Shown in pieces: positions 1 through 64,000 of a DNA stretch of 64,000 bases. Both the position numbers and the translations under genes were made by a program. The DNA comes from Bacteroidales bacterium (lineage in GTDB: Bacteria > Bacteroidota > Bacteroidia > Bacteroidales > M50B96), in the NCBI GenBank assembly GCA_018401015.1, contig JAGYLP010000003.1, positions 1-64,000 of the forward strand, given 5' to 3'. The notes beneath the pieces were generated by a model. The model had not been told where the DNA came from and did no database searches. It saw only the letters and a list, made by a program, of their open reading frames with translations. The first letter of the stretch is position 1. Every line of letters starts with the position of its first letter.

Positions 1-8
1 AACCTACC

Positions 9-3000
9 TCAACGTAAGAGGGTTACATTTCCTTTCTTTTCGAAGCGAGTTCCATCCCAACAACGACTAATCAGGTGATAAACAAAAACCCCTGGAGGTT
101 GCAATTCCCCTTTAAAGGTTCCATCCCAACCAATCGATGAGTCGGTCGTTTCAAACACTTTCTCTCCCCAACGATTATAAACGGCAAAGTAGAGATCATC
201 GCTCATGGCTGTTCTTACAAACAAGACATCGTTTCGCTTATCACCGTTGGGCGAAAAGGCTGAGGGAACAAAAACATGGTCTTCGTCGCACATAACCTCT
301 AACACCCAAATAAAAATACTATCGTTGCGTACACATCCCCAGGCATCCGTTCCGCTGATAAAATACCACTGATGGTCTTGCGGACTAATTTGAATAGCCG
401 ACAAATCGTTCATTTCCAGATAATCTTGCGGATACCAAGACACACTTATATCCGGAGGTAAAATCGGTTCAATCCAAATAACTTGATTGTGGTATAGGCT
501 ATCCTCCAGCTTTTCAATCATTTCCTGAGCCGATAAAGACCAGTCGGAAAATTCAATTCGAACGCTATCCTTGGCATAACAGGATGCTTCGCTGGTTTCT
601 AAATACAAATAACCGGGGGTTTGAATCCAAATAAGCGGTTCAATTGTTCCCTGTCCGCTAAGAATCATCGACTCCGGAATCCAATGAATCTGAATATCGG
701 AGCTACTAAAAGGTTCCAGGAAGTTCACCACCAGCGTATCACCTGCGCAAAGGACCTGCTGTTCGGGCAAATCGACACTCACCGCAATGCGATTGATGTA
801 AACCGAATCCTCTACTATGCAGAAAGTATTTTCAGCTTGAAAGTAATAGTATTGAGCTTGAGTCGGCATTTGGCTAATTGCCAGGGTATCGGAAGCCAAC
901 AACTGACTCAAAGCTGCATTTCCATACCATTCAACCCAAGCTGTTCCTTCAATCGGTGTGGCTTCCACCCAGAGGGTATCGTAATCGCATACTTGAACCG
1001 AATCGGGTAAAAGGTAGGATAAATAATGAGGGATAAGCGTTTGATACAAGGTATCGAAGCAGGATCGATTTTCCATAGCGAGCTGAAACTCCTGTTGCCC
1101 GTCGATGATTACCCAGGGATTCGCTACCACAGCATTGCTAAACAAATGAGCCGGCTCCCAGGAATAATTCACGCCAGAAATCAAGTTTTCGGGGCCCAGT
1201 TGAATCGAATCCAGATTACACGGATTTAGCTCGGATTGCAAACCAGCACTAAAAAGGGGCACATCGAAATAGAAACTATCCTCGGCCTGGCAATAGGCAT
1301 CGAAGCTTAAAACGTAGAACCACGAGGGATGATCAGGGCTCAGCCAAGCCTGGGTATCGGGGAAAGCTACTAAACTATCGTAAACGGGACTCCAGGAGAG
1401 CCAGGTTGTTTCCACCATGGGCGATGGTGCAACTTGCAACCAGACCGAATCGTAATCGCATTGAAAAGTAGTATCGCTCAGGTTTATTTGATGATTAACC
1501 TCATGAAAGTAAACTCGTTGCAGAACTGAATCGACACAGGGTCCTTTGATTAGGAAAAGGGTGAGCAGGGTATCCGATGTAATATTTTGCAGCCAGGGAT
1601 TCGGAGCTGCAGGATTGCTCACAAGCGCTGCTGGCGACCAGCTGTAAACCGTCGAACTATCGGCAGCAGCGGGTCCAACCTGAGCCGACTCCCCTTCACA
1701 TAAATGCACATCCGGCAAATAAGGAACCGATTCCATTTCGAACTTGAAAAGTGCGTTGTTGCAATTGGAGGAATTATTCGTTTCCGACCAAACCTGACCG
1801 GCAGGATAAGTAGGAAATTCCTGGCAGCCACCACAGGATGAGCACACCGACTGATAGATGTAACCACGTTTGTCGAAACGGGAGGTCCCTCCGTCAACGT
1901 GGTCGCGACCGCTGCTGCCACACGAGGCATAATGTTGTTCCCCAAAAAAGGTCGCATACTTCAAGCAATTGCCATCGTCGCTCAAAATCATGAGGTAGAA
2001 ATCTTGTCCGTCGGATTCTGTCTGAAAAGCTCCGGGGGTGACTTCCAGGTCTTTAATACCTTGAAATCCAGCCCAGGAAGAGGAGGTGTTGGTTAAACCG
2101 AGTCTCCCCCAGCCCGACAAGTATATTTTATCGAATAAATCGACAGCAAATGCAGTGAGTGCTATATCCGGATCACCATCGCCCAAACCAAAAACAGTCG
2201 ACCACTCAAAGGCGCTGAAGTCAGGAAGGATTTTAGCAATAAACTGCCCGCTATTAGGCTGATTATAAGCAGCATTGTAAATAAGTGTATTTCCGGGTGC
2301 TTCGGTTTGACCGGTTATAAAAATTCCACCGGCATCATCGACTTTCACAAAGTAAATTTGATCGTATTCGGTGGAACCGTATGTACTCAAATGCAAGAGA
2401 TTCTGCCCGCCTGCCTGAATCTTTCCAAGAAATCCATCGCTTGTTCCTCCGAGTTGAGAGGAAGGGAATAGGGCATCGGTAATCAACAGATCGACGCTAG
2501 AACTACCACCAGCAAAAAAGATATTCCCTTGTGCATCGACATCGATCGAGTACACGGCATCGTCGTCGCTGCCACCAATGTAACTACTCCAAAGTAACTG
2601 ACTCAAGTTGGCCGTTAAACTAAAAACGACCCCTTCTTGCATTCCATTGGAAAGTGGTTGAAAAGCATTGGAAACCGGAAAATTATCGGAAAAACTAGTC
2701 GAGCCCACATAAACCTGATTGTTCTCATCGACCATGATTTCGCCGCGCGCTCCGTCGCCATAATTGTAGTATAAGCCACCCATACCGGTATAGTTGAAAG
2801 GAGCATAACTACTGCGATAGTTCAATCCATCGTTCATAGAACCACCAATGTAAGTTCCTCCAAGCATGGAACTTCCGTTGGCTGATAGCTTAAACACAAA
2901 AATATCGGTCCCATTCTGAAAATTGATATTCAGATAATTAACCGGAGTTCCGCCATTAAAACTTCCGTCGTATGCGTTAAACAAGGTTGGAAAATCGGAT

Positions 3001-4022
3001 GAGCCGGTGGTTCCCAAAATCAATAAATTATCCTCCGAATCGGCTATCAGACTGTGGGGCATTTCACAATCGCTGCCACCAATGTAGGTGGCCCAAATTC
3101 GATTTTGGCCGATGGAATCATACTTAATAATACCAATATCCCAATTGCCGCCGGTTTGAAAATTAATATCGAAAGCGCCTGCACTAACCGGATAACCATC
3201 GCCTGCCACTATGCCTCCACTGAATGCATTTCCTTCACTATCGAAACTGGCGGTAAATCCCCAGTTATCGGCAGTAGAACCGCTATAAGTACTGAAGACT
3301 AAATAAGGGTCGATTACCAGATCGTGTCCTTTATCGAAAGCGCCAAGCTGGTAGGAAACTCGCCGATCCGTGAGTTGGAAATGACAGGAGACGGAGACGC
3401 TATCCTTTCCTTGTTTTTGAAAAGCAACAGGAGCCGATTCAATTAAATCGTTAATAGCCGATTGAATCCACAAGTCTCCATCACGCAGTGTGGGCTTCAC
3501 CAATCCTTGAATTTCATATTGTATGCGAGATGGATCAGCTCCGGATTCAACATGGAATTCGGTCTTGAGAACAGGACCTCCAAAAATATAAAAATCGACA
3601 CCCGGATAGAGGTTCTGAAAATGGACCACTTCGTAGGATAGCACCTCCGATTGCCATCGTTCGGGATCGTTCCCAATAAAAAAATTTGAATAACCCGGTA
3701 TAGTTCGATGTCCGTGAACATACATGGAATCCAATTCAACTCCGATAAATTGCATTCTAAAATGCTGAGAACGAAAAACCGAGTCGGATTTTCCATTTGC
3801 AGGAAGATGCTCGATCGGTTCGTTCAGGACAAATACCAAGGCAGAGGATTCCAGGTATAATCGCCCTCCGGGGATATCGGCCCGAAATAAAACCGCCTCG
3901 TCCCACTGGCCTTTATTTTCGGTAAAATGAATCTGAGCTCGAAGTGGATAGAGAATTCCCGGAAGAATGATCAGAAGAAGATTCAATAACAACAGGATTC
4001 TTTTGGAGCTCAGTGCAGTCAT
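9..4022 (-). CDS. T9SS type B secreted beta-propeller (SBBP-type) protein
   Basis: This 1337-residue protein has a signal peptide (hydrophobic residues 8-28, likely cleavage after the Ala-Gln at 29-30). A conserved N-terminal module begins with the motif FTENKGQW at residues 33-40. Residues of about 245-740 carry repeated YIGGS / YSTYSG-like blades typical of SBBP beta-propeller repeats, and a region of about 770-1240 has Ig-like repeats rich in Asp-Ser-Val strands. The last 85 residues (starting VPSAFSPNGDKRND, then YNRWGEKVFE and GWDG) are a type B T9SS C-terminal domain, so the protein should cross the outer membrane by T9SS and be held at or released from the surface. ATG at 4022; it lies 3 bp downstream of the LysM/PBP1 gene and is probably co-transcribed with it. 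The stop is intact 9 bases from the window edge. The ligand or function is not recognisable. Confidence 0.9.
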   Translation of the reverse strand: MTALSSKRILLLLNLLLIILPGILYPLRAQIHFTENKGQWDEAVLFRADIPGGRLYLESSALVFVLNEPIEHLPANGKSDSVFRSQHFRMQFIGVELDSMYVHGHRTIPGYSNFFIGNDPERWQSEVLSYEVVHFQNLYPGVDFYIFGGPVLKTEFHVESGADPSRIQYEIQGLVKPTLRDGDLWIQSAINDLIESAPVAFQKQGKDSVSVSCHFQLTDRRVSYQLGAFDKGHDLVIDPYLVFSTYSGSTADNWGFTASFDSEGNAFSGGIVAGDGYPVSAGAFDINFQTGGNWDIGIIKYDSIGQNRIWATYIGGSDCEMPHSLIADSEDNLLILGTTGSSDFPTLFNAYDGSFNGGTPVNYLNINFQNGTDIFVFKLSANGSSMLGGTYIGGSMNDGLNYRSSYAPFNYTGMGGLYYNYGDGARGEIMVDENNQVYVGSTSFSDNFPVSNAFQPLSNGMQEGVVFSLTANLSQLLWSSYIGGSDDDAVYSIDVDAQGNIFFAGGSSSVDLLITDALFPSSQLGGTSDGFLGKIQAGGQNLLHLSTYGSTEYDQIYFVKVDDAGGIFITGQTEAPGNTLIYNAAYNQPNSGQFIAKILPDFSAFEWSTVFGLGDGDPDIALTAFAVDLFDKIYLSGWGRLGLTNTSSSWAGFQGIKDLEVTPGAFQTESDGQDFYLMILSDDGNCLKYATFFGEQHYASCGSSGRDHVDGGTSRFDKRGYIYQSVCSSCGGCQEFPTYPAGQVWSETNNSSNCNNALFKFEMESVPYLPDVHLCEGESAQVGPAAADSSTVYSWSPAALVSNPAAPNPWLQNITSDTLLTLFLIKGPCVDSVLQRVYFHEVNHQINLSDTTFQCDYDSVWLQVAPSPMVETTWLSWSPVYDSLVAFPDTQAWLSPDHPSWFYVLSFDAYCQAEDSFYFDVPLFSAGLQSELNPCNLDSIQLGPENLISGVNYSWEPAHLFSNAVVANPWVIIDGQQEFQLAMENRSCFDTLYQTLIPHYLSYLLPDSVQVCDYDTLWVEATPIEGTAWVEWYGNAALSQLLASDTLAISQMPTQAQYYYFQAENTFCIVEDSVYINRIAVSVDLPEQQVLCAGDTLVVNFLEPFSSSDIQIHWIPESMILSGQGTIEPLIWIQTPGYLYLETSEASCYAKDSVRIEFSDWSLSAQEMIEKLEDSLYHNQVIWIEPILPPDISVSWYPQDYLEMNDLSAIQISPQDHQWYFISGTDAWGCVRNDSIFIWVLEVMCDEDHVFVPSAFSPNGDKRNDVLFVRTAMSDDLYFAVYNRWGEKVFETTDSSIGWDGTFKGELQPPGVFVYHLISRCWDGTRFEKKGNVTLLR

Positions 4023-4025
4023 AGT

Positions 4026-6695
4026 TTAGTCGGGCCTACGATATAGCCTCAGGTTTTGTTCTTTATTTGGATCAATTCCCAGGCTATCGATTTGTTCATT
4101 CTGTTGAAGAGAGTCTGGCTCGAATTCCGCAGGTAAGGTCGAGCGAAAATCTTTTTCTTCCCGTCGGAACAAGGTATCAATTCGATTGATATCGTAGTCC
4201 TCGGTGTACATTAATACGCTGATGTGCTGATTCTCGATTCCACCTGTGTCGGCAATGGCCTTGTAATAAAATTCGTTCTGTAGTCCTATGTTAAAAGCCT
4301 CCAGGTTAACGTCGTCGAGGCAATCGCGAAAATCCGGACCATATTCCATCAGGAGCGAAAGGAAATAATGAGCTAGATCGTAGCCTTGAAAAGCAAATTG
4401 ATTGGGTTCGGTGAGGAACTGCTTCCGATAATTCACAACAAAATCCTGCACTTCGGCCCGGGCATAATCCACATGAAAAGTTGAAAAAGTGTGGTATTGA
4501 AGCGAATGGAAATATTCCTGATCGATGTTATCAAAATTTCTGGCATTCGGAAATCCAGCCAGGGTAATTTCATAATCGGAGGTTTGCTCCATTAGCACCG
4601 TATTTAAAAAACGGAAGGTATTGGAAACAATTCCCCGATCGCGGGACGACAGGATAATTAAATTCGGAATATCCTCTCGCAAAGCTTCTTTGATGGGATG
4701 ATCGAAATACTCGCGGTCGTCTTCAATACGTGGTTTAATCATGTCGAAGGCTTTTTCACGATTAAGTTGAAAAGCCTTAACATGAATGGAATCGCCAGCT
4801 GCTTTTTCCTCCAAAAATGGAATAAGGTACTTCTCAAACATTTGCACTACCTCCCATTCTGCCTCGGAACCATAATGCAATAGCACAATGTTTTTGTAGT
4901 GATAATTGGCTAAAATTTGACTAAAGTCGCGTATCTGAGTTTCCATTGCCGGAATTACCTGAATGAAATGCGGATTACCGGCAAGCCAATCGTGGGGCGA
5001 CGACATGAGGGGAGAAACAAAGTTTACCGCATAGGCTTTCGAAAACTTATTAAACTCGTGTAGGTTTTGTTCGTACACCGGACCAACAATCAAATCTTGT
5101 TCCTGGAGATCGGGATTTGCCAGGAGGTGAATCAAACTATCGAGTCGGTTGCCGGTGTCGTAAACATTTAAATCGACGTTGCATCCGTCTTGTTTTTTAT
5201 CCGCCAGACCTAATAAGAAACCCTGATAGAATTCCAGCATAACCCGCGATTTATTATACACCAAATTCGGATTGTAATTAACATCCTGATATTCGGGTGA
5301 ATCTTTGGGATTATTTACGGGTTGGTTCATTCGCTCATGTGCATTCCGATGCAGGGTATCGTTTTCGAATAAGTAAAAAGGCAATAATAAACTCAATTGA
5401 AAAGTATCGCGGGCAGGATTGTACTCGAATCGAGCACAAGGATCTTCTTTTTGCTCACGCTGTTTAACTAATTGCTCAATTTGGGGTAAACCTGTGGGCC
5501 TACTATGCTTTTGCTGAAGCAGTTTACTCACAACGGGAAGGTCTTTTACATCTTTTTTGGGTATTTGCAGTACATCGTTCACCTTCAATTCATCTAGATC
5601 GATATCGCGATTGGCACGCTTTAGCTTTCGTTCCTTTATCCGGTAAAATTTCGTGATGCTATAGACTGTTTCGCCCTTTTCCACCCGATGATAAAAGTAT
5701 TTTTCATCTTGCCAGGCAAAAGCAAGTGAGTCTTTGACAGCTCCTTGTAGCACTTCGTCGGGATTTACCATTCCAGGTTTGGGAATTTTCAGTACCCGAT
5801 CTTCCTTAAAATCCTCGGCTGCCCAGGGATTATAGTGAATCATGCTATCCATTGGCACTCCGTACCGCTTGCAAATTGCATAAAGTGTTTCACCCTGCTC
5901 AATTTTATGACTCAACATTCCCGTACGTCTTGTCTCACCCGGATCGTTATTCTCCGATTTCGGCTTACTTCCCGACTCCAAGGGAGTTGTTTCTGGTTCG
6001 GGAATTCGAAGTAACTCTCCTATTGATAAACCATCTTCGACCGATGGATTGAGTTCGATTAAAGTCGCAAGCGGAACCTCAAAACGTTTCGACAAGCTGT
6101 ATAAGGTTTCCCCTTTCTGTACCGCATAAACACTAAAGTTACCCTCAGCAACGATTGGAGGAACGTCCACTCGAACATCGGCTTCTTCTTCCTCGAATAC
6201 GCGCGTTTTTAAGGTTTGTAAATCGACTCCTGATTTAGGAATTCTTATCCGATTGCCGGGTTTAATAGGTTCTTCAAATCCGGGATTCCAATACTGGATG
6301 ATTTCTAGTTTCGTTTCATACCGATTCAGAATGGAATAGAGGGTTTCTCCGGGTTCAATATAGTGGAAGTTGAATTCATTGCGGTATGCTATCTCGTCGG
6401 GGAAATTATTTTTCCCACGGATTACTGGTATTAAAATTTCCTGGTTCAAGGATAAGCCATCAAATACCGTCGGATTAAATTCAGCGACCTCAGGCAAAGT
6501 AACATGATAAGCGCGCGCAATAGAGTATAATGTTTGACCTTTGCGTACGATATGGATGTAAAAGAGATTTCCGTCAATAAGCTCCTGTTTATCAGAGAGT
6601 ACGATTTCTGTGCTTTGCGAATGGGCTGGAGCAGGTATTGTAAGACTCCAAACGATTACTCCCAGCAAGAGGACGATAAATTTTGAACGATTCAT
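4026..6695 (-). CDS. LysM (x5) and PBP1-fold envelope protein
   Basis: This 889-residue exported protein has a signal peptide at residues 1-27. Five LysM modules (about 46-91, 108-153, 188-232, 261-305 and 335-380) each have the KGQTLYSIA / GETLYS core and a closing (L)RIP or (L)KIP strand. A C-terminal region of about 430-850 resembles a periplasmic-binding-protein type 1 fold (DTFQLSLLLPFYL start; alternating strand/helix pattern including IILSSRDRG and FAFQGYDLAHY). LysM modules bind peptidoglycan; the PBP1-like domain is related to amino-acid-binding and LivJ-type receptors, but its ligand here is unknown. It is the first gene of a two-gene operon with the T9SS type B protein, 3 bp apart. 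A TAnnTTTG box sits about 50 bp upstream of the ATG. The combination is common in Bacteroidota, and a role in envelope integrity or sensing is inference. Confidence 0.88.
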   Translation of the reverse strand: MNRSKFIVLLLGVIVWSLTIPAPAHSQSTEIVLSDKQELIDGNLFYIHIVRKGQTLYSIARAYHVTLPEVAEFNPTVFDGLSLNQEILIPVIRGKNNFPDEIAYRNEFNFHYIEPGETLYSILNRYETKLEIIQYWNPGFEEPIKPGNRIRIPKSGVDLQTLKTRVFEEEEADVRVDVPPIVAEGNFSVYAVQKGETLYSLSKRFEVPLATLIELNPSVEDGLSIGELLRIPEPETTPLESGSKPKSENNDPGETRRTGMLSHKIEQGETLYAICKRYGVPMDSMIHYNPWAAEDFKEDRVLKIPKPGMVNPDEVLQGAVKDSLAFAWQDEKYFYHRVEKGETVYSITKFYRIKERKLKRANRDIDLDELKVNDVLQIPKKDVKDLPVVSKLLQQKHSRPTGLPQIEQLVKQREQKEDPCARFEYNPARDTFQLSLLLPFYLFENDTLHRNAHERMNQPVNNPKDSPEYQDVNYNPNLVYNKSRVMLEFYQGFLLGLADKKQDGCNVDLNVYDTGNRLDSLIHLLANPDLQEQDLIVGPVYEQNLHEFNKFSKAYAVNFVSPLMSSPHDWLAGNPHFIQVIPAMETQIRDFSQILANYHYKNIVLLHYGSEAEWEVVQMFEKYLIPFLEEKAAGDSIHVKAFQLNREKAFDMIKPRIEDDREYFDHPIKEALREDIPNLIILSSRDRGIVSNTFRFLNTVLMEQTSDYEITLAGFPNARNFDNIDQEYFHSLQYHTFSTFHVDYARAEVQDFVVNYRKQFLTEPNQFAFQGYDLAHYFLSLLMEYGPDFRDCLDDVNLEAFNIGLQNEFYYKAIADTGGIENQHISVLMYTEDYDINRIDTLFRREEKDFRSTLPAEFEPDSLQQNEQIDSLGIDPNKEQNLRLYRRPD

Positions 6696-7015
6696 GGATT
6701 GCTATTTATTGAACCCTTTTCCAATCGAGGGCTGTTTTCCAACGCAAAAGTAGGATTATCCTGTATGCTAAATGGTAAAAATATAAAATGCTACCAACAA
6801 TTTTTTCAAATACCGGAATGATTTTTTTCTCCTTACACGAGTACTATTGCTTCATGAAGTGGTATCCGTATTTATTCTATCGAGCCAAGCAATCGATCGA
6901 CAAGAAAAAAAGCGAAGGGAGTGAATCACCAGTAAACAAAATTTGTACTTTCCGATTTCATAAACCCCTGCAATCAAATACCGCTGAAACAATCAATTAG
7001 TAAATCGAGTACATT
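6696..7015. other. Divergent intergenic region (320 bp), no gene supported
   Basis: This AT-rich gap separates the minus-strand LysM operon from the plus-strand nuclease gene. It contains the minus-strand -7 box at 6745-6752. For the nuclease, a poor TACTTTCC match lies near 6947. A 70-codon open frame at 6788-7000 has no signal peptide, motif or coding character and is not called. Confidence 0.5.
6745..6752 (-). promoter_or_regulatory. Putative Bacteroidota -7 box for the LysM/PBP1 operon
   Basis: On the minus strand the octamer TACTTTTG is an exact match to the TAnnTTTG -7 consensus of the Bacteroidota primary sigma factor, 50 bp upstream of the ATG at 6695. A clear -33 TTTG is not seen. 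Confidence 0.5.
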
Positions 7016-9862
7016 ATGAATGAGCAACACTCAAAACCTTTCCTTCAGCATGTTTCCAATTGGATCCTAAAGCATTACCCCTCTCAAACCGATAACATTA
7101 TCATCCTGATTCCGAGTCTTAGAGCGAAGTCATTCTTGAATCTCTATCTGAGTGAATCCATCGATAAGCCATTGTGGCAACCTACTGTTCTAAGTATTCG
7201 AGAATGGGTAGAACAACAAAGCAATCAACTCATTGCCGATCCGATTACCCTCCTGTTTGAACTTTACCATGCCTATACAAAGGTGTTTTCTGATCCTGTT
7301 CTGCTCGACGAATTCATTACCTGGGGAGAAAATTTATTAAACGATTTCGACGAAATCGATATGCACTTGTTGAATGTAGATTCTCTGTTCACACACATTG
7401 GCGACTATCAGGCACTGCAAGATAATTTTGAACATCTTTCGGAGAGTCAGCAAAAAGCAATTGCTCAATTCTGGGGGCATTTTCAGAAAGAAGCTTCCAA
7501 TGATTTAAACAAACCGTTTGTAACGCTATGGGATAAAGCTCCAGGACTTTATCGGAGCTTTCAGGAATCTATCCGTTCGAAAAACATCACCTATCCCGGT
7601 GCCGCTTTTCGTTCGATAGCAGAAGGAGATTCAGTCCATTCGAAAGAGGACGAATCAATCTACTTGATGGTTGGGTTTAACTACCTGAGCCCAGCCGAAA
7701 AGCAGATCTTCAAGCTTATCCGACAAAATCATCCTGCCCATTTCTTTTGGGACTACCATCCCGAATACCTGGAACCAGAATGGCATGAAGCAGGAAGATT
7801 CATCCGGCAAAATTTAAAAATCTTCCCCGACGAAGAAGATTTCCGCGATATTCTACGCGAAAACCTACCGCAGTCGGATAATAAAGAGGTAAGAAGCTAC
7901 GAGTTTTCGTCGCACAGTGCCCAAGCTCGTTATGCAGCCGGTTTGAGCGAGCACATTCAAGCACAAGACACCGCTCGACCCGACCAGGTAGCTATAATTT
8001 TCCCCGACGAAAGTTTGCTTTTACCCTTAGTAAATCACCTTCCCGATAATATGCCCACTGTGAATATTACCATGGGCTTTCCCTTGAGGTATTCCAATAC
8101 ATCGAATTTTATTGAAAAGATCATTCAAATCCACCAACAAGCCTTGCAGGATAAAAAAAAGCGAGTAAAACGTTTAAGCATCCTGGAACTGTTTCTACAC
8201 GATTACTTTACTACTGCGAACGACGCTTTTTTTAAGGAAAAAACCGAGAGTCTTTTGAAAGATCAAAGACCCTGGATTAGTTTGACCGAGCTTGCCGATG
8301 GTGAATCCGACCTCTTTGGGATGATGAAGCATTTAGGCGAAGGTTCTAGTCTGACTCCCCTACTCTTGAATCTGTGTCAACACTTTGTTTACGTCGATAA
8401 TTCGAACCTACCTGATAGCGAAAGAGCCTTTTTTTATCAAATTCTTTTACTGATTCAGAAATTAGAAAATCTACAGCAAACATATTCTACCGAGGTTTCC
8501 GATTTATCACAGGCTCGGCTCCTAAACAAATTGATTCGGCAAGAGCGCATTCCATTCGAAGGAGAACCTCTCAAAGGCATTCAACTCATGGGATTTTTAG
8601 AGACACGACTGCTCGATTTCAAGGAAATAATCATCCTTTCTACGAACGAGGATAGCTTCCCTCCCTCTTCCTTTAAAACAGGATTTATTCCTCTGAGTCT
8701 GAAAAAAGCCTATGGTCTTCCTACTCCCGATATACACGATGCTATCCATGCTTATCATTTTTACAGGCTAATCCAACGGGCCGAAAAAGTTCATCTCCTT
8801 TATACCTCAAACAGTCCATCGGGACAAAAAGTGGAACCCAGCCGCTACTTGTCTCAGCTTAAATACAGCTCGAAGCAGGCACTTTCGGAATTCAAGATTA
8901 ATCCCTATCTGAAAACCGAAGATCCCGTGAAAATCGAAATCACTAAAACACCGGAAATGCTACAGCAGCTATTAAATCAAAATAGCAATCAAAAAAGCTT
9001 TTTCTTATCACCAAGCGCCATCAATACTTACATCGATTGCAGTTTGAAATTCTATTTCCGGTACGTTGCCCGAATCAAACCCATCGATGAACAGCAAGAA
9101 CTCATCGACTACAGGTATTTCGGAATTATTGTTCACGATACGCTGAAAATACTTTACGACAAACAAGAAGTTTTAACGAACGATTTTTTAAAAGACTTAC
9201 TGGAGAAATCAGCCCAAATTCGTGAAACCTTAATGCACGAAGTTGAAGCAAATGGCTTCGCCGCTAACCAGGTGATACATACTCCTGAGAATGAAATCAT
9301 TTTTGAAAATATGATGGAATATATACTTCAGGTTATTCGATATGATTTATCGCAGGCTCCCATCAAACCCATTAGTTTAGAGAAAGAATATCAGCGAGAA
9401 TTCCAACTCGATGCATCGAGCCGATGGAAAATTAAGGGGATAATTGACCGGGTGGATTTGGTGCATCAAACACTTCGGATTATCGATTACAAAACCGGAA
9501 GCGATGAACACAATGTGAAAGTGATTAGCGACCTCTTTTCACCCAACCTCAAGAAGCGGAACAAAGCTATTTTACAATTATTCATTTATGCCTATTTATT
9601 TGAATCGACGGATGATTCCAGGGCAGACAAACCGATTCATTTGCACCTATTTAACATCAAGAAGCTGTTCTCGCCCAGGCCAGCAACGGAGATAACCATT
9701 GACCGACAGACTTTAAATTACGCAGAACATCGAGCGGAGTTCATGGAACATTTTGAGGCTCTTTTGAGAGAAATGAGCTCGGATCAATTTGCATTTACTC
9801 AAACCGAAGAGCAAGAAATATGCTCGCGTTGCGACTACGTTTCCATTTGCGGAAGGGGATAA
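7016..9862 (+). CDS. AddB-like PD-(D/E)XK nuclease
   Basis: This 948-residue protein resembles AddB/RecB-family exonucleases. The N-terminal two thirds look like the degenerate helicase fold of AddB (IILIPSLRAKSFLNLYL near residue 27; no intact Walker A motif seen). The C-terminal part is a PD-(D/E)XK nuclease: SPSAINTYIDC at 665-675, a conserved His in GIIVHDTLK, then IIDRVD with Asp811 and DYKTG with Asp824 and Lys826. Cys675 together with Cys936, Cys939 and Cys945 (CxxCx5C) reproduces the four-cysteine 4Fe-4S latch typical of AddB-type nucleases. The expected role is double-strand break end processing with a UvrD-like AddA helicase partner, which is not adjacent: the gene stands alone and ends in a strong terminator. 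ATG at 7016. Assignment to the nuclease superfamily is firm; the name addB is inference. Confidence 0.85.
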   Translation: MNEQHSKPFLQHVSNWILKHYPSQTDNIIILIPSLRAKSFLNLYLSESIDKPLWQPTVLSIREWVEQQSNQLIADPITLLFELYHAYTKVFSDPVLLDEFITWGENLLNDFDEIDMHLLNVDSLFTHIGDYQALQDNFEHLSESQQKAIAQFWGHFQKEASNDLNKPFVTLWDKAPGLYRSFQESIRSKNITYPGAAFRSIAEGDSVHSKEDESIYLMVGFNYLSPAEKQIFKLIRQNHPAHFFWDYHPEYLEPEWHEAGRFIRQNLKIFPDEEDFRDILRENLPQSDNKEVRSYEFSSHSAQARYAAGLSEHIQAQDTARPDQVAIIFPDESLLLPLVNHLPDNMPTVNITMGFPLRYSNTSNFIEKIIQIHQQALQDKKKRVKRLSILELFLHDYFTTANDAFFKEKTESLLKDQRPWISLTELADGESDLFGMMKHLGEGSSLTPLLLNLCQHFVYVDNSNLPDSERAFFYQILLLIQKLENLQQTYSTEVSDLSQARLLNKLIRQERIPFEGEPLKGIQLMGFLETRLLDFKEIIILSTNEDSFPPSSFKTGFIPLSLKKAYGLPTPDIHDAIHAYHFYRLIQRAEKVHLLYTSNSPSGQKVEPSRYLSQLKYSSKQALSEFKINPYLKTEDPVKIEITKTPEMLQQLLNQNSNQKSFFLSPSAINTYIDCSLKFYFRYVARIKPIDEQQELIDYRYFGIIVHDTLKILYDKQEVLTNDFLKDLLEKSAQIRETLMHEVEANGFAANQVIHTPENEIIFENMMEYILQVIRYDLSQAPIKPISLEKEYQREFQLDASSRWKIKGIIDRVDLVHQTLRIIDYKTGSDEHNVKVISDLFSPNLKKRNKAILQLFIYAYLFESTDDSRADKPIHLHLFNIKKLFSPRPATEITIDRQTLNYAEHRAEFMEHFEALLREMSSDQFAFTQTEEQEICSRCDYVSICGRG

Positions 9863-9866
9863 AAAA

Positions 9867-9902
9867 ATTTGCCGAATAAAGAAGACTCTTTATTCGGCAA
9901 AT
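9867..9902. terminator. Strong bidirectional Rho-independent terminator
   Basis: A perfect 15-bp stem (arms 9867-9881 and 9888-9902, starting ATTTGCCGAATAAAG) closes a 6-nt loop. It is flanked by an A7 tract on the left and an AT-rich stretch on the right. It lies 4 bp after the nuclease stop and 46 bp before the convergent T9SS gene's stop, so it can serve both directions. Confidence 0.85.
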
Positions 9903-9948
9903 AAATCAGCTCGTGTTTAACCCAGCTGAAGAGTTAGATTCAATTGGA

Positions 9949-12900
9949 TTATTGAACAATCAATTTTTGCGATAAGCTTTCACCATTAGCATTCAGGTGA
10001 ATGAGGTAAGTACCTTGTTGCAAATCGCTTACTTGAAGTTGCATTTCATGCTCGCCTGCAGGAAGTTGTGAACTTCGTTGCGATTTAACCAATCGTCCAT
10101 TCAAATCGTAAACCTGAATATCGACCATTCCGGCTTTCGTCATGACGAATTTCAATCTTGTTTCGTGTTGCGCCGGATTAGGATAAACGCTTAATTCCAT
10201 TGTTTCTGCTCCATACGATACGATAGGATCGGGAGTGGATAAAGGACCTTTCCAAGCATCGCTGCGGAATATACCACGACCATGGGTTCCTATATATAGC
10301 CAACCATGATTTTCGACACCATAGTGATTATTAACTTCATACTGATAATTCTCGAAATCCTGCTGAACGATATCCATTACCGAAGCATTGTAGAGATAAT
10401 CGTTGTATTGATAATCCCAGCTAACCGATGCTGCCGTAATATCTTCGGTTGAAAAGACACCATATTCAGTACCTACAACAACCTGATTTCCATCTTGCCA
10501 ATTAAATACCCCTGTAAAAACGGGCATAACCGGAAGGTTTCCTTGCTTGGTTTGGAAGCTCGGATTACTGGAGGTTGCATTGGTAGAAAGGTAAACCGTT
10601 GAACCGGAAGAACCAGCTAGAGTAACTAATACTCGATCAGCGTTATTCGGATCGAGATTGATACTATTGATGCTATTCCCGAAGGAGAAAATCATATCGT
10701 AATCGAGCATATAGGAATCGGTACTATCGCCATGAAGTTGACCTAAAGTGCGAGCACCCGAAAATCCGGAAACGCGATATAGGTTATTGTTTAGTGCGAA
10801 GTAGAGGTGCTCTCCATCTTTCGTAAACTGCACATCGCGCATAGCCCAGCTACCCGTAGCAGATACACCGCCATTAGGTAAGATTGGAGCCCAGGGCTGA
10901 GCAACAGCTAAAACATTAAAGTTAAGAGGCTTACGAGTAACCCAAATATTATACTGATTATTGAATCGGTCGAAAAGTGGCATAGCAACCATCGCCTGAT
11001 AGGTATCTTGAACACGGATGGAATCACCGGCAAGCAAGTCGGAATCCAAGGTTACTTGCAGTGGAAGTTCACCAATCGAAGAGGGTACCTCGATAGTTTC
11101 TCCAGTGTGGAAAATAACCCCAGCCTCAACCATTACTTCTCCATCTACATTGACGAAAGAAGTTGTATCCAAAGTGAAGTTGTCGTACTTAGCTTCAAGC
11201 TCGGCAACGTAGTTTTCGAATTCAACCATAGGAAGGAGCAAAATACTATTCTTGTAGCTAACGGAATCGATACTATTGGCATCGTAAAAGCTTTCCCATA
11301 AATCGAAAACAGTCACGAATGGAGCCACCGGATAATCGGGGCTTCCGATATTCCCTTCAATTCCACCCCAATATTTATTTACCACTTGATTGCTAAAGAA
11401 ATAACGACCCGTTTCGTAAAAACTAGTACCTTTTTCATTCGTACGACGCAATGAACCATAATAAACGGTAGAAAAAGCAGCCGTTGGGTCTAGCTTCGAT
11501 AATTTAGCTTCGCCACCATCGCCACCATTCACCTCGTAGAAATTACGTACAGTATTTCCACCAAAGTCGTTGTAGAGCGTTCCATTATCCTGTGAACCAC
11601 CCATTACACGACCTGCTCCATCGACATCAATTTTATAAAACTGAAGGGTTGCAAAATTCTTATTCAAGTCGGCCCAGTATAAGCCAGCATTATGGGAGAT
11701 ATAAAAACCGCCATCGGTTCCAACGACTAAGGTTTGGTTTCCATTTTGACCATAGTTCGGGTGGAATTCAAAAACGTGATGATCGGCATGAACGTAGAAA
11801 GGATTTCCCGGAGGCAAAGCCCAGTTGGTAAGAACCGACCATTCTGTTTCAGGCGACCATTTCCACAAAGCATATTGCCCACCGGTGATAATGGTTTCGG
11901 GATCGTCGGGAAAAACGGCAATACAATTATCATATATACCTTGGTTTCCAAGTGTTTGGAAAGTTGTAAATCCACCAGGACCAATCACATTCCAGGTAGC
12001 ACCTTTATCGGTCGATTGATAAATATTATTCAGCGTTCCATTTGGATTAGCCGCATGGCAGTATATGTAATTAGCATCGGTGGGAGAAATAGCAAATTCC
12101 AAACGTCCGCTAGGAACATTGGGTGAACCAACGGGATTATAGATTTGGGTTAAGTCTCCACCTGGAGCAATGAACGTTTTATTATCGATAGCTGCTACCA
12201 CTGTTCCATCGGGTCCGACTTTTACATCGTAAGTATTGCGCGACTGATTGGAGATACTGAGTGCATCGATTTTATTCCAGCTCGCCCCAGCATCGTCGGA
12301 ATAATGCAAACCGCGGTGGGTTGCAGCATAAATCCGATTGGCGTTGGTGGGGTCGGCAGCTATTCTGCTCACATAATTAAAGGTGGTTTGGTTAATGGTG
12401 GTCCAGGTCGATTCGAGGCGATTAAAGGTCACTCCATCGGTCGATTTCCAGATACCATCGCCTTGTCCAATTCCACTATTGGCGATACTACTCCCTGCGA
12501 ACACCTCTCCTGTTCCGAAGTAGATTGCTCCGTCGGCACCTTGAGTAAGGCAGGAAACATTCATGGAACCATAATTACCATTGGCATCGGTGTAGCGAAT
12601 TTTATTCCAGGAAACACCCCCTGTAGTCGATTTCCATAATCCACCGCTAATACCACCGGCATACATGATATTGGGATTATTGCGATCGTAGATGATTGCA
12701 CGTGCACGACCAGCGACGTTATCGGGACCCATTTCTTCCCAATTGAAGTCAACGCTTTGGGCTGATTTCTTACCACGCATAGCAGCCACGGCTTCACGGG
12801 CTTTTTGTACATCTTCTACACGAATGCTTTCATCCATTCCTGCCTGGCGTGAGAACATCCATTCGGCGGCACCTCGATACCCTTTCTCATCAGCCGAAGC

Positions 12901-13014
12901 TACGGTTGTTCTGGGTTTATATTGACTTTCGTGAGTTGTAAGTGCAAACTTTGCTGCCACTAAGCTTACCACGAGGATGGTCCCAACCATCAAAATTACG
13001 TGCTTTTTCTTCAT
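9949..13014 (-). CDS. T9SS type A secreted sialidase/BNR-type beta-propeller protein
   Basis: This 1021-residue protein has an N-terminal signal or membrane segment (residues 5-24). Repeated propeller blades with WKSTTGG, WKSTDGV, YSDDAGASW and YQSTDKGATW motifs (Asp-box/BNR style) run from about 95 to 480 and again from about 750 to 900. A middle insertion (about 540-720) breaks the propeller. The C-terminal ~75 residues (ELSVYPNPA ... YDLNGRLVKS ... GTYLIHL ... QKLIVQ) are a type A T9SS sorting domain. Proteins of this type are often auto-named glycosyl hydrolase or photosystem-stability-like, but no catalytic residues can be assigned; surface binding or adhesion is as likely. ATG at 13014. 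The gene shares a terminator with the convergent nuclease gene. The promoter region contains a TACTTTTA box within an 8-bp inverted repeat. Confidence 0.88.
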   Translation of the reverse strand: MKKKHVILMVGTILVVSLVAAKFALTTHESQYKPRTTVASADEKGYRGAAEWMFSRQAGMDESIRVEDVQKAREAVAAMRGKKSAQSVDFNWEEMGPDNVAGRARAIIYDRNNPNIMYAGGISGGLWKSTTGGVSWNKIRYTDANGNYGSMNVSCLTQGADGAIYFGTGEVFAGSSIANSGIGQGDGIWKSTDGVTFNRLESTWTTINQTTFNYVSRIAADPTNANRIYAATHRGLHYSDDAGASWNKIDALSISNQSRNTYDVKVGPDGTVVAAIDNKTFIAPGGDLTQIYNPVGSPNVPSGRLEFAISPTDANYIYCHAANPNGTLNNIYQSTDKGATWNVIGPGGFTTFQTLGNQGIYDNCIAVFPDDPETIITGGQYALWKWSPETEWSVLTNWALPPGNPFYVHADHHVFEFHPNYGQNGNQTLVVGTDGGFYISHNAGLYWADLNKNFATLQFYKIDVDGAGRVMGGSQDNGTLYNDFGGNTVRNFYEVNGGDGGEAKLSKLDPTAAFSTVYYGSLRRTNEKGTSFYETGRYFFSNQVVNKYWGGIEGNIGSPDYPVAPFVTVFDLWESFYDANSIDSVSYKNSILLLPMVEFENYVAELEAKYDNFTLDTTSFVNVDGEVMVEAGVIFHTGETIEVPSSIGELPLQVTLDSDLLAGDSIRVQDTYQAMVAMPLFDRFNNQYNIWVTRKPLNFNVLAVAQPWAPILPNGGVSATGSWAMRDVQFTKDGEHLYFALNNNLYRVSGFSGARTLGQLHGDSTDSYMLDYDMIFSFGNSINSINLDPNNADRVLVTLAGSSGSTVYLSTNATSSNPSFQTKQGNLPVMPVFTGVFNWQDGNQVVVGTEYGVFSTEDITAASVSWDYQYNDYLYNASVMDIVQQDFENYQYEVNNHYGVENHGWLYIGTHGRGIFRSDAWKGPLSTPDPIVSYGAETMELSVYPNPAQHETRLKFVMTKAGMVDIQVYDLNGRLVKSQRSSQLPAGEHEMQLQVSDLQQGTYLIHLNANGESLSQKLIVQ

Positions 13015-13055
13015 AGGTATAAATTTCTAATAGCTTTCCACTTTTTTTAAGAGCG

Positions 13056-13077
13056 CGATAAAAGTACAATTTTATCG
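13056..13077. promoter_or_regulatory. Inverted repeat overlapping a putative -7 box
   Basis: Arms CGATAAAA (13056-13063) and TTTTATCG (13070-13077) flank a 6-nt spacer. On the minus strand TACTTTTA, one base from TAnnTTTG, lies inside the dyad, 42 bp or more upstream of the ATG at 13014. The geometry fits a repressor operator, but an AT-rich chance dyad is possible. Confidence 0.35.
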
Positions 13078-13144
13078 AAAATTTTAAAACAATTTAACCC
13101 CTGCTACTTGGAAATGTTTAAGAGCAGTCGCCAGAAAATTCGGG

Positions 13145-13900
13145 CTATCGATCATCGAGAATTCGTCCGAAGCGATAATTGAGAAAGAGATGAAAAAATA
13201 CTTGCTGAGGGGCGACTAAATTTTCCGACATAATGGCTACGGGTTGGAGGAACAAATCGACCCGAACACCTGCTTCGATCGCATTAAAGCGTTCTTCGCT
13301 CGAGCTATAATCGAAGCTGGCACCACTAAGCAGGCTGATACCGGGGACCAACATTATTTCACTTATCCCTTGAAAGAAAGAACTATTCCCGATAATCAAG
13401 CCGGCATGGTTCGATTTTTCGTAATACGTATCAAAATCTTCCACTACGAAGCGACCAATTTCATACGTAACCTCGTAATAGTTTGGTTTCAAAATGCCAA
13501 GACTTGGGCCACCTAAAATATAGTACCGGATGGCAATGCCTCCTTTATCGAATTTTGGGAATAATTCCCGTTGAATACCATAATAGGTGTTTAGGGCGAG
13601 GAAGGTATTGGTTTTCCCGTAAACAAAAGACCGATTCGGATAGTAGTAGGATGCGCTACGAATTTCTTTGGGGTGTCGAATGTAGTGCACATCGACTTGA
13701 TAGAGTATTTTTTGCTTTACGTTTTGATGTTTGCCGAAACGGAAACCGGCACCGTAACCAGAACTAGATAAGGTGAGGGAACCCGATCGTTCGTCGCGAA
13801 TAAGTATCTTTTTCTCGGAATCTAGTTCACCTTGAGCCAGCGAGGAAAGGGATAGGAAAAGACCTGATAAAACACTGATAAAGAGAGATACAAATTTCAT
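13145..13900 (-). CDS. Putative outer-membrane/periplasmic protein, unknown function
   Basis: I do not recognise a named family in this 251-residue protein. It has a clear signal peptide (residues 1-23, LSSLAQ cleavage region). It then shows alternating amphipathic strands rich in Tyr, Phe and Gly (for example SGYGAGFRFGK, YYGIQRELFPK, GGIAIRYYILGGPS) and a final strand FLNYRFGRI. This is the profile of a small outer-membrane beta-barrel, although the C-terminal residue is Arg rather than the usual aromatic. ATG at 13900. The neighbours are a T9SS protein downstream and a tiny lipoprotein upstream on the same strand, with a 69-bp gap. Function is not assignable. Confidence 0.7.
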   Translation of the reverse strand: MKFVSLFISVLSGLFLSLSSLAQGELDSEKKILIRDERSGSLTLSSSGYGAGFRFGKHQNVKQKILYQVDVHYIRHPKEIRSASYYYPNRSFVYGKTNTFLALNTYYGIQRELFPKFDKGGIAIRYYILGGPSLGILKPNYYEVTYEIGRFVVEDFDTYYEKSNHAGLIIGNSSFFQGISEIMLVPGISLLSGASFDYSSSEERFNAIEAGVRVDLFLQPVAIMSENLVAPQQVFFHLFLNYRFGRILDDR

Positions 13901-13969
13901 TTTGCCGATTCGTTACGGATGGATGAACGAAAGAAACGGCGGAAATGTTTCAATGATCGAATGAAATCA

Positions 13970-14095
13970 TTAAACATTAACCTCTTGGGTTGTTTCCACC
14001 GAACCATAAGCAGGGCAAGGCTGCTTAGACTTACAAGAGGAAACAGCAATTGCCATTAGGGCAATGAGGGCTATAATGAGGTACTTTTTCTTCAT
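13970..14095 (-). CDS. Very small lipoprotein (41 aa)
   Basis: The 42-codon frame reads MKKKYLIIALIALMAIAVSS then a Cys at position 21. It has a basic n-region, an Ala/Leu/Ile hydrophobic core and a lipobox ending Val-Ser-Ser-Cys, then a short mature tail of 20 residues (CKSKQPCPAYGSVETTQEVN) plus a final Val. It should be cleaved by signal peptidase II and lipidated at Cys21. A second Cys lies in the CPAY motif. Short lipoproteins with an SCKS...PCPAY-like core are, to my recollection, widespread in Bacteroidota and uncharacterised. An exact TATTTTTG -7 box lies 28 bp upstream of the ATG. The gene is easily missed because of its length. Confidence 0.72.
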   Translation of the reverse strand: MKKKYLIIALIALMAIAVSSCKSKQPCPAYGSVETTQEVNV

Positions 14096-14122
14096 TATGG
14101 ATTTAAGTTTATGTACGGGGAA

Positions 14123-14130
14123 CAAAAATA
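14123..14130 (-). promoter_or_regulatory. Putative -7 box for the small lipoprotein gene
   Basis: Minus-strand TATTTTTG matches TAnnTTTG exactly, 28 bp upstream of the ATG at 14095. This supports the short lipoprotein frame being a transcribed gene. Confidence 0.5.
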
Positions 14131-14214
14131 AAAATTTTTCACTTGGTCTGACTTTTATTTTGTGTTATGTTCCTGCTAAACCGTAATATTGGGCGAATAA
14201 AAATCAACAGAGTA

Positions 14215-14964
14215 ATGAACACTATTTTTAACCACCGATCCATCCGTAAGTTCAAACCCGATGAAATTCCAATGCCGATAATGAACCGCATCCTGGAGGC
14301 TGCATCCAGAGCCAGCACTACAGGTAACATGCAGGTTTACAGCATTGTAGTTAGCACCGAAAAGGAGATTAAGGAGCGCTTATTACCCTGCCACTTCAAT
14401 CAGAAAATGGTGGTGGAAGCGCCGGCTGTTCTTACCTTTTGTGCCGATTTTAACCGTTTCAATCAATGGTGCGAGCTAAGTAATGCAAGCCCCGGGTATG
14501 ATAATTATTTAAGTTTTTTTACGGCAGCCATCGATGCTCTCTTGGCTTCGCAAAATGCTGCACTCGAAGCCGAAGCAAACGACTTGGGGATCTGCTATCT
14601 CGGCACAACCACATATATGGCCGACCAGATCATAGAGGTTTTGAATCTGCCACGAGGAGTGGTGCCGGTAACTACCATTGCGCTGGGCTATCCCGACGAA
14701 AAACCACCGCTTACCGATCGCTTACCAATGGATGCTATTGTGCATTGGGAAACCTATCAAGAATTTAATCCAGAGCGGATTAAGGCAATTTATCACGAAC
14801 GTGAATCGAGCGATTTCACCCAAGCTTTATTAAAAGAAAATCAGAAAGAAACTCTGGCCCAAATATTTACCGATAATCGGTATAAAAAATCGGATAACTT
14901 GTTCTTTTCGAAAAAATTCCTCGAAATTTTAAAGAAACAAGGTTTTATGAACCACGATGAATAA
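14215..14964 (+). CDS. Nitroreductase family flavoprotein
   Basis: This is an FMN-dependent NAD(P)H oxidoreductase-fold protein of 249 residues. The start is set at the ATG at 14215 (MNTIFNHRSIRKF), because the family begins immediately before the FMN-phosphate-binding RSIRKF motif; an in-frame ATG at 14167 would add 16 unrelated residues. Other family features are the ILEAASRASTTGNMQ segment (FMN contact), the EANDLGICYLGT helix and strand, and the VPVTTIALGYPDEKPP block. The C-terminal ~50 residues form a charged tail. The physiological substrate cannot be inferred; the family covers nitroaromatics, quinones, flavins and enone reduction. The gene stop (14962-14964) abuts the stop of the convergent BatA-type gene with no spacer. 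Confidence 0.9.
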   Translation: MNTIFNHRSIRKFKPDEIPMPIMNRILEAASRASTTGNMQVYSIVVSTEKEIKERLLPCHFNQKMVVEAPAVLTFCADFNRFNQWCELSNASPGYDNYLSFFTAAIDALLASQNAALEAEANDLGICYLGTTTYMADQIIEVLNLPRGVVPVTTIALGYPDEKPPLTDRLPMDAIVHWETYQEFNPERIKAIYHERESSDFTQALLKENQKETLAQIFTDNRYKKSDNLFFSKKFLEILKKQGFMNHDE

Positions 14965-17013
14965 CTAGCTGCGGGCTCTGGAGAAATACCAGACCAGTAA
15001 GCCTTCCATAATCAGGAAAAACAAGGCTGCCATTAAAAAGTATTTCCATAGGCTTCTTTCTCCGGAATGATCGAGGTACTGATTAAACGCTTTGTCATTC
15101 TTCGAATCAATGATTTCCCATTCTAAAAACCCAAGGGAATTGAATCGATCGTTGATCTCTTTTTCAGTAAGCACTTCGGGGTTCGATTCGGAGCGATTGT
15201 AGTTCCAGGAATAAGCGAAAACTGTGGAATCGTCCGACACATAGTTATAGTTACCGGCCATTAAAACCGGATCTTCGTTATACACCTGAACCAATTGCCC
15301 CTGAATTTCCATTGGTACGACTACTCGCTCAGTTGTTCCAAACCGAATGCGCTCGAGCTGGTTGACATTGCTGGCATTCTTGAATCGCAGGTTGGCTTCA
15401 CGTCCTACCTCACCGAATTGCAAAAAGGATGCTTCGTCGGCTAACGCGATTTGGTAAAACAAGGGGAGCATCAATGGGTGGGTATATCGCTCGCCTTTAG
15501 AAGAATGCAGTGGAACTGCCCATTCAAAGAACGTTCCATTTTGATAAGGAATACTTAGCAGTAAAGGCTGTTTTAATCGGTTCACCATCCATTCGTTAGC
15601 ATTATTGGGAGCCGATTGAAGCTGGTAATAATGCTTGAACCGCGGTAATTGAATATTCGCCTCGGTTTTTTGAATTGCCGCTTTCAAATAAGGATGCTCC
15701 AACAAGGAAGGATCGGCCTGTGTTTCGGCTTCCTTAACGGGCATCATTCCCGGAGCTCCAATTCCTTCGAGAAAAAGATTATACTGCATTAGATCGGTCT
15801 GAGGCGAAGGGATCAAGACGACTCGGCCTCCTTCGGCCAAAAAGGCTTTCCCTTCGCTTACCAATCCGGGAGAAAGTGATACTAGTTCATCAAGAATAAG
15901 CAGGTCGAATTCAGAAAAGCGGGAGAAATCGATGGTTTTTGCATTAAATTGAGTGACCTGAAAATAATCCTCGGCTAGAAAGAGATTTTCGAGGTACTCA
16001 TTTTCTCCTTTTTCGCTGATAATAAGAATACGATAATGGTCCTTTACTTCATACGAGAAGAAGAGTTGATTATCGAAAATAACCGGGAAATCCTCCAGTT
16101 CAATACGACCGTTCACCCAGGTAGAGTTTGGATGATTAAACGAGAGAGCAGCAACAGCAGTATCGTTTGCTTCGATTGAAACATTCGCAATGCTGGCTAA
16201 GGTGTCGTTCAGGAAAAGTTGAATCGGAACATTATTGAATGCCTGGTTGGCATAGTTACGAATCAGAACCTGAAGATTGGCGGGTTGTCCGGGGAATTGA
16301 GCTTTTTGCTCGAACCAGCAGGAATCGATTGATAAGTTTCCGGTTGTTACGCTTGGCAAAGGAAAAATACGAATGCTTAGAGAAGAATCCGGATTAGCAA
16401 ACTCTCCGGTAAAAAAGGAGCCTTGAGCATCGGTAAATACCGTGAGTTGCGTAGAAGGGTTCGCCCATTGATCTTTTGCAAGTTGCTGAAAACGATTGGT
16501 AATATCTGGAAGTGTACGCGACATTCCGGAAGCTTGGATCTCTTGAATCAATTCAGGTAGCTGGTAGGCCTTACGCATCCGCAAATGCTTCGTTTCGAAG
16601 TCGTTGGTAATCAGGAACCATTCGCTATTTGCCGGAGAAGCTTCGACCAACCGTTGAGCTTGTGCCTTTGCCAGTTCCAAAATACTTCCCGAACCCGATT
16701 CGGCAATCATACTAAAGGAATTATCGATATAAAGGCCAAATTGATTGCCCGATTGCCCGGCTTTCTCGTCGTTTGATGGAATAAACGGATTGGCAAAAGC
16801 AATTATAATGGCAGCAAAAAAGAGAATACGGCTTAGTAATATAAGCCAGTGCTTCAGTTGAGTTTTCGATTGATTATCTTGTTTAATCTCCTTCAGGAAT
16901 TGAACCGAACTGAAAGAAAGGGTTCGATACCGGCGAAAATTGAATAGATGGATAATCACAGGGATTATCAGAGCCCACAAAAAATAAAGAAGGCCGGGAT
17001 TATGAAAACTCAT
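14965..17013 (-). CDS. BatA-domain membrane protein
   Basis: This 682-residue inner-membrane protein has an N-terminal aerotolerance-regulator (BatA) domain. Helices lie at residues 6-24 and 55-77, separated by the basic loop FRRYRTLSFSSVQFL that is diagnostic of the family. A von Willebrand A-like region follows, with a DNSFS (97-101) version of the DxSxS metal site. The long periplasmic part contains an LIISEKGENEYL and LILDEL Rossmann/DUF4159-like portion, and the last 25 residues hold another helix (FLIMEGLLVWYF). Bat proteins have been linked to oxygen tolerance and envelope stress, but function is poorly defined. ATG at 17013. It lies 59 bp downstream of the M16 protease gene and may be co-transcribed. 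No MoxR, BatB or other Bat genes lie nearby. Confidence 0.85.
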   Translation of the reverse strand: MSFHNPGLLYFLWALIIPVIIHLFNFRRYRTLSFSSVQFLKEIKQDNQSKTQLKHWLILLSRILFFAAIIIAFANPFIPSNDEKAGQSGNQFGLYIDNSFSMIAESGSGSILELAKAQAQRLVEASPANSEWFLITNDFETKHLRMRKAYQLPELIQEIQASGMSRTLPDITNRFQQLAKDQWANPSTQLTVFTDAQGSFFTGEFANPDSSLSIRIFPLPSVTTGNLSIDSCWFEQKAQFPGQPANLQVLIRNYANQAFNNVPIQLFLNDTLASIANVSIEANDTAVAALSFNHPNSTWVNGRIELEDFPVIFDNQLFFSYEVKDHYRILIISEKGENEYLENLFLAEDYFQVTQFNAKTIDFSRFSEFDLLILDELVSLSPGLVSEGKAFLAEGGRVVLIPSPQTDLMQYNLFLEGIGAPGMMPVKEAETQADPSLLEHPYLKAAIQKTEANIQLPRFKHYYQLQSAPNNANEWMVNRLKQPLLLSIPYQNGTFFEWAVPLHSSKGERYTHPLMLPLFYQIALADEASFLQFGEVGREANLRFKNASNVNQLERIRFGTTERVVVPMEIQGQLVQVYNEDPVLMAGNYNYVSDDSTVFAYSWNYNRSESNPEVLTEKEINDRFNSLGFLEWEIIDSKNDKAFNQYLDHSGERSLWKYFLMAALFFLIMEGLLVWYFSRARS

Positions 17014-17072
17014 TTAAAGACTTGTTTTCTAATACTTAATAGGATTAACTCAGATTCATGTAGCCCTCATTC

Positions 17073-19967
17073 CTAAGGCTTGAAAAGAACTTTCTTTTTC
17101 ACTTCGATAATTTCCCCAAACTTAGCTAATTCATCCATGTCGATACGTTTCTTATCTCCTACAATGGTTATGACGATGGGGTTATCTTTGAGGTGTTTAT
17201 CATGAAACTGACGGATGTCGTCGAATTCCAATTCACGATAAGCATTTTGCAAAAACTCGTAAGGATCTTGCTGATAACCGCGACGGCGGAGATCTTCAAT
17301 CCAGGAAATTTTATACCGGAAATCGGGCTTTCGCATCTGACCACTGTAATACAAATAATCGCGAATCATGTTCATGCGTTCGGGTTTTTGCGGCATAACT
17401 TGCAATAAATCGGTATACACTTTAATTGCTTCGAGGGTTTTATCGGCTTGTGTTCCGACGTATCCGAGGTAAGTATTTTTCCCTCCACTCACTCGAGGCG
17501 ATTGCATTGAACCGGAGGCCGCATAGGATAAAGAACGGAATTCACGAATTTCTTGCATGACGATTCCTGAAAAGGATCCTCCGAAGTAGGTATTAAAAGC
17601 ATCCTGAGCAGCTCGATCCTCGAGTTGGAAGTCTTCGCCCATGACATAAAAATGGATATTGCTTTGAAGCGCTTTTTTATCGTTCACAAAAAAGATGGTC
17701 GGCTTAGCATAGGATTTAAAAGCCTGGGTAAAGTATGGTTGAGGCTTACTTATTTTCTCAGGAGTTTTAGATGAACGCTTTAATAAGTTCACGGCTTCGT
17801 GCGATGGGAGAGCCGAGACCAATTGATAGTTAACCGGGAAGGATTTGAGGGTATCGAGTAAACTCGACAAGTAATCTGCATCGATTTTTTTGATTTCTTT
17901 TTTGGTCAATCGATCGAGGAAAACCGATTGTTCGCCGTGGACTACGTATTCAAGAAGAGCATTCGACACAGCACGTGGAGTTGCATCTTCCATTTTCCGA
18001 TTCAAAGCTTCTTCCTCCCAAATCTTTTTCACGGCTATTTTATCGAACTGGGCGCCGTTAAGCATATCGAGATAAAGGCTAACTACTTGAGCGAGATTTT
18101 TATCCGGACCGGTAAAATGCCACTCAAAGAAATTATCATTGCTGGTAGTATAGAAACTGGTACCGGTATTGGCAAAGGCTGTTTTCAGTTCCAGAGGGGA
18201 ATGTTTTCGGGTTCCAGCATAGGTCAATGCTGTCGATAAAGCAAAAAGGCCCGGTAAGGATTGCTCACCGACTTGGAATTGAACTTTAAACGAGAAGATG
18301 TCGTTAACCGGATTTTTAACATACTGTAGCTTTGCATTTTTATTGACTGCCAGGATTTCGACTTCGCTTTCCAAATCGACTGGTTGATATTCGAAAGCCG
18401 GTTGTTCCATGGCTTGCAGCGCATTCACATAATCGGACTGAGCATCGCGATTAGAAATGATGGGCTCATAACCTGGTTTCTCGATCTTTTCGGTTTTGGC
18501 TTTACCCATTTTGGAATAGAATGCGAGGTAATTTTCGCCATAATACTGATTTGCTGCACGAACTACATCGTCCTTGGTGATGGCCATAATCCTTTTCGGA
18601 TAATCGAATACCTGCTCCAATCGTTGCCCTGTAACAAAAGCTTCGGCCATTAGCATAGCCCGTTGGTTTCCATTTTCCAACCCAAGTTGAAAGTCGCGGT
18701 ATTTTTCCAGTTTTAAGGATTCCAACAGAGCTTCATCAAACTTTCCTGCTTTGAGTGAATCCAATTGTTCCAGCACTATTTTCTCACCTTTCTTAAGGGA
18801 TTGACCAATAATTTTAGGAATGAAGATAAAATAGGAGGCACCGTGGTCGAGATAAGGCATATCCACAACCATTGCAGCAAGTATATCGTTGTTCAGAATT
18901 GTCCGGTCGAGTAGTCCATTTTGACCGGAGTTACTCAAGACCCCGTTTGCTAAATCGACCGCTAGTTTGTCGGGATGCAGTTTAGGGACTGTTCTAAAGC
19001 CGAGGATACCCAGCTTAATGGGGGAATACCGACCACTTTCGAACTCTCGTCCATCGAAGGACTCCTCAGCAACCACGTGTTTTTCTGGCACTTTACCCGA
19101 TTTCAAACGACCGAATTTCTCTTCAATTACCGGTCGGATAGTTTGCACATCGAAATCGCCCACTAAGATGAGTGCCATGTTGTTAGCAACGTAGTAGGTT
19201 CGATAAAAGTCGATCATTTTCGAAAGTTGAGGATTCTTCAAATGCTCGATGCTACCGATGGTGGTTTGTTGACCGTAGGGATGATTTTTAAAGAAGGACT
19301 TATTGAATGTTTCGAGGAGCACCGAAAAGAACTCGTCGGAGTACATATTTTTTTCTTCGTAAACTACTTCGAGTTCGGCCTGAAATCCTCTAAAAACCGG
19401 TTCGATAAACCGATGGCTATACACTTCGAGCCATTTTTCGATTTGTCCGGGAGGAAAAGAATTAAAGTAATAGGTTGCATCGGGAGCAGTTCCTGCATTT
19501 AGGTTTGTTCCTCCCATTTGCATGAGCAAGCTCCACAATTCGTTATTGATTACGAATTCATTCGCTTTGAGCGAAACACGGTTTATCTCTTTCTGAATGT
19601 CGCTTCTGAGCGCTTCGTCCTTGGTCGCGGCAAGGTCGTCGTAGAGTTGGATGATGGTATCCAAATAAGGTTTTTCTGCCTCCCAATTCGTGGTCCCAAT
19701 TTCCTGTGTTCCTTTAAAGAGCATGTGTTCCATGTAGTGAGCCAGCCCGGTTGCGGTGGAGGGATCATCTTTTGCACCGGCTTTTACGACCACCATGCCA
19801 AAAACCTCCTTTTGCGATGGGTCGGGTTGGAGAAAAACGCTGAGTCCGTTTTGAAGTTGAAACTGGCTAATATTCTGCTGAGCCAAAAGCGGCGACGCCA
19901 TTAAGAAGAGAAGGAAGAAACTAACCGTGTTTCGCTGAAAGCGAATGAATGTACGAATCATAATCAT
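17073..19967 (-). CDS. M16 family zinc metalloprotease, exported
   Basis: This 964-residue insulinase/pitrilysin-type protease has a signal peptide (about residues 1-30, ASPLLAQQ) that places it in the periplasm or outer envelope. The inverted zinc motif HYMEH is intact (His77, Glu80, His81), with the family's downstream acidic YEEKN segment at about 203-207. The chain has the full duplicated M16 layout, active N-terminal half and inactive C-terminal half (PAFEYQPVDLESE onward), and it carries a helical insertion at about 100-145. Expected role: degradation of peptides generated outside the inner membrane. ATG at 19967, with a second in-frame ATG at 19961. It is followed 59 bp later by the BatA-type gene. 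Confidence 0.92.
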   Translation of the reverse strand: MIMIRTFIRFQRNTVSFFLLFLMASPLLAQQNISQFQLQNGLSVFLQPDPSQKEVFGMVVVKAGAKDDPSTATGLAHYMEHMLFKGTQEIGTTNWEAEKPYLDTIIQLYDDLAATKDEALRSDIQKEINRVSLKANEFVINNELWSLLMQMGGTNLNAGTAPDATYYFNSFPPGQIEKWLEVYSHRFIEPVFRGFQAELEVVYEEKNMYSDEFFSVLLETFNKSFFKNHPYGQQTTIGSIEHLKNPQLSKMIDFYRTYYVANNMALILVGDFDVQTIRPVIEEKFGRLKSGKVPEKHVVAEESFDGREFESGRYSPIKLGILGFRTVPKLHPDKLAVDLANGVLSNSGQNGLLDRTILNNDILAAMVVDMPYLDHGASYFIFIPKIIGQSLKKGEKIVLEQLDSLKAGKFDEALLESLKLEKYRDFQLGLENGNQRAMLMAEAFVTGQRLEQVFDYPKRIMAITKDDVVRAANQYYGENYLAFYSKMGKAKTEKIEKPGYEPIISNRDAQSDYVNALQAMEQPAFEYQPVDLESEVEILAVNKNAKLQYVKNPVNDIFSFKVQFQVGEQSLPGLFALSTALTYAGTRKHSPLELKTAFANTGTSFYTTSNDNFFEWHFTGPDKNLAQVVSLYLDMLNGAQFDKIAVKKIWEEEALNRKMEDATPRAVSNALLEYVVHGEQSVFLDRLTKKEIKKIDADYLSSLLDTLKSFPVNYQLVSALPSHEAVNLLKRSSKTPEKISKPQPYFTQAFKSYAKPTIFFVNDKKALQSNIHFYVMGEDFQLEDRAAQDAFNTYFGGSFSGIVMQEIREFRSLSYAASGSMQSPRVSGGKNTYLGYVGTQADKTLEAIKVYTDLLQVMPQKPERMNMIRDYLYYSGQMRKPDFRYKISWIEDLRRRGYQQDPYEFLQNAYRELEFDDIRQFHDKHLKDNPIVITIVGDKKRIDMDELAKFGEIIEVKKKVLFKP

Positions 19968-20006
19968 CTTGTTTATGTTAAGCGTTGGTATCCCAAATAA
20001 ATGCGG

Positions 20007-20036
20007 AAACTGATTCCGGGAAAGGGGAATCAGTTT
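20007..20036. terminator. Hairpin terminator after the C25 protease operon
   Basis: An 11-bp stem (AAACTGATTCC at 20007-20017 with its complement at 20026-20036) has an 8-nt loop and a T tract on the plus strand and A/T-rich flanks on the minus strand. It sits in the 142-bp gap between the C25 operon end (20110) and the M16 start (19967), as expected for the minus-strand transcript. Confidence 0.6.
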
Positions 20037-20058
20037 TTGCGAATCATAACGCAGGCTA

Positions 20059-20093
20059 CCGGAAAAATGTTACACATAACGACAATTTTCCGG
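20059..20093. terminator. Second hairpin downstream of the C25 operon
   Basis: Perfect 8-bp arms CCGGAAAA (20059-20066) and TTTTCCGG (20086-20093) enclose a 19-nt loop, just past the C25 stop at 20110. It may form a tandem terminator with the hairpin at 20007-20036. Confidence 0.4.
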
Positions 20094-20109
20094 GGCCTGG
20101 TGTTTTCAA

Positions 20110-23100
20110 TTATTTCATTTTCACTACGGGGAATGACAGAACGGTTTCTTGCGATTTCCATTGCAAACGATACGAACCGGCTGGCAGATCCGATAAGGAA
20201 AGAGTGATTTGCCTGGTCGAATGGAGTTCTATGCTACGTATCAATTGCCCACTAATCGAATAAAGCGACAAGCTCCCGGTTCCTGAATCCGGTGGCAATT
20301 GAACGTGCAATTGGTCTTTACTAGGATTCGGATAAGCAAAAAAGGATAGTTCTTTTTCCCATTCAGCCACGTGTACCGGATCATATACCCGTATTACAAA
20401 GGAATATTCCGGTGAGCTTAAAGTACCATCATCAACTTGGAAGACCACTTGATGGAAACCGGTATCGCTCAACATGGGTGTCCCTTCGAGTTGGATACTC
20501 CAGTTTACCGCATTGGACCATTGTAAGAAGGCCGGTGCATCAACCAGATTATACGAAAGAGCATCGTTCGGATTGGGATCAAAAGCTTCGAGTGGAAGCA
20601 TAAAATACTCACCGGCAGCAAGTTCAAACGTATCCAAACTGCTTAAAAGATAGGGAGCATAGTTAACCTCCATCGCAGGAAACTGGATAAAATCGATCCA
20701 GGCTGCATCCTGACCACCTACATAATAAGCATCTTTTTCGTACACCCATTTGAGGGTGTGCGTGCCAGCCGAGATAGGGAAAGCCTCACGGCTCCAATCG
20801 ATTTCTCCTGCCCATTTTCCCATCGAATTGTTATCAATAAAGAACTCGAGAAAATCGTAATAATCCCAACCTTCCGGCTCGCAGCTCACTTTTTTATAAA
20901 AAGAAATCGAATCGGCAGCCAGCACATCGATGCTAATTTCGAGCACCGAACTAGCACTTGCCGGAATAATAGCACTACGAGCAGAATGAGTGCCTTCAAA
21001 AGAGTTATTCGATACAATTACCCAGGGGTAACTTATTGAGTTGTTCCAAGCATAAGACTGAAAATGATTCAATTCCCAATCCTCCACGATTAAGCCTATT
21101 TCCTCAATAATGCTTAGTTCGGCGGAGTAATGTCCTGCCTGTGCAAAAACCTGAAATTCAGCTGCTATTCCAGCAGGAGCACTCGAATGAACGCTAAAGC
21201 TAAAGTGATGCTGAACAGTACCGGCAGCATTTAAGGAAGTGATTTGAAAACTGGAATCAATTAAATCGACATAGGGAGAAGAGCAAGTAATCGACAAATC
21301 GATATCGGCTGTTCCTGCTTCTCCTAAATTTTGGGTTTCTATGGTGAAATGAATGGTTTCACCCGGATCAATCCGACCATTATCGACCACAGGATTCAGC
21401 TCTTCCAAGCCCAGATTTGAAAGCGATAATTCCGGGGCATAAATCGGAATCGTTAAAAAGCTTGTCCAGGTATTGAGAGAATCGTCGGTTAATTCGAGCT
21501 GAAAAGCAGCCTGATGCATATTGGGAACACTATCGGATATTTGAACGGTGAAAATGGCATTGACTAGGACCGTTTGCGCGCTATCAATATTTCCAAAAAC
21601 GTAGGTATCGTTCAAAATATCGACATGAAGATCGCTGGAGCTAAGGACACCTACAACACCGGAGGCCATTTCGACCCCAACGTTTTCGAGTTGTACATTG
21701 AGTTGAATACTGGAATTATACTCAGCAATGGTTGATGGCATACCAGAACCTAAATCGACTGAATAGGTATTCAAACTTACATAGGGACCTTCGTTTGGAA
21801 CTACATCGAAACTACCCACGTAGGGGACATAATTATAGGCTGTTACCGTGATGGTGTAGGACTGAATAGACGAAAGTGCCGGGAATGAAACCAGTGCCAC
21901 TCCATTTTGGACGATCGCTGTTCCCAGAATTTCCCCTCCAGCCGTTAAGGCAACGAGCGCTCCTTCTACATTTACTTGTACGGCAAAACTCGTGGCTCCG
22001 ATAAAAGCGACGGGGTCGTGCGAAGCAATCATGCTCTGCGGCGTTGCAGTTCGTAGCATTACCGAGGGGTCGCCAAAACAAGTCCAGGTATCGGTCATTG
22101 GGAAACCTTGGTTTCCGTAGGCATCGTTCATGTGCATGCAACCATGCATACTTACGCCTCCAAAGCTGCGTTTGATATTGTTGCTGAAGGATTCAACCAG
22201 AATATCGACCATTTCATCCTGACCAGCCATGGGAGGATTCCAAGACTGATTGATAGTTGACATGAGGGTAGCAATGGCACCTGCTGGTTCATTGTTATGT
22301 TGCGAACGAGTCCAGGCCTCGCCAAAACATGTATTTCCCACAAAATTTCCGTTTACACAAGCTACGGCCCAAACGAAAGGGAGTTTACCCGTATTGCTTA
22401 GGTTATCGACATGCGTGTTGGATAATCCGGAGGTAGAGAAAGAAGTAGTGCTACCGTGGCCGGTATAAAGTATCACTCCCGAGGCAGTATTCACCTGATT
22501 GGCAACCATCGTCGAAGTGGGATCTCCAGCTGCATCCAGTCCCCCTTGGGAGCCTTCGAAAAATTCAGAAGCAGTAGAATAATGATAAGCCAGCAACTTA
22601 TTTTGCATCACTCGCATGTGTTGATAATCGTATTCTTGGTCGTCGCCAGGCCCTTCTTGAGAAGCAATTCCCAACGCATGTTCATAATGACTTCCGACAA
22701 CCGGATTTAATTCATAATCGATTACCCGGTCCACCATGGTTTGAGCATCGGCTACCGTTTCGGCCGAAAAACGACCTACAAAAACATCGGGATAGGAATC
22801 ATTTCCGACTAAATAACCAAAGGCATTGTCGGAATGGCCACTAGCTAAAGTATTGGTCGGGACAAAATTCGCATCGCCAACCAGCAAGAGATAAGTGAGG
22901 TTGTGGTTGGTATAAAAATCAGCGATATAAGAATTGATGGCGGCTAGATTACCTATTTGGGTTACATCGACCATGGTAGTCGGCATCCCGCGCTGAATTT
23001 TCCAGCTAACAAAAGGTTGCATCACTTCCCAGAAATTTGGATGGCAAATGATGAGCATTTCGCCATCCTCAGGCACCACGGTGTATTTGGCTGATGGATA

Positions 23101-23793
23101 ATTGATGAATTGCTGCTCGTAAATAGCTTCAAACTCCGAAGTAGATTTTGAACCATCGCGACGACTGAGCAGCGGGTTGACCGGAGTTTCATCTACCTCG
23201 ACTAAACGAATACTTATTTCGCGATATATGCGAAGGGTTTCACTCACCGGATTGTACTGCAAGGGGTAAAAATAAGTATTCAAACCGCGCTCTTCGCGAA
23301 TGACAAAAGGATCGGAAAGGTCGGCCAGTTCGCCGGGAAAAAATTCGTTCTTCTGATAAGCCGGTCCAAATTCATAAGCGATTTGCGAAGGCAGAATGTC
23401 GCGAGTCAGATTCCCTTTGGAAGGAGCCAGCTTCACCTGATTCAACTCAAGATAGTCCGAACCGATTACTTCAACCGTGTATTGGGCAGTTGGATCGATC
23501 CGTAAGGAAGCGAAGACCCGTTCAAGATCGGGCGACTTTGCGGCGAGCAAGGGATATCCATCGGGCAAATGAGGAAGTAAATAGGTGGTTTGATTGATAG
23601 AAACTTCTTCAAAAGACCAGGCTCCCAGTTCCATGGTCAATTCGATTCCATGATCGGTTTCGACATACTGAATACTAGTTTGAGGATTTTCTTCCTCGTT
23701 AAGGAAGTTCCAGTTTTGCGTATCGGCTAATGCGAAACTCGAATAAGTTAAAAAACTTAGGATGAATAAGAATAAACGAAGCGGTTGATGCAT
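20110..23793 (-). CDS. C25 family (gingipain-type) cysteine protease, T9SS type A
   Basis: This 1227-residue secreted protease has a signal peptide (residues 1-23) and a gingipain-like propeptide (about 25-235). The C25 catalytic domain (about 240-590) has the catalytic His446 in LYTGHGSTTSF and Cys479 in AVACVNGNF, 33 residues apart as in gingipains. Ig-like domains follow (about 600-900), then a jelly-roll/MAM-like carbohydrate- or protein-binding module (about 905-1055, with VSCEPEGWDYYDFLEFFID) and a cadherin-like repeat. A type A T9SS domain (FFAYPNPSKDQLHV to the end) closes the protein. It should be an extracellular endopeptidase with unknown P1 preference. The second gene of the pair, it starts 11 bp after its paralogue. 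It is not PorU, the T9SS sortase, because it carries a cargo sorting domain. Confidence 0.93.
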   Translation of the reverse strand: MHQPLRLFLFILSFLTYSSFALADTQNWNFLNEEENPQTSIQYVETDHGIELTMELGAWSFEEVSINQTTYLLPHLPDGYPLLAAKSPDLERVFASLRIDPTAQYTVEVIGSDYLELNQVKLAPSKGNLTRDILPSQIAYEFGPAYQKNEFFPGELADLSDPFVIREERGLNTYFYPLQYNPVSETLRIYREISIRLVEVDETPVNPLLSRRDGSKSTSEFEAIYEQQFINYPSAKYTVVPEDGEMLIICHPNFWEVMQPFVSWKIQRGMPTTMVDVTQIGNLAAINSYIADFYTNHNLTYLLLVGDANFVPTNTLASGHSDNAFGYLVGNDSYPDVFVGRFSAETVADAQTMVDRVIDYELNPVVGSHYEHALGIASQEGPGDDQEYDYQHMRVMQNKLLAYHYSTASEFFEGSQGGLDAAGDPTSTMVANQVNTASGVILYTGHGSTTSFSTSGLSNTHVDNLSNTGKLPFVWAVACVNGNFVGNTCFGEAWTRSQHNNEPAGAIATLMSTINQSWNPPMAGQDEMVDILVESFSNNIKRSFGGVSMHGCMHMNDAYGNQGFPMTDTWTCFGDPSVMLRTATPQSMIASHDPVAFIGATSFAVQVNVEGALVALTAGGEILGTAIVQNGVALVSFPALSSIQSYTITVTAYNYVPYVGSFDVVPNEGPYVSLNTYSVDLGSGMPSTIAEYNSSIQLNVQLENVGVEMASGVVGVLSSSDLHVDILNDTYVFGNIDSAQTVLVNAIFTVQISDSVPNMHQAAFQLELTDDSLNTWTSFLTIPIYAPELSLSNLGLEELNPVVDNGRIDPGETIHFTIETQNLGEAGTADIDLSITCSSPYVDLIDSSFQITSLNAAGTVQHHFSFSVHSSAPAGIAAEFQVFAQAGHYSAELSIIEEIGLIVEDWELNHFQSYAWNNSISYPWVIVSNNSFEGTHSARSAIIPASASSVLEISIDVLAADSISFYKKVSCEPEGWDYYDFLEFFIDNNSMGKWAGEIDWSREAFPISAGTHTLKWVYEKDAYYVGGQDAAWIDFIQFPAMEVNYAPYLLSSLDTFELAAGEYFMLPLEAFDPNPNDALSYNLVDAPAFLQWSNAVNWSIQLEGTPMLSDTGFHQVVFQVDDGTLSSPEYSFVIRVYDPVHVAEWEKELSFFAYPNPSKDQLHVQLPPDSGTGSLSLYSISGQLIRSIELHSTRQITLSLSDLPAGSYRLQWKSQETVLSFPVVKMK

Positions 23794-23804
23794 AATGATG
23801 AAGA

Positions 23805-26800
23805 TTATTGCTTAATAAAAGGAATTTTTGTCGTGGATTTTTCAGTCTCCAGTTCAATAAAATAGAGGCCCGAAACTAAGAATTCTACACTCAATTGAAT
23901 GGATTGATTCGAAGGTATCGACTCACTATAAAGCGTTTTATCGATTTGTTGACCTTGAGCATTAAATACCCTGAGAAGAGGTGACTTAATCGAGGAATTT
24001 TCCCAATTTATTTGGAGTGAATGGCTTGCGGGATTTGGAAATACCGAAGCTTGAATCGCAGGTTGATCAGCGATTGCATTATTATCTTTCACTTGTAAAA
24101 CAAAGTATTGCGAGGCCATTGCTTTTCCGTCGCTAACGTAGGATACGACCCAATGATTTCCAAGATCAATCCATCCGGGAGTTCCGTCGAGGCTTAGGGT
24201 CTGAAGAGTTTGGGTCCCTGGTTGCAGGAAGGCAGGCTTCATGCTAAAACCCATCTCAAGGTCATCCTGATCCGCATCGCTGGCCGCGAGTTCATAGTGA
24301 TAGGAATCGCCCGTCCATACAATGGTATCGGGGACCGAAGTAATATGTGGGGGAGTGTTGCTAACCCATTCGGTAAGAGGAGGGAACACCACCTTATCGA
24401 TAATCGCAAGATCCTGACCTTCTACGACATAACCATCTTTTTGATACACCCATTTCAAATTATGCGTGCCCTGAGTAATAGGAAAAGCTGCACGTTCCCA
24501 ATCTATTTCGCCAGCCCACTTTCCTTTTGACACATTATCGATAAAAAATTCGAGGTAATCGTAGTAAGCCCATCCTTGCGGTTCGCAGGAGACGAAATAA
24601 TGAAATGAGATCGAATCGTTTTGAGCAACATCAATGGTAAGTTCCAAACTGGTGCTTTGATTATTGCTGATATCGCCTGAGCGGGCAGCAAAACTTCCAT
24701 CGACAAATTCAGAGTCCTGAATCGTCCATGGAATTGGACTATCGTTTAGCCAAGCAAAGGATTCCATGGAGTTCGACTCCCAGTCTTCGACAATTTGCTG
24801 AATCCCTTCCGTTTGTTGAGCTGTTTTGGAATAGAAACCTGCATCGACATGAATGCTTAAATCAGCGATTGCATTTATGGGCGCTGTTGGGTCAATTTCG
24901 ATGAGCAACGAAAGCGTATCGCTGGAATTGACGGTCAAGTTATTTAGCGATTGTGGAGCTGAAATAACCGACAGATAGGGGCTTTGCGAATCGATGAATG
25001 TGATTGCTTCTGAATAGGTTGCATGACCAATATTCTTCACGAGGTAAGACACATAGGCTACCTCTCCGGCATCGAGGCGACCGTTTTGATTTCCGGGAGT
25101 ATCCAATACTTGCACTTCCTCGATGGATAGCAAAGGAGCATACAGGGTAAGATTTCCGTACGATTCCCAAGTATTACCTGCATTATCGCTAATGGTAAAA
25201 ACCAATTGAACCACCTGTTCATCGATAATTGAATCACCAATTTCTAGTTCGAAGGCATCAACCATATCGGCTGATTCCTGACTAAGCAGACCGGATAAGG
25301 AGGCAGATGACTGAGTAATGGTAACGGCTGCATCGGTGGAAGAACAAACGATGCTTAATCCAGTTGCATCGATTCCACCTAAATTCTGAAGTGTTGGAGT
25401 TAAATAAATGGTTTCGGAAAAATCGGCATATCCATTCTGATTACCGGTGGGATCCTGAATGCTGAGCGATTGGCAGGTAACATAGGGTGTATTGGCTGCA
25501 AACACTTGAATTTGTCCAACATGCGGCTGACGATTCTGTTTAGTAATAGTTATTTGATAGTCGCCCATTTCGGACAGAGGAGGAAAGGTTAAGTTGACCA
25601 GACCTCCGGAGCCGGCCATGGCAGCAGCAATTAGCATAGAATCTTTCGACAAGCCAATATAAGCATGTTCCTCTGTTTGGACGGCCAATTGCGTGGCTCC
25701 GAGCGGTAATCCGTTGGAATAAGTTGCGACTAAGGAAGTAGGTACACCTTGATAAATCGTCAAGGATGGATCGCCCATGAGGTGATAAATTTCCCAGTAG
25801 TATTTGACCAAACTCGAACCACCAGCCGTAACAGCAAGATTTCCGGCATATTGAATCTGACCATTGGTGATGTACCATTCACTGAGAGGCTCACCATTCA
25901 GGTGGAACATGGCATCGATAAATCCTATACCTGTTTGAGCATAGGTTGGATTAGCGGTAACCGTTCCGTGTCCTACGGAGAACCAAAAATCTTCGTTCCA
26001 ATAGGTATTGTTCGATCCACCGATGTACCCAATTGCCCCTTTTTTATTGGCACGGAGCACAGCTTCACCGAAGCACTCACTGTCGTCGAATTTTGAGGAA
26101 AGACAACAATTCCCGATCATGAGAGGGTATTGCGATACATTTTGTAAAGCAGGAACATGCGAGATAACAAAGGATGGATCGGCCCATCCGTCGGAATTAC
26201 AATGTGCCGTATAGTTGGCAAACCCTACCCCATTGCTAACATCCTGGCGAATTTGAGTGGCGCTTGAACCCGACGCTGGATACAAATAGGAATGCGTAGT
26301 AAAACCATTCGTGGTATTGAAATAGTTCGCGACAGCATAATTAATTTGTCCATTTCCGTGCGTTGGGGCATAACTGGCATCGACTCCGGCTACTAAGACA
26401 ACCTCGTTGAGAAAGGATGGATCCGGCATCAGGTATTTTTCATATTCCAGTGTCTTCTCTATTTGAGGTTGGAGTTGCGCTATGTTCTGAGCAGAAAAAC
26501 GACCATAATAGATGTCGGGGAAGTAATCGGAAGCTCCATCGTAACAGAAATAGTATAAATCGCTCACATGGCTACCGGCCGTTCCTGCAAAAGCAGGGAT
26601 TTGCTGCACATCGCCAACCAGCAGCACAAAACTGGGAGCAGGATTCGAAGGACTGGCCTGAGTGTAAAGATTGGAAAGGTAGCTTTGAATACTGGCAGTG
26701 GAAGTTCCAACATTCGGATCGTTGGTATAAGCAATTTGAACCTGAAACCCTTTTTGCGTTTTCCAGAGAATAAAAGGTTCTAAATCAGCGGCAAACATGG

Positions 26801-27581
26801 GATCCGAAATAATCTGATAAACAACCGGAGCTTGCGAAATCAGCTCTTTACTGGAACTTGAATAATTGATTAAGGTTTTAAAATTAGTCTCAAACGTGGG
26901 AGAAAAGTACTTGCGTTTGAGGGCCGAGGTTGTTGCATAATCTGCTCCGACAAAACGCACTTTAAACTTGAGAGAGCTAAGTACTTTGATCGTGCCTGTT
27001 TGAGGTTGATAAGCAAATGCTTGCACGGCCAACCGACCGAGGCCAACACCCCGCATCGTTCCAAGTGATTCGATTTCAATAATATCCTCGGCATAAAACT
27101 GATTCGATTCATAAATCGCATCATTACGATAGAACGTCAAATCATTTTCATCCTCATGTTTTCCGACGCTCGGTTGAACAGGAAATAACTCCATTCCAGG
27201 AAAATCGGAGGTCAACGAAACAAGTTCATAGGTTTGTTCAATAATTTCTATTTCCCAGCTTGCTTGAAAAGGAATTTCGAGCATTCGATGATAAGCAGGA
27301 AGTTCAGGATTCCCAATCGCGTTGGCATTGATCCCAAAGCCTGGAACTTGTAGTCGAAAATACGTATTTCCATTTCGCTCTAGCGTTTCCACTCCAAATT
27401 GGCTAATTGATTGCTCCACGATAAATCCTTCCGGACTAATGTCGGTAAGAATGAAAGCGTCGTGGGTTGGTTGAAGCGAATAAATATGTCGTGAGCCGGC
27501 TTGAGCCAGGAGAAAGGCTGGCAAGGCCAATAAGAAAAAAGCATTCAGAAACCATGCTCTTACCAAAAAAGATGTCTTCAT
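23805..27581 (-). CDS. C25 family (gingipain-type) cysteine protease, T9SS type A, paralogue
   Basis: This 1258-residue paralogue of the downstream protease has the same architecture. It has a signal peptide (about 1-26), a propeptide, and a catalytic domain (about 255-610) with His460 in NYTAHCNSDGW. The nucleophile is predicted as Cys493, the second Cys of IGNCCLSSKF, by its 33-residue spacing from the His. Ig-like domains follow (about 690-920), then the same jelly-roll module (EPQGWAYYDYLEFFID), a cadherin-like repeat, and a type A T9SS domain (ASVFPNPASHSLQINW to the end). The active-site surroundings differ clearly from the partner (HCNSDGW versus HGSTTSF), suggesting different specificity or an ancient duplication. 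ATG at 27581. It is first in a two-gene operon. The leader contains an interrupted inverted repeat at 27594-27644. Confidence 0.93.
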   Translation of the reverse strand: MKTSFLVRAWFLNAFFLLALPAFLLAQAGSRHIYSLQPTHDAFILTDISPEGFIVEQSISQFGVETLERNGNTYFRLQVPGFGINANAIGNPELPAYHRMLEIPFQASWEIEIIEQTYELVSLTSDFPGMELFPVQPSVGKHEDENDLTFYRNDAIYESNQFYAEDIIEIESLGTMRGVGLGRLAVQAFAYQPQTGTIKVLSSLKFKVRFVGADYATTSALKRKYFSPTFETNFKTLINYSSSSKELISQAPVVYQIISDPMFAADLEPFILWKTQKGFQVQIAYTNDPNVGTSTASIQSYLSNLYTQASPSNPAPSFVLLVGDVQQIPAFAGTAGSHVSDLYYFCYDGASDYFPDIYYGRFSAQNIAQLQPQIEKTLEYEKYLMPDPSFLNEVVLVAGVDASYAPTHGNGQINYAVANYFNTTNGFTTHSYLYPASGSSATQIRQDVSNGVGFANYTAHCNSDGWADPSFVISHVPALQNVSQYPLMIGNCCLSSKFDDSECFGEAVLRANKKGAIGYIGGSNNTYWNEDFWFSVGHGTVTANPTYAQTGIGFIDAMFHLNGEPLSEWYITNGQIQYAGNLAVTAGGSSLVKYYWEIYHLMGDPSLTIYQGVPTSLVATYSNGLPLGATQLAVQTEEHAYIGLSKDSMLIAAAMAGSGGLVNLTFPPLSEMGDYQITITKQNRQPHVGQIQVFAANTPYVTCQSLSIQDPTGNQNGYADFSETIYLTPTLQNLGGIDATGLSIVCSSTDAAVTITQSSASLSGLLSQESADMVDAFELEIGDSIIDEQVVQLVFTISDNAGNTWESYGNLTLYAPLLSIEEVQVLDTPGNQNGRLDAGEVAYVSYLVKNIGHATYSEAITFIDSQSPYLSVISAPQSLNNLTVNSSDTLSLLIEIDPTAPINAIADLSIHVDAGFYSKTAQQTEGIQQIVEDWESNSMESFAWLNDSPIPWTIQDSEFVDGSFAARSGDISNNQSTSLELTIDVAQNDSISFHYFVSCEPQGWAYYDYLEFFIDNVSKGKWAGEIDWERAAFPITQGTHNLKWVYQKDGYVVEGQDLAIIDKVVFPPLTEWVSNTPPHITSVPDTIVWTGDSYHYELAASDADQDDLEMGFSMKPAFLQPGTQTLQTLSLDGTPGWIDLGNHWVVSYVSDGKAMASQYFVLQVKDNNAIADQPAIQASVFPNPASHSLQINWENSSIKSPLLRVFNAQGQQIDKTLYSESIPSNQSIQLSVEFLVSGLYFIELETEKSTTKIPFIKQ

Positions 27582-27593
27582 ACAAGAAAGAAA

Positions 27594-27644
27594 TAAGTCT
27601 AAAAAAAATAAATCGCCTAAAATTAGAGGATTTGGCGAGACTTA
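27594..27644 (-). promoter_or_regulatory. Interrupted inverted repeat in the C25 operon leader / zupT 3' end
   Basis: On the minus strand TAAGTCTCGCC (27644-27634) can pair with GGCGA (27617-27613) and, after a 12-nt T-rich interruption, with GACTTA (27599-27594). Read as a terminator, the TCGCC/GGCGA hairpin is followed by TTTATTTTTTTTA. It lies 51 bp past the zupT stop and 13 bp before the C25 ATG, so it could be a weak zupT terminator or an attenuator. Confidence 0.35.
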
Positions 27645-27694
27645 GGACAGACTTGGATGAAATATCTTTTCGAAATTACGAACAAGTAGTTTTC

Positions 27695-28519
27695 TTACTG
27701 CAGGGTAATTAAACTAATTGCCATTATTGCCATTCCGGCGATTAGACCATAGACCGATAGGTGGTGTTCTCCAAATTCATGAGCAGCAGGAAGCAGCTCA
27801 TCGACCGAGATAAACACCATGATTCCTGCCACAGCCGCGAAAATAATTCCGAACACTGTTGGCGTAAGGAAGGGAAGTAATATAAGGTAAGCAATGAGGG
27901 CACCGACCGGTTCTGCAAGACCCGATGTAAAGCTGTACCAGAAGGATTTTTTACGGCTTTTGGTTGCAAAATAGATCGGAACCGCAACGGCGATACCTTC
28001 CGGGATATTATGAATGGCGATGGCCACAGCGATGGCAAATCCCATCCCCGGATCATTTAAGGCAGCGGTAAAAGTTGCCATTCCCTCGGGTAAATTATGT
28101 ATTCCAATGGCTAAAGCAGTGAAGACTCCCAGTCGCATGAGCCGATTTTGTTTCGGCTCTTTCGACATGTCCTCAACCGTTCGTATTTCATGCGGGTTCT
28201 CAGCATCGGGTATGAGTCGGTCGATGATAGCAATGAAAGCGATTCCACCAAAGAAGGACAAAGTGGTAAGGATATAAGGCCATTTCGATGAGCCGGAGCC
28301 AAGCGCCTCTTCTTCATGGAGGACTTCGAGGGCCTGCGGAAAAATCTCGATCATCGACACATAGATCATTACTCCGGCAGAAAAGCCCAAGGACATGGTA
28401 AGAAACTTCTTGTGGGTTGTTTTGGTAAAAAAAGCCAATAGACTACCAATTCCGGTTGCAAGGCCGGCAAATGTAGTGATGGCAAAAGCATACCAAATGG
28501 CGGAGCTACTGTAATCCAT
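27695..28519 (-). CDS. zupT: ZIP family metal transporter ZupT
   Basis: This 274-residue inner-membrane zinc/divalent-metal importer of the ZIP family has about eight predicted helices. The signature metal-site motifs are in helices IV and V: GIHNLPEGMATF and AIHNIPEGIAVAVPIY. A hydrophilic loop at about 95-125 (DAENPHEIRTVEDMSKEP) has the family's variable His-poor linker. Length and motif order match bacterial ZupT. It should mediate zinc (and possibly iron or manganese) uptake. ATG at 28519. The gene is transcribed toward the C25 protease pair, with a 113-bp gap containing a possible weak terminator. No Zur-like operator was recognised upstream. Confidence 0.93.
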   Translation of the reverse strand: MDYSSSAIWYAFAITTFAGLATGIGSLLAFFTKTTHKKFLTMSLGFSAGVMIYVSMIEIFPQALEVLHEEEALGSGSSKWPYILTTLSFFGGIAFIAIIDRLIPDAENPHEIRTVEDMSKEPKQNRLMRLGVFTALAIGIHNLPEGMATFTAALNDPGMGFAIAVAIAIHNIPEGIAVAVPIYFATKSRKKSFWYSFTSGLAEPVGALIAYLILLPFLTPTVFGIIFAAVAGIMVFISVDELLPAAHEFGEHHLSVYGLIAGMAIMAISLITLQ

Positions 28520-28683
28520 GGGAGCATATTAACCCCACGAAGATACTTTTTTCAATCCATTGAACGAGGGGTAACCCACGAACTTTGGAACAACATTTTT
28601 TTTTAAATTTATCGGGTTCATTTTACAACTATCGCAAAAATATCAGTCTAAAACTGGTATTATCACCTTATTTATTTCACTAT

Positions 28684-31600
28684 ATGAAGAACCTGCACCG
28701 CTTTATTCCTTTTTTAATTTTTGCGATTCTTCTCTATTTCCCCACTGTTTCCGTAGCACAAACCTTAAGCATAACTACCTCTGATTCTGAAGGTTGTTCT
28801 CCCCTGCTCGTGCAATTTTCAACGAATATGCCTGGTTTAGGAGCAGGTAACTACGAATGGAATTTGGGGAATGGTAATACCTCCGATGTAGCCAATCCGG
28901 TAGCAACTTATCTAAATCCGGGCGTTTATACCATTCAGGCTTTTGTTAACGATAATGGAACCATCCTCACGGCTAGTATCCAGGTTGAGGTATTTGCTAA
29001 TCCGCAGGCTAATTTTCAGCTTTCCAGTGGCGCCACTAGTGGTTGTACACCTTTTAATGTTCAGTTTCAAGATTTATCGACCCCGGGGAGTGGCTCCATT
29101 ACCTCTTGGAACTGGAATTTTGGGAATGGAACCGCTCAGTCATCAACCAGTAGCATCAACCCCAGCGTTGTGTATCAAACAGCAGGAAGTTTTTCCGTTA
29201 CCCTTCAGGTAGCCGACGAGAATGGATGTATCAACGCTCATACAGAAGTAAATCTGATTCAAACCTCGGGTGGACCCAGCCAGCTCTGGTATCCCAGCCC
29301 AAATGTATTTTGCGAAGTCCCGGCAAACACCATGATTGTAAATAACATGACCGGAGTAAGCACCTACTCATGGACAACCTCCGACGGTCAGAGCAGTAGT
29401 CTTCCGGCGCCCAGCTTTTCTTTTGCAGGGTTCAACAATGTGGTTGTAACACTCGTTGCAACCGATGCCCAGGGATGCTCCAGCTCGCGCGACTATACCA
29501 TTACGATTGGCGACGTAATTGCCGACTTCGACCTCACCGACATCATCTGTTTTGGAGAATCCTTTCAACCCGATAATCAATCGATTATTGCCAATCAATA
29601 TGAGTGGACCTTTCCGCAAGGAAGCAGTAATCAAATGGAACCCACCATTGAACTACTCACTCCCGGATGGAATACCGTCAGCCTTGAAGCGACCCTTAAC
29701 GGCGATTGCGCCGATACAAAAACCGACTCCCTATTCATCGAAACAGCCAATGCTAATTTTCAACTAAGCGACCCCTATATCTGCGTCTTGCCTCATGAAC
29801 AAGAGTACATTAATTATTCCAGCACCAATAGCTTAAATGGTGGGCTGGATTATTACTGGATTTTGGATTTCGAAACGAGCACGACCATTACCAACCCAAT
29901 CATCAACTACACCAATAACCAAAGTCTTTTTTCCGACGGATTTCATCTTTTCTACGATACCCTCATTGTAACGAGTCCCAATGGCTGCATCGATACAGCC
30001 GTTTCACAAACCGACATTTATTTACCTCATGTTTGGATGGCTATCGACCCCTTGGGAGGATGTGTTCCCTTCACTCCCGATGTGCAACCCGACATTCATT
30101 TCAATGTATGTCCGTACGATAGTATTATCATGCACATTTGGTCGTGGGGCGATGGAACCATCGACACAGCGCTCGTTCCACCACCCCATACTTATTCCGA
30201 TACCGGAATGTTCAACCTCGACCTGACGATTATCACCGCTTTGGGCTGCGTAGTGGAAGAAAGCTCATTTGTAATGGTTGGCGACACGACCAATATTGCA
30301 GAATTTGAAATTCAACCACCCACTACTATTTGTGGAAGCGATAGCCTTATGCCCTTCAATACTTCCACCATCAACACCAATACCTTCAACGTTACCTGGC
30401 ATTTAAACGGAGACTTAGCAGGTTCCGGATACTATGCGTATCTACACCCGGTCGATACGGGTTGGATGACCGTTTCCATGTTCATTAACCATAACCTCTG
30501 TATTGAGGATACGACGATTGAAAATGCCTTTTATGTCAATGGCCCAATTACGGAATTGGTAGGTTGGCATGTATGCGAACCGGATCCTTATCATTACACC
30601 TTTAACATGATTAAAGATTATGGCTACGAGACCTTTTTATGGGATTTTGGCGATGGGAACACCGATAACCTGAATGCTCCCATAACCACGCACGATTATA
30701 CGCAATCGCTCGATGGATGGGCTTTTCTTCACAGCTATAATGCCACAACCGGTTGTGAGTACCACGATTCCATCCAGGTGGTTGTGAGACACCCTATAGC
30801 GCAAATTGTGGCCGACACCCTCGATGTATGTGCAGGCGATACCATCACCTTCGAGTCTTATCAATCGCAAGACGAAGGAGTAATCAATCTCTTTTCCATC
30901 GATGGAATTTATCAATGGACTTTTGGGGATAGTACCTGGCACCCTTACACTTCTCCGTACGATAGCTCCCTGATTTACTTTACCATGGACACCGTTGTAA
31001 CCCACGCCTATAGCGATCCTGGGCAATACGAAGTCCAATTGGTTATCGTTGCCGAAAATGCCTGCACCGACACAACCACGATTTGGGTAAATGTGCGTAA
31101 ACCCATTCCAGATTTCGATTTAGTAACTCCCGACAATTGCAATCCGGTAACCGTACAATTCGACAACCATACCCAACACGATATCCCTATCGTCATTTGG
31201 AATTGGAATTTTGGTCCGGGAGGCACCTCCTCCTTGGAGCATCCGCCGGCTCTTCAGTATTCGAATCCGGGAGCTTACCCAATTACCTTGCAGGTGATCG
31301 ACTCGCTTGGTTGCAGTGGGAGTCTGACACAGATTCTATATTCGACCCAACCCGATGCCGATTTTGAACTTTCCACTCAACTGATGTGCCTTACCGACAC
31401 GCTCACCGTCACCAACCTGAGCGACTTTTTAAGTCCAACTGCCAGCTTCACCTGGCTTATCGATGGTGTGCCGGGACCATCAGGCTTCGAGCCTTCGATT
31501 GTATTCGAAGAGCAAGGCGAGCATCTTATCGACCTAATCGTGAACGATGGTGGATGTATCGACACGGCCGCCTTGAGCAATGCGACTGTTATGGTAGAAA

Positions 31601-33108
31601 CCGCTCATTTCCAAATAGACACAACTATTTCCGGCAAGTGTAGCCCCGTATTCGTCGATTTTTCAATCGACCCGGCAGTGTACTACTTTAATTCCATTTG
31701 GTGGGATTTTGGCGACGGGAGTACCGGCCATGTTATTACGCCACAGCATGTTTACAATACGCCCGGCACGTATCAGGTTTCGTTCGAGGCAGTAACTACG
31801 GCAGGATGTACAGGCGTTTCGACCATCGACATACCCATTGGCGGATCGACCGTTGGATTTCAGCTGGAACCCAAGGAAATTTGCTTGGGCGATAGCGTGC
31901 ATTTTAGCTTAACCGATAGTTTGAATCTCGGAGACTTTTTCATTGATTTCGGCGATGGGACCGGAAGCAATCAAGTTCCTATATCGCATTCTTATCACCT
32001 ACCTGGATTAAACGACACCGTGCAGGTCTTTTTTACCTGGACCGATATCAATGGAGAATGTCCGGATTCGGATTCCTCCTTTGTTAAAATTATCGATGTG
32101 CGGCCACGCTTTTTGGCCGGACCCAATCATTCGCAAATTGAAGGTTGCGAGCCTTACGAGGTACAATTCATCAATGAATCGGTGAATGCCGATGAATATT
32201 GGTGGGATTTTGGCGATGGATCTACCAGCGATCTGATGCATCCCTTGCATGCCTTTCAATCGGCCGGCGAATTTGAAGTTGAACTCACCATCTCCAATAC
32301 CCAATACGGATGCGATGAGGTTTCGACCCAGCATCTGATTACCGTCAACCCAAGTCCGACTATCATCCTGGAACCCAACCCGGAGCTATGTTTTGGCGAC
32401 AGTGTGCAAATAGAGGCTATCGGTGAACACGTGGCCAATTATACCTGGTCGCCCAACAGTTTCATCAGCGATATTTCTTCCCCTAATCCGATTTTCTATC
32501 CCCCGCAATCAATGATTTACAATCTCCATTTGATGTCGGATAAAGACTGTGTTGCTGATACCCTCATTGAATTGTTTGTGCAACAAGCTTTTGATTTGGA
32601 TTTAAGCGACACCGCACTAATTGTCGGTGAATACTTAAATCTGGATTTAGGAGAACGATACGAAGTGTATTACGAATGGAGTCCGCTAGATGGAATTGTT
32701 CAATCGGCGGGAGCCTATCCTATTTTTCAACCTTTAGAAAGCACGCAGTATCTCTTGGAAATAAGTGCCTATGCCAATGATAGTCTTTGTTTTAAATGGA
32801 CCGACAGCTTATACATCGATGTGTGGTGGGAATTCACCCTCGATGTGCCATCGGTTTTCACTCCCAATGGCGATGGGAATAACGACCTTCTTTTTGCACG
32901 TGGTTGGGGGATCAGACAATTGCTGGAGTTCACCGTTTATAACCGTTGGGGAGAGCAAGTCTTTTTCTCTCAAGACATTTCCGAGGGTTGGGATGGACGC
33001 CACCGCGGGCAAATTCAACCCGGGGAAACGTACTATTATCGGGTAAAAGCAGAGACATACGATGGGCGATTCCTGGAAAAGGAAGGGATGGTTAATTTGA
33101 TTCGCTAA
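28684..33108 (+). CDS. Giant PKD-repeat surface protein, T9SS type B
   Basis: This protein of 1474 residues starts at the ATG at 28684 (MKNLHRFIPFLIFAILLYF), which gives a proper signal peptide ending in SVAQ; an upstream in-frame ATG at 28585 would add a 33-residue non-signal extension. The mature protein is a string of at least eight PKD-type Ig domains marked by WNFGNG, WSWGDG, WDFGDG and HxY...G.Y.V.L motifs, interspersed with Cys-containing repeats. The C-terminal ~85 residues (VPSVFTPNGDGNND, YNRWGEQVFF, GWDGRHRG) form a type B T9SS domain. Such proteins are usually adhesins or components of surface filaments; no enzyme domain is visible. The 3' end overlaps the convergent TamB-like gene by 17 bp. 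Confidence 0.9.
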   Translation: MKNLHRFIPFLIFAILLYFPTVSVAQTLSITTSDSEGCSPLLVQFSTNMPGLGAGNYEWNLGNGNTSDVANPVATYLNPGVYTIQAFVNDNGTILTASIQVEVFANPQANFQLSSGATSGCTPFNVQFQDLSTPGSGSITSWNWNFGNGTAQSSTSSINPSVVYQTAGSFSVTLQVADENGCINAHTEVNLIQTSGGPSQLWYPSPNVFCEVPANTMIVNNMTGVSTYSWTTSDGQSSSLPAPSFSFAGFNNVVVTLVATDAQGCSSSRDYTITIGDVIADFDLTDIICFGESFQPDNQSIIANQYEWTFPQGSSNQMEPTIELLTPGWNTVSLEATLNGDCADTKTDSLFIETANANFQLSDPYICVLPHEQEYINYSSTNSLNGGLDYYWILDFETSTTITNPIINYTNNQSLFSDGFHLFYDTLIVTSPNGCIDTAVSQTDIYLPHVWMAIDPLGGCVPFTPDVQPDIHFNVCPYDSIIMHIWSWGDGTIDTALVPPPHTYSDTGMFNLDLTIITALGCVVEESSFVMVGDTTNIAEFEIQPPTTICGSDSLMPFNTSTINTNTFNVTWHLNGDLAGSGYYAYLHPVDTGWMTVSMFINHNLCIEDTTIENAFYVNGPITELVGWHVCEPDPYHYTFNMIKDYGYETFLWDFGDGNTDNLNAPITTHDYTQSLDGWAFLHSYNATTGCEYHDSIQVVVRHPIAQIVADTLDVCAGDTITFESYQSQDEGVINLFSIDGIYQWTFGDSTWHPYTSPYDSSLIYFTMDTVVTHAYSDPGQYEVQLVIVAENACTDTTTIWVNVRKPIPDFDLVTPDNCNPVTVQFDNHTQHDIPIVIWNWNFGPGGTSSLEHPPALQYSNPGAYPITLQVIDSLGCSGSLTQILYSTQPDADFELSTQLMCLTDTLTVTNLSDFLSPTASFTWLIDGVPGPSGFEPSIVFEEQGEHLIDLIVNDGGCIDTAALSNATVMVETAHFQIDTTISGKCSPVFVDFSIDPAVYYFNSIWWDFGDGSTGHVITPQHVYNTPGTYQVSFEAVTTAGCTGVSTIDIPIGGSTVGFQLEPKEICLGDSVHFSLTDSLNLGDFFIDFGDGTGSNQVPISHSYHLPGLNDTVQVFFTWTDINGECPDSDSSFVKIIDVRPRFLAGPNHSQIEGCEPYEVQFINESVNADEYWWDFGDGSTSDLMHPLHAFQSAGEFEVELTISNTQYGCDEVSTQHLITVNPSPTIILEPNPELCFGDSVQIEAIGEHVANYTWSPNSFISDISSPNPIFYPPQSMIYNLHLMSDKDCVADTLIELFVQQAFDLDLSDTALIVGEYLNLDLGERYEVYYEWSPLDGIVQSAGAYPIFQPLESTQYLLEISAYANDSLCFKWTDSLYIDVWWEFTLDVPSVFTPNGDGNNDLLFARGWGIRQLLEFTVYNRWGEQVFFSQDISEGWDGRHRGQIQPGETYYYRVKAETYDGRFLEKEGMVNLIR

Positions 33109-36100
33109 CCTGATCGGTATTATCGGAATATAAAAAGCGAAAATACTTCCTCCACAGATCGCCTACTGAGTTGAATTCCTCCCGGAAGAACACGCCTACC
33201 CCACGAGTAAACGGACCCTTTTCATAATCGAGATTGGTATTCGAACGATTAAATGCCTTAATCCGTACTTTCCCGGAGGGTGTAATTTTCAATTCAGCTT
33301 CCACATCGCCTACCATGGTGTTCGTGAATGCATACTGCCCTCCCACTCCAAGGTTGCCGTTTATGGTAAGGTAGTCGTTGAATAACTGAGTACGCAGTGC
33401 AAATTCCAGTTCATCGGTCGAAAGCTCGTTACCCGGTCGGTATTTAAAACCGATATCAAAATCGTTACTAATCTGAGAAATCCAGTGCGATAACTGATTC
33501 GACAGAATCTCGGTTGTATTTTGTGACAGATTTGAGCTACCAAAAGCAGAACCACCGGCCAGACTAAATCCGGATAGAGGTTGAAACTGATTGATTACCA
33601 ATAAAGAAATAAACTGTTTATTAAGCTCATTCTCAGGCAACCCATCGATTATTGCCTGTTCTGTATCGGCCGAAGGAGGTAATTGAATTCCAAAATTAAA
33701 ATCGGGCTCCAACAATTTTCCGTTCATGGCAATCTGACATTCCACTTGCAGTTTATTTCGATACACATCGGAGCTATCCGACAGTAAATCTTTCAATTGA
33801 GCCTGTGCTTCGTAGTAAGCAACAATATCCATATCGGCCTCATAAGGGCTACCTGTCCAACGAATTGTTCCTCCTTCTTTAATTTTAAACTTCCGGCTAA
33901 AAAAGTTCGCCAAAGTGAGCAAATACTCACCCTTTTGAATGGTATAGTCGCCGTACATGGTAAAATCGCCTTGGGAATTGATCTCCATTTTAAGATTTGC
34001 ATTCCCGTTCCCTTTGATAATATCGCCCATTTTAGAATCAAAAATCATTTGCACTTCGGCTTCCGGGGTAACTTCAAGATTGAAGTTCAATCGCAGGCCG
34101 CCGGGAACGGTCACTTCTTCGGGCACTTCTTTTTCAAGAATTTTTTCATTCGGATTCACAAAAGTGACGAAAGATCCGGAACTGGCCTCTGAGCCCGAAT
34201 CTAAGGGGATGAGAAAACTAGTTCCAGCTAACGTTTTAGCATTGATATCGATTAAAAGTTTGTTCAACGGACCACTCAACCGAAATACACCAGCAGCCAA
34301 GGCTCGCCCATAATAACTTGCATTATCGTCGAAATTGGTATTAAGCACCAGTATTTTGTCCGACAAAATGCTTAAATCCATTGCAATATTCCGAAAAGAC
34401 TGATGAGAAAAATGGCCATTGAGTTGAGCCGGGTTACCATCCTGATCGGTCATGGCAACTTGGCTAAATCGAATCGTATCGGGAGTAAACTGGATAATAT
34501 CGCTGAAGAAATAGCGTGTTTGAAGGTAATCGACTGTAAAGGCAGCCTTTTGGACTTTTAATTCACCAAGCAATTGAGGTTGAGAGGCTGGTCCGGTTAA
34601 TTTCAATCGATTACTAATTAATCCGTTCATATTGGAAAAAATACCGGTCAACCAAGGCTCAGCTGCTTTCAGGTTCATCTTATCCAAGGTAATGGATAAA
34701 TCGAGCATTCCTCCATTAGGTTGAACCGTTCCATTCACAAGCATCGGTGTAAGTTTCCCCGATTGAATCCGTGAATCGACTTCGACCAGCTTTAAGGAAT
34801 CGTTCCACACGCTGGAAAGGAATAAATCGCCATGGTGATGTTCATTCAGGATGAATGAATCCACTTGTAAGTCGGCAAAGAATAATGAGCCCTCCGGTCC
34901 GGTAAGAATGCTTGCCGTTCCATTGATTAATCCGGCCGGATCGAGCGTCCAGTTGCGAGTTAAGGGCGAGAAATCGGCTAATTCAATATTCGACAGTTGT
35001 ACCAAAAATGTATCCGTTTCTTGCCTGTTCAGGCCGCCTCTCAAGCTTATTGACTGATCGTTATGCAGCGCTTTAAATGAATCGAGGAGCAAGCCATCGC
35101 GGCCAAATTGAGCGCTCCCCGGTTCAATGGACCATACCGAATCGGCAACTACAAGTTCGGAGGAAAGTAAGTCGAGAAAAAACCTTGGACTGGCAGGTGA
35201 ACGGTCTTCGATGTATAACAAGGCGTTGATATTCCCCTGATTCATTTGTGTGGTTCGGTTTTTCCATTGCAAACTAAACAAGGAGGTATCCGACTTGCTG
35301 GTCGAAACGAAGGTTAGGCTATCGAGAAAAAAAGATTCCGAAACAGTAATCTTTTCAGCATTCCAATCAAATCGCAATTCCTCAAAATCAGCTACTATGC
35401 TTGCATTCGCGTTCTTCACCTCAGTAGAATTGAATCGAAAAATCGGAACATCAAACATCAATTCAAATGTGGGTGTTGCCGAATTCATGCTTCCAAAAAA
35501 CGTCCCTCCTTCCGGCAAACGAACAGAAGGAAGAAAAGCTCGAAAAAGTGAATCGCTCGATTTCACTTCGAGGGAGTAAGTAAAATCATGCTCCTCCTCA
35601 ACCGGTTCATAGGCTAATCCAGAACTCGGGAAATAATAACTTAAATATTGTGTCATTAAGCGCGGAATATCTTTGAACAGATACTGACCATCTATTTGCA
35701 AATCGAGTAAGGACGATTGCAGGCTCAAGTAACTATTTCCAGCTATTCGGTTTGCAAACAGGGCGAAATTGTCCATTTGAACGGGATTCCCATTCCGATT
35801 ATAGTCAACATCCCACAAGAGGATTTCTCCCTCCAGGTCGTCGAGCGTGCTAGCTCGGAAATTGGTTTGAATATCGGCACTAAAAGAGGCAATACTGTCG
35901 GAGGGGGTAAGCCCAAGAGCAGCTAAATTAAATGTATCGACCAGAGCCGAAAATGAGAAAAAGGGAACTTCATCCGAAAAATCGATAATCCCTGAAAACT
36001 CAAGCGACAAATGCTCATCGTCTACCTGTACGAATCCGTCAAAACGCATGTTTTCCTGCTTCCCTCGCAACTCAAATCCTCGGATAATTTGATTGTTGAA

Positions 36101-37480
36101 GGATATTTCCTGCACCGTACCGTCCAAGGTGGTGGTTGAATAACGATCGCCCATTCGGTAACCGGATAGCTTCAGGTCCAGGTTTACATGGCCAAGCGAC
36201 GATACCGTAGGAAATACTTTCGAAAGCTGATAGTGCTCCGTTGCAATCCTACCAGCGTATTGCAAGGTTTGGGTTAGCGGATTCTCGCTGAGCTTGATAT
36301 CGCTGAGCAAGGTTCCGGCATCGCTTTTCAACTCACCAAAGGCTACAAAATCAGCTACAAAACCGGTAAAATAACCTCGATACGTAAACACGCCCAAGTC
36401 TTTCACCAGCCCTGGAATCTGAACATACGATTCCCCGGCTAAATCGGGTAAGCGCAAACTTTCAACATCGGCTGAATACGTTCGAAATGTTTCAATATCG
36501 GCATGAATAAACGTCTCGTCCACTTCCGGCAATCCCATAAACTGGATATCTCCCTTAAAACGAGTCTCATCTCCATAGGCCAAATCGACGTATTGGCAAT
36601 TCAAACTTCCCACTTTGCCGGTTACATAGGCATCGATTGAAAGTTCATCCTCCATCCCTTCGAGACTGGGGGCGAATAGGGCTAGTTCCGATAAAGAGAT
36701 GTGAGCGTTTTGGAGATTTATTTCCATTTGAACCTGTTCAACAAAATCGGACAAACCATCATAATCAGCATAATCGAACCGAAGGCTTTTCAATTCCAGG
36801 TTCGATTCAGCAAGTTGTAAACGGGTGCTATTGAGGCTAAGAACCTGAGGGTGCACCAACAATTCACCGGTAATTTGCTTCATGGTTAGGCCTGATGCTT
36901 CGCGGAAGGAAAGCTGATTGAAAGTGGCCTGAATGGAGTCGGAAACGAGTGAAAAATCGTGGGCATAAATATTTAAATCGCTGAAGCGCAAATCGAAATA
37001 ATTAACACCGAAGCGTTTGGGCTCAGCATCGAATCGGGTAATATAAACGCGAGAATCCTCTGTAGCGACTTCATCGGCAAAAATCTTCCATTTATCTTGG
37101 GTGGTACCTGCGCTGTCTTTTTTGAGGTATTGCACTAAAAATCTCAGATTGCTGTATCCATCGGCCTCTTTATTTAGGTGCATAAAAAACTCCGTCATCT
37201 TCACTTTTGTCAGATGAATCGACTTTTCATCCCGCCGAATCATTCCGATGCCAGCATCCAGTTCACCGATAAAAAATAAGGTATCGCCTTGCTGATCCGA
37301 CACATAAACCTCTTCGAGAGAGAGCGTATTGAGAAAACGAAGGGCTACATGACCTACCCGAACGTCGACCTGCAATTCCTCAGCTACTTGCCCGGAAATA
37401 TAATTGACCACTTTCGTTTGGACATAAGGAATTTGCAACAGGCCAGATATCAATAAAGGTATTGCAATCAGGCTGAGCAA
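33092..37480 (-). CDS. TamB-domain (AsmA-like) translocation/assembly protein
   Basis: A protein of about 1462 residues with an N-terminal hydrophobic anchor, then a long repetitive beta-rich region (repeated LxLDSF, GxL and LxGxF strands) and the C-terminal TamB/DUF490 domain (about 1100-1440: NGNANLKMEINSQGDFTMYG, EGGTIRWTGSPYEADMDI, ATYEA-like segments, LLVINQF). It should bridge inner and outer membranes and help phospholipid transport or outer-membrane protein assembly. The start is uncertain: no ATG precedes the anchor. TTG at 37480 is the first conventional start, but an in-frame ATT at 37511-37513 would restore a basic n-region (IKRLRKIVLYVLL) that matches family expectation. A promoter-like pair (CAAA at 37560-37563 and TAAAAGTA at 37531-37538, plus-strand reading) limits how far upstream it can begin. 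Confidence 0.85.
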   Translation of the reverse strand: MLSLIAIPLLISGLLQIPYVQTKVVNYISGQVAEELQVDVRVGHVALRFLNTLSLEEVYVSDQQGDTLFFIGELDAGIGMIRRDEKSIHLTKVKMTEFFMHLNKEADGYSNLRFLVQYLKKDSAGTTQDKWKIFADEVATEDSRVYITRFDAEPKRFGVNYFDLRFSDLNIYAHDFSLVSDSIQATFNQLSFREASGLTMKQITGELLVHPQVLSLNSTRLQLAESNLELKSLRFDYADYDGLSDFVEQVQMEINLQNAHISLSELALFAPSLEGMEDELSIDAYVTGKVGSLNCQYVDLAYGDETRFKGDIQFMGLPEVDETFIHADIETFRTYSADVESLRLPDLAGESYVQIPGLVKDLGVFTYRGYFTGFVADFVAFGELKSDAGTLLSDIKLSENPLTQTLQYAGRIATEHYQLSKVFPTVSSLGHVNLDLKLSGYRMGDRYSTTTLDGTVQEISFNNQIIRGFELRGKQENMRFDGFVQVDDEHLSLEFSGIIDFSDEVPFFSFSALVDTFNLAALGLTPSDSIASFSADIQTNFRASTLDDLEGEILLWDVDYNRNGNPVQMDNFALFANRIAGNSYLSLQSSLLDLQIDGQYLFKDIPRLMTQYLSYYFPSSGLAYEPVEEEHDFTYSLEVKSSDSLFRAFLPSVRLPEGGTFFGSMNSATPTFELMFDVPIFRFNSTEVKNANASIVADFEELRFDWNAEKITVSESFFLDSLTFVSTSKSDTSLFSLQWKNRTTQMNQGNINALLYIEDRSPASPRFFLDLLSSELVVADSVWSIEPGSAQFGRDGLLLDSFKALHNDQSISLRGGLNRQETDTFLVQLSNIELADFSPLTRNWTLDPAGLINGTASILTGPEGSLFFADLQVDSFILNEHHHGDLFLSSVWNDSLKLVEVDSRIQSGKLTPMLVNGTVQPNGGMLDLSITLDKMNLKAAEPWLTGIFSNMNGLISNRLKLTGPASQPQLLGELKVQKAAFTVDYLQTRYFFSDIIQFTPDTIRFSQVAMTDQDGNPAQLNGHFSHQSFRNIAMDLSILSDKILVLNTNFDDNASYYGRALAAGVFRLSGPLNKLLIDINAKTLAGTSFLIPLDSGSEASSGSFVTFVNPNEKILEKEVPEEVTVPGGLRLNFNLEVTPEAEVQMIFDSKMGDIIKGNGNANLKMEINSQGDFTMYGDYTIQKGEYLLTLANFFSRKFKIKEGGTIRWTGSPYEADMDIVAYYEAQAQLKDLLSDSSDVYRNKLQVECQIAMNGKLLEPDFNFGIQLPPSADTEQAIIDGLPENELNKQFISLLVINQFQPLSGFSLAGGSAFGSSNLSQNTTEILSNQLSHWISQISNDFDIGFKYRPGNELSTDELEFALRTQLFNDYLTINGNLGVGGQYAFTNTMVGDVEAELKITPSGKVRIKAFNRSNTNLDYEKGPFTRGVGVFFREEFNSVGDLWRKYFRFLYSDNTDQVSESN

Positions 37481-37530
37481 AACATAGAGTACTATTTTCC
37501 GAAGTCGTTTAATGGCCGTAAAAATTTGTC

Positions 37531-37563
37531 TAAAAGTACGATGCTTTCGCTAAAACTCACAAA
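37531..37563 (-). promoter_or_regulatory. Putative promoter of the TamB-like gene
   Basis: On the minus strand a TTTG (37563-37560) is followed after 21 nt by TACTTTTA (37538-37531). This is close to the Bacteroidota TTTG-N19-21-TAnnTTTG arrangement. Transcription would begin near 37525, leaving only the ATT at 37513 or the TTG at 37480 as plausible starts. Confidence 0.4.
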
Positions 37564-37610
37564 CTGACCGAATATTTCACCTTATCCCATGTGTGAGATG
37601 CACTCAAACA

Positions 37611-37640
37611 AAAAACCTCAATCCAAGGATTGAGGTTTTT
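37611..37640. terminator. Rho-independent terminator after resB-ccsA
   Basis: A perfect 14-bp stem (AAAAACCTCAATCC at 37611-37624 with its complement at 37627-37640) has a tiny loop. On the minus strand it ends in a T6-rich run. It is 19 bp past the ccsA stop (37659), and upstream of the TamB-like gene on the same strand. Confidence 0.85.
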
Positions 37641-37658
37641 CATTGCCTTACTGGTTCA

Positions 37659-38462
37659 TTAACCACCGTAAACGTGAACAGAGTTCGAAGCGGAAGGCAA
37701 GTAGTTCACTCCAAACCACGCGATAAGTAACACCACAAAAGACAGACTGAGGGTCCAAATGGGGCCCATGAATACTTTAGGTCGATGGTAACGATAATGC
37801 ATGTAAATAAGGTAACCCATCCAGGTTAGAAAAGCCCAGGTTTCTTTAGGGTCCCAGGTCCAGTAATGCCCCCAAGCTTCTTTGGCCCATAAGGCTCCGA
37901 ACAATAAACCCAGTGTAAGGAAACTGAATCCGATGTAAACCAGATTATCGGCTAAGTGCAAGATTCGCATTTCCGGGCGAGTCTTGAAGTAATTCAAATA
38001 TAGGCCGTAAACGGCAATTAGCGAAGAGGCTCCTAAAACCACATAACTGATAATGTAAACGATAACATGCGGAACAAACCAAGGCGATTGCAAGGCAGGC
38101 ATCAAGGCCTTGTCGTGGATTTCGGGTTTGAAATAGTTGAACGACAAGAATAGAATGGCCATGAACAGGCTAAAAATGGCAAACCAACCGTACTTCCAAC
38201 GATGATACACAATCGCACCAACTAAGGGCAGCAAAGCAGAATACCACAATCGGGTTTCGCCGAGGGTTCGCATGGGCGGACGCTCCAACTTAACCCACAA
38301 AAGGGTTATAAAATACGATAAAAGAGCTACCCCTGCGTAGGTGGCAATGAGCCCCCATACATTCGATTTTGGTTTCCAAAATCCAAGGGTAAAAAATAGG
38401 ATGCCCACTAACCAAAATAGGAAAATGATGAGCGCATAGGTTGGGAAATTTAACCAGACCAT
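37659..38462 (-). CDS. ccsA: Cytochrome c biogenesis protein CcsA (heme handling)
   Basis: This 267-residue polytopic membrane protein has about eight helices. The tryptophan-rich heme-binding WWD motif is in WGHYWTWDPKETWAFLTW, near residues 193-210. With ResB it forms the System II (Ccs) complex, which moves heme to the outer face of the inner membrane and attaches it to CxxCH sites of c-type cytochromes. The start ATG at 38462 lies 2 bp after the resB stop, so the two genes are translated from one transcript. It is followed by a strong terminator. Conserved external histidines flank the WWD loop as expected (HVIVYIISY; the MHYRYHR end). Its presence implies the organism makes c-type cytochromes. 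Confidence 0.92.
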   Translation of the reverse strand: MVWLNFPTYALIIFLFWLVGILFFTLGFWKPKSNVWGLIATYAGVALLSYFITLLWVKLERPPMRTLGETRLWYSALLPLVGAIVYHRWKYGWFAIFSLFMAILFLSFNYFKPEIHDKALMPALQSPWFVPHVIVYIISYVVLGASSLIAVYGLYLNYFKTRPEMRILHLADNLVYIGFSFLTLGLLFGALWAKEAWGHYWTWDPKETWAFLTWMGYLIYMHYRYHRPKVFMGPIWTLSLSFVVLLIAWFGVNYLPSASNSVHVYGG

Positions 38463-38464
38463 AA

Positions 38465-39709
38465 TTATTCGTTTTCCGTGTTAATTTTTTCTTTTCGTCC
38501 GATCCAGAAAATATACAGCGAACCGGCTATAACCATAAAAATACCCAGGTAAACCAAAGGTAGCCAGGGATCGCGCACAATTTCAAGTACACTTAGGGTA
38601 GAATGACGTCCGAATCGTTCGTCGTAGCCTACCTGATAGATGGTGTAACCCATCCGCCGCACCGGCACATTGACTAACAAATCGAATTCTTCTTCTCCTT
38701 CGTCGGTAATCAGTTTGATATGGGAACTATACTCTTTGGCAACCGGTTGAAGCATCATTAGTGCAAATTGCTCATCGAAATCGAAATATTCAGCCTTCTG
38801 AAAGGCATTTCCCGAGCAAATCCATCCGGTTTTTAAGGTTTGATTTTGTTTGTTAAATAAGCGTATCTCCGCAGCAGGGGCACTACCCTCTCCTTTGAAT
38901 TCCTTAAAAACATCTCCCTGTCGCATACTCTCCGGGTAAAACCGAAGGACTTCGAATTGCAGGTTGCCTATTTCACCCACGTAACCTTCGGCTGCTTCGA
39001 AGAAGGATTTATGCTCCTCGCCGGCCAAAGCTCCCAGGTTCTTATCAATGATCCCCACTTTAGGAGGATATTCATCTATCATGAAATCATTCAAATGAAT
39101 AGCAAAAGGCATTTCGTAAGCCTGACCCCGATAATCGGTGGCTGCGTCGGTTGTTTTGCCTTCGTTTAAACTCATTCGTAAACGCATCAAATCGCCAGAG
39201 CCTAAAATCCCTCCCACAATAATGATCCAAAGCCCCAAATGATTCAATAAAAAGCCGATGTTATTATTCTTCCATGGGAGCACTTTTCGGAGGGTGACAA
39301 AGCCCAGCGTTAACAAAAAGTAAAGGACTACCAACAAATAGGGCCAACTGCGCGTAACATGCGATAATCCAAGGCGGCGCACTAAGTCCGAGGCGGCGGC
39401 ATCTTCCTGAAGGGTGAATCCCATCATGAGAATGAGCAATGTAAATATGCTAATGGCACTCACTGCGGCAGGCACGCGTCCCATCCATTTCACCAGCGGA
39501 TGATCTTTGTACAATACGTATGCAATCACATTAAAGTTGAGGATACCCAGGAGGAGATAGAGATTATTGGGCCACGATGGAGCCGATATACCGCTCCCTC
39601 CGCTAATAAACTCGATGAGGAAACCAAGCAACATAACAGCAAAAGCAATCACGAAGCTTTCTTTGTACGACCAGGGATGCTCCCAGGTTTTTCTTTTCAC
39701 TTTATTCAT
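38465..39709 (-). CDS. resB: Cytochrome c biogenesis protein ResB (Ccs1-like)
   Basis: The start is set at the ATG at 39709 (MNKVKRKTWEHPWSYKES), rather than an in-frame GTG at 39721; this gives 414 residues. The N-terminal half has four helices (including AFAVMLLGFLIEFISG, the YLLLGILNFNVIAYVL region, and FLLNHLGLWIIIVGGILGSG with a conserved His). A large periplasmic domain (about 185-370: FAIHLNDFMIDEYPPK, RMGYTIYQVGYDE) and a last helix (WLPLVYLGIFMVIAGSLYIFWIG) follow. This is the compact Bacteroidota form of ResB. It partners CcsA in System II heme ligation. First gene of the resB-ccsA operon. A 7-bp inverted repeat lies in its leader at 39728-39744. Confidence 0.9.
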   Translation of the reverse strand: MNKVKRKTWEHPWSYKESFVIAFAVMLLGFLIEFISGGSGISAPSWPNNLYLLLGILNFNVIAYVLYKDHPLVKWMGRVPAAVSAISIFTLLILMMGFTLQEDAAASDLVRRLGLSHVTRSWPYLLVVLYFLLTLGFVTLRKVLPWKNNNIGFLLNHLGLWIIIVGGILGSGDLMRLRMSLNEGKTTDAATDYRGQAYEMPFAIHLNDFMIDEYPPKVGIIDKNLGALAGEEHKSFFEAAEGYVGEIGNLQFEVLRFYPESMRQGDVFKEFKGEGSAPAAEIRLFNKQNQTLKTGWICSGNAFQKAEYFDFDEQFALMMLQPVAKEYSSHIKLITDEGEEEFDLLVNVPVRRMGYTIYQVGYDERFGRHSTLSVLEIVRDPWLPLVYLGIFMVIAGSLYIFWIGRKEKINTENE

Positions 39710-39727
39710 GGTAAAAATCACATTATT

Positions 39728-39744
39728 CTGTTAAGCTTTAACAG
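39728..39744. promoter_or_regulatory. Inverted repeat in the resB leader
   Basis: Arms CTGTTAA and TTAACAG are separated by GCT, 19 bp upstream of the resB ATG, and a further TTAACAG copy lies at 39763-39769. The arrangement fits an operator for a dimeric regulator controlling cytochrome maturation, but no regulator is identified. Confidence 0.3.
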
Positions 39745-39871
39745 CGCCGCAATTTACGAAAGTTAACAGACAATATGGTCTTAATTAGACCGACTCCACC
39801 TTATGCTATTAAACAGCGATTCAAGGTGTTCGAAAGCGTTGTGTAACATCTTTTTTCGGTTTCGATTCCAT

Positions 39872-39879
39872 TACTTTTG
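39872..39879 (+). promoter_or_regulatory. Putative -7 box of the pta-hbd-ackA-ptb-buk operon
   Basis: TACTTTTG matches the TAnnTTTG consensus exactly, 39 bp upstream of the pta ATG at 39919. No convincing -33 element is visible. Confidence 0.55.
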
Positions 39880-39918
39880 CAGGGAATTGAAAAAAATCAA
39901 CTTAAAATATTGTTTCTT

Positions 39919-40920
39919 ATGCAATTACTTCAGTCTATTAAAGAAAAAGCCCGGCAAAATCCACAACGAATTGTTTTACCGGAATCGATGGAAGAAAGAA
40001 CTCTTCAAGCAGCCGACATCTTACTCAGCGAGCAAGTAGCTCGAATTCAGCTCATTGGAGATCCAAAGCAGATTTTACAAAAAGCTGAGTCGCTCGGACT
40101 AAAACACATTGCCCAAGCCGAGTTAATAGACATGAGTAATACCGATAAAATCGATGCATATGCCCAACTCATGGTCGAAATCCGAAAAAACAAAGGGATG
40201 ACCTATGAGGCGGCAGTGGAACAACTTAAAGATCCTTTGTATTACGCCTGTTTAATGATTAAAGCGGGCGACTCCGATGGCGAAGTGGCCGGAGCCGATA
40301 ATGCAACCGGCGATGTATTGCGTCCTGCCTTTCAATATGTTAAGACCTTACCCGGTATATCGGTTGTTTCCGGAGCCTTCATCATGATGTTAAATCAAAC
40401 AGAATTTGGGGAAGATGGAATCCTCGTTTTTGCGGATTGCGCCGTGCACCCGAATCCAACTGCCTCCGAATTGGCAGAAATCGCTGTCATGACCGGCAAA
40501 ACCACCCGTGCTATTGCAGGATTTGAACCCCGCATTGCCATGTTGAGCTTCTCTACCAAAGGAAGCGCAAAACACGAAATGGTCGACAAAGTGGTCGAGG
40601 CAACTCGCTTAGCACAAGCCATGGCTCCCGATATGAAAATTGACGGTGAACTTCAGGCCGATGCGGCTATAATTGCCAGTATTGGAAAGAAAAAAGCACC
40701 CAATTCTGAAATTGCGGGAATAGCCAACGTTTTGGTATTCCCAACCCTCGAAACAGGCAATATCGCTTACAAATTAGTGGAGCGATTAGCCGGAGCACAA
40801 GCCATCGGACCCGTGCTACAAGGAATGGCAGCTCCCATCAACGACCTGTCGAGAGGTTGCTCCGTTAGCGACATTGTAAACCTGGTGGCTATTACCGCCA
40901 ATCAGGCTGCTGAAAAATAA
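39919..40920 (+). CDS. pta: Phosphate acetyltransferase
   Basis: This enzyme interconverts acetyl-CoA plus phosphate and acetyl phosphate plus CoA (EC 2.3.1.8). The start is placed at the ATG at 39919 (MQLLQSIKEKARQNPQ), because the TTG 42 bases upstream overlaps the -7 box. At 333 residues it is the short, single-domain form. Family features include RIVLPESMEERTLQAA near the N-terminus, AGADNATGDVLRPAFQ, the DCAVHPNPTASELAEIA block, and the C-terminal VFPTLETGNIAYKLVERLAGA-type segment. First gene of a five-gene acyl-phosphate operon, in which acetate kinase is the third gene; together they yield ATP from acetyl-CoA. Confidence 0.94.
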   Translation: MQLLQSIKEKARQNPQRIVLPESMEERTLQAADILLSEQVARIQLIGDPKQILQKAESLGLKHIAQAELIDMSNTDKIDAYAQLMVEIRKNKGMTYEAAVEQLKDPLYYACLMIKAGDSDGEVAGADNATGDVLRPAFQYVKTLPGISVVSGAFIMMLNQTEFGEDGILVFADCAVHPNPTASELAEIAVMTGKTTRAIAGFEPRIAMLSFSTKGSAKHEMVDKVVEATRLAQAMAPDMKIDGELQADAAIIASIGKKKAPNSEIAGIANVLVFPTLETGNIAYKLVERLAGAQAIGPVLQGMAAPINDLSRGCSVSDIVNLVAITANQAAEK

Positions 40921-40944
40921 ATCAACTTAAAAATATTCGAACGA

Positions 40945-41919
40945 ATGGCAGAAATAGTAGAATCCATCGAAGGATTCGGACTCAGTAAAGGAAAAAAACA
41001 TAAAGGTTCCTTATCAAAGGTAGGCATTATCGGTTGCGGTACCATGGGACAAGAAATCACGCTCGAGGTAAGCAAAAACGGCATCGACGTCGTTTTTATC
41101 GACCTGGATGAACGAAAAATTCGTGAATCACTCGAAGCCATGGAGCAAGTGCTCGATAATATGATTAACCGCTGGGGACTTACAGAAAGTGAAAAGAGAG
41201 GAATCCTCCAAAGAATAAAAGGGAGTTTGGATTATAGCGACATTTCCGACTGCGATTTAATCATTGAGGCAATCAATACTAAGAAGTTAGGAACCTCGAA
41301 AGAAGCTCGACAAGATGTCTTTAAAAAGGTAGAATCAGTTGTCAGACCCGATGCCGTTATATGCTCAAACACAGCAACTCTAATGATCTCCGACCTGGCA
41401 ATGGTGCTTCAACACCCCGACCGGGCCCTTGGACTTCATTTCCTCAATCCGGTCGATAGCACCAACATCGTCGAAGTGGTAAAAGGGTTTCAAACCTCCG
41501 ACGATGCTTACGATTTCGTCATCAAATTTGCCGGTATGCTTCGTAAAAAAGTGATCCGAGTAAACGAATCGCCCGGAAATATTCACACTCGGATGGTATG
41601 CCCCTACATTAACGAAGCCTGCAACATCCTGATGGAAGGAGTTGCCAGCGTGAGAGATATCGACATTACCATGAAACAAGCCTCAGGCAATCAATTTGGT
41701 CCCTTTGAAATGGCCGACCGAATTGGTCTCGACAAATTATTACGTTGGATGAACAACCTGTACGAAGAATTTGGCGAATTGAAATATAAGCCATCGCCCA
41801 TTATCAAACGACTAGTAAGAGCGAATCACCTCGGACAAATGACCGATATCGGGTTTTACAAATACGAGAACGGTAAGGCCACTGAACAAACGGTTACCTG
41901 CGCCGAAATCAACAATTAA
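40945..41919 (+). CDS. hbd: 3-hydroxybutyryl-CoA dehydrogenase
   Basis: This 324-residue NAD(P)-dependent 3-hydroxyacyl-CoA dehydrogenase has a Rossmann motif GIIGCGTMG near residue 29, after a 26-residue basic extension. The catalytic dyad His165 (GLHFLNP) and Glu177 (IVEVVKG) is present, 12 residues apart as in the characterised enzymes. The usually conserved active-site Asn in the GFxxNR segment is Thr215 here (GNIHTR). The C-terminal helical domain is intact (QFGPFEMADRIGLDKLL, GFYKYENGK). It would interconvert acetoacetyl-CoA and 3-hydroxybutyryl-CoA on the way to or from butyryl-CoA. It lies 24 bp after pta. Thiolase, crotonase and acyl-CoA dehydrogenase partners are not in the window. 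Confidence 0.9.
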   Translation: MAEIVESIEGFGLSKGKKHKGSLSKVGIIGCGTMGQEITLEVSKNGIDVVFIDLDERKIRESLEAMEQVLDNMINRWGLTESEKRGILQRIKGSLDYSDISDCDLIIEAINTKKLGTSKEARQDVFKKVESVVRPDAVICSNTATLMISDLAMVLQHPDRALGLHFLNPVDSTNIVEVVKGFQTSDDAYDFVIKFAGMLRKKVIRVNESPGNIHTRMVCPYINEACNILMEGVASVRDIDITMKQASGNQFGPFEMADRIGLDKLLRWMNNLYEEFGELKYKPSPIIKRLVRANHLGQMTDIGFYKYENGKATEQTVTCAEINN

Positions 41920-41984
41920 TCACCATTATTGGCGCCTACGACCGGAGCCAGCTTTTTTCCAAACGATTCAAGAAGTTAAACCAT

Positions 41985-43199
41985 ATGAAAATTCTAGTTT
42001 TAAATTGTGGTAGTTCATCCATAAAATATCAGCTCTTCAACATGACCGACGAAAGCATTCTTGCTAAAGGAATTGTTGAAAAAATCGGGCTCAAAGGGTC
42101 CTTTCTAAAATTCAATGCCCCTCAGGGAGATAAAGTCAAACTCGAAGGAGAAATTTTAAGCCACCAGGATGGAATTGAGTACATCCTGGGTGTATTGACC
42201 AGCGAAAAATACGGTTGCCTAAAATCGCTTAACGAGATCGATGCCGTTGGACACCGTGTGGCGCATGGAGGAGAACAATTCAGTGAAAGTCAGTTTATCG
42301 ATTCCTATGTTAAAAGTGAAATTGAAAACTGCATTCAGCTTGCTCCTCTTCATAATCCGGCTAACTTAAAGGGAATTACAGCCATGGAACAATTGCTACC
42401 CGATACACCTCAGGTAGCCGTTTTCGACACAGCCTTTCATCAATCCATTCCGGATTACGCCTACATGTATGCTATTCCCTATTCTTTGTATGAAAAATAT
42501 GGTATTCGTCGCTATGGATTCCATGGAACCAGCCATAAATTTGTTGCTCAAACAGCGTGTAACGAATTGGGCATCGATTTCAATCAGCAAAGAATCATTA
42601 CCTGTCACCTGGGAAATGGTGCTTCCGTTGCTGCCATAAAAAATGGGAAAAGTGTTGACACATCCATGGGTCTGACTCCGGTAGAAGGGCTCATCATGGG
42701 AACCCGGGCTGGCGACCTCGACCTGGGGATCCTTACCTTCATTATGGAAAAAGAACAAGTAAGCGGGCACATTGCGAATACCATCGTAAACAAACATTCC
42801 GGTATGCTGGGTGTGTCGGGAGTTTCGTCGGATATGCGCGAAATCGAGACGGCTGCAGAAGAAGGACACAAACGAGCAGCACTTGCTCTCGATATGTTCC
42901 GTTACCGATTGCTCAAATACATTGGATCCTACATCGCTGTGCTGGGTGGAGTCGATTTGATTATTTTTACCGGCGGAATTGGAGAAAATGACCCGGCAAC
43001 CCGACAGTTTATCGGTGAACAACTTGCTTTCCTGGGTATTCAGTTCGATTCAGAAAAAAATGCTAAACTGCGGGGTCAATTAGCAATGCTGAGCACACCC
43101 GAATCCTCGGTTAAACTAATGGTTGTTCCAACCAACGAAGAATATGTTATTGCAAACGACACACAAAGCATTATAAGCGCAAGAGTACAAACTAACTAA
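41985..43199 (+). CDS. ackA: Acetate kinase
   Basis: This 404-residue acetokinase produces ATP and acetate from acetyl phosphate (EC 2.7.2.1). It has the N-terminal VLNCGSSSIKYQLF phosphate motif, the AVFDTAFHQSIPDYAYMYAIP segment, HLGNGASVAA, the TSMGLTPVEGLIMGTRAGDLD block and the C-terminal FTGGIGEN motif, all intact and in the expected order for the acetate/butyrate kinase family. ATG at 41985, 65 bp after hbd. It pairs with pta at the head of the operon, while a second acyl-kinase pair (ptb-buk) follows 10 bp downstream. No regulatory element was recognised in the 65-bp gap. Confidence 0.96.
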   Translation: MKILVLNCGSSSIKYQLFNMTDESILAKGIVEKIGLKGSFLKFNAPQGDKVKLEGEILSHQDGIEYILGVLTSEKYGCLKSLNEIDAVGHRVAHGGEQFSESQFIDSYVKSEIENCIQLAPLHNPANLKGITAMEQLLPDTPQVAVFDTAFHQSIPDYAYMYAIPYSLYEKYGIRRYGFHGTSHKFVAQTACNELGIDFNQQRIITCHLGNGASVAAIKNGKSVDTSMGLTPVEGLIMGTRAGDLDLGILTFIMEKEQVSGHIANTIVNKHSGMLGVSGVSSDMREIETAAEEGHKRAALALDMFRYRLLKYIGSYIAVLGGVDLIIFTGGIGENDPATRQFIGEQLAFLGIQFDSEKNAKLRGQLAMLSTPESSVKLMVVPTNEEYVIANDTQSIISARVQTN

Positions 43200-43209
43200 A
43201 GCATCACTT

Positions 43210-44124
43210 ATGGCTATTACGCGACTAAGCGATTTACTCACAGCATTACAACACGACAATCATCCCATGCGCCTGGTGGCAGCTTTTGCCAACGACGCTC
43301 ACACCATTGAGGCCTGCTACGAAGCAGTTAAAAACAACCTGGTAAAAGTGTGCTTGGTTGGCGACGAACCAAGCATCCGGGAAGTATGCCAGTCCCATCA
43401 AATACCCATCGAATCCTTCGAGATTATTCATGAACCAAACGATCAGGCTGCTGCCATGAAAGCAGTGGACCTAATCAACGAGGGGAAAGCCGACATTTTA
43501 ATGAAAGGACTCGTCAGTACCGAAAAATACATGCGAGCCATTCTGCATAAGGAAAGAGGATTAATGGCTCCCAAGTCTATTCTCAGTCATGTAGCGGTTA
43601 TCGATAATCCGAATTACCACAAACTCCTTATTGTGGGCGATGTAGCCGTGATTCCAGCTCCAGAACTGCCGGAAAAAATTGCCATTGCGAATTACTTGAT
43701 TGATACCGCACATGCCCTCGGAATTGAAAAACCCAGGCTGGCCATCATCGGAGCGGCCGAGACGGTTTCGCTGCGAATTCCCAGTTCGATGGATGCTGCC
43801 ATCTTGAGCAAAATGGCCGATAGAGGTCAATTGAAAAAAGCCTTTGTCGATGGTCCCCTTGCTCTCGACTTAGCCATCGATGCTGAATCGGCTCGCATTA
43901 AAAAGATTGAAAGTCCTGTTGCCGGAAATGCCGATTGCCTCCTCTTCCCAAACCTGGAAACTGGGAATGTATTTTATAAAACCAATACCAAACTCATGGA
44001 TGTATCGGTTGCGGCTATTGTAGCTGGAGCAAAGGCTCCCTGCATTCTCTCCTCACGAGGCGATACAGCGCAAACAAAACTATACTCCATTGCACTGGCT
44101 GCTATGATTGCGAAAAATCATTAA
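43210..44124 (+). CDS. ptb: Phosphate butyryltransferase
   Basis: This 304-residue member of the phosphate acetyl/butyryltransferase family converts butyryl-CoA (or branched acyl-CoA such as isobutyryl- or isovaleryl-CoA) and phosphate to the acyl phosphate (EC 2.3.1.19). Supporting segments are DILMKGLVSTEKYMRAIL, LSHVAVIDNPNYHKLLIVGD, the GAAETVSLRIPSSMDAAIL region and the C-terminal LFPNLETGNVFYK block. It is shorter than and clearly diverged from the pta product in the same operon. The ptb-buk adjacency supports the butyryl assignment. The gene lies 10 bp after ackA and 20 bp before buk. Confidence 0.92.
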   Translation: MAITRLSDLLTALQHDNHPMRLVAAFANDAHTIEACYEAVKNNLVKVCLVGDEPSIREVCQSHQIPIESFEIIHEPNDQAAAMKAVDLINEGKADILMKGLVSTEKYMRAILHKERGLMAPKSILSHVAVIDNPNYHKLLIVGDVAVIPAPELPEKIAIANYLIDTAHALGIEKPRLAIIGAAETVSLRIPSSMDAAILSKMADRGQLKKAFVDGPLALDLAIDAESARIKKIESPVAGNADCLLFPNLETGNVFYKTNTKLMDVSVAAIVAGAKAPCILSSRGDTAQTKLYSIALAAMIAKNH

Positions 44125-44144
44125 CACCCTGTAAAAATTCCTTT

Positions 44145-45239
44145 ATGGCTACGTATAAAGTCCTGGCAATTAACCCCGGATCGACTTCTACTAAAATTGC
44201 TGTTTACTTCAATACGCATGTCCGGTTTACGCGAAACATCAAACACAGCCCGGAAGAACTTGCTCCTTTTAAGAAAATAACCGACCAGTTTGAATTCCGG
44301 AAAAATCTCATCATTCGGGAATTATTATCGGACGATATCAAGCTGGAGGAACTATCGTGCATCGTGGGCCGCGGCGGTCTTATCCACCCCATTCCTTCAG
44401 GCGTTTACGAAGTGAACGAGGCAATGAAGCGCGATTTAGTGCACAGCCCTCTTGGAGAACATGCCAGCAATTTGGGAGGATTAATTGCCGATAACCTCGC
44501 CAGGGAAATCCCCGGAGTAAAAGCATTCATAACCGATCCGGTAGTAGTTGACGAAATGCAAGAGGTAGCTCGATTTTCGGGTCACCCTCAGTTCAAACGA
44601 ATTTCCATTTTTCACGCACTGAACCAAAAAGCAATTGCTCGATTGCATGCCGAATCGAAAGATTTACAATACGAAGATCTGAACCTGATTATTGCTCACC
44701 TGGGAGGTGGAATTTCGGTTGGAGCGCATCGTAAAGGAAGGGTAATCGATGTCAATAATGCACTCGATGGAGAAGGTCCTTTCTCTCCGGAAAGATCCGG
44801 CACATTGCCCACCGGACAACTAATCGAATTGGCCTACAGTGGAAACTATTCCAAACAAGAAATGAAGCTCATGATTAAAGGCCAGGGAGGGATGGTTGCA
44901 TTCATGGGAACAAACGATGCCTGGGAGGTGGAAATGAAGGCTATCGATGGTGATCCGGAAGCTATCGCCGTGCAAGACGCCATGTGCTATCAAATTGCAA
45001 AACAAATCGGTGCCATGGCAACTGTTTTAGAGGGAAAGGTCGATGCCATTCTGCTCACCGGCGGAATAGCACACAATAAATACCTGGTCGAATATGTCGG
45101 AAAAATGGTTTCCTTTATCGCCCCGATTGTGGTTTATCCGGGGGAAGATGAGCTCAAAGCACTCGCATTCGAAGGATTGCGTGTGCTGCAAGGTAAAGTA
45201 GAACCTAAAACCTATAAGGGCAAATCGATGCCTGCATGA
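44145..45239 (+). CDS. buk: Butyrate kinase
   Basis: This 364-residue member of the acetokinase family forms ATP and butyrate (or a branched-chain acid) from the acyl phosphate (EC 2.7.2.7). Diagnostic segments are LAINPGSTSTKIAVY, VGRGGLIHPIPSGVYEVN, ITDPVVVDEM, HALNQKAIAR, LIIAHLGGGISVGAHRKG and LLTGGIAHNKYL. Length and motifs match Buk rather than AckA. It completes the pta-hbd-ackA-ptb-buk set. Its TGA stop overlaps an upstream ATG of the glycosyltransferase frame (ATGA at 45236-45239), suggesting the operon may continue into that gene. Acid specificity, straight or branched, cannot be told from sequence. Confidence 0.94.
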   Translation: MATYKVLAINPGSTSTKIAVYFNTHVRFTRNIKHSPEELAPFKKITDQFEFRKNLIIRELLSDDIKLEELSCIVGRGGLIHPIPSGVYEVNEAMKRDLVHSPLGEHASNLGGLIADNLAREIPGVKAFITDPVVVDEMQEVARFSGHPQFKRISIFHALNQKAIARLHAESKDLQYEDLNLIIAHLGGGISVGAHRKGRVIDVNNALDGEGPFSPERSGTLPTGQLIELAYSGNYSKQEMKLMIKGQGGMVAFMGTNDAWEVEMKAIDGDPEAIAVQDAMCYQIAKQIGAMATVLEGKVDAILLTGGIAHNKYLVEYVGKMVSFIAPIVVYPGEDELKALAFEGLRVLQGKVEPKTYKGKSMPA

Positions 45240-45328
45240 TCCGATCGGCTTGTTTAATGTATCGTGAACAATTGAAGCAGGTCGCCCGTTCGAAAGACTT
45301 ACTTCCAACTCACTCAATACCAGCACCT

Positions 45329-46336
45329 ATGCTTGCCAATTTTCTTACTTACTCCATTATAGTACCCGTTTACAATCGACCTTACGAAGTTGAAGAACTT
45401 CTGGAGAGTCTTGTTCATCAAAGCTATACAGACTTTGAAGTAGTAATCGTTGAAGATGGATCTTCCATACCTTGCGACAAAGTGGTTGATGTCTATCGTA
45501 GCAAACTGAACATCAGCTATTTTACTAAAACGAACTCCGGTCCGGGGACTTCCCGAAATTACGGATTCGAACGTGCCAAAGGTAACTACTGTATCTTCCT
45601 AGACTCCGATTGTGTATTGCCTCCGCAGTACATGAAAACCGTGGTCGAAAACCTAAAAGAAAATTATACCGATGCTTTTGGTGGCCCCGACAAAGCGCAC
45701 GAAAGCTTCAGCCTCCTGCAAAAAGCCATCAACTATTCCATGACATCCTTCTTTACTACCGGAGGAATACGCGGCGGTGGCGAAAAACTCGATAAATTCT
45801 ATCCGCGTAGCTTCAATATGGGTTACTCGCGCGAAGTGTTTGAATCAACTAAAGGATTTGCTAAAATGCGCTTCGGGGAAGATATCGACATGAGTTTACG
45901 AATTCTCGAAAACGGCTATACCACCAGACTCTTCAAAGACGCCTACGTTTATCACAAAAGAAGAACTAACCTAAGGCAGTTCTTCAAACAGGTCTTCAAT
46001 TCAGGTTTAGCCCGAATCAATTTATTCAAACGCCATCCTGAATCCCTTAAACTGGTTCATCTGGCTCCTGCCATTTTCACCATCGGACTTGCCTTCCTGC
46101 TTATTCTTTCGATAATTGAATCAAGTTGGTTTTTACTACCAATCGCTGCACACATGGCACTCATTTTCATCGATTCAACCATCCAAAATCGATGCATCCG
46201 AGTGGGATTCCTTTCAATTTTGAGTTCCTACACGCAATTAATTGCCTATGGACTCGGATTCTTAAAAGCTTTCTGGAAAAGAATCATCCTAAAACAAGAT
46301 GAATTCGCTGCTTTTGAAAAGAATTTCTATCGGTAA
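45329..46336 (+). CDS. Family 2 glycosyltransferase, membrane-anchored
   Basis: The GT-A fold begins at YSIIVPVYNRPYEVEELLES, with the nucleotide-sugar contact VIVEDGSS and a DxD motif in FLDSDCVLPP. A GEDIDMSLRILE acceptor/base region follows, and the C-terminal ~90 residues contain hydrophobic helices (IFTIGLAFLLILSIIESSWFLL split over two segments). The start is set at the ATG at 45329 (MLANFLTYSII), giving 335 residues; an earlier in-frame ATG at 45236 overlaps the buk stop (ATGA) and would add 31 residues without homology-like character. It probably transfers a sugar to a lipid-linked or surface glycan. Its operon link with fermentation genes seems incidental, and the donor and acceptor are unknown. 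Confidence 0.82.
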   Translation: MLANFLTYSIIVPVYNRPYEVEELLESLVHQSYTDFEVVIVEDGSSIPCDKVVDVYRSKLNISYFTKTNSGPGTSRNYGFERAKGNYCIFLDSDCVLPPQYMKTVVENLKENYTDAFGGPDKAHESFSLLQKAINYSMTSFFTTGGIRGGGEKLDKFYPRSFNMGYSREVFESTKGFAKMRFGEDIDMSLRILENGYTTRLFKDAYVYHKRRTNLRQFFKQVFNSGLARINLFKRHPESLKLVHLAPAIFTIGLAFLLILSIIESSWFLLPIAAHMALIFIDSTIQNRCIRVGFLSILSSYTQLIAYGLGFLKAFWKRIILKQDEFAAFEKNFYR

Positions 46337-46348
46337 ACTCCTTTCTCC

Positions 46349-48835
46349 TTAAATTTTCAAACTGAAGCCTAAGGTCGGAAGAACCGTTCCGCCTAAGTTT
46401 TGGATAGTACGTAACTGATAACGCTCAGGATTTTCAGGATCAATCATGACCTCGCCATTCTCGTCGAGATTAGTGTAGATAGGAGTGGACGCCGTTTTCT
46501 TATTCAATACATTTTGAACATCGACATACAAATTCAACACAAACTTTTTGAAGTAAAACTCCTTATCGATACGAATATCCAACTGATTGGTCGAAGGCAA
46601 ATTCAACGAATTATAATTGTCGTAATCGACATAGGCTTGGTTGCGAATATCCCACGAAGCAGCTAAAGTCGATAAGTCCATGTCGATAGGTGAATACGGA
46701 CGACCGCCAAGATAACGCCAACGAGCAGCAAAATTCCAGCTTCCCGGGGTACGATAAGAAGCAATTAAATTCACCAACTGACGATTATCCCACGACGAAG
46801 GACGTAATTGGTCGTTTACGTCGGAAAATTCACTGCGGAACAAAGTATAGGTTACGGTAGCATTAAAGTTATTGTAGTCGAGCGCTTTAAAAAGGAATTC
46901 CACTCCATAGGCTCGCCCAAATCCATCGGAAACGACAGCTTCGTCGCCAACCTGCCCAAAATCGGTTCCTTTACTCGCCAGGCTGATTCCTTCGACCACC
47001 GATAAAGGATAGTTATCGTAGTGCTTGTAAAATCCTTCCACCGTAAAACTAAGCTTCTCCTTAGGAAGATACTCAAAACCCATAATCGCCTGATTGGAAA
47101 TAACATATTTGAGCGCTTCGGTTTGATTCACCAATTGATTCAACGTATTTCTAAATCCAAGCGTCGTGTAAGAGGGAGCCATAGCATAACGACCAATATT
47201 CGCATTCCAGTTCAAGGTTTCGGTAAGGCTATAAGTAGCCGACAAGCGGGGAGACAACTGATTCAACGGATTGCGCATCGGTTCGTTGTAATTATTTCCG
47301 GCAATGTTCACCCCAAACGATAATTGTAATCCATCGATTAAATCTTTGTCGGAAATTTGAAAGAAGGCATTATAGAAAAAGAGATCCAATGCGGTGTTAT
47401 AGTTCAAAGGCTGCACTTCATTATCCTGAAAAAACAAACGGAAAGTCTCATTGCTGTATTTAGAGAACTTACCTCCCGCACCCCAGTTTATCCGGTAGCG
47501 AGAACCAAGATAAGTTCGCTCAAAACGAAATTTGTTTTCAATCTCGTCCGATAAATAATCCGAGATTCGCATCAAAGACTCATCATTATTAAGATGCTTG
47601 TAATTAGCATTTCGAAACATGTTCCGACTCAGCACCCAGGTATCGTAGTAATCGCCCTGGAAATATTTGTACACCGCTCCAATCGTATAATTCCATTGCT
47701 TATAAACAGGCAAATAGTTCAGAATGTATTGCTGACCTTCATCGGGGTTTTCCAATCCGGTATTGAGCACCATGTCGTCGATTGCTCCCAGTCCCAAGAT
47801 GGTAAGTTGGCTCTTTTTCGTTAAATCGACCTTGTATTTAAACTGAAAATCGGTGTAGGTCGGAAGGAAAGGTAAGCCAATGGCTGAAAAGAGAAATTGC
47901 AAATATGACTGGCGGGCAGAAGCAATGAAGGAAGCATTCTCGCCAACCGGACCTTCCAGCGTTAATGCCGCATCGGATGCTCCAACCGCTACTTTTGCCT
48001 TGTAAGCGTCGCGTGAACCATCGCGCTGACGAATTTCCATAACCGAGCTAAGAGCATTCACGCGGTTGGCCGGGAAAGCGCCTGTATAGAACGACACATC
48101 CGAAACAAAATCCGGATTGATAATTCCGACACTTCCACCCGATGCTCCTTGCGTTGTAAAATGATTGATTACCGGAATCTCGACACCATCTAAATAAAAT
48201 ACGTTCTCGGAAGGACCACCGCCGCGAACGATTAAGTCGTTGCGATTAGGATCGGTAATTCCAACACCGGGTAGCGTTTGAATTAGTTTAGAAATATCGC
48301 GGTTAACCCCGGCACTCTTTTCAATTTCCTGAACGCCTAAGGTGGTTACCGAAAGCGGACTCTCTATTTTTTTGATATTAGGCTTTTGGCGGACAACAAC
48401 CTCCCCTACCATTAAGGCCGATTCCTGAACGGCTACTTTTACGTCGGTCGTTTGATTCCCTTGTACCTGAATTTCCTGCGAATAGGTTGTTTCGTATCCA
48501 ACGGAACTAACTAACAAACGGTAAAAACCCGGCTTCACATCTTCCAGGAAGAAATCACCATTCATATCGGTTATGGTGCCAATATTAGTACCGTCGATTA
48601 CAACGTTTGCAAATTCAAGCCCCAGGTTCGATTTCGCATCCACTACCTTTCCTTTTACACGTCCCGACTGAGCATGCAGGGATAATGTAGTAATAGTTAA
48701 CAAGAAGAAAAAAGCCAAGATACCTTTCAGGACGAAAGGAATAGAGGGCGTTGTTTGGTTTCTTTTCATCGTTTGCATATTGCCTTTGATAGCCTTAAAG
48801 TTCTTAATGATGTGTAACGAGTTTATTTTTTTCAT
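46349..48835 (-). CDS. TonB-dependent outer-membrane receptor
   Basis: This 828-residue receptor has a signal sequence, a carboxypeptidase-regulatory-like domain (GRVKGKVVDAKSNLGLEFAN, about 58-140), a TonB plug domain (about 165-290: RDISKLIQTLPGVGITDP, NDLIVRGGGPSENVFYLDG) and a 22-strand barrel to the C-terminus (LGFSLKI). It would import a nutrient or metal complex using TonB energy; no SusD partner is adjacent, so a glycan role is not supported. The start is ambiguous: ATG at 48835 gives a 56-residue leader, while ATG at 48769 (MKRNQTTPSIPF) gives a more typical signal peptide. It is divergent from a MarR-type regulator with nested inverted repeats between, and has an exact TATATTTG -7 box. 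Confidence 0.92.
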   Translation of the reverse strand: MKKINSLHIIKNFKAIKGNMQTMKRNQTTPSIPFVLKGILAFFFLLTITTLSLHAQSGRVKGKVVDAKSNLGLEFANVVIDGTNIGTITDMNGDFFLEDVKPGFYRLLVSSVGYETTYSQEIQVQGNQTTDVKVAVQESALMVGEVVVRQKPNIKKIESPLSVTTLGVQEIEKSAGVNRDISKLIQTLPGVGITDPNRNDLIVRGGGPSENVFYLDGVEIPVINHFTTQGASGGSVGIINPDFVSDVSFYTGAFPANRVNALSSVMEIRQRDGSRDAYKAKVAVGASDAALTLEGPVGENASFIASARQSYLQFLFSAIGLPFLPTYTDFQFKYKVDLTKKSQLTILGLGAIDDMVLNTGLENPDEGQQYILNYLPVYKQWNYTIGAVYKYFQGDYYDTWVLSRNMFRNANYKHLNNDESLMRISDYLSDEIENKFRFERTYLGSRYRINWGAGGKFSKYSNETFRLFFQDNEVQPLNYNTALDLFFYNAFFQISDKDLIDGLQLSFGVNIAGNNYNEPMRNPLNQLSPRLSATYSLTETLNWNANIGRYAMAPSYTTLGFRNTLNQLVNQTEALKYVISNQAIMGFEYLPKEKLSFTVEGFYKHYDNYPLSVVEGISLASKGTDFGQVGDEAVVSDGFGRAYGVEFLFKALDYNNFNATVTYTLFRSEFSDVNDQLRPSSWDNRQLVNLIASYRTPGSWNFAARWRYLGGRPYSPIDMDLSTLAASWDIRNQAYVDYDNYNSLNLPSTNQLDIRIDKEFYFKKFVLNLYVDVQNVLNKKTASTPIYTNLDENGEVMIDPENPERYQLRTIQNLGGTVLPTLGFSLKI

Positions 48836-48862
48836 GAGGACTTTTCAAATCTTTTTCGGACG

Positions 48863-48870
48863 CAAATATA
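48863..48870 (-). promoter_or_regulatory. Putative -7 box of the TonB receptor gene
   Basis: Minus-strand TATATTTG matches TAnnTTTG exactly, 28 bp upstream of the ATG at 48835. Confidence 0.55.
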
Positions 48871-49049
48871 CTCTTTTCATGCGAACATAGATTAAATTTG
48901 TACTATTTGTTTAATCTTTTTAAGATTTATTTAAACAACAAATAATTTAACCAGTCTAAAAGACGTAGAACAGTACGCATTTGTTCTTAACAAACAAAGG
49001 GTAAAAAAGATTAGCATTTTAAAGAAGAATGAATATTCAGTTCAATTTG

Positions 49050-49057
49050 TAACTTTG
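49050..49057 (+). promoter_or_regulatory. Putative -7 box of the MarR-type gene
   Basis: TAACTTTG is an exact TAnnTTTG match, 23 bp upstream of the ATG at 49081. Confidence 0.55.
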
Positions 49058-49080
49058 CAACCGCCTTGAAAACAATCCCA

Positions 49081-49749
49081 ATGAAATCGAAAGAAATTCT
49101 GATACAAATAATTGAACAGCTGGACGAATTTGAGAACCAGTGCAAGAAGGTCGACATGGAAGTAAACATGAGCGACTTCATTGGTTTTTTAAATGCGAAT
49201 ATATATTCCCGTGGGATCAAGGCACAATCGATTAGTGGTGGACAGGAAGAATATCCGGGCGGGATGGCTGCGACCAAAGATCGTGAAACCGACATTTCGA
49301 TACTCATTGTAATGATGTATCGTTACGCTAAGTCTTATTTAAAGAAGGCTTTTGCCAACAGTATTATTCGCACAGCCGATGAGTTTTCATACCTTATTAC
49401 ATTGCTTACTCACGAGAGCATGGTAAAAACGGAGTTAATCCATACTCAGGTAATGGAAAAAACATCCGGGATGGAAATTATTAAGCGACTTATTCGCTTG
49501 AACCTGGTTGAATCGTTCGACGATCCGATAGACAAGCGAAGCACACGGATTCGGATTTCCGACGAAGGGAAGCGCGAGTTAGGCAAAATCTTCCCCCAAA
49601 TGCAGTTGGTTTCGAGGTTAGTACCCGGCGATTTAAACGAAGCAGAAAGGAATCAATTAGCTTATTTACTGCGGCGACTCGATCATTTCCATCACCATCT
49701 GTATCAAGAGGCTAAAACAGAACCATTGGAAAATTTGGTTAACAATTAG
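49081..49749 (+). CDS. MarR-type winged-helix transcription regulator
   Basis: The start is taken at the ATG at 49081 (MKSKEILIQIIEQ); the TTG at 49066 adds only five residues and sits close to the -7 box. The 222-residue protein has N-terminal helices (FENQCKKVDMEVNMSDF) and a central winged helix (about 118-170) with EFSYLITLLTHES, TSGMEIIKRLIRLNLVES and the wing DKRSTRIRISDEGKREL, typical of MarR family DNA-binding domains. A C-terminal dimerisation helix ends in HFHHHLYQE, a His-rich stretch that could bind metal, though this is speculative. It lies divergently next to the TonB-dependent receptor with operator-like dyads between, so autoregulation plus control of the receptor is the simplest model. 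Confidence 0.82.
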   Translation: MKSKEILIQIIEQLDEFENQCKKVDMEVNMSDFIGFLNANIYSRGIKAQSISGGQEEYPGGMAATKDRETDISILIVMMYRYAKSYLKKAFANSIIRTADEFSYLITLLTHESMVKTELIHTQVMEKTSGMEIIKRLIRLNLVESFDDPIDKRSTRIRISDEGKRELGKIFPQMQLVSRLVPGDLNEAERNQLAYLLRRLDHFHHHLYQEAKTEPLENLVNN

Positions 49750-49796
49750 TTCATTCTATTCTTAGATTCGAACCTTCAAAATTCAGGGAATTAATC

Positions 49797-49804
49797 TACA
49801 TTTG
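49797..49804 (+). promoter_or_regulatory. Putative -7 box of the small acidic protein gene
   Basis: TACATTTG matches TAnnTTTG exactly, 34 bp upstream of the ATG at 49839. Confidence 0.5.
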
Positions 49805-49838
49805 TCCGCAAACTCATATTCACTAACACTACAGAGCC

Positions 49839-50135
49839 ATGTTGCCAAAATTTTTAATCGCTGACAATTCCCAGCAAGCACCTGAAAACATTTATGTGGT
49901 GCATAACGAGAACCCTCGTTGCATCTTTGAATGTGGGGTGGAAGAAGATTTTTTTGAAAATCATATCATTCACTGGATTGATGAAAAACCTTCCGATTCT
50001 GCAGCTGTTGAAGCACTCACTCAAGCTGCAGGAAATTTCCTCGACGATGAGCTAGACGCTCAAGAGCAATTATTTGAAGACGAATTCATGTTCGACGAAG
50101 AAGACTTCGACGAAGAGGAAGAACCCGAAAAATAA
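49839..50135 (+). CDS. Small acidic protein, unknown function
   Basis: I do not recognise a named domain in this 98-residue cytoplasmic protein. The N-terminal ~65 residues look folded (MLPKFLIADNSQ..., NIYVVHNENPRCIFEC, IIHWIDEKPSD), with two Cys residues, and the C-terminal third is a highly acidic tail rich in Glu, Asp and Phe (EDEFMFDEEDFDEEEEPEK). There is no signal peptide or membrane helix. ATG at 49839. A good upstream -7 box and a strong Rho-independent terminator directly after it indicate a real monocistronic gene. The acidic tail suggests binding to a basic partner such as RNA-binding or ribosomal proteins, but this is speculation. Confidence 0.78.
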   Translation: MLPKFLIADNSQQAPENIYVVHNENPRCIFECGVEEDFFENHIIHWIDEKPSDSAAVEALTQAAGNFLDDELDAQEQLFEDEFMFDEEDFDEEEEPEK

Positions 50136-50155
50136 TCGAGACTGAAAAACATTTA

Positions 50156-50187
50156 AAAGCGATTATCTCATCATAATCGCTTTTTTT
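50156..50187 (+). terminator. Rho-independent terminator after the acidic protein gene
   Basis: An 11-bp perfect stem (AAAGCGATTAT at 50156-50166, complement at 50173-50183) has a 6-nt loop and runs into a T7 tract, 20 bp after the stop. Confidence 0.85.
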
Positions 50188-50220
50188 GTGTTTTATCGCA
50201 TACCCATAAATCCCATTTGC

Positions 50221-50841
50221 ATGGAAATTAAAACGGCACAATTCTTAATGAGTAATTCCAAGTTGAGCGATTGCCCCACCCGGATCATTCCGGAATATGC
50301 CTTTATTGGTCGATCGAATGTGGGAAAAAGCTCCTTGATTAATATGCTAACCCGTCATAAAAATCTAGCCAAAACATCGGGCAAACCGGGTAAAACCCGA
50401 CTAATCAATCATTTCATTATCAACGACTCGTGGTACCTGGTCGATTTACCCGGGTATGGCTATGCCAAAGTGTCGAAAACCGAAAGAGCCAAGTTTCATA
50501 AATTGATTAACAGTTATTTGATTAATCGCACCCAACTCTTCGCACTATTTGTTCTTATCGACATTCGCCACGAACCCCAAACCATCGATTTAGAGTTTAT
50601 GGAATACCTGGGAATAAGTGGAATTCCCTTTGCGATTATTTTCACGAAAGCCGACAAGTTAAAACCCGGAGCCATCGACCAGGCAATCGCTGCATATCGT
50701 GAAAAAATGCTGGAAAGTTGGGAAAGCTTTCCGATCCATTTTGTAAGCTCGGCTAGCAATGAATTGGGGCGAGATACCTTATTAAACTACATCGACGAAC
50801 TCAATCAAACTTGGATAAAACAGCAATCGATAGAGTCCTAG
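50221..50841 (+). CDS. engB: Ribosome biogenesis GTP-binding protein EngB (YsxC/YihA)
   Basis: This small TrmE-Era-EngA-EngB-type GTPase is needed for large ribosomal subunit assembly. The start is the ATG at 50221 (MEIKTAQFLMSNSK), giving 206 residues of normal EngB length; the GTG at 50188 falls at the end of the preceding terminator and is rejected. The motifs are G1 GRSNVGKSS (residues 30-38), the G2 region KTSGKPGKTR (51-60), G3 DLPGYG (75-80), G4 TKAD and G5 SSAS. The KVSKTERAKF and INSYLINR segments after G3 are typical. It is preceded by the terminator of the acidic-protein gene and followed by a 163-bp gap before plsY. Confidence 0.95.
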   Translation: MEIKTAQFLMSNSKLSDCPTRIIPEYAFIGRSNVGKSSLINMLTRHKNLAKTSGKPGKTRLINHFIINDSWYLVDLPGYGYAKVSKTERAKFHKLINSYLINRTQLFALFVLIDIRHEPQTIDLEFMEYLGISGIPFAIIFTKADKLKPGAIDQAIAAYREKMLESWESFPIHFVSSASNELGRDTLLNYIDELNQTWIKQQSIES

Positions 50842-50921
50842 AAGTGCCCACTAACAAAGGAATTGGTGAGTTTAACCCTTTTTAGGAAGCGTCAAGGAGT
50901 TCGACTTAAGTTCATTTTTCC

Positions 50922-50929
50922 TATGTTTG
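50922..50929 (+). promoter_or_regulatory. Putative -7 box of plsY
   Basis: TATGTTTG matches TAnnTTTG exactly, 75 bp upstream of the plsY ATG, leaving a leader of about 70 nt. Confidence 0.45.
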
Positions 50930-51004
50930 CAAAACTTTTTCCTTAATGAATTATTAAGTAAATCTTAATCGGAAAGTCACTTCGCCCATTTTTAGATGTA
51001 AATC

Positions 51005-51646
51005 ATGGATATAACCTACATACTGCTTTTTATTCTGGCTTATTTAATCGGTTCCATTCCAACCGCGGTCTGGCTTGGGAAAGGCTTCTTTGGCGTCGAT
51101 GTGCGTCAACACGGTAGCGGAAATGCCGGTGCAACGAATGTATTCCGTGTACTAGGTCAGAAAGCAGGGATAGCGGTTTTTCTCATCGATGCCGCCAAAG
51201 GAATGCTGGCAGTAAATCTTACCGACTTCTTTTTTGTTCCGATTCAAGATGAAAACCTACTTATTGGCTTACAGTTACTTCTAGGGCTTTTAGCAATGGC
51301 CGGACATGTTTTCCCCTTATTTGCAGGCTTTAAAGGAGGGAAAGGAGTCGCAACCTTATTCGGAGTGGTTCTGGGCATCCATTTCTTTGCCGCTCTAACT
51401 GCCTTTGTCATCTTCTGGGTTGTATTGTTGCTCTCTAAGTATGTTAGTCTCAGCTCACTTACCGCAGGAATAAGCTTCCCAATCCTACTCATTTTCGCCT
51501 TCGACAGCACCCCCCTCTCACTTACTATTTTTTCGCTGCTAGTAGCTGTTTTACTCATTATTACGCATCAAAAAAATATCGGTCGCTTATTGCGGCGAGA
51601 AGAAAACCGCATCAGCCTTAAAAAGAAAAGCGGTCCACTTTCCTAA
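51005..51646 (+). CDS. plsY: Glycerol-3-phosphate acyltransferase PlsY
   Basis: This 213-residue integral membrane enzyme moves an acyl group from acyl phosphate to glycerol 3-phosphate, the first step of phospholipid synthesis (EC 2.3.1.275). The three conserved loops are present: AYLIGSIPTAVWLGK followed by HGSGNAGATNVFRVLG (phosphate contact), then AGHVFPLFAGFKGGKGVATLFG, and a SLSSLTAG segment. About five hydrophobic helices and a basic C-terminal tail (RRLLRREENR-type) match the family. ATG at 51005. It needs acyl phosphate made by PlsX, which is not in the window. A -7 box lies 75 bp upstream. Confidence 0.95.
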   Translation: MDITYILLFILAYLIGSIPTAVWLGKGFFGVDVRQHGSGNAGATNVFRVLGQKAGIAVFLIDAAKGMLAVNLTDFFFVPIQDENLLIGLQLLLGLLAMAGHVFPLFAGFKGGKGVATLFGVVLGIHFFAALTAFVIFWVVLLLSKYVSLSSLTAGISFPILLIFAFDSTPLSLTIFSLLVAVLLIITHQKNIGRLLRREENRISLKKKSGPLS

Positions 51647-51772
51647 GATTCACCAAACCCAAATCCTCCTCCATTACAAACCCCTTTTGTTTGGTCGCAA
51701 AATAAGTTGTGTCGACTAAAAATTAAATTTCAACAGCTTTTTAACACTTCAAAAATTTAGCTGATTTTAGCG

Positions 51773-51780
51773 TACTTTTG
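51773..51780 (+). promoter_or_regulatory. Putative -7 box of prs
   Basis: TACTTTTG matches TAnnTTTG exactly, 24 bp upstream of the prs ATG at 51805, implying a very short leader. Confidence 0.55.
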
Positions 51781-51804
51781 ACCGCACACTAAAATCAACG
51801 AGCT

Positions 51805-52746
51805 ATGTCATTATCGAACAATCCCTTGAAGATCTTCGCAGGAAGAGAATCGGAATACATTGGGTCTCAAATTGCTGCCCATTATGGAACCGATTTAGGG
51901 AAAATTGAGTTTAGAAAATTCTCCGATGGAGAGTTTGAAGTCGCCTTCGACGAAACCGTGAGAGGCGCCCATGTTTTCATCGTACAATCGACCTTCCCTC
52001 CCACCGAGAATCTATTTGAACTATTGTTGCTAATCGATGCCGCTCGGAGGGCTTCAGCCTATAAAATCATTGCAGTTATCCCATATTTTGGCTTTGCCCG
52101 CCAAGATCGAAAGGACAAGCCGCGCTGTTCGATCGGCAGTAAACTTATTGCAAACCTTCTTACAGCATCGGGGGTAGACCGGGTAATGACACTGGATTTA
52201 CACGCCGATCAAATTCAAGGTTTCTTCGATCTGCCGGTTGATCATCTCTACGCATCGTCGGTTTTTGTGCCATATATCAAGAGTCTTGAGCTGGAGGATT
52301 TAGTGGTTGCAGCGCCCGATATGGGAGGCGCCAAAAGAGCGAATAACTGGGCTAAGTTTTTAAGTTGCGATTTAGTGGTAAGCCATAAGGTAAGAAAAGC
52401 GGAAAACCAAGTAGAGAGCATTACGGTAATTGGCGATGTGCAGGACAAAAATGTGGTTATTGTGGATGATCTAATCGATACAGCAGGCACCATAACCAAA
52501 GCAGCTGAAATTATGATGGAACGAGGCGCCAAATCGATACGAGCAGTGTGTACTCATCCTGTTTTATCGGGCCCCGCGTACGAGAATATCGAGAAATCGC
52601 CTATTTGCGAGCTCATTACCAGCGACTCCATCCCCTTGAAGCAACACAGCGATAAAATAAAGGTGCTTTCTATCGCGCCGGTATTTGCCGATGTGATAAA
52701 AAAAGTGTATCAACATCAATCCATTAGCTCAAATTTTATTATTTAA
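51805..52746 (+). CDS. prs: Ribose-phosphate pyrophosphokinase
   Basis: This 313-residue class I enzyme makes PRPP from ribose 5-phosphate and ATP (EC 2.7.6.1), feeding purine, pyrimidine, NAD, His and Trp synthesis. The flexible-loop and ATP contacts (FGFARQDRKDKPR), the metal site in TLDLHADQIQGFFDLPVDHLY, and the PRPP-binding loop VVIVDDLIDTAGT are all intact. The N-terminal ESEYIGSQIAAHYG and FSDGEFEVAFDETVRG are standard. ATG at 51805. It is followed by rplY after 90 bp with its own -7 box, so the prs, rplY and pth genes may be partly co-transcribed. Confidence 0.96.
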   Translation: MSLSNNPLKIFAGRESEYIGSQIAAHYGTDLGKIEFRKFSDGEFEVAFDETVRGAHVFIVQSTFPPTENLFELLLLIDAARRASAYKIIAVIPYFGFARQDRKDKPRCSIGSKLIANLLTASGVDRVMTLDLHADQIQGFFDLPVDHLYASSVFVPYIKSLELEDLVVAAPDMGGAKRANNWAKFLSCDLVVSHKVRKAENQVESITVIGDVQDKNVVIVDDLIDTAGTITKAAEIMMERGAKSIRAVCTHPVLSGPAYENIEKSPICELITSDSIPLKQHSDKIKVLSIAPVFADVIKKVYQHQSISSNFII

Positions 52747-52749
52747 TTC

Positions 52750-52757
52750 TATCTTTG
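52750..52757 (+). promoter_or_regulatory. Putative -7 box of rplY-pth
   Basis: TATCTTTG matches TAnnTTTG exactly, starting 4 bp after the prs stop. It leaves a leader of roughly 75 nt before the rplY ATG at 52837. Confidence 0.5.
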
Positions 52758-52772
52758 CGCCCGAAAATTTAG

Positions 52773-52811
52773 GCGTTTAACGCGTGATGGGGACTCATCG
52801 AACCGATGCGT
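52773..52811 (+). promoter_or_regulatory. Possible structured leader of rplY
   Basis: The leader contains GCGTTTAACGC (52773-52783) and a hairpin CATCG-aac-CGATG (52796-52808) extended by AC/GT pairs. Ribosomal-protein leaders often fold for autoregulation, but L25-type leaders are not well defined and the stems are short. Confidence 0.25.
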
Positions 52812-52836
52812 CCAAGTAGCGCACAAAGTGTTAACA

Positions 52837-53442
52837 ATGAAAACAATTCAAATTAACGGGACTCCCCGTGAAGGCTTCGGTAAAAGAGATGCCAAAAATG
52901 TTCGTAAGATGAACCATGTACCCTGTGTACTGTATGGTGGTCAGGACAACATCCATTTCACGGCTCATGCCAACGAATTAGGAAAAATCATCTATACACC
53001 CAATGTGTATCAGGTATCGTTAAACATCGACGGGAAATCGGTTCCTTGTATCCTTAAAGAAATTCAATTTCATCCGGTTACCGATGCTATCTTACACATC
53101 GATTTCATCCAGGTTATCGATGGCAAACCACTCGACATCAAACTTCCGGTCAAATTGAACGGTTTGGCAGCGGGTGTAAAAGCCGGTGGTAAATTAAGTC
53201 TGAACATGAAACGAATTAAAGTTCGTGGCATGATCGATAAGTTACCCGACTTTTTGGATGTAGATGTAACCAGCTTGAAATTAGGAAAATCAATCAAAAT
53301 TCAATCGCTCAATTTCGATGGTTTGGAAGTACTCGAACCGAAAAATGCGGTTGTTGCCATGGTTAAACTCACCCGTGCTTCGCGTGGTATGGCTGCTAAT
53401 GCAGAAGACAGCGACGAAGAAGGTGGTGATTCGAACGAATAG
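52837..53442 (+). CDS. rplY: 50S ribosomal protein L25/Ctc
   Basis: This long-form L25 (general stress protein Ctc type) binds 5S rRNA. The start is at the ATG at 52837 (MKTIQINGTPREGFGKRDAK); a GTG 9 bp upstream is in frame but unlikely. The 201-residue chain has the N-terminal L25 barrel (residues 1-~90, with VPCVLYGGQDNIHFTA and HPVTDAILHIDFIQV) and the C-terminal TL5/CTC beta domain (~95-180, including GVKAGGKLSLNMKRIKVRG and KLGKSIKIQSL). A short acidic tail ends the protein. It lies 28 bp upstream of pth, a common pairing, since both act in translation. It has its own -7 box and a 75-nt leader. Confidence 0.95.
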   Translation: MKTIQINGTPREGFGKRDAKNVRKMNHVPCVLYGGQDNIHFTAHANELGKIIYTPNVYQVSLNIDGKSVPCILKEIQFHPVTDAILHIDFIQVIDGKPLDIKLPVKLNGLAAGVKAGGKLSLNMKRIKVRGMIDKLPDFLDVDVTSLKLGKSIKIQSLNFDGLEVLEPKNAVVAMVKLTRASRGMAANAEDSDEEGGDSNE

Positions 53443-53470
53443 TCTTTTAAACTCCTACCAATCCGTCTAA

Positions 53471-54034
53471 GTGAAATATCTAATTGTAGGACTGGGAAAT
53501 ATTGGCAGGGAGTACGAAAATACCCGGCATAATGTTGGGTTCGATGTATTGGACGCTTTAGCTAAAGCGTCCAATACTCTTTTTACCCCCGGCCGATATG
53601 GCGACCAGTGCGAAATAAAACACCGAGGCCGAATCCTCGTCCTCCTAAAACCCTCCACCTACGTCAACCTGAGTGGGAAGGCGGTTCAGTATTGGCTAAC
53701 TAAAACAAAAATTCCCCTCGAAAACCTGCTTATCATTGCCGACGATTTAGCCCTTCCCTTTGGAACGCTTCGACTCCGCCCGAAAGGAGGCGATGCCGGT
53801 CACAATGGATTAAAAAGTATTCAGGAAACAATTGGGACTCAACAGTACGCTCGCTTACGATTTGGAATCGGAAGCGAATTTCCTCAAGGTCACCAAGTAG
53901 ATTATGTCTTGGGAACCTGGAGCCCCGAAGAAAAAAAGAAACTTGCAGAGCGATTAGAAACTTCGGGGAAAATCATCCTGTCTTTTGCAAGTATTGGGGT
54001 TGGCCTTACGATGACTCAGTACAACAACAAATAA
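53471..54034 (+). CDS. pth: Peptidyl-tRNA hydrolase
   Basis: This 187-residue enzyme cleaves peptidyl-tRNA released from stalled ribosomes (EC 3.1.1.29). The start is GTG at 53471 because the protein must begin [11 protein letters not shown] at residues 2-12; no ATG is available. Catalytic and binding residues are in place: Asn10, His20 (NTRHNVGFD), the NLSGKAV segment, Asp in [10 protein letters not shown], and Asn in [11 protein letters not shown]. Oddity: bases 53546-53577, encoding residues 26-36 ([11 protein letters not shown]), form a perfect 32-nt palindrome in frame. The stop abuts the stop of the convergent T9SS gene with no spacer. Confidence 0.95.
53546..53577. repeat. Perfect 32-nt palindrome inside pth
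   Basis: The sequence starts GTATTGGACGCTTTAG and its second half is the exact reverse complement of the first, with no spacer. It begins exactly at a codon boundary (Val26 of pth), so both strands encode the same peptide [11 protein letters not shown] single-strand copy could form a 14-bp hairpin with a 4-nt loop in mRNA or a cruciform in DNA. Confidence 0.95.
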
Positions 54035-57000
54035 TTAGTACCGAATAAGCTTTTCTCGCTTGATCAGGTTCCCTTTCACATCCGACACTTCTAATAAATA
54101 CAATCCTACGGGATATTGATTCATCGGAATGATGTGTGTTTGTTTAAAATCGGAACCTTGAGCCATGCGTTTCCCATCCAGTGTCGATAATTGCCAGTGA
54201 ATCAAGTCGGAGCCCGACTGGATGGTAACATGTTCCCGGACTGGATTCGGATAAATCGACAAACCTCTCGAAATCTCCTGTAAATCGGCAGTTAGAACCT
54301 GTCCATCATTTAATTGGAAATCAATCCATACTCCAGGAGGATCCACCGGGAGGGTCACACAAACCCAATCGGAGACTAATCCTGGTTTTTCCACTCGTAA
54401 ACAATATTGACCTTCCGTAAGCGAGCTAAATCGAAACATCCCCGCAGGATTAGTCAGTAAGCTTTGAACAGGATCGCCCTCGCTGTTAAGTAAGTTCACC
54501 ACGATATTGCAGGCCATATCGGAGCTGACCTCAATTTCGTTCATTCCCCAGGCTGATTCATAAAAGCTTGGCAAATAGGACGGATCATTCCCAAGGGAAA
54601 CCGAACCTGCAATACTATATTCTCCCGGCTCGCTAGTAGGATTATAATCCATGAAAACATCGACGCCACCGGTGAATCCCTGGGCCATCACTTTGACAGC
54701 CATCGGCCATTCGATAGCATGCAAATAATAACTAGCAATCCAACCTGTTAAATGCGGTTCTGGAATAGCGTGAATCAAGTATTCATTGGGCAATAAACCT
54801 TCCAACTGATAGATTCCATTTTGAACGTCGCACTGTGCCACCGGGAAATAGCGTCCGTTCTGCTCTTGATAAGCTACAACCCAACCACCCGGCAGGTACT
54901 CTCCTAAAGAATTTTGAATCTGACCGCTTAGGCTTACAGAATACAAAGCTTGTAAACAGGAATTTCCTTGAAGTTGCCAAGTATCAGAATCGGGGCAAGT
55001 CGAATTAAAAATAGCCCGTGCCGGATAAACTCGATTCTCAACAGCTCGCCAAATGGAAAACTCAAAGGATTCTCCCTCCAAAAAACCGTTGGGATCGATC
55101 GAGAATCCATTGTTCCCATGGGCAAATAAGCTTTGCGTATTTCCTTCCCAAACCAGGTATCCTCCACAAGCCATGCTTCCCAGGGAATCGTAAAAGACGC
55201 CTACCAGGTCGTATGGATTCAGTCCCATACCATTGAGCTGAACCGTTGCTGTTTCGGGAATTACAATTTCATGGTAATCGCCTTGTGAGTCGAAATTCCA
55301 ATCGGGTAAAACACTCAAATCGACAAATACCGAGACAAGCGATTGGCATTGCAATTGATCGCTTACACTAACTTGATAAGCTCCGTAAGCAGCCGAATCC
55401 AATTCGGCACCAATCGCACCATTCGACCAGCTATAGTGATAGGGACCCTGCCCTCCGGTGGTTTCAAGATTTACCCTGCCAGGTGACAGCGTTTGTGGAT
55501 CGAAAGCTTCGACAAAAGCGACGACTCCTAACGGTGGGTTTTGTTCCACCGAAACGGTTTCTGTGAGGGTGTCGCCATTGGCTCCGCTAATGGTAAAAGC
55601 ATACATTCCGGCTACCAAGTTCGAACGGGAAGAGCCTGTAGCCCCATCGCTCCAATTGATTTGAATTGGAGAAACACCCAGAATCGAATCGATGGAAATG
55701 CTTCCGGTGCTATCGCCATAACAAGCTACGGGAACAAGTTCAGTCTGATAATCGAGAAATAGTCCGTTATAAGGTAGTTCAACACTATCGGAAGCGGCAC
55801 AGCCATTGGCATCATATACAGTAAGGCTGTACCAGCCATAATTCAGTTGGTTTATTTCCGACTGCGTTTGTCCGGTATTCCAACTAAAACTGTAGGGAGG
55901 CGTTCCGCCCAATGCCTCCGCTTGTATCAGTCCATCGTCGCCAACATCTACCGAAACAGGAGTAAGTACCCAATCAAACAACAAGGAATCCGGATTGTGG
56001 AGCGAAAAACTTTGCTCAACCGGATTAGACTGAATACAGAATAGACTTCGAATTCGGGAGGTTCCGTTGGCATAAAATTCTCCCTGATGCGACATACTGG
56101 AACTATACTCAGCTTCCATCACGTAGGTGGCACTATCCAATTCGATTTCCCAACGGAAAGATTCTCCTTCCGTAAAACCTTCTTTATTAGGAGTGACTGG
56201 GTCGTCACCATACACGCTAAATAGGATATCGCCACCAAGCCAAATAGATTTTCCTCCACACACCCACTGACCATTATCTTGAAAGAAAACGGCTAATTGA
56301 GCATGGAGAGGGACAGGCAAACCATTAAAATAGAGCGTATTTTGTGGCACCACGACTGAATGGACAAAAGTGGTAGAGTCAAAATTCCATGGGAGCGGTG
56401 TTCCAGGTTGATTTGAATTGACGTCGTTTACCGTAACCGAATAATTTCCAGCGCAAAGTTGAGCCAGGCTAGACTGCGAGGATCCGTCGGACCAAAGAAA
56501 AGAATAAGGTTGTGTGCCTCCACTTGGGTTTACTAAAATAGCACCTGAACAACTATCGTGGCAAAGCGGCTGAACGACATCAATTTGTACCTGCAAATTC
56601 ATTTCGGGTTGGAAGGTTCCAAAATAAACCGGGACGAGGGTATCCCAAAGGCAAGCATACGTCGATTCTAAATAAAGATGATAGCGTTGAGCTTCAATAT
56701 TCATGAGTTGATAGCCTCCTGCCCCATTCGACCACTTAGCCTGAGCATTGAACCAATCCGGCGAATTAATTGCGATAGCAGCTGAGCCTCCCTGAGTAGA
56801 ACTTGCATTGGTGGTAGTAATCGACACGTCGGGATGCATAGGATCTCCCGGAGTAACAACACTCATGTTCTGCGAATAACCACTGGGATGGGTAAGTGTG
56901 AGCTGGTAAAGCGTATTCGGCAAGTAGTTCTGAATAATTCCTGTGGTGGCTCCGTTGCTCCATTGATAGGTATAGGAAAGATCGGCATTGGGTGGGTTAA

Positions 57001-58006
57001 CGCGCAGATAGCCATCGGAGGTATTATAACAAGTTGGTTTTTGCAACATGAGCGATGTATTAGCGGTCATTTCGGAAGGATAGGAGAAAATGACCGGTTC
57101 ATTCATCACTGCCCGATAGACTTGAGCCGTTTGTAGAGGTGGCATGGTCGATAAGCCTGGCTGTGGCCAGAAAAGGTTTCCTAATTCATCGGTAATTAAA
57201 TGAATAGCAGGATTATACTTAAATACTGCTGCAGGATTAGGATTTAAAATCGGGTAAATGGAAAAGAAATCGTTGAAGCCTGGAAATACTTTGACGCTAT
57301 GCAGAAAACTTGCCGACGCAAACAAACTGACCAAGCCGCTACTACCTCCTGGCGTAAAGAGCGAATCGTTAGGAAAAGCAACACCGGCAGGGTAAAAATT
57401 CGGAGTAGCAATATAGTCTTTCTGAGCGCTTTGACTCCTAATTAGGAAACGGAAGGATTCACCCGTTTGGAAACCATTCTCTCCATTTTCAGCTCCATAG
57501 ATCGCCATAAATTGAGGTGAACCGGTCCAAACAGCATAACCAGCGCAAGCCCACTGATAGCTTGAATCGTAAAACACACCTACTAAATCGCCCGGCGCCA
57601 AATCAATTCCTGAGAGCTGGACGGCCGATCCTCCGGGCAAATAGAGTTGATGCTGGATCGAGGTAGGTTCAACCTGCCAACTGAGTTTAAAATTCGGGTT
57701 AACGGCGTGAATTTCGTAGTCGCGAAAATGAAGCTGCCCCAGGAAATCGGTGATGGTTACTTCGTAGTAGCCCGGGGCCAGGTTGAAAATATTTTGCGTC
57801 GTGTCGCCATTGCTCCACATGAAAGTGGCCGGCAAAGCTATCCCTTGCACATTGGGTCGTATAAATCCATTCGCGAGTTCGTCTGTAGCATTCTTCAATT
57901 CAAAGCCAGGTTCCAAAGGCACTTGAGCAGTTAGCGAGCCTGTGGAAAGACTCCAAACTACCAATGCAAAGCTTGCATACCATCTTATTTTAGAAAAATA
58001 CTTCAC
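54035..58006 (-). CDS. T9SS type A surface protein with SprB-like and repeated CGG/GFxxGE modules
   Basis: This 1323-residue exported protein has a signal peptide (residues 1-27, SLTAQ). A module of about 100 residues occurs three times (about 105-205, 540-640 and 905-1000). Each copy has a PDLVGVFY or LAVFF strand, then a Cys-containing ACGGY / VCGGKS turn, a VWxG strand and a GFxxGESF motif. Between them are SprB-like repeats (CYGDSTGSI ... INWSDGAT ... AGMYAFTI). Two carboxypeptidase-regulatory/CnaB-like domains follow (about 1035-1120 and 1140-1250), then a type A T9SS domain (LSIYPNPVREHVTI to the end). It is third in an operon with an ECF sigma factor and a membrane anti-sigma-like protein; the start is 30 bp after that gene. 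An adhesive or structural surface role is likely. Confidence 0.9.
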   Translation of the reverse strand: MKYFSKIRWYASFALVVWSLSTGSLTAQVPLEPGFELKNATDELANGFIRPNVQGIALPATFMWSNGDTTQNIFNLAPGYYEVTITDFLGQLHFRDYEIHAVNPNFKLSWQVEPTSIQHQLYLPGGSAVQLSGIDLAPGDLVGVFYDSSYQWACAGYAVWTGSPQFMAIYGAENGENGFQTGESFRFLIRSQSAQKDYIATPNFYPAGVAFPNDSLFTPGGSSGLVSLFASASFLHSVKVFPGFNDFFSIYPILNPNPAAVFKYNPAIHLITDELGNLFWPQPGLSTMPPLQTAQVYRAVMNEPVIFSYPSEMTANTSLMLQKPTCYNTSDGYLRVNPPNADLSYTYQWSNGATTGIIQNYLPNTLYQLTLTHPSGYSQNMSVVTPGDPMHPDVSITTTNASSTQGGSAAIAINSPDWFNAQAKWSNGAGGYQLMNIEAQRYHLYLESTYACLWDTLVPVYFGTFQPEMNLQVQIDVVQPLCHDSCSGAILVNPSGGTQPYSFLWSDGSSQSSLAQLCAGNYSVTVNDVNSNQPGTPLPWNFDSTTFVHSVVVPQNTLYFNGLPVPLHAQLAVFFQDNGQWVCGGKSIWLGGDILFSVYGDDPVTPNKEGFTEGESFRWEIELDSATYVMEAEYSSSMSHQGEFYANGTSRIRSLFCIQSNPVEQSFSLHNPDSLLFDWVLTPVSVDVGDDGLIQAEALGGTPPYSFSWNTGQTQSEINQLNYGWYSLTVYDANGCAASDSVELPYNGLFLDYQTELVPVACYGDSTGSISIDSILGVSPIQINWSDGATGSSRSNLVAGMYAFTISGANGDTLTETVSVEQNPPLGVVAFVEAFDPQTLSPGRVNLETTGGQGPYHYSWSNGAIGAELDSAAYGAYQVSVSDQLQCQSLVSVFVDLSVLPDWNFDSQGDYHEIVIPETATVQLNGMGLNPYDLVGVFYDSLGSMACGGYLVWEGNTQSLFAHGNNGFSIDPNGFLEGESFEFSIWRAVENRVYPARAIFNSTCPDSDTWQLQGNSCLQALYSVSLSGQIQNSLGEYLPGGWVVAYQEQNGRYFPVAQCDVQNGIYQLEGLLPNEYLIHAIPEPHLTGWIASYYLHAIEWPMAVKVMAQGFTGGVDVFMDYNPTSEPGEYSIAGSVSLGNDPSYLPSFYESAWGMNEIEVSSDMACNIVVNLLNSEGDPVQSLLTNPAGMFRFSSLTEGQYCLRVEKPGLVSDWVCVTLPVDPPGVWIDFQLNDGQVLTADLQEISRGLSIYPNPVREHVTIQSGSDLIHWQLSTLDGKRMAQGSDFKQTHIIPMNQYPVGLYLLEVSDVKGNLIKREKLIRY

Positions 58007-58036
58007 GAAATCAGCATCAAAAACCTGTTAAATGTA

Positions 58037-59653
58037 TTAGAAATTATAGCCGAGTCCAAACTTAATTCCACTGGATTGAAACTGATAGCGGATTGATTCA
58101 ACGTCCATCAGTTCGCGCAAGGATCGACGATAAAAAGCTTCGCCAAAGAGGAAATAATGAAAAGAAAAGTTGTATTGCAAACGGGCACTTAGGAATAAAT
58201 CCGGACGGTAGCTTGGAAAATGATCGCGGGTTAGATGTATCAGGCTATAGGGTTCGGTCGTTTGCGCGGCTTGCCCTTCCCATCGCCACAGAAACGAGTG
58301 GATCACTCCAATTTTCAAACTCGTGGTAACTGCTCCATGGCTGGAAGTATAACCCATTAAGGTTGGAATTTCCCAAAAGCGATAAACCCCGCCAACATTC
58401 CAGGCATGCCGATTAAGGATGGTATCTGTTTCAATCTGAAAGCTCGAATCGGAAACTTCTACCCATTCACTCTCCGTTACATACACAATAATTGTATCGC
58501 CATCGACAATCTGAAAATAGGAACTAACCGTATCTATTTGCAGAAAACTTGTATCGAAATAGGTCCATAGGGTTTGCTCAAAAATGCTGGTCTCTTCCTT
58601 CACCAAACGGCGAGCATCGTCTATCTGCAAATAATTTAGTCCCGATTCGAAAAGGATGTTTCTCCTTTGCCATTGTAGTTGAAATCCCAACTCCCGAATC
58701 CGCATACTTGCTGGATGTTGATTCAATAAAGCTAACAAAGGTAACTGTTCATCGTTCGTAGTTGCCAGGTTATACCCGGCCCGATGCTCGGCATAACTCA
58801 GTGAGGCTGACCAATAAACCGGAGCAGGATAAGCGTGCTCTCGCTCACTCCCAAGGGCCATGGCTGGTGTTTGTTCTTTAAGAACCAAACCACGACGCGA
58901 CATCGATTCCGGGACGAATAAACCAGCTTGTGACTCTTTAAAATAAGTATCGGATTCCAGGCCGGAGAAGCCAGGCGATTCGCTTACAGGATTGCTGCCA
59001 CTAGCCATTTGAGCAGAAGAATTAACGAGTAAAGTGGAAAAAGAAGATGATGATGATGAAGTTGAAGAAGTTGAAGATGAAGTTGAAGTTGAAGATGAGA
59101 AAGGAGCAGGAATGGAAGAAGAGGAAGAGGATTGGGAATTGGCTTCAGCCATAGATTCCGAAAAATTGGTGTGGTCGGTATTAATCGACGATTCGAGTGG
59201 ATCGATTGATTTAAGAGGGAAACCGGCATTGGCCGTAAGATTATTCGATAAACCAGGCGCTTGTGAGCTTTCGGCACCTAGGGCCCTAAGCTCCTTTTCG
59301 TCAATCGAGGATAAGACATCCTGTTCATTTCCTTCGCCCATAAATTTAGCTGATTCGGGATCGATCGCTTGAGCAGGAACACTTTGGGTATTTGCTGCCT
59401 GATCGATCTTCGATTCAGCCATCCTAGAATTAACCTCTTCGCGTGGCAACCAACGCATTAAGGCAAATACCACGACCCCAATTAACACAGAGCCCACTAC
59501 CCATCGATAAAAAACACGGGTAAGCAATCCCCCCGACTCACTTCGATTGAGCGTATGAGCCAATCGGTCCCAGGCTTGCGAGCTACCCTCCTTGGTGGCT
59601 ACTGACAGACCCTTCTCGAACAGGTCGTCGATGTAGTTCATTTCATCCTTCAT
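58037..59653 (-). CDS. Dual membrane-spanning anti-sigma-like protein (Dma type)
   Basis: This 538-residue protein has an unusual layout. Residues 1-45 are cytoplasmic and charged (MNYIDDLFEKGLSV ... AWDRLAHTL), as in short anti-sigma domains. One inner-membrane helix (about 51-67, WVVGSVLIGVVVFAL) follows, then about 200 residues of low-complexity linker, with a Ser/Thr tract at 175-208. Residues 278-538 show regular amphipathic strands (YWSASLSYAEHRAGYNL, ELGFQLQWQRRNILFESG, FSFHYFLFGEAFYRRSL) ending KFGLGYNF with a terminal Phe, as in outer-membrane beta-barrels. It lies 27 bp after an ECF sigma gene. This architecture matches the dual membrane-spanning anti-sigma factors described in Bacteroides. 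The signal sensed, and proteolysis versus direct conformational signalling, are unknown. ATG at 59653; ATG at 59641 is possible. Confidence 0.75.
   Translation of the reverse strand: MKDEMNYIDDLFEKGLSVATKEGSSQAWDRLAHTLNRSESGGLLTRVFYRWVVGSVLIGVVVFALMRWLPREEVNSRMAESKIDQAANTQSVPAQAIDPESAKFMGEGNEQDVLSSIDEKELRALGAESSQAPGLSNNLTANAGFPLKSIDPLESSINTDHTNFSESMAEANSQSSSSSSIPAPFSSSTSTSSSTSSTSSSSSSFSTLLVNSSAQMASGSNPVSESPGFSGLESDTYFKESQAGLFVPESMSRRGLVLKEQTPAMALGSEREHAYPAPVYWSASLSYAEHRAGYNLATTNDEQLPLLALLNQHPASMRIRELGFQLQWQRRNILFESGLNYLQIDDARRLVKEETSIFEQTLWTYFDTSFLQIDTVSSYFQIVDGDTIIVYVTESEWVEVSDSSFQIETDTILNRHAWNVGGVYRFWEIPTLMGYTSSHGAVTTSLKIGVIHSFLWRWEGQAAQTTEPYSLIHLTRDHFPSYRPDLFLSARLQYNFSFHYFLFGEAFYRRSLRELMDVESIRYQFQSSGIKFGLGYNF
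59030..59130. repeat. GAA/GAT-type low-complexity tract coding a Ser-rich linker
   Basis: The plus strand reads as repeated GAA, GAT and GTT triplets; the minus strand encodes a run of Ser and Thr (residues 175-208 of the anti-sigma-like protein). In-frame triplet slippage could change linker length without breaking the gene. Confidence 0.7.
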
Positions 59654-59680
59654 ACTCCTGAATATTATTATTCTTCACTT

Positions 59681-60316
59681 TCAAATTACCATTCGAAGCA
59701 AATCGCGATACTGGCGATTACGTTGCTCCATTTTTCGTTTCATGGCCAGGTTGAACAGCTCATCTTGAAGCGCTTTCCTTGCCCTGAACAATTGCGACTT
59801 ACTGGTTCCTTCGGTTATGGAAAGATTTTCAGCAATTTCGCGATGGGTCATTTTTTCGATGGCATACAAATTAAATATGGTTCGTGAACCTTGGGGTAGA
59901 ATATCCATCACCTCCATCAGTTCATCTTGCGTGAATCCGGTGTTTCGAATCAAATCTTCCTTACTTTCTTCCTCGGCATCCACTTCTTTTTCTTTCAGAT
60001 AATACTGATCGAAAACCGAGAGCCATTCGTCTTCGCCAGAAAAAACCTCTTTATTCAATTTTTTTATCCGATTAATGGATAAGTTGATGAATATCCGCTT
60101 TAGCCATCCTTCAAAGGAACCTTTGTAGGCGAATTGATGAATAGAATCGTACACTTTGATAAAACCATCGTGAACTAAGTCCTCCGCCTCGGCTGCATTA
60201 CCCGTATAGCGTAAACAGATGAGCCTCATCATGGGAGAAAACTGCTCGTAAAGTAGCTTTTGCCCCAGATGCTCATTTCGTTTACATGATTCGATAATTT
60301 CTTTGAGGTCGGTCAT
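59681..60316 (-). CDS. ECF (extracytoplasmic function) sigma-70 factor
   Basis: This 211-residue ECF sigma factor has region 2 at about 20-90 (EQFSPMMRLICLRYTGNAAEAEDLVHDGFIKVY, with DLVHDGF as the core-binding/-10 segment and GSFEGWLKRIFINLSINRIKK following). Region 4 is at about 135-190 (LPQGSRTIFNLYAIEKMTHREIAENLSITEGTSKSQLFRARKALQ), a complete helix-turn-helix for -35 recognition. A charged linker rich in Lys and Glu separates them. ATG at 60316. It is first in a three-gene operon with the anti-sigma-like membrane protein (27 bp later) and the T9SS surface protein. ECF operons usually drive their own promoter; no consensus could be derived from one sequence. Confidence 0.93.
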   Translation of the reverse strand: MTDLKEIIESCKRNEHLGQKLLYEQFSPMMRLICLRYTGNAAEAEDLVHDGFIKVYDSIHQFAYKGSFEGWLKRIFINLSINRIKKLNKEVFSGEDEWLSVFDQYYLKEKEVDAEEESKEDLIRNTGFTQDELMEVMDILPQGSRTIFNLYAIEKMTHREIAENLSITEGTSKSQLFRARKALQDELFNLAMKRKMEQRNRQYRDLLRMVI

Positions 60317-60463
60317 TCCGCTCGCGTATGTGTTATAGAGTTATTTCCAACGAATGGTTGCAGAAAAATAAGGACTTTTTAAACATTTTCTTCGGTTTGT
60401 TTATTCGCTAAAAATGTGTTTATATTACCCCCCACATACCAAACCAATAAACACCTAGCTATC

Positions 60464-61927
60464 ATGAATAAGGATTTATTAAAACTTACACCGGCAGCGA
60501 TTTGGAAGCATTTTCACCAATTAACCCAAATCCCTCGTCCGTCGAAACACGAGGATGCCATTCAGGCATACATGTATCAATTTGGAAAAGATCTGGGGCT
60601 GGAAACAGAAAAAGACGCAGTGGGCAATATCATCATTCGTAAACCGGCTACTCCGGGAATGGAAAACCGACAAGGCGTTGTGCTGCAAGGACACCTCGAC
60701 ATGGTTCCTCAGAAGAACAGCGACAAAGTACACGATTTCACCAAGGATCCGATCGAAGCCTATATTGATGGGGAATGGGTTAAAGCGAATGGCACTACCC
60801 TGGGCGCCGACAATGGCATGGGTGTAGCAGCCGCAATGGCCGTTCTTGAAGCGACCGACCTGGTTCATGGGCCGGTTGAAGCCTTGTTTACCAGCGATGA
60901 AGAAACAGGAATGACTGGTGCTAACAACCTACAGCCAAACTGGTTAAAAGGCGACATCCTCATCAACATGGATTCCGAAGACGAAGGGGAACTCTACGTT
61001 GGCTGTGCCGGAGGCGAAGATGCCAACATTCTTTTCACCTTCGAAAATGAATCTATTCCCGAAGGATACGAAGCTTTTCAGTTGTCCATTACAGGACTCA
61101 AAGGAGGACATTCCGGAATGGATATCATTTTAGGTCGTGGCAACGCGAATAAACTCTTTTTCCGATTCATGAAAGATGCTTACCTCGACTTCGATGTTCG
61201 ATTAGCCTCGATTCAAGGCGGTAGCCTCCGAAACGCTATTCCACGCGAAGCATTTGGAACGATCCTCGTTACCTCGGAATATGTGAACGATTTAAAGAAT
61301 TTCCTCCAGAAATTTACCCAAACCGTTCAAAGCGAATTAGCTGAAACTGAGCCCAATTTAAAAATCAGCCTCACTCCTACCGATATGCCGGAAAGTTTGA
61401 TGGATGAAAACACTCAAATAAACCTCACCGATGCCATCATGGCCTGCCCCGACGGAGTTATCCGCATGAGCGATTCGATGCCCGGACTGGTTGAAACGTC
61501 GACCAATTTGGCCATTGTGCGTTCCGAGGACAACAACATCTATGTTTCCTGCCTCATGCGCTCCTCGGTCGATTCGGCTAAAACATACCTGGCCAGTCGT
61601 ATTGAATCCTTATTCAATTTAGCTGGTGCAAATGTTGATTTAGCTGGGGCTTATCCCGGCTGGAAACCCAACATGAATTCGCCCATCTTGAAAGTGATGC
61701 AAGATGTTTACAACCAACGTTTTGGCAAAGTACCGGAAATTAAAGCCATCCACGCTGGTTTGGAGTGCGGAATCTTAGGCGCTGCTTATCCGAATTGGGA
61801 TATGATTTCTTTTGGTCCAACCATTCGCTTTCCCCACTCTCCCGATGAAAAAGTTCATATCGGTTCCGTGGAAAAATTCTGGGAGTTTTTAGTTGAAACT
61901 CTAAAAAATGTTCCGGTAAAAGCCTAA
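60464..61927 (+). CDS. pepD: Cytosolic dipeptidase PepD (aminoacyl-histidine dipeptidase, M20)
   Basis: This 487-residue M20-family zinc dipeptidase hydrolyses a broad range of dipeptides, including Xaa-His. The start is placed at the ATG at 60464 (MNKDLLKLTPAAIWKHF); a GTG 48 bp upstream is in frame, but the family begins near this Met. Metal and catalytic motifs are intact: QGHLDMVPQ (His and Asp), LGADNGMGVA (bridging Asp), SDEETGMTGA (catalytic Glu), MDSEDEGE, and IHAGLECG in the C-terminal lobe. Length and order match E. coli PepD. It would complete breakdown of peptides in the cytoplasm. Divergent from the sigma-factor operon across a 147-bp gap. Confidence 0.95.
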   Translation: MNKDLLKLTPAAIWKHFHQLTQIPRPSKHEDAIQAYMYQFGKDLGLETEKDAVGNIIIRKPATPGMENRQGVVLQGHLDMVPQKNSDKVHDFTKDPIEAYIDGEWVKANGTTLGADNGMGVAAAMAVLEATDLVHGPVEALFTSDEETGMTGANNLQPNWLKGDILINMDSEDEGELYVGCAGGEDANILFTFENESIPEGYEAFQLSITGLKGGHSGMDIILGRGNANKLFFRFMKDAYLDFDVRLASIQGGSLRNAIPREAFGTILVTSEYVNDLKNFLQKFTQTVQSELAETEPNLKISLTPTDMPESLMDENTQINLTDAIMACPDGVIRMSDSMPGLVETSTNLAIVRSEDNNIYVSCLMRSSVDSAKTYLASRIESLFNLAGANVDLAGAYPGWKPNMNSPILKVMQDVYNQRFGKVPEIKAIHAGLECGILGAAYPNWDMISFGPTIRFPHSPDEKVHIGSVEKFWEFLVETLKNVPVKA

Positions 61928-62116
61928 ACAGAAATAAAAGTCGAGTGATTAAGTCAATGGCCGCGTGAATTTTTCTACTGAGGTCGGACTCTTAAGCTTT
62001 ACCAACTTTGCAAAGCCTCTAGGGTTTTAATGATCATTCATCGTTAGCTTCCGATTTTGGTTCAACACCAAGACCATACTTTTCACCTCTTTTTCGAGGA
62101 ATTTGCTTCGATTTTT
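61928..62116 (+). other. Intergenic region after pepD, small hairpins only
   Basis: No coding frame is supported. It contains the perfect 10-mer CTTTGCAAAG near 62010, short hairpins TTGGT/ACCAA (62057-62071) and CCTC/GAGG (62086-62099), and a TACTTTTC box at 62077-62084, all upstream of the strong terminator at 62117. A small RNA is conceivable but not shown. Confidence 0.3.
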
Positions 62117-62154
62117 AAAAAAAAAGCTGCCCGTTTAAGGCAGCTTTTTTTTTT
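62117..62154. terminator. Bidirectional Rho-independent terminator
   Basis: The A9-GCTGCC arm (62117-62131) pairs with GGCAGC-T10 (62139-62154) across a 7-nt loop, giving a stem with U tracts in both directions. The minus-strand stop codon of the AlbA_2 gene (62153-62155) lies within its arm. Confidence 0.9.
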
Positions 62155-62809
62155 AATCCTTTGGCTGAAAAGCGCGGCTTTCTTTATTCAAGGTAAAATC
62201 CAGCGCTGTTTCGCTGATTTGTAGCCGAATGATATCGAGCATTAGAAAATCGAGCAACATCTCCTCGGCCAAGCGATTGGGCAGATGCACCAAGCGGGTT
62301 AATTGATCCAATCGAATCGATTCATGATCGTTTAGGTAATCGAATAGTTTTTTTTCTTTTTGAGTGTAAGCGAGTTTCACCTCTTTTGGCGATTGCTGGC
62401 GCAACCAATATCGAATTAAAAATCGGGGAGCTAAAATATTCTGATCGTGCACCCGTACATACGCTTCCTGTTTCCCGTTGGCCAACTTAACCCGGAACGG
62501 ACGTCGATTGCTTTGCGGTGAAACAATGATTTCGAGCACATCTTTCCCACTAACAGGCCAGGTCTTATACTCGAATGGAACCGGAGGATCGCAATACATG
62601 GAAGCTGCCGCTTCAATCATGTAAAATTCCTCATCGGACCGAATGCCAGCAATTTTCCCGTTATCTTTTACCCCGATTAACAGCCTTCCACCGTCGGTAT
62701 TCGCAAAAGCAACCAAGCTCTTGGCAATTTTTCGCGAATCGGATATTTCAAATTTGAAATCCAATTGCTGATGTTCCCCCTGACGAATCAATTCGAATAA
62801 AAAACTCAC
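62153..62809 (-). CDS. AlbA_2 (Schlafen-type) DNA-binding-domain protein
   Basis: This 218-residue protein has an AlbA_2/divergent AAA-4 domain (about 1-130): the opening GEHQQLDFKFEISD segment, then ANTDGGRLLIGVKDNGKIAGI with its glycine-rich loop, and a YVRVHDQN strand near the end. A helical C-terminal ~80 residues (ESIRLDQLTRLVHLPNRLAEEML) resembles a helix-turn-helix. Members are often called ATP-binding or DNA-binding regulators, but few are characterised; related Slfn-fold domains act as nucleases. The start is GTG at 62809, the only candidate before the conserved region. It ends inside a bidirectional terminator and is separated from ndk by another hairpin, so it is its own unit. Confidence 0.8.
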   Translation of the reverse strand: MSFLFELIRQGEHQQLDFKFEISDSRKIAKSLVAFANTDGGRLLIGVKDNGKIAGIRSDEEFYMIEAAASMYCDPPVPFEYKTWPVSGKDVLEIIVSPQSNRRPFRVKLANGKQEAYVRVHDQNILAPRFLIRYWLRQQSPKEVKLAYTQKEKKLFDYLNDHESIRLDQLTRLVHLPNRLAEEMLLDFLMLDIIRLQISETALDFTLNKESRAFQPKD

Positions 62810-62829
62810 AGCAAAATGTTTAATTACAC

Positions 62830-62859
62830 AAAGAGAGGCTTCCGGTGAAGCCTCTCTTT
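62830..62859. terminator. Hairpin terminator between ndk and the AlbA_2 gene
   Basis: A perfect 13-bp stem (AAAGAGAGGCTTC at 62830-62842, complement at 62847-62859) has a CGGT loop. It is 58 bp past the ndk stop on the minus strand; the following T tract is short (TTTGTGTAATT), so termination may be moderate. Confidence 0.7.
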
Positions 62860-62917
62860 AAACTCAGTTTACTCGTTAATAGTATGCCTGTAAAACCAAA
62901 GCATGAAAGCGTTTTGC

Positions 62918-63361
62918 TTAGTAGCAGCTCTCTCCTTCAGCTGTAAAACGCTCTAAACGAGGAAAGAAAAAATCCGACTCAATTTTAGCGTTGTCGTCGC
63001 TATCGGAACCATGAACCGCGTTGGCAGCAATCGAAGTTGCAAACTTTTTACGAATGGTTCCTTCGGCTGCCTTTGTTGGATCGGTTGCTCCAATTAATTC
63101 ACGATAAGCTTCTACCGCATTATCTTTTTCCAAAATGGCAGCGACAATGGGGCCGGAAGTCATGTACTCGACCAATTCACCATAGAAAGGACGTTCTTGA
63201 TGAATTTCATAAAATACCTCTGCCTGACGTTTCGTCAATTTAGTCAACTTCATAGCAACAATGCGAAAGCCACCTTCGTTAATCATGTTTAGAATACCAC
63301 CAATATTTCCGGCCTGAACAGCATCGGGTTTAATCATGGTAAAAGTGTAAGATCCTGACAT
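62918..63361 (-). CDS. ndk: Nucleoside diphosphate kinase
   Basis: This 147-residue enzyme transfers the gamma phosphate between nucleoside di- and triphosphates through a phosphohistidine (EC 2.7.4.6). The start is the ATG at 63361 ([16 protein letters not shown]); a TTG 57 bases upstream is in frame but would add unrelated residues. Lys11 (TMIKPDA), the [19 protein letters not shown] block and the catalytic His117 in [12 protein letters not shown] are all in place. The C-terminus ends in Cys-Tyr. A TAnnTTTG box lies 90 bp upstream and a hairpin terminator lies 58 bp downstream, so ndk is monocistronic, divergent from an NrnA-type gene. Confidence 0.96.
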
Positions 63362-63450
63362 AGTTTGTTTGTTTATTAAAAGATTAAGAAATGCCTTACA
63401 AGACGTGAATTTCCCCAAGCGTTTTTCCTATTTTTACCGCTTGAGGGCGA

Positions 63451-63458
63451 CAAAAATA
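63451..63458 (-). promoter_or_regulatory. Putative -7 box of ndk
   Basis: Minus-strand TATTTTTG matches TAnnTTTG exactly, 90 bp upstream of the ndk ATG. Confidence 0.5.
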
Positions 63459-63500
63459 AAGATTTAATCTTACGCTGAGTTTATTTTTTCCCTAGCATTT

Positions 63501-63522
63501 TAAACGAACAATTGTTCATTTA
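63501..63522. promoter_or_regulatory. 22-bp near-perfect palindrome between ndk and the NrnA-type gene
   Basis: A perfect 12-bp core GAACAATTGTTC (63506-63517) is extended by TAAA/TTTA arms with one mismatched pair. It sits in the divergent promoter region 38 bp before the ATG at 63560, a typical operator position. Confidence 0.45.
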
Positions 63523-63559
63523 TGAGCTTTTAGTTAAGTTCAAAACGACCTATTTTTTT

Positions 63560-64000
63560 ATGACACCTTTTTTTAAGCAGGCGGCCGAATTACTCAAGGC
63601 TGCTTCGAACATAGCAATCATTTCGCACTACAATCCGGATGGCGACGCAATGGGTTCCGGCTTAGCGCTGCTCAATTATTTCAAGTCGCAACATCGGGTA
63701 GCCAACTTCATTGTTCCGAGCGAATTTCCCGATTTCTTGTCGTGGTTGCCTTTGGCAAGTGAAACACAAGTGTTTTCGAAGCATCCGAAAACAGTAAGCC
63801 AAACCATCGACCGAGCCGACTTAATTATTTTAGTCGATTTCAATACGATGGCTCGAATCGAGGACCTCGCGCCCATCGTAAACGCTTCCGGGAAGCGCCT
63901 CATGCTAATCGACCATCATCCTCAGCCCGACGTGCCAGCCGATTGGATTCTTTCAGATACTTCGGCAAGCTCGACCGCTGAACTTATTTACCGCTTCCTC
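63560..64000 (+). CDS. nrnA: DHH-family phosphoesterase, NrnA-type (partial, cut by window end)
   Basis: The open frame runs from the ATG at 63560 to the last base (147 codons, no stop), so only the N-terminal part is visible. It has the DHH superfamily metal motifs in order: ISHYNPDGDAMGSGLAL (motif I), LIILVDFNT (motif II Asp), and the DHH signature in LMLIDHHPQPD (motif III), then the SDTSASSTAELIYRF block. This matches bifunctional oligoribonuclease/pAp phosphatase NrnA, which removes the last dinucleotides in RNA decay and hydrolyses 3'-phosphoadenosine 5'-phosphate. The DHHA1 substrate-binding domain would lie beyond the window. Divergent from ndk, with a 22-bp palindrome between. Confidence 0.9.
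   Translation, partial: MTPFFKQAAELLKAASNIAIISHYNPDGDAMGSGLALLNYFKSQHRVANFIVPSEFPDFLSWLPLASETQVFSKHPKTVSQTIDRADLIILVDFNTMARIEDLAPIVNASGKRLMLIDHHPQPDVPADWILSDTSASSTAELIYRFL

Follow-up and report, generated by a model that had tools for sequence, protein, structure and literature searches.

Within the window, i.e. the whole stretch of 64,000 nucleotides that was analysed, we identified by sequence analysis and structure prediction an operon that joins an ECF sigma factor, a dual membrane-spanning (Dma)-type anti-sigma factor and a cargo protein of the type IX secretion system (T9SS), with a promoter motif that also precedes other T9SS cargo genes bearing the same C-terminal module and a cargo synteny that recurs in relatives. 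We consider it likely that this is an autoregulated sigma/anti-sigma operon having a T9SS surface protein as its output. An operon of these three parts had been proposed in the preliminary description of this DNA, and as a whole it is borne out by domain matches and an AlphaFold model; its three minus-strand genes, separated by gaps of 27 and 30 bp, also have the coordinates and lengths first claimed:

59681..60316, minus strand: ECF sigma factor, 211 aa (Sigma70_r2, Sigma70_r4_2, TIGR02937)
58037..59653, minus strand: predicted Dma-type anti-sigma factor, 538 aa (AlphaFold, OmpA-type fold match, N-terminal profile match)
54035..58006, minus strand: T9SS cargo with type A signal, 1323 aa, five SprB repeats, start codon GTG (PF13573 x5, PF18962, TIGR04183)

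The 211-aa protein matched Sigma70_r2 (2e-16) and Sigma70_r4 (2e-14) of Pfam as well as the sigma70-ECF family TIGR02937 of NCBIfam (94.5 bits, cut-off 42.9). Its sigma family comprises six genes in this genome, all of which adjoin, or contain, a T9SS signal: two belong to operons with Dma and cargo, one to a split operon with cargo, two to operons with an anti-sigma-like protein that itself ends in a T9SS C-terminal sorting domain (CTD-tailed; C12 and C67), and one to a Dma operon with a CTD gene upstream (C18).

Neither Pfam nor NCBIfam assigned the 538-aa protein to a family, and as no FecR domain was matched in it by either collection, it was not classed as FecR-type. The AlphaFold model, calculated with 24 related sequences and having a mean pLDDT of 56 with values above 90 in parts of the barrel only, contained helices at residues 2-18, 25-37 and 43-68, disorder at 80-267 and about eight strands within 270-538, resulting in the following predicted layout:

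59528..59653, minus strand: putative sigma-binding helices of the cytoplasmic N-terminus, residues 1-42 (helices 2-18 and 25-37; sigma-fused in split relatives)
59450..59527, minus strand: predicted inner-membrane helix, residues 43-68 (hydropathy and AlphaFold helix 43-68)
58853..59449, minus strand: predicted disordered, Ser-rich periplasmic tether, residues 69-267 (24% Ser; pLDDT below 50 for 80-267)
58040..58852, minus strand: predicted C-terminal eight-strand outer-membrane beta-barrel, residues 268-538 (AlphaFold, fold matches)

The protein has a single hydrophobic helix with a hydropathy peak at residues 47-67, its linker contains 24% Ser over residues 71-278, and the predicted barrel carries a long loop (355-413) and has Phe as C-terminal residue. 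Residues 265-538 matched the eight-strand barrels OmpA, NspA, OprF and OmpW with Z values of about 15-16.5 (Foldseek, VIA-align). Structure prediction of 58037-59653 had been expected to give one helix, a disordered linker and a barrel of 10-12 strands; all three elements were recovered, but with 8 strands, as indicated by the VIA-align Z of about 16 to OmpA, NspA and OprF. In a profile comparison with Dma-like proteins of Dysgonomonas and Proteiniphilum (hhalign), with the B. thetaiotaomicron sequences outside the comparison, residues 1-70 aligned (84%, E 7e-6) and no alignment was obtained for the barrels. Published Dma factors consist of an anti-sigma region, one helix, a disordered tether and a barrel (PMC13088901). 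The AlphaFold layout, the OmpA-type fold and the N-terminal profile match support this architecture here, the 538-aa protein by prediction being of the Dma type with two small helices, an inner-membrane helix, about 200 disordered residues and an OmpA-like barrel; Dma factors go with an adjacent sigma factor of the ECF21 group, and the adjacent sigma factor of this operon is assigned as ECF only. As in Bacteroides, the sigma gene adjoins the anti-sigma gene, and anti-sigma region, inner-membrane helix, tether and barrel are by prediction combined in one chain.

The type A T9SS identity ascribed to the 1323-aa protein was confirmed by two profiles, both over their curated cut-offs, Por_Secre_tail PF18962 (37.1 bits, cut-off 27; residues 1251-1316) and TIGR04183 (38.1 bits, cut-off 23). 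Pfam further detected five SprB repeats (PF13573) and a CarboxypepD_reg/SdrD_B-like region, and the N-terminus, MKYFSKIRWYASFALVVWSLSTGSLTAQ, resembles a signal peptide by sequence, with high hydropathy in the windows starting at 11-13. The T9SS translocon SprA (2658 bits) and the sortase PorU (1139 bits) are present in this genome. The C-terminal part of the cargo comprises two elements:

54038..54256, minus strand: T9SS type A C-terminal sorting domain, residues 1251-1323 (PF18962)
54263..54976, minus strand: subterminal transthyretin-like (CarboxypepD_reg/SdrD_B) module (alignment of 24 cargos)

This module of about 210 residues, located directly before the sorting domain, is common to 24 of 40 Dma-operon cargos, which differ outside their C-terminal parts (PKD in 29, SprB in 10, others). 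All strong matches to it in this genome (3/3) are the cargos of three sigma/Dma operons, and both matches of a congener (2/2) also lie in such operons. Over ten genomes about 24 of 43 strong matches are found in sigma/Dma operons and about 19 of 43 in standalone cargo of larger genomes, ruling out that the module is exclusive to Dma operons, as it is in this genome and the congener. In view of the standalone cargos, the module may have a role in folding or in anchoring to the surface. Another repeated module (GVFYD...CGGY.VW.G...GF..GE.F.W.I), with no Pfam match, is visible in the window cargo (54035-58006) at residues ~120-220, 555-640 and 935-1030, and recurs in the giant cargo of locus L016.

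When 294 genomes of this order were searched with a Dma profile, 179 gave matches. Among the strongest matches, which were picked on Dma score only with a profile built mostly from cargo-bearing operons, 65 barrel-type operons are not cut by a contig end; a gene with a T9SS signal lies immediately downstream in 44 and is the second gene in 5 more, leaving 21 of the 65 without a CTD gene immediately next. Counted by family, T9SS cargo comes next in 22 of 28, compared with 4 of 80 at the control position upstream of the sigma gene (11 of 311 for the other genes of the loci), demonstrating the synteny of Dma and T9SS cargo genes in relatives. The CTD profile used for these counts was home-made, and a Pfam check of 40 cargos found Por_Secre_tail in 37 and CHU_C in 5. 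In an independent phylum-wide sample, selected by sigma similarity alone, a CTD gene comes next in 4 of 45 barrel-size operons and a lipoprotein-like gene in 18 of 45. The co-occurrence of Dma and T9SS cargo, which the preliminary description had considered as a fixed one, is thus strong in the order, though not fixed, and rare elsewhere in the phylum. These numbers suggest that an exported product is common, with T9SS cargo being its form in this order, and that the T9SS may be one output route of several. In loci L030, L032, L039 and L044 (Dysgonomonas, Proteiniphilum and other Bacteroidales) the third gene of the Dma operon encodes a lipoprotein-like protein of about 250 aa; the lipoprotein-like third genes of Dysgonomonas and others gave no Pfam match.

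Upstream of the sigma gene we located a candidate promoter:

60336..60362, minus strand: putative ECF-type promoter TGCAACC-(N15)-CTCTA (exact match to TGCAACNNTTN{10,14}STCTA)

It reads TGCAACCATTCGTTGGAAATAACTCTA (60362-60336) and is located some 20 nt ahead of the start codon of the sigma gene. A common ECF-like motif, TGCAACCTTTT-N-GTCTA, is found close upstream of sigma genes, recurring as TGCAACC-TTTT-N-GTC(T)A mostly 35-50 nt from the start codon, and TGCAAC is present in 66 of 174 sigma upstream regions as compared to 6.4 +/- 2.8 in shuffles. Throughout the genome the strict pattern has 4 matches, 3 of them just upstream of family sigma genes (window, C46 and C67), and the reversed pattern used as control has 0, so that the operon, its motif preceding the sigma gene, looks autoregulated. 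Motif matches precede T9SS cargo genes of this genome too (C10 and C78). The pattern GCAACCTTTN{8,13}GTCT gave 19 matches over 10 genomes, about 12 of which lie before sigma or CTD genes, a count that is weak taken alone as the reversed control gave 10. In additional regions the motif occurs upstream of 7 of 21 module-bearing T9SS cargo genes, selected by module and not by motif, and before none of 165 other genes (0/23 other CTD genes, 0/142 others; Fisher 8.5e-8), making control of cargo supply by the sigma factor well supported. Structure prediction, the 28-family survey and the common promoter motif all speak for the earlier suggestion that the sigma factor sets the supply of cargo; the assignment of promoters among the six paralogous sigma factors, i.e. 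which would read which, is putative.

Two sister architectures link the same sigma family to T9SS in other ways. In the CTD-tailed type the gene after sigma keeps the same N-terminus and single helix but carries at its C-terminal end a T9SS signal of type B (CHU_C, PF13585), which scores over the curated cut-off in most of the CTD-tailed anti-sigma factors scanned. This type is found at L050, L058, L061, L076, L077, L088, L091 and L106 and at ten loci of this order, L191, L197, L204, L206, L210, L211 and L213-L216 also belonging to it, and TGCAAC is present upstream in 14 of 18 CTD-tailed loci. This genome has both kinds of anti-sigma factor, the Dma barrel type and the type B CTD-tailed one, the latter at two places:

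L236:2006-3673 and L238:6840-8156: CTD-tailed anti-sigma-like proteins of this genome (C12 and C67)

A separate CTD gene comes next in 1 of 10 CTD-tailed operons of the order, whereas 49 of 65 operons of the barrel type have one within two genes (Fisher 1.3e-4). In L197, L206 and L216, which form one family, the next gene encodes a barrel of the PorP/SprF family (229-236 bits, cut-off 91), and a Foldseek search with the CTD-tailed anti-sigma factor of L106 gave generic Ig-like matches only (E > 0.004). In P. gingivalis and F. johnsoniae, type B signals are bound by barrels of the PorP type (PG1035-PorP, SprB-SprF; PMC9143113), so that the combination of helix, tether and type B signal with a PorP-like barrel could be a two-piece equivalent of Dma. 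Type B signal and neighbouring PorP/SprF gene resemble these pairs, but the bearer of the signal, an exported surface cargo there, would here by prediction be held in the inner membrane and bind sigma.

In the split type (L028, L029, L165 and C34 of this genome) a single in-frame chain combines sigma with the N-terminus, helix and tether of Dma, and the barrel forms a secreted protein of its own, with T9SS cargo next in order. The fusions are:

L028:305-1570: sigma/anti-sigma N-terminus, in-frame fusion
L029:9601-10839: sigma/anti-sigma N-terminus, in-frame fusion
L165:1357-2604: sigma/anti-sigma N-terminus, in-frame fusion
L235:3603-4826: sigma/anti-sigma N-terminus, in-frame fusion

Being natural in-frame fusions, they provide independent evidence that sigma and the Dma N-terminus work together, and homology and fusions suggest that the two would bind each other also where they are separate chains. 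The barrel protein of the split type has a signal peptide, and YDTV-type motifs occur both at the tether end and at the barrel N-terminus. Parallel operons of sigma, FecR-like protein, secreted barrel and a T9SS cargo of about 1000 aa were seen at L024, L170, L176, L182, L184, L190 and L198, the barrel protein of L024 having by eye an apparent STN-like N-terminus.

From these components we infer both a release mechanism and a signal. The N-terminal helices of the Dma-type protein would hold the ECF sigma factor at the inner membrane, with the disordered tether leading to the Dma barrel in the outer membrane. A change at the outer membrane, reported by barrel or tether, would release the sigma factor, which would then use the TGCAACC/CTCTA promoter to transcribe its own operon and would probably act likewise on other T9SS cargo genes with a like promoter, yielding more surface protein. 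That the signal is tied to the status of the T9SS or its cargo is plausible, if unproven, and rather less than evenly probable. For the earlier proposal that the barrel would sense secretion or occupancy of the cargo, the sister anti-sigma factors with a type B end provide indirect support only. More tentatively, the T9SS machine itself might be the sensory input of this sigma family, with the Dma barrel or a type B signal held by PorP/SprF linking the anti-sigma factor to the T9SS, and with cargo traffic or machine availability deciding whether sigma makes more cargo, a T9SS parallel to the secretion-coupled anti-sigma control known from FlgM.

The strongest competitor is a general envelope-stress switch, in which the barrel senses a condition of the outer membrane (lipid, LPS, stretch) and the T9SS protein is a protective or adhesive product, without feedback from cargo or secretion. 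We give this reading a chance not far short of even, as lipoprotein-like genes take the place of cargo in the 18 of 45 barrel-type operons found elsewhere in the phylum and as Dma1 and Dma2 of B. thetaiotaomicron control vesiculation, in a paper whose text contains no mention of 'type IX' secretion (PMC13088901). However, a stress switch leaves unexplained why sister anti-sigma factors of the same genome have type B T9SS ends and why the dispersed motif-bearing genes encode T9SS cargo with the same module. Cell-surface signalling, where the surface cargo docks via its subterminal module on the barrel loops (355-413) and changes anti-sigma activity in a positive or negative loop, is consistent with a module common to 24 of 40 cargos whose other domains differ (PKD, SprB, others) and with the confinement of its strong matches to sigma/Dma operons in this genome and the congener; we regard it as unlikely given that nearly half of the strong matches (~19/43) are standalone cargo of larger genomes. 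The 538-aa protein might also serve chiefly to tie the two membranes together structurally, with its anti-sigma function being secondary, as one chain has both inner-membrane helix and outer-membrane barrel, but this is very improbable in view of the ECF sigma partner throughout the survey, the N-terminal helices that are sigma-fused in split variants, and the published Dma1 and Dma2, which act through their sigma (PMC13088901). A neutral neighbourhood, with cargo following Dma through operon inheritance in the order and the abundance of T9SS genes (113 PF18962 matches in this 2.9 Mb genome), is the least probable reading, for the enrichment lies far over background (22/28 families), the cargos differ outside their C-terminal parts, and the common promoter also precedes unlinked cargo.

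The preferred reading, an autoregulated operon with T9SS surface output, builds on two things already known, Dma factors and ECF control of the T9SS machinery. Deletion of dma2 in B. thetaiotaomicron raises das2 and downstream genes by 2.5 to 6 log2, the das2/dma2 operon appears autoregulated, and Dma3 has its sigma as an N-terminal fusion (PMC13088901). Unlike in B. thetaiotaomicron, the downstream gene is here a T9SS cargo, the motif reaches dispersed T9SS cargo genes, and some relatives swap the barrel for a type B T9SS signal or a separate barrel protein. PorXY-SigP and PorA of Porphyromonas gingivalis likewise link an ECF sigma factor with the T9SS and a CTD-bearing protein, which is proposed to relay a surface signal, but SigP acts via a two-component system, its targets are T9SS machinery genes, and an anti-sigma factor of the Dma type is not described there (PMC7712824). 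In F. psychrophilum ECF-type SM6 promoters precede gldN and porU (PMC9723704). A literature search, with most subscription papers outside its scope, found neither Dma factors reported to control T9SS cargo nor anti-sigma factors carrying a T9SS signal. Coupling of an anti-sigma factor to a secretion machine is also embodied by the secreted flagellar anti-sigma factor FlgM, which is small, soluble and fully exported, and belongs to a different secretion system. In FecI/FecR/FecA signalling an outer-membrane barrel likewise signals to an ECF sigma factor, but with three proteins and TonB, whereas Dma needs one chain only; operons resembling this system and carrying T9SS cargo were found in the survey as well (e.g. 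L024, L170 and L182).

How Bacteroidota choose among 100 or more T9SS cargos is, to our knowledge, largely unknown. Published ECF control (SigP) concerns machinery genes; the present analysis connects one family of sigma factors with a promoter motif and a set of cargos in a directly testable way. It also widens the role of Dma factors, so far studied in Bacteroides, to the control of surface-protein output. If functional, anti-sigma factors with a T9SS sorting signal would be regulators physically wired into that secretion system. The recurrence of the arrangement in many uncultured relatives suggests a little-known matching of surface-protein production to the state of the envelope.

The window holds further T9SS-related genes. 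Two tandem gingipain-type proteins (peptidase C25), each with propeptide and T9SS type A signal, are encoded on the minus strand at 20110-23793 and 23805-27581, and a PKD-repeat protein with a T9SS type B signal on the plus strand at 28585-33108, the latter gene being convergent with a TamB-family gene at 33092-37480 on the minus strand.
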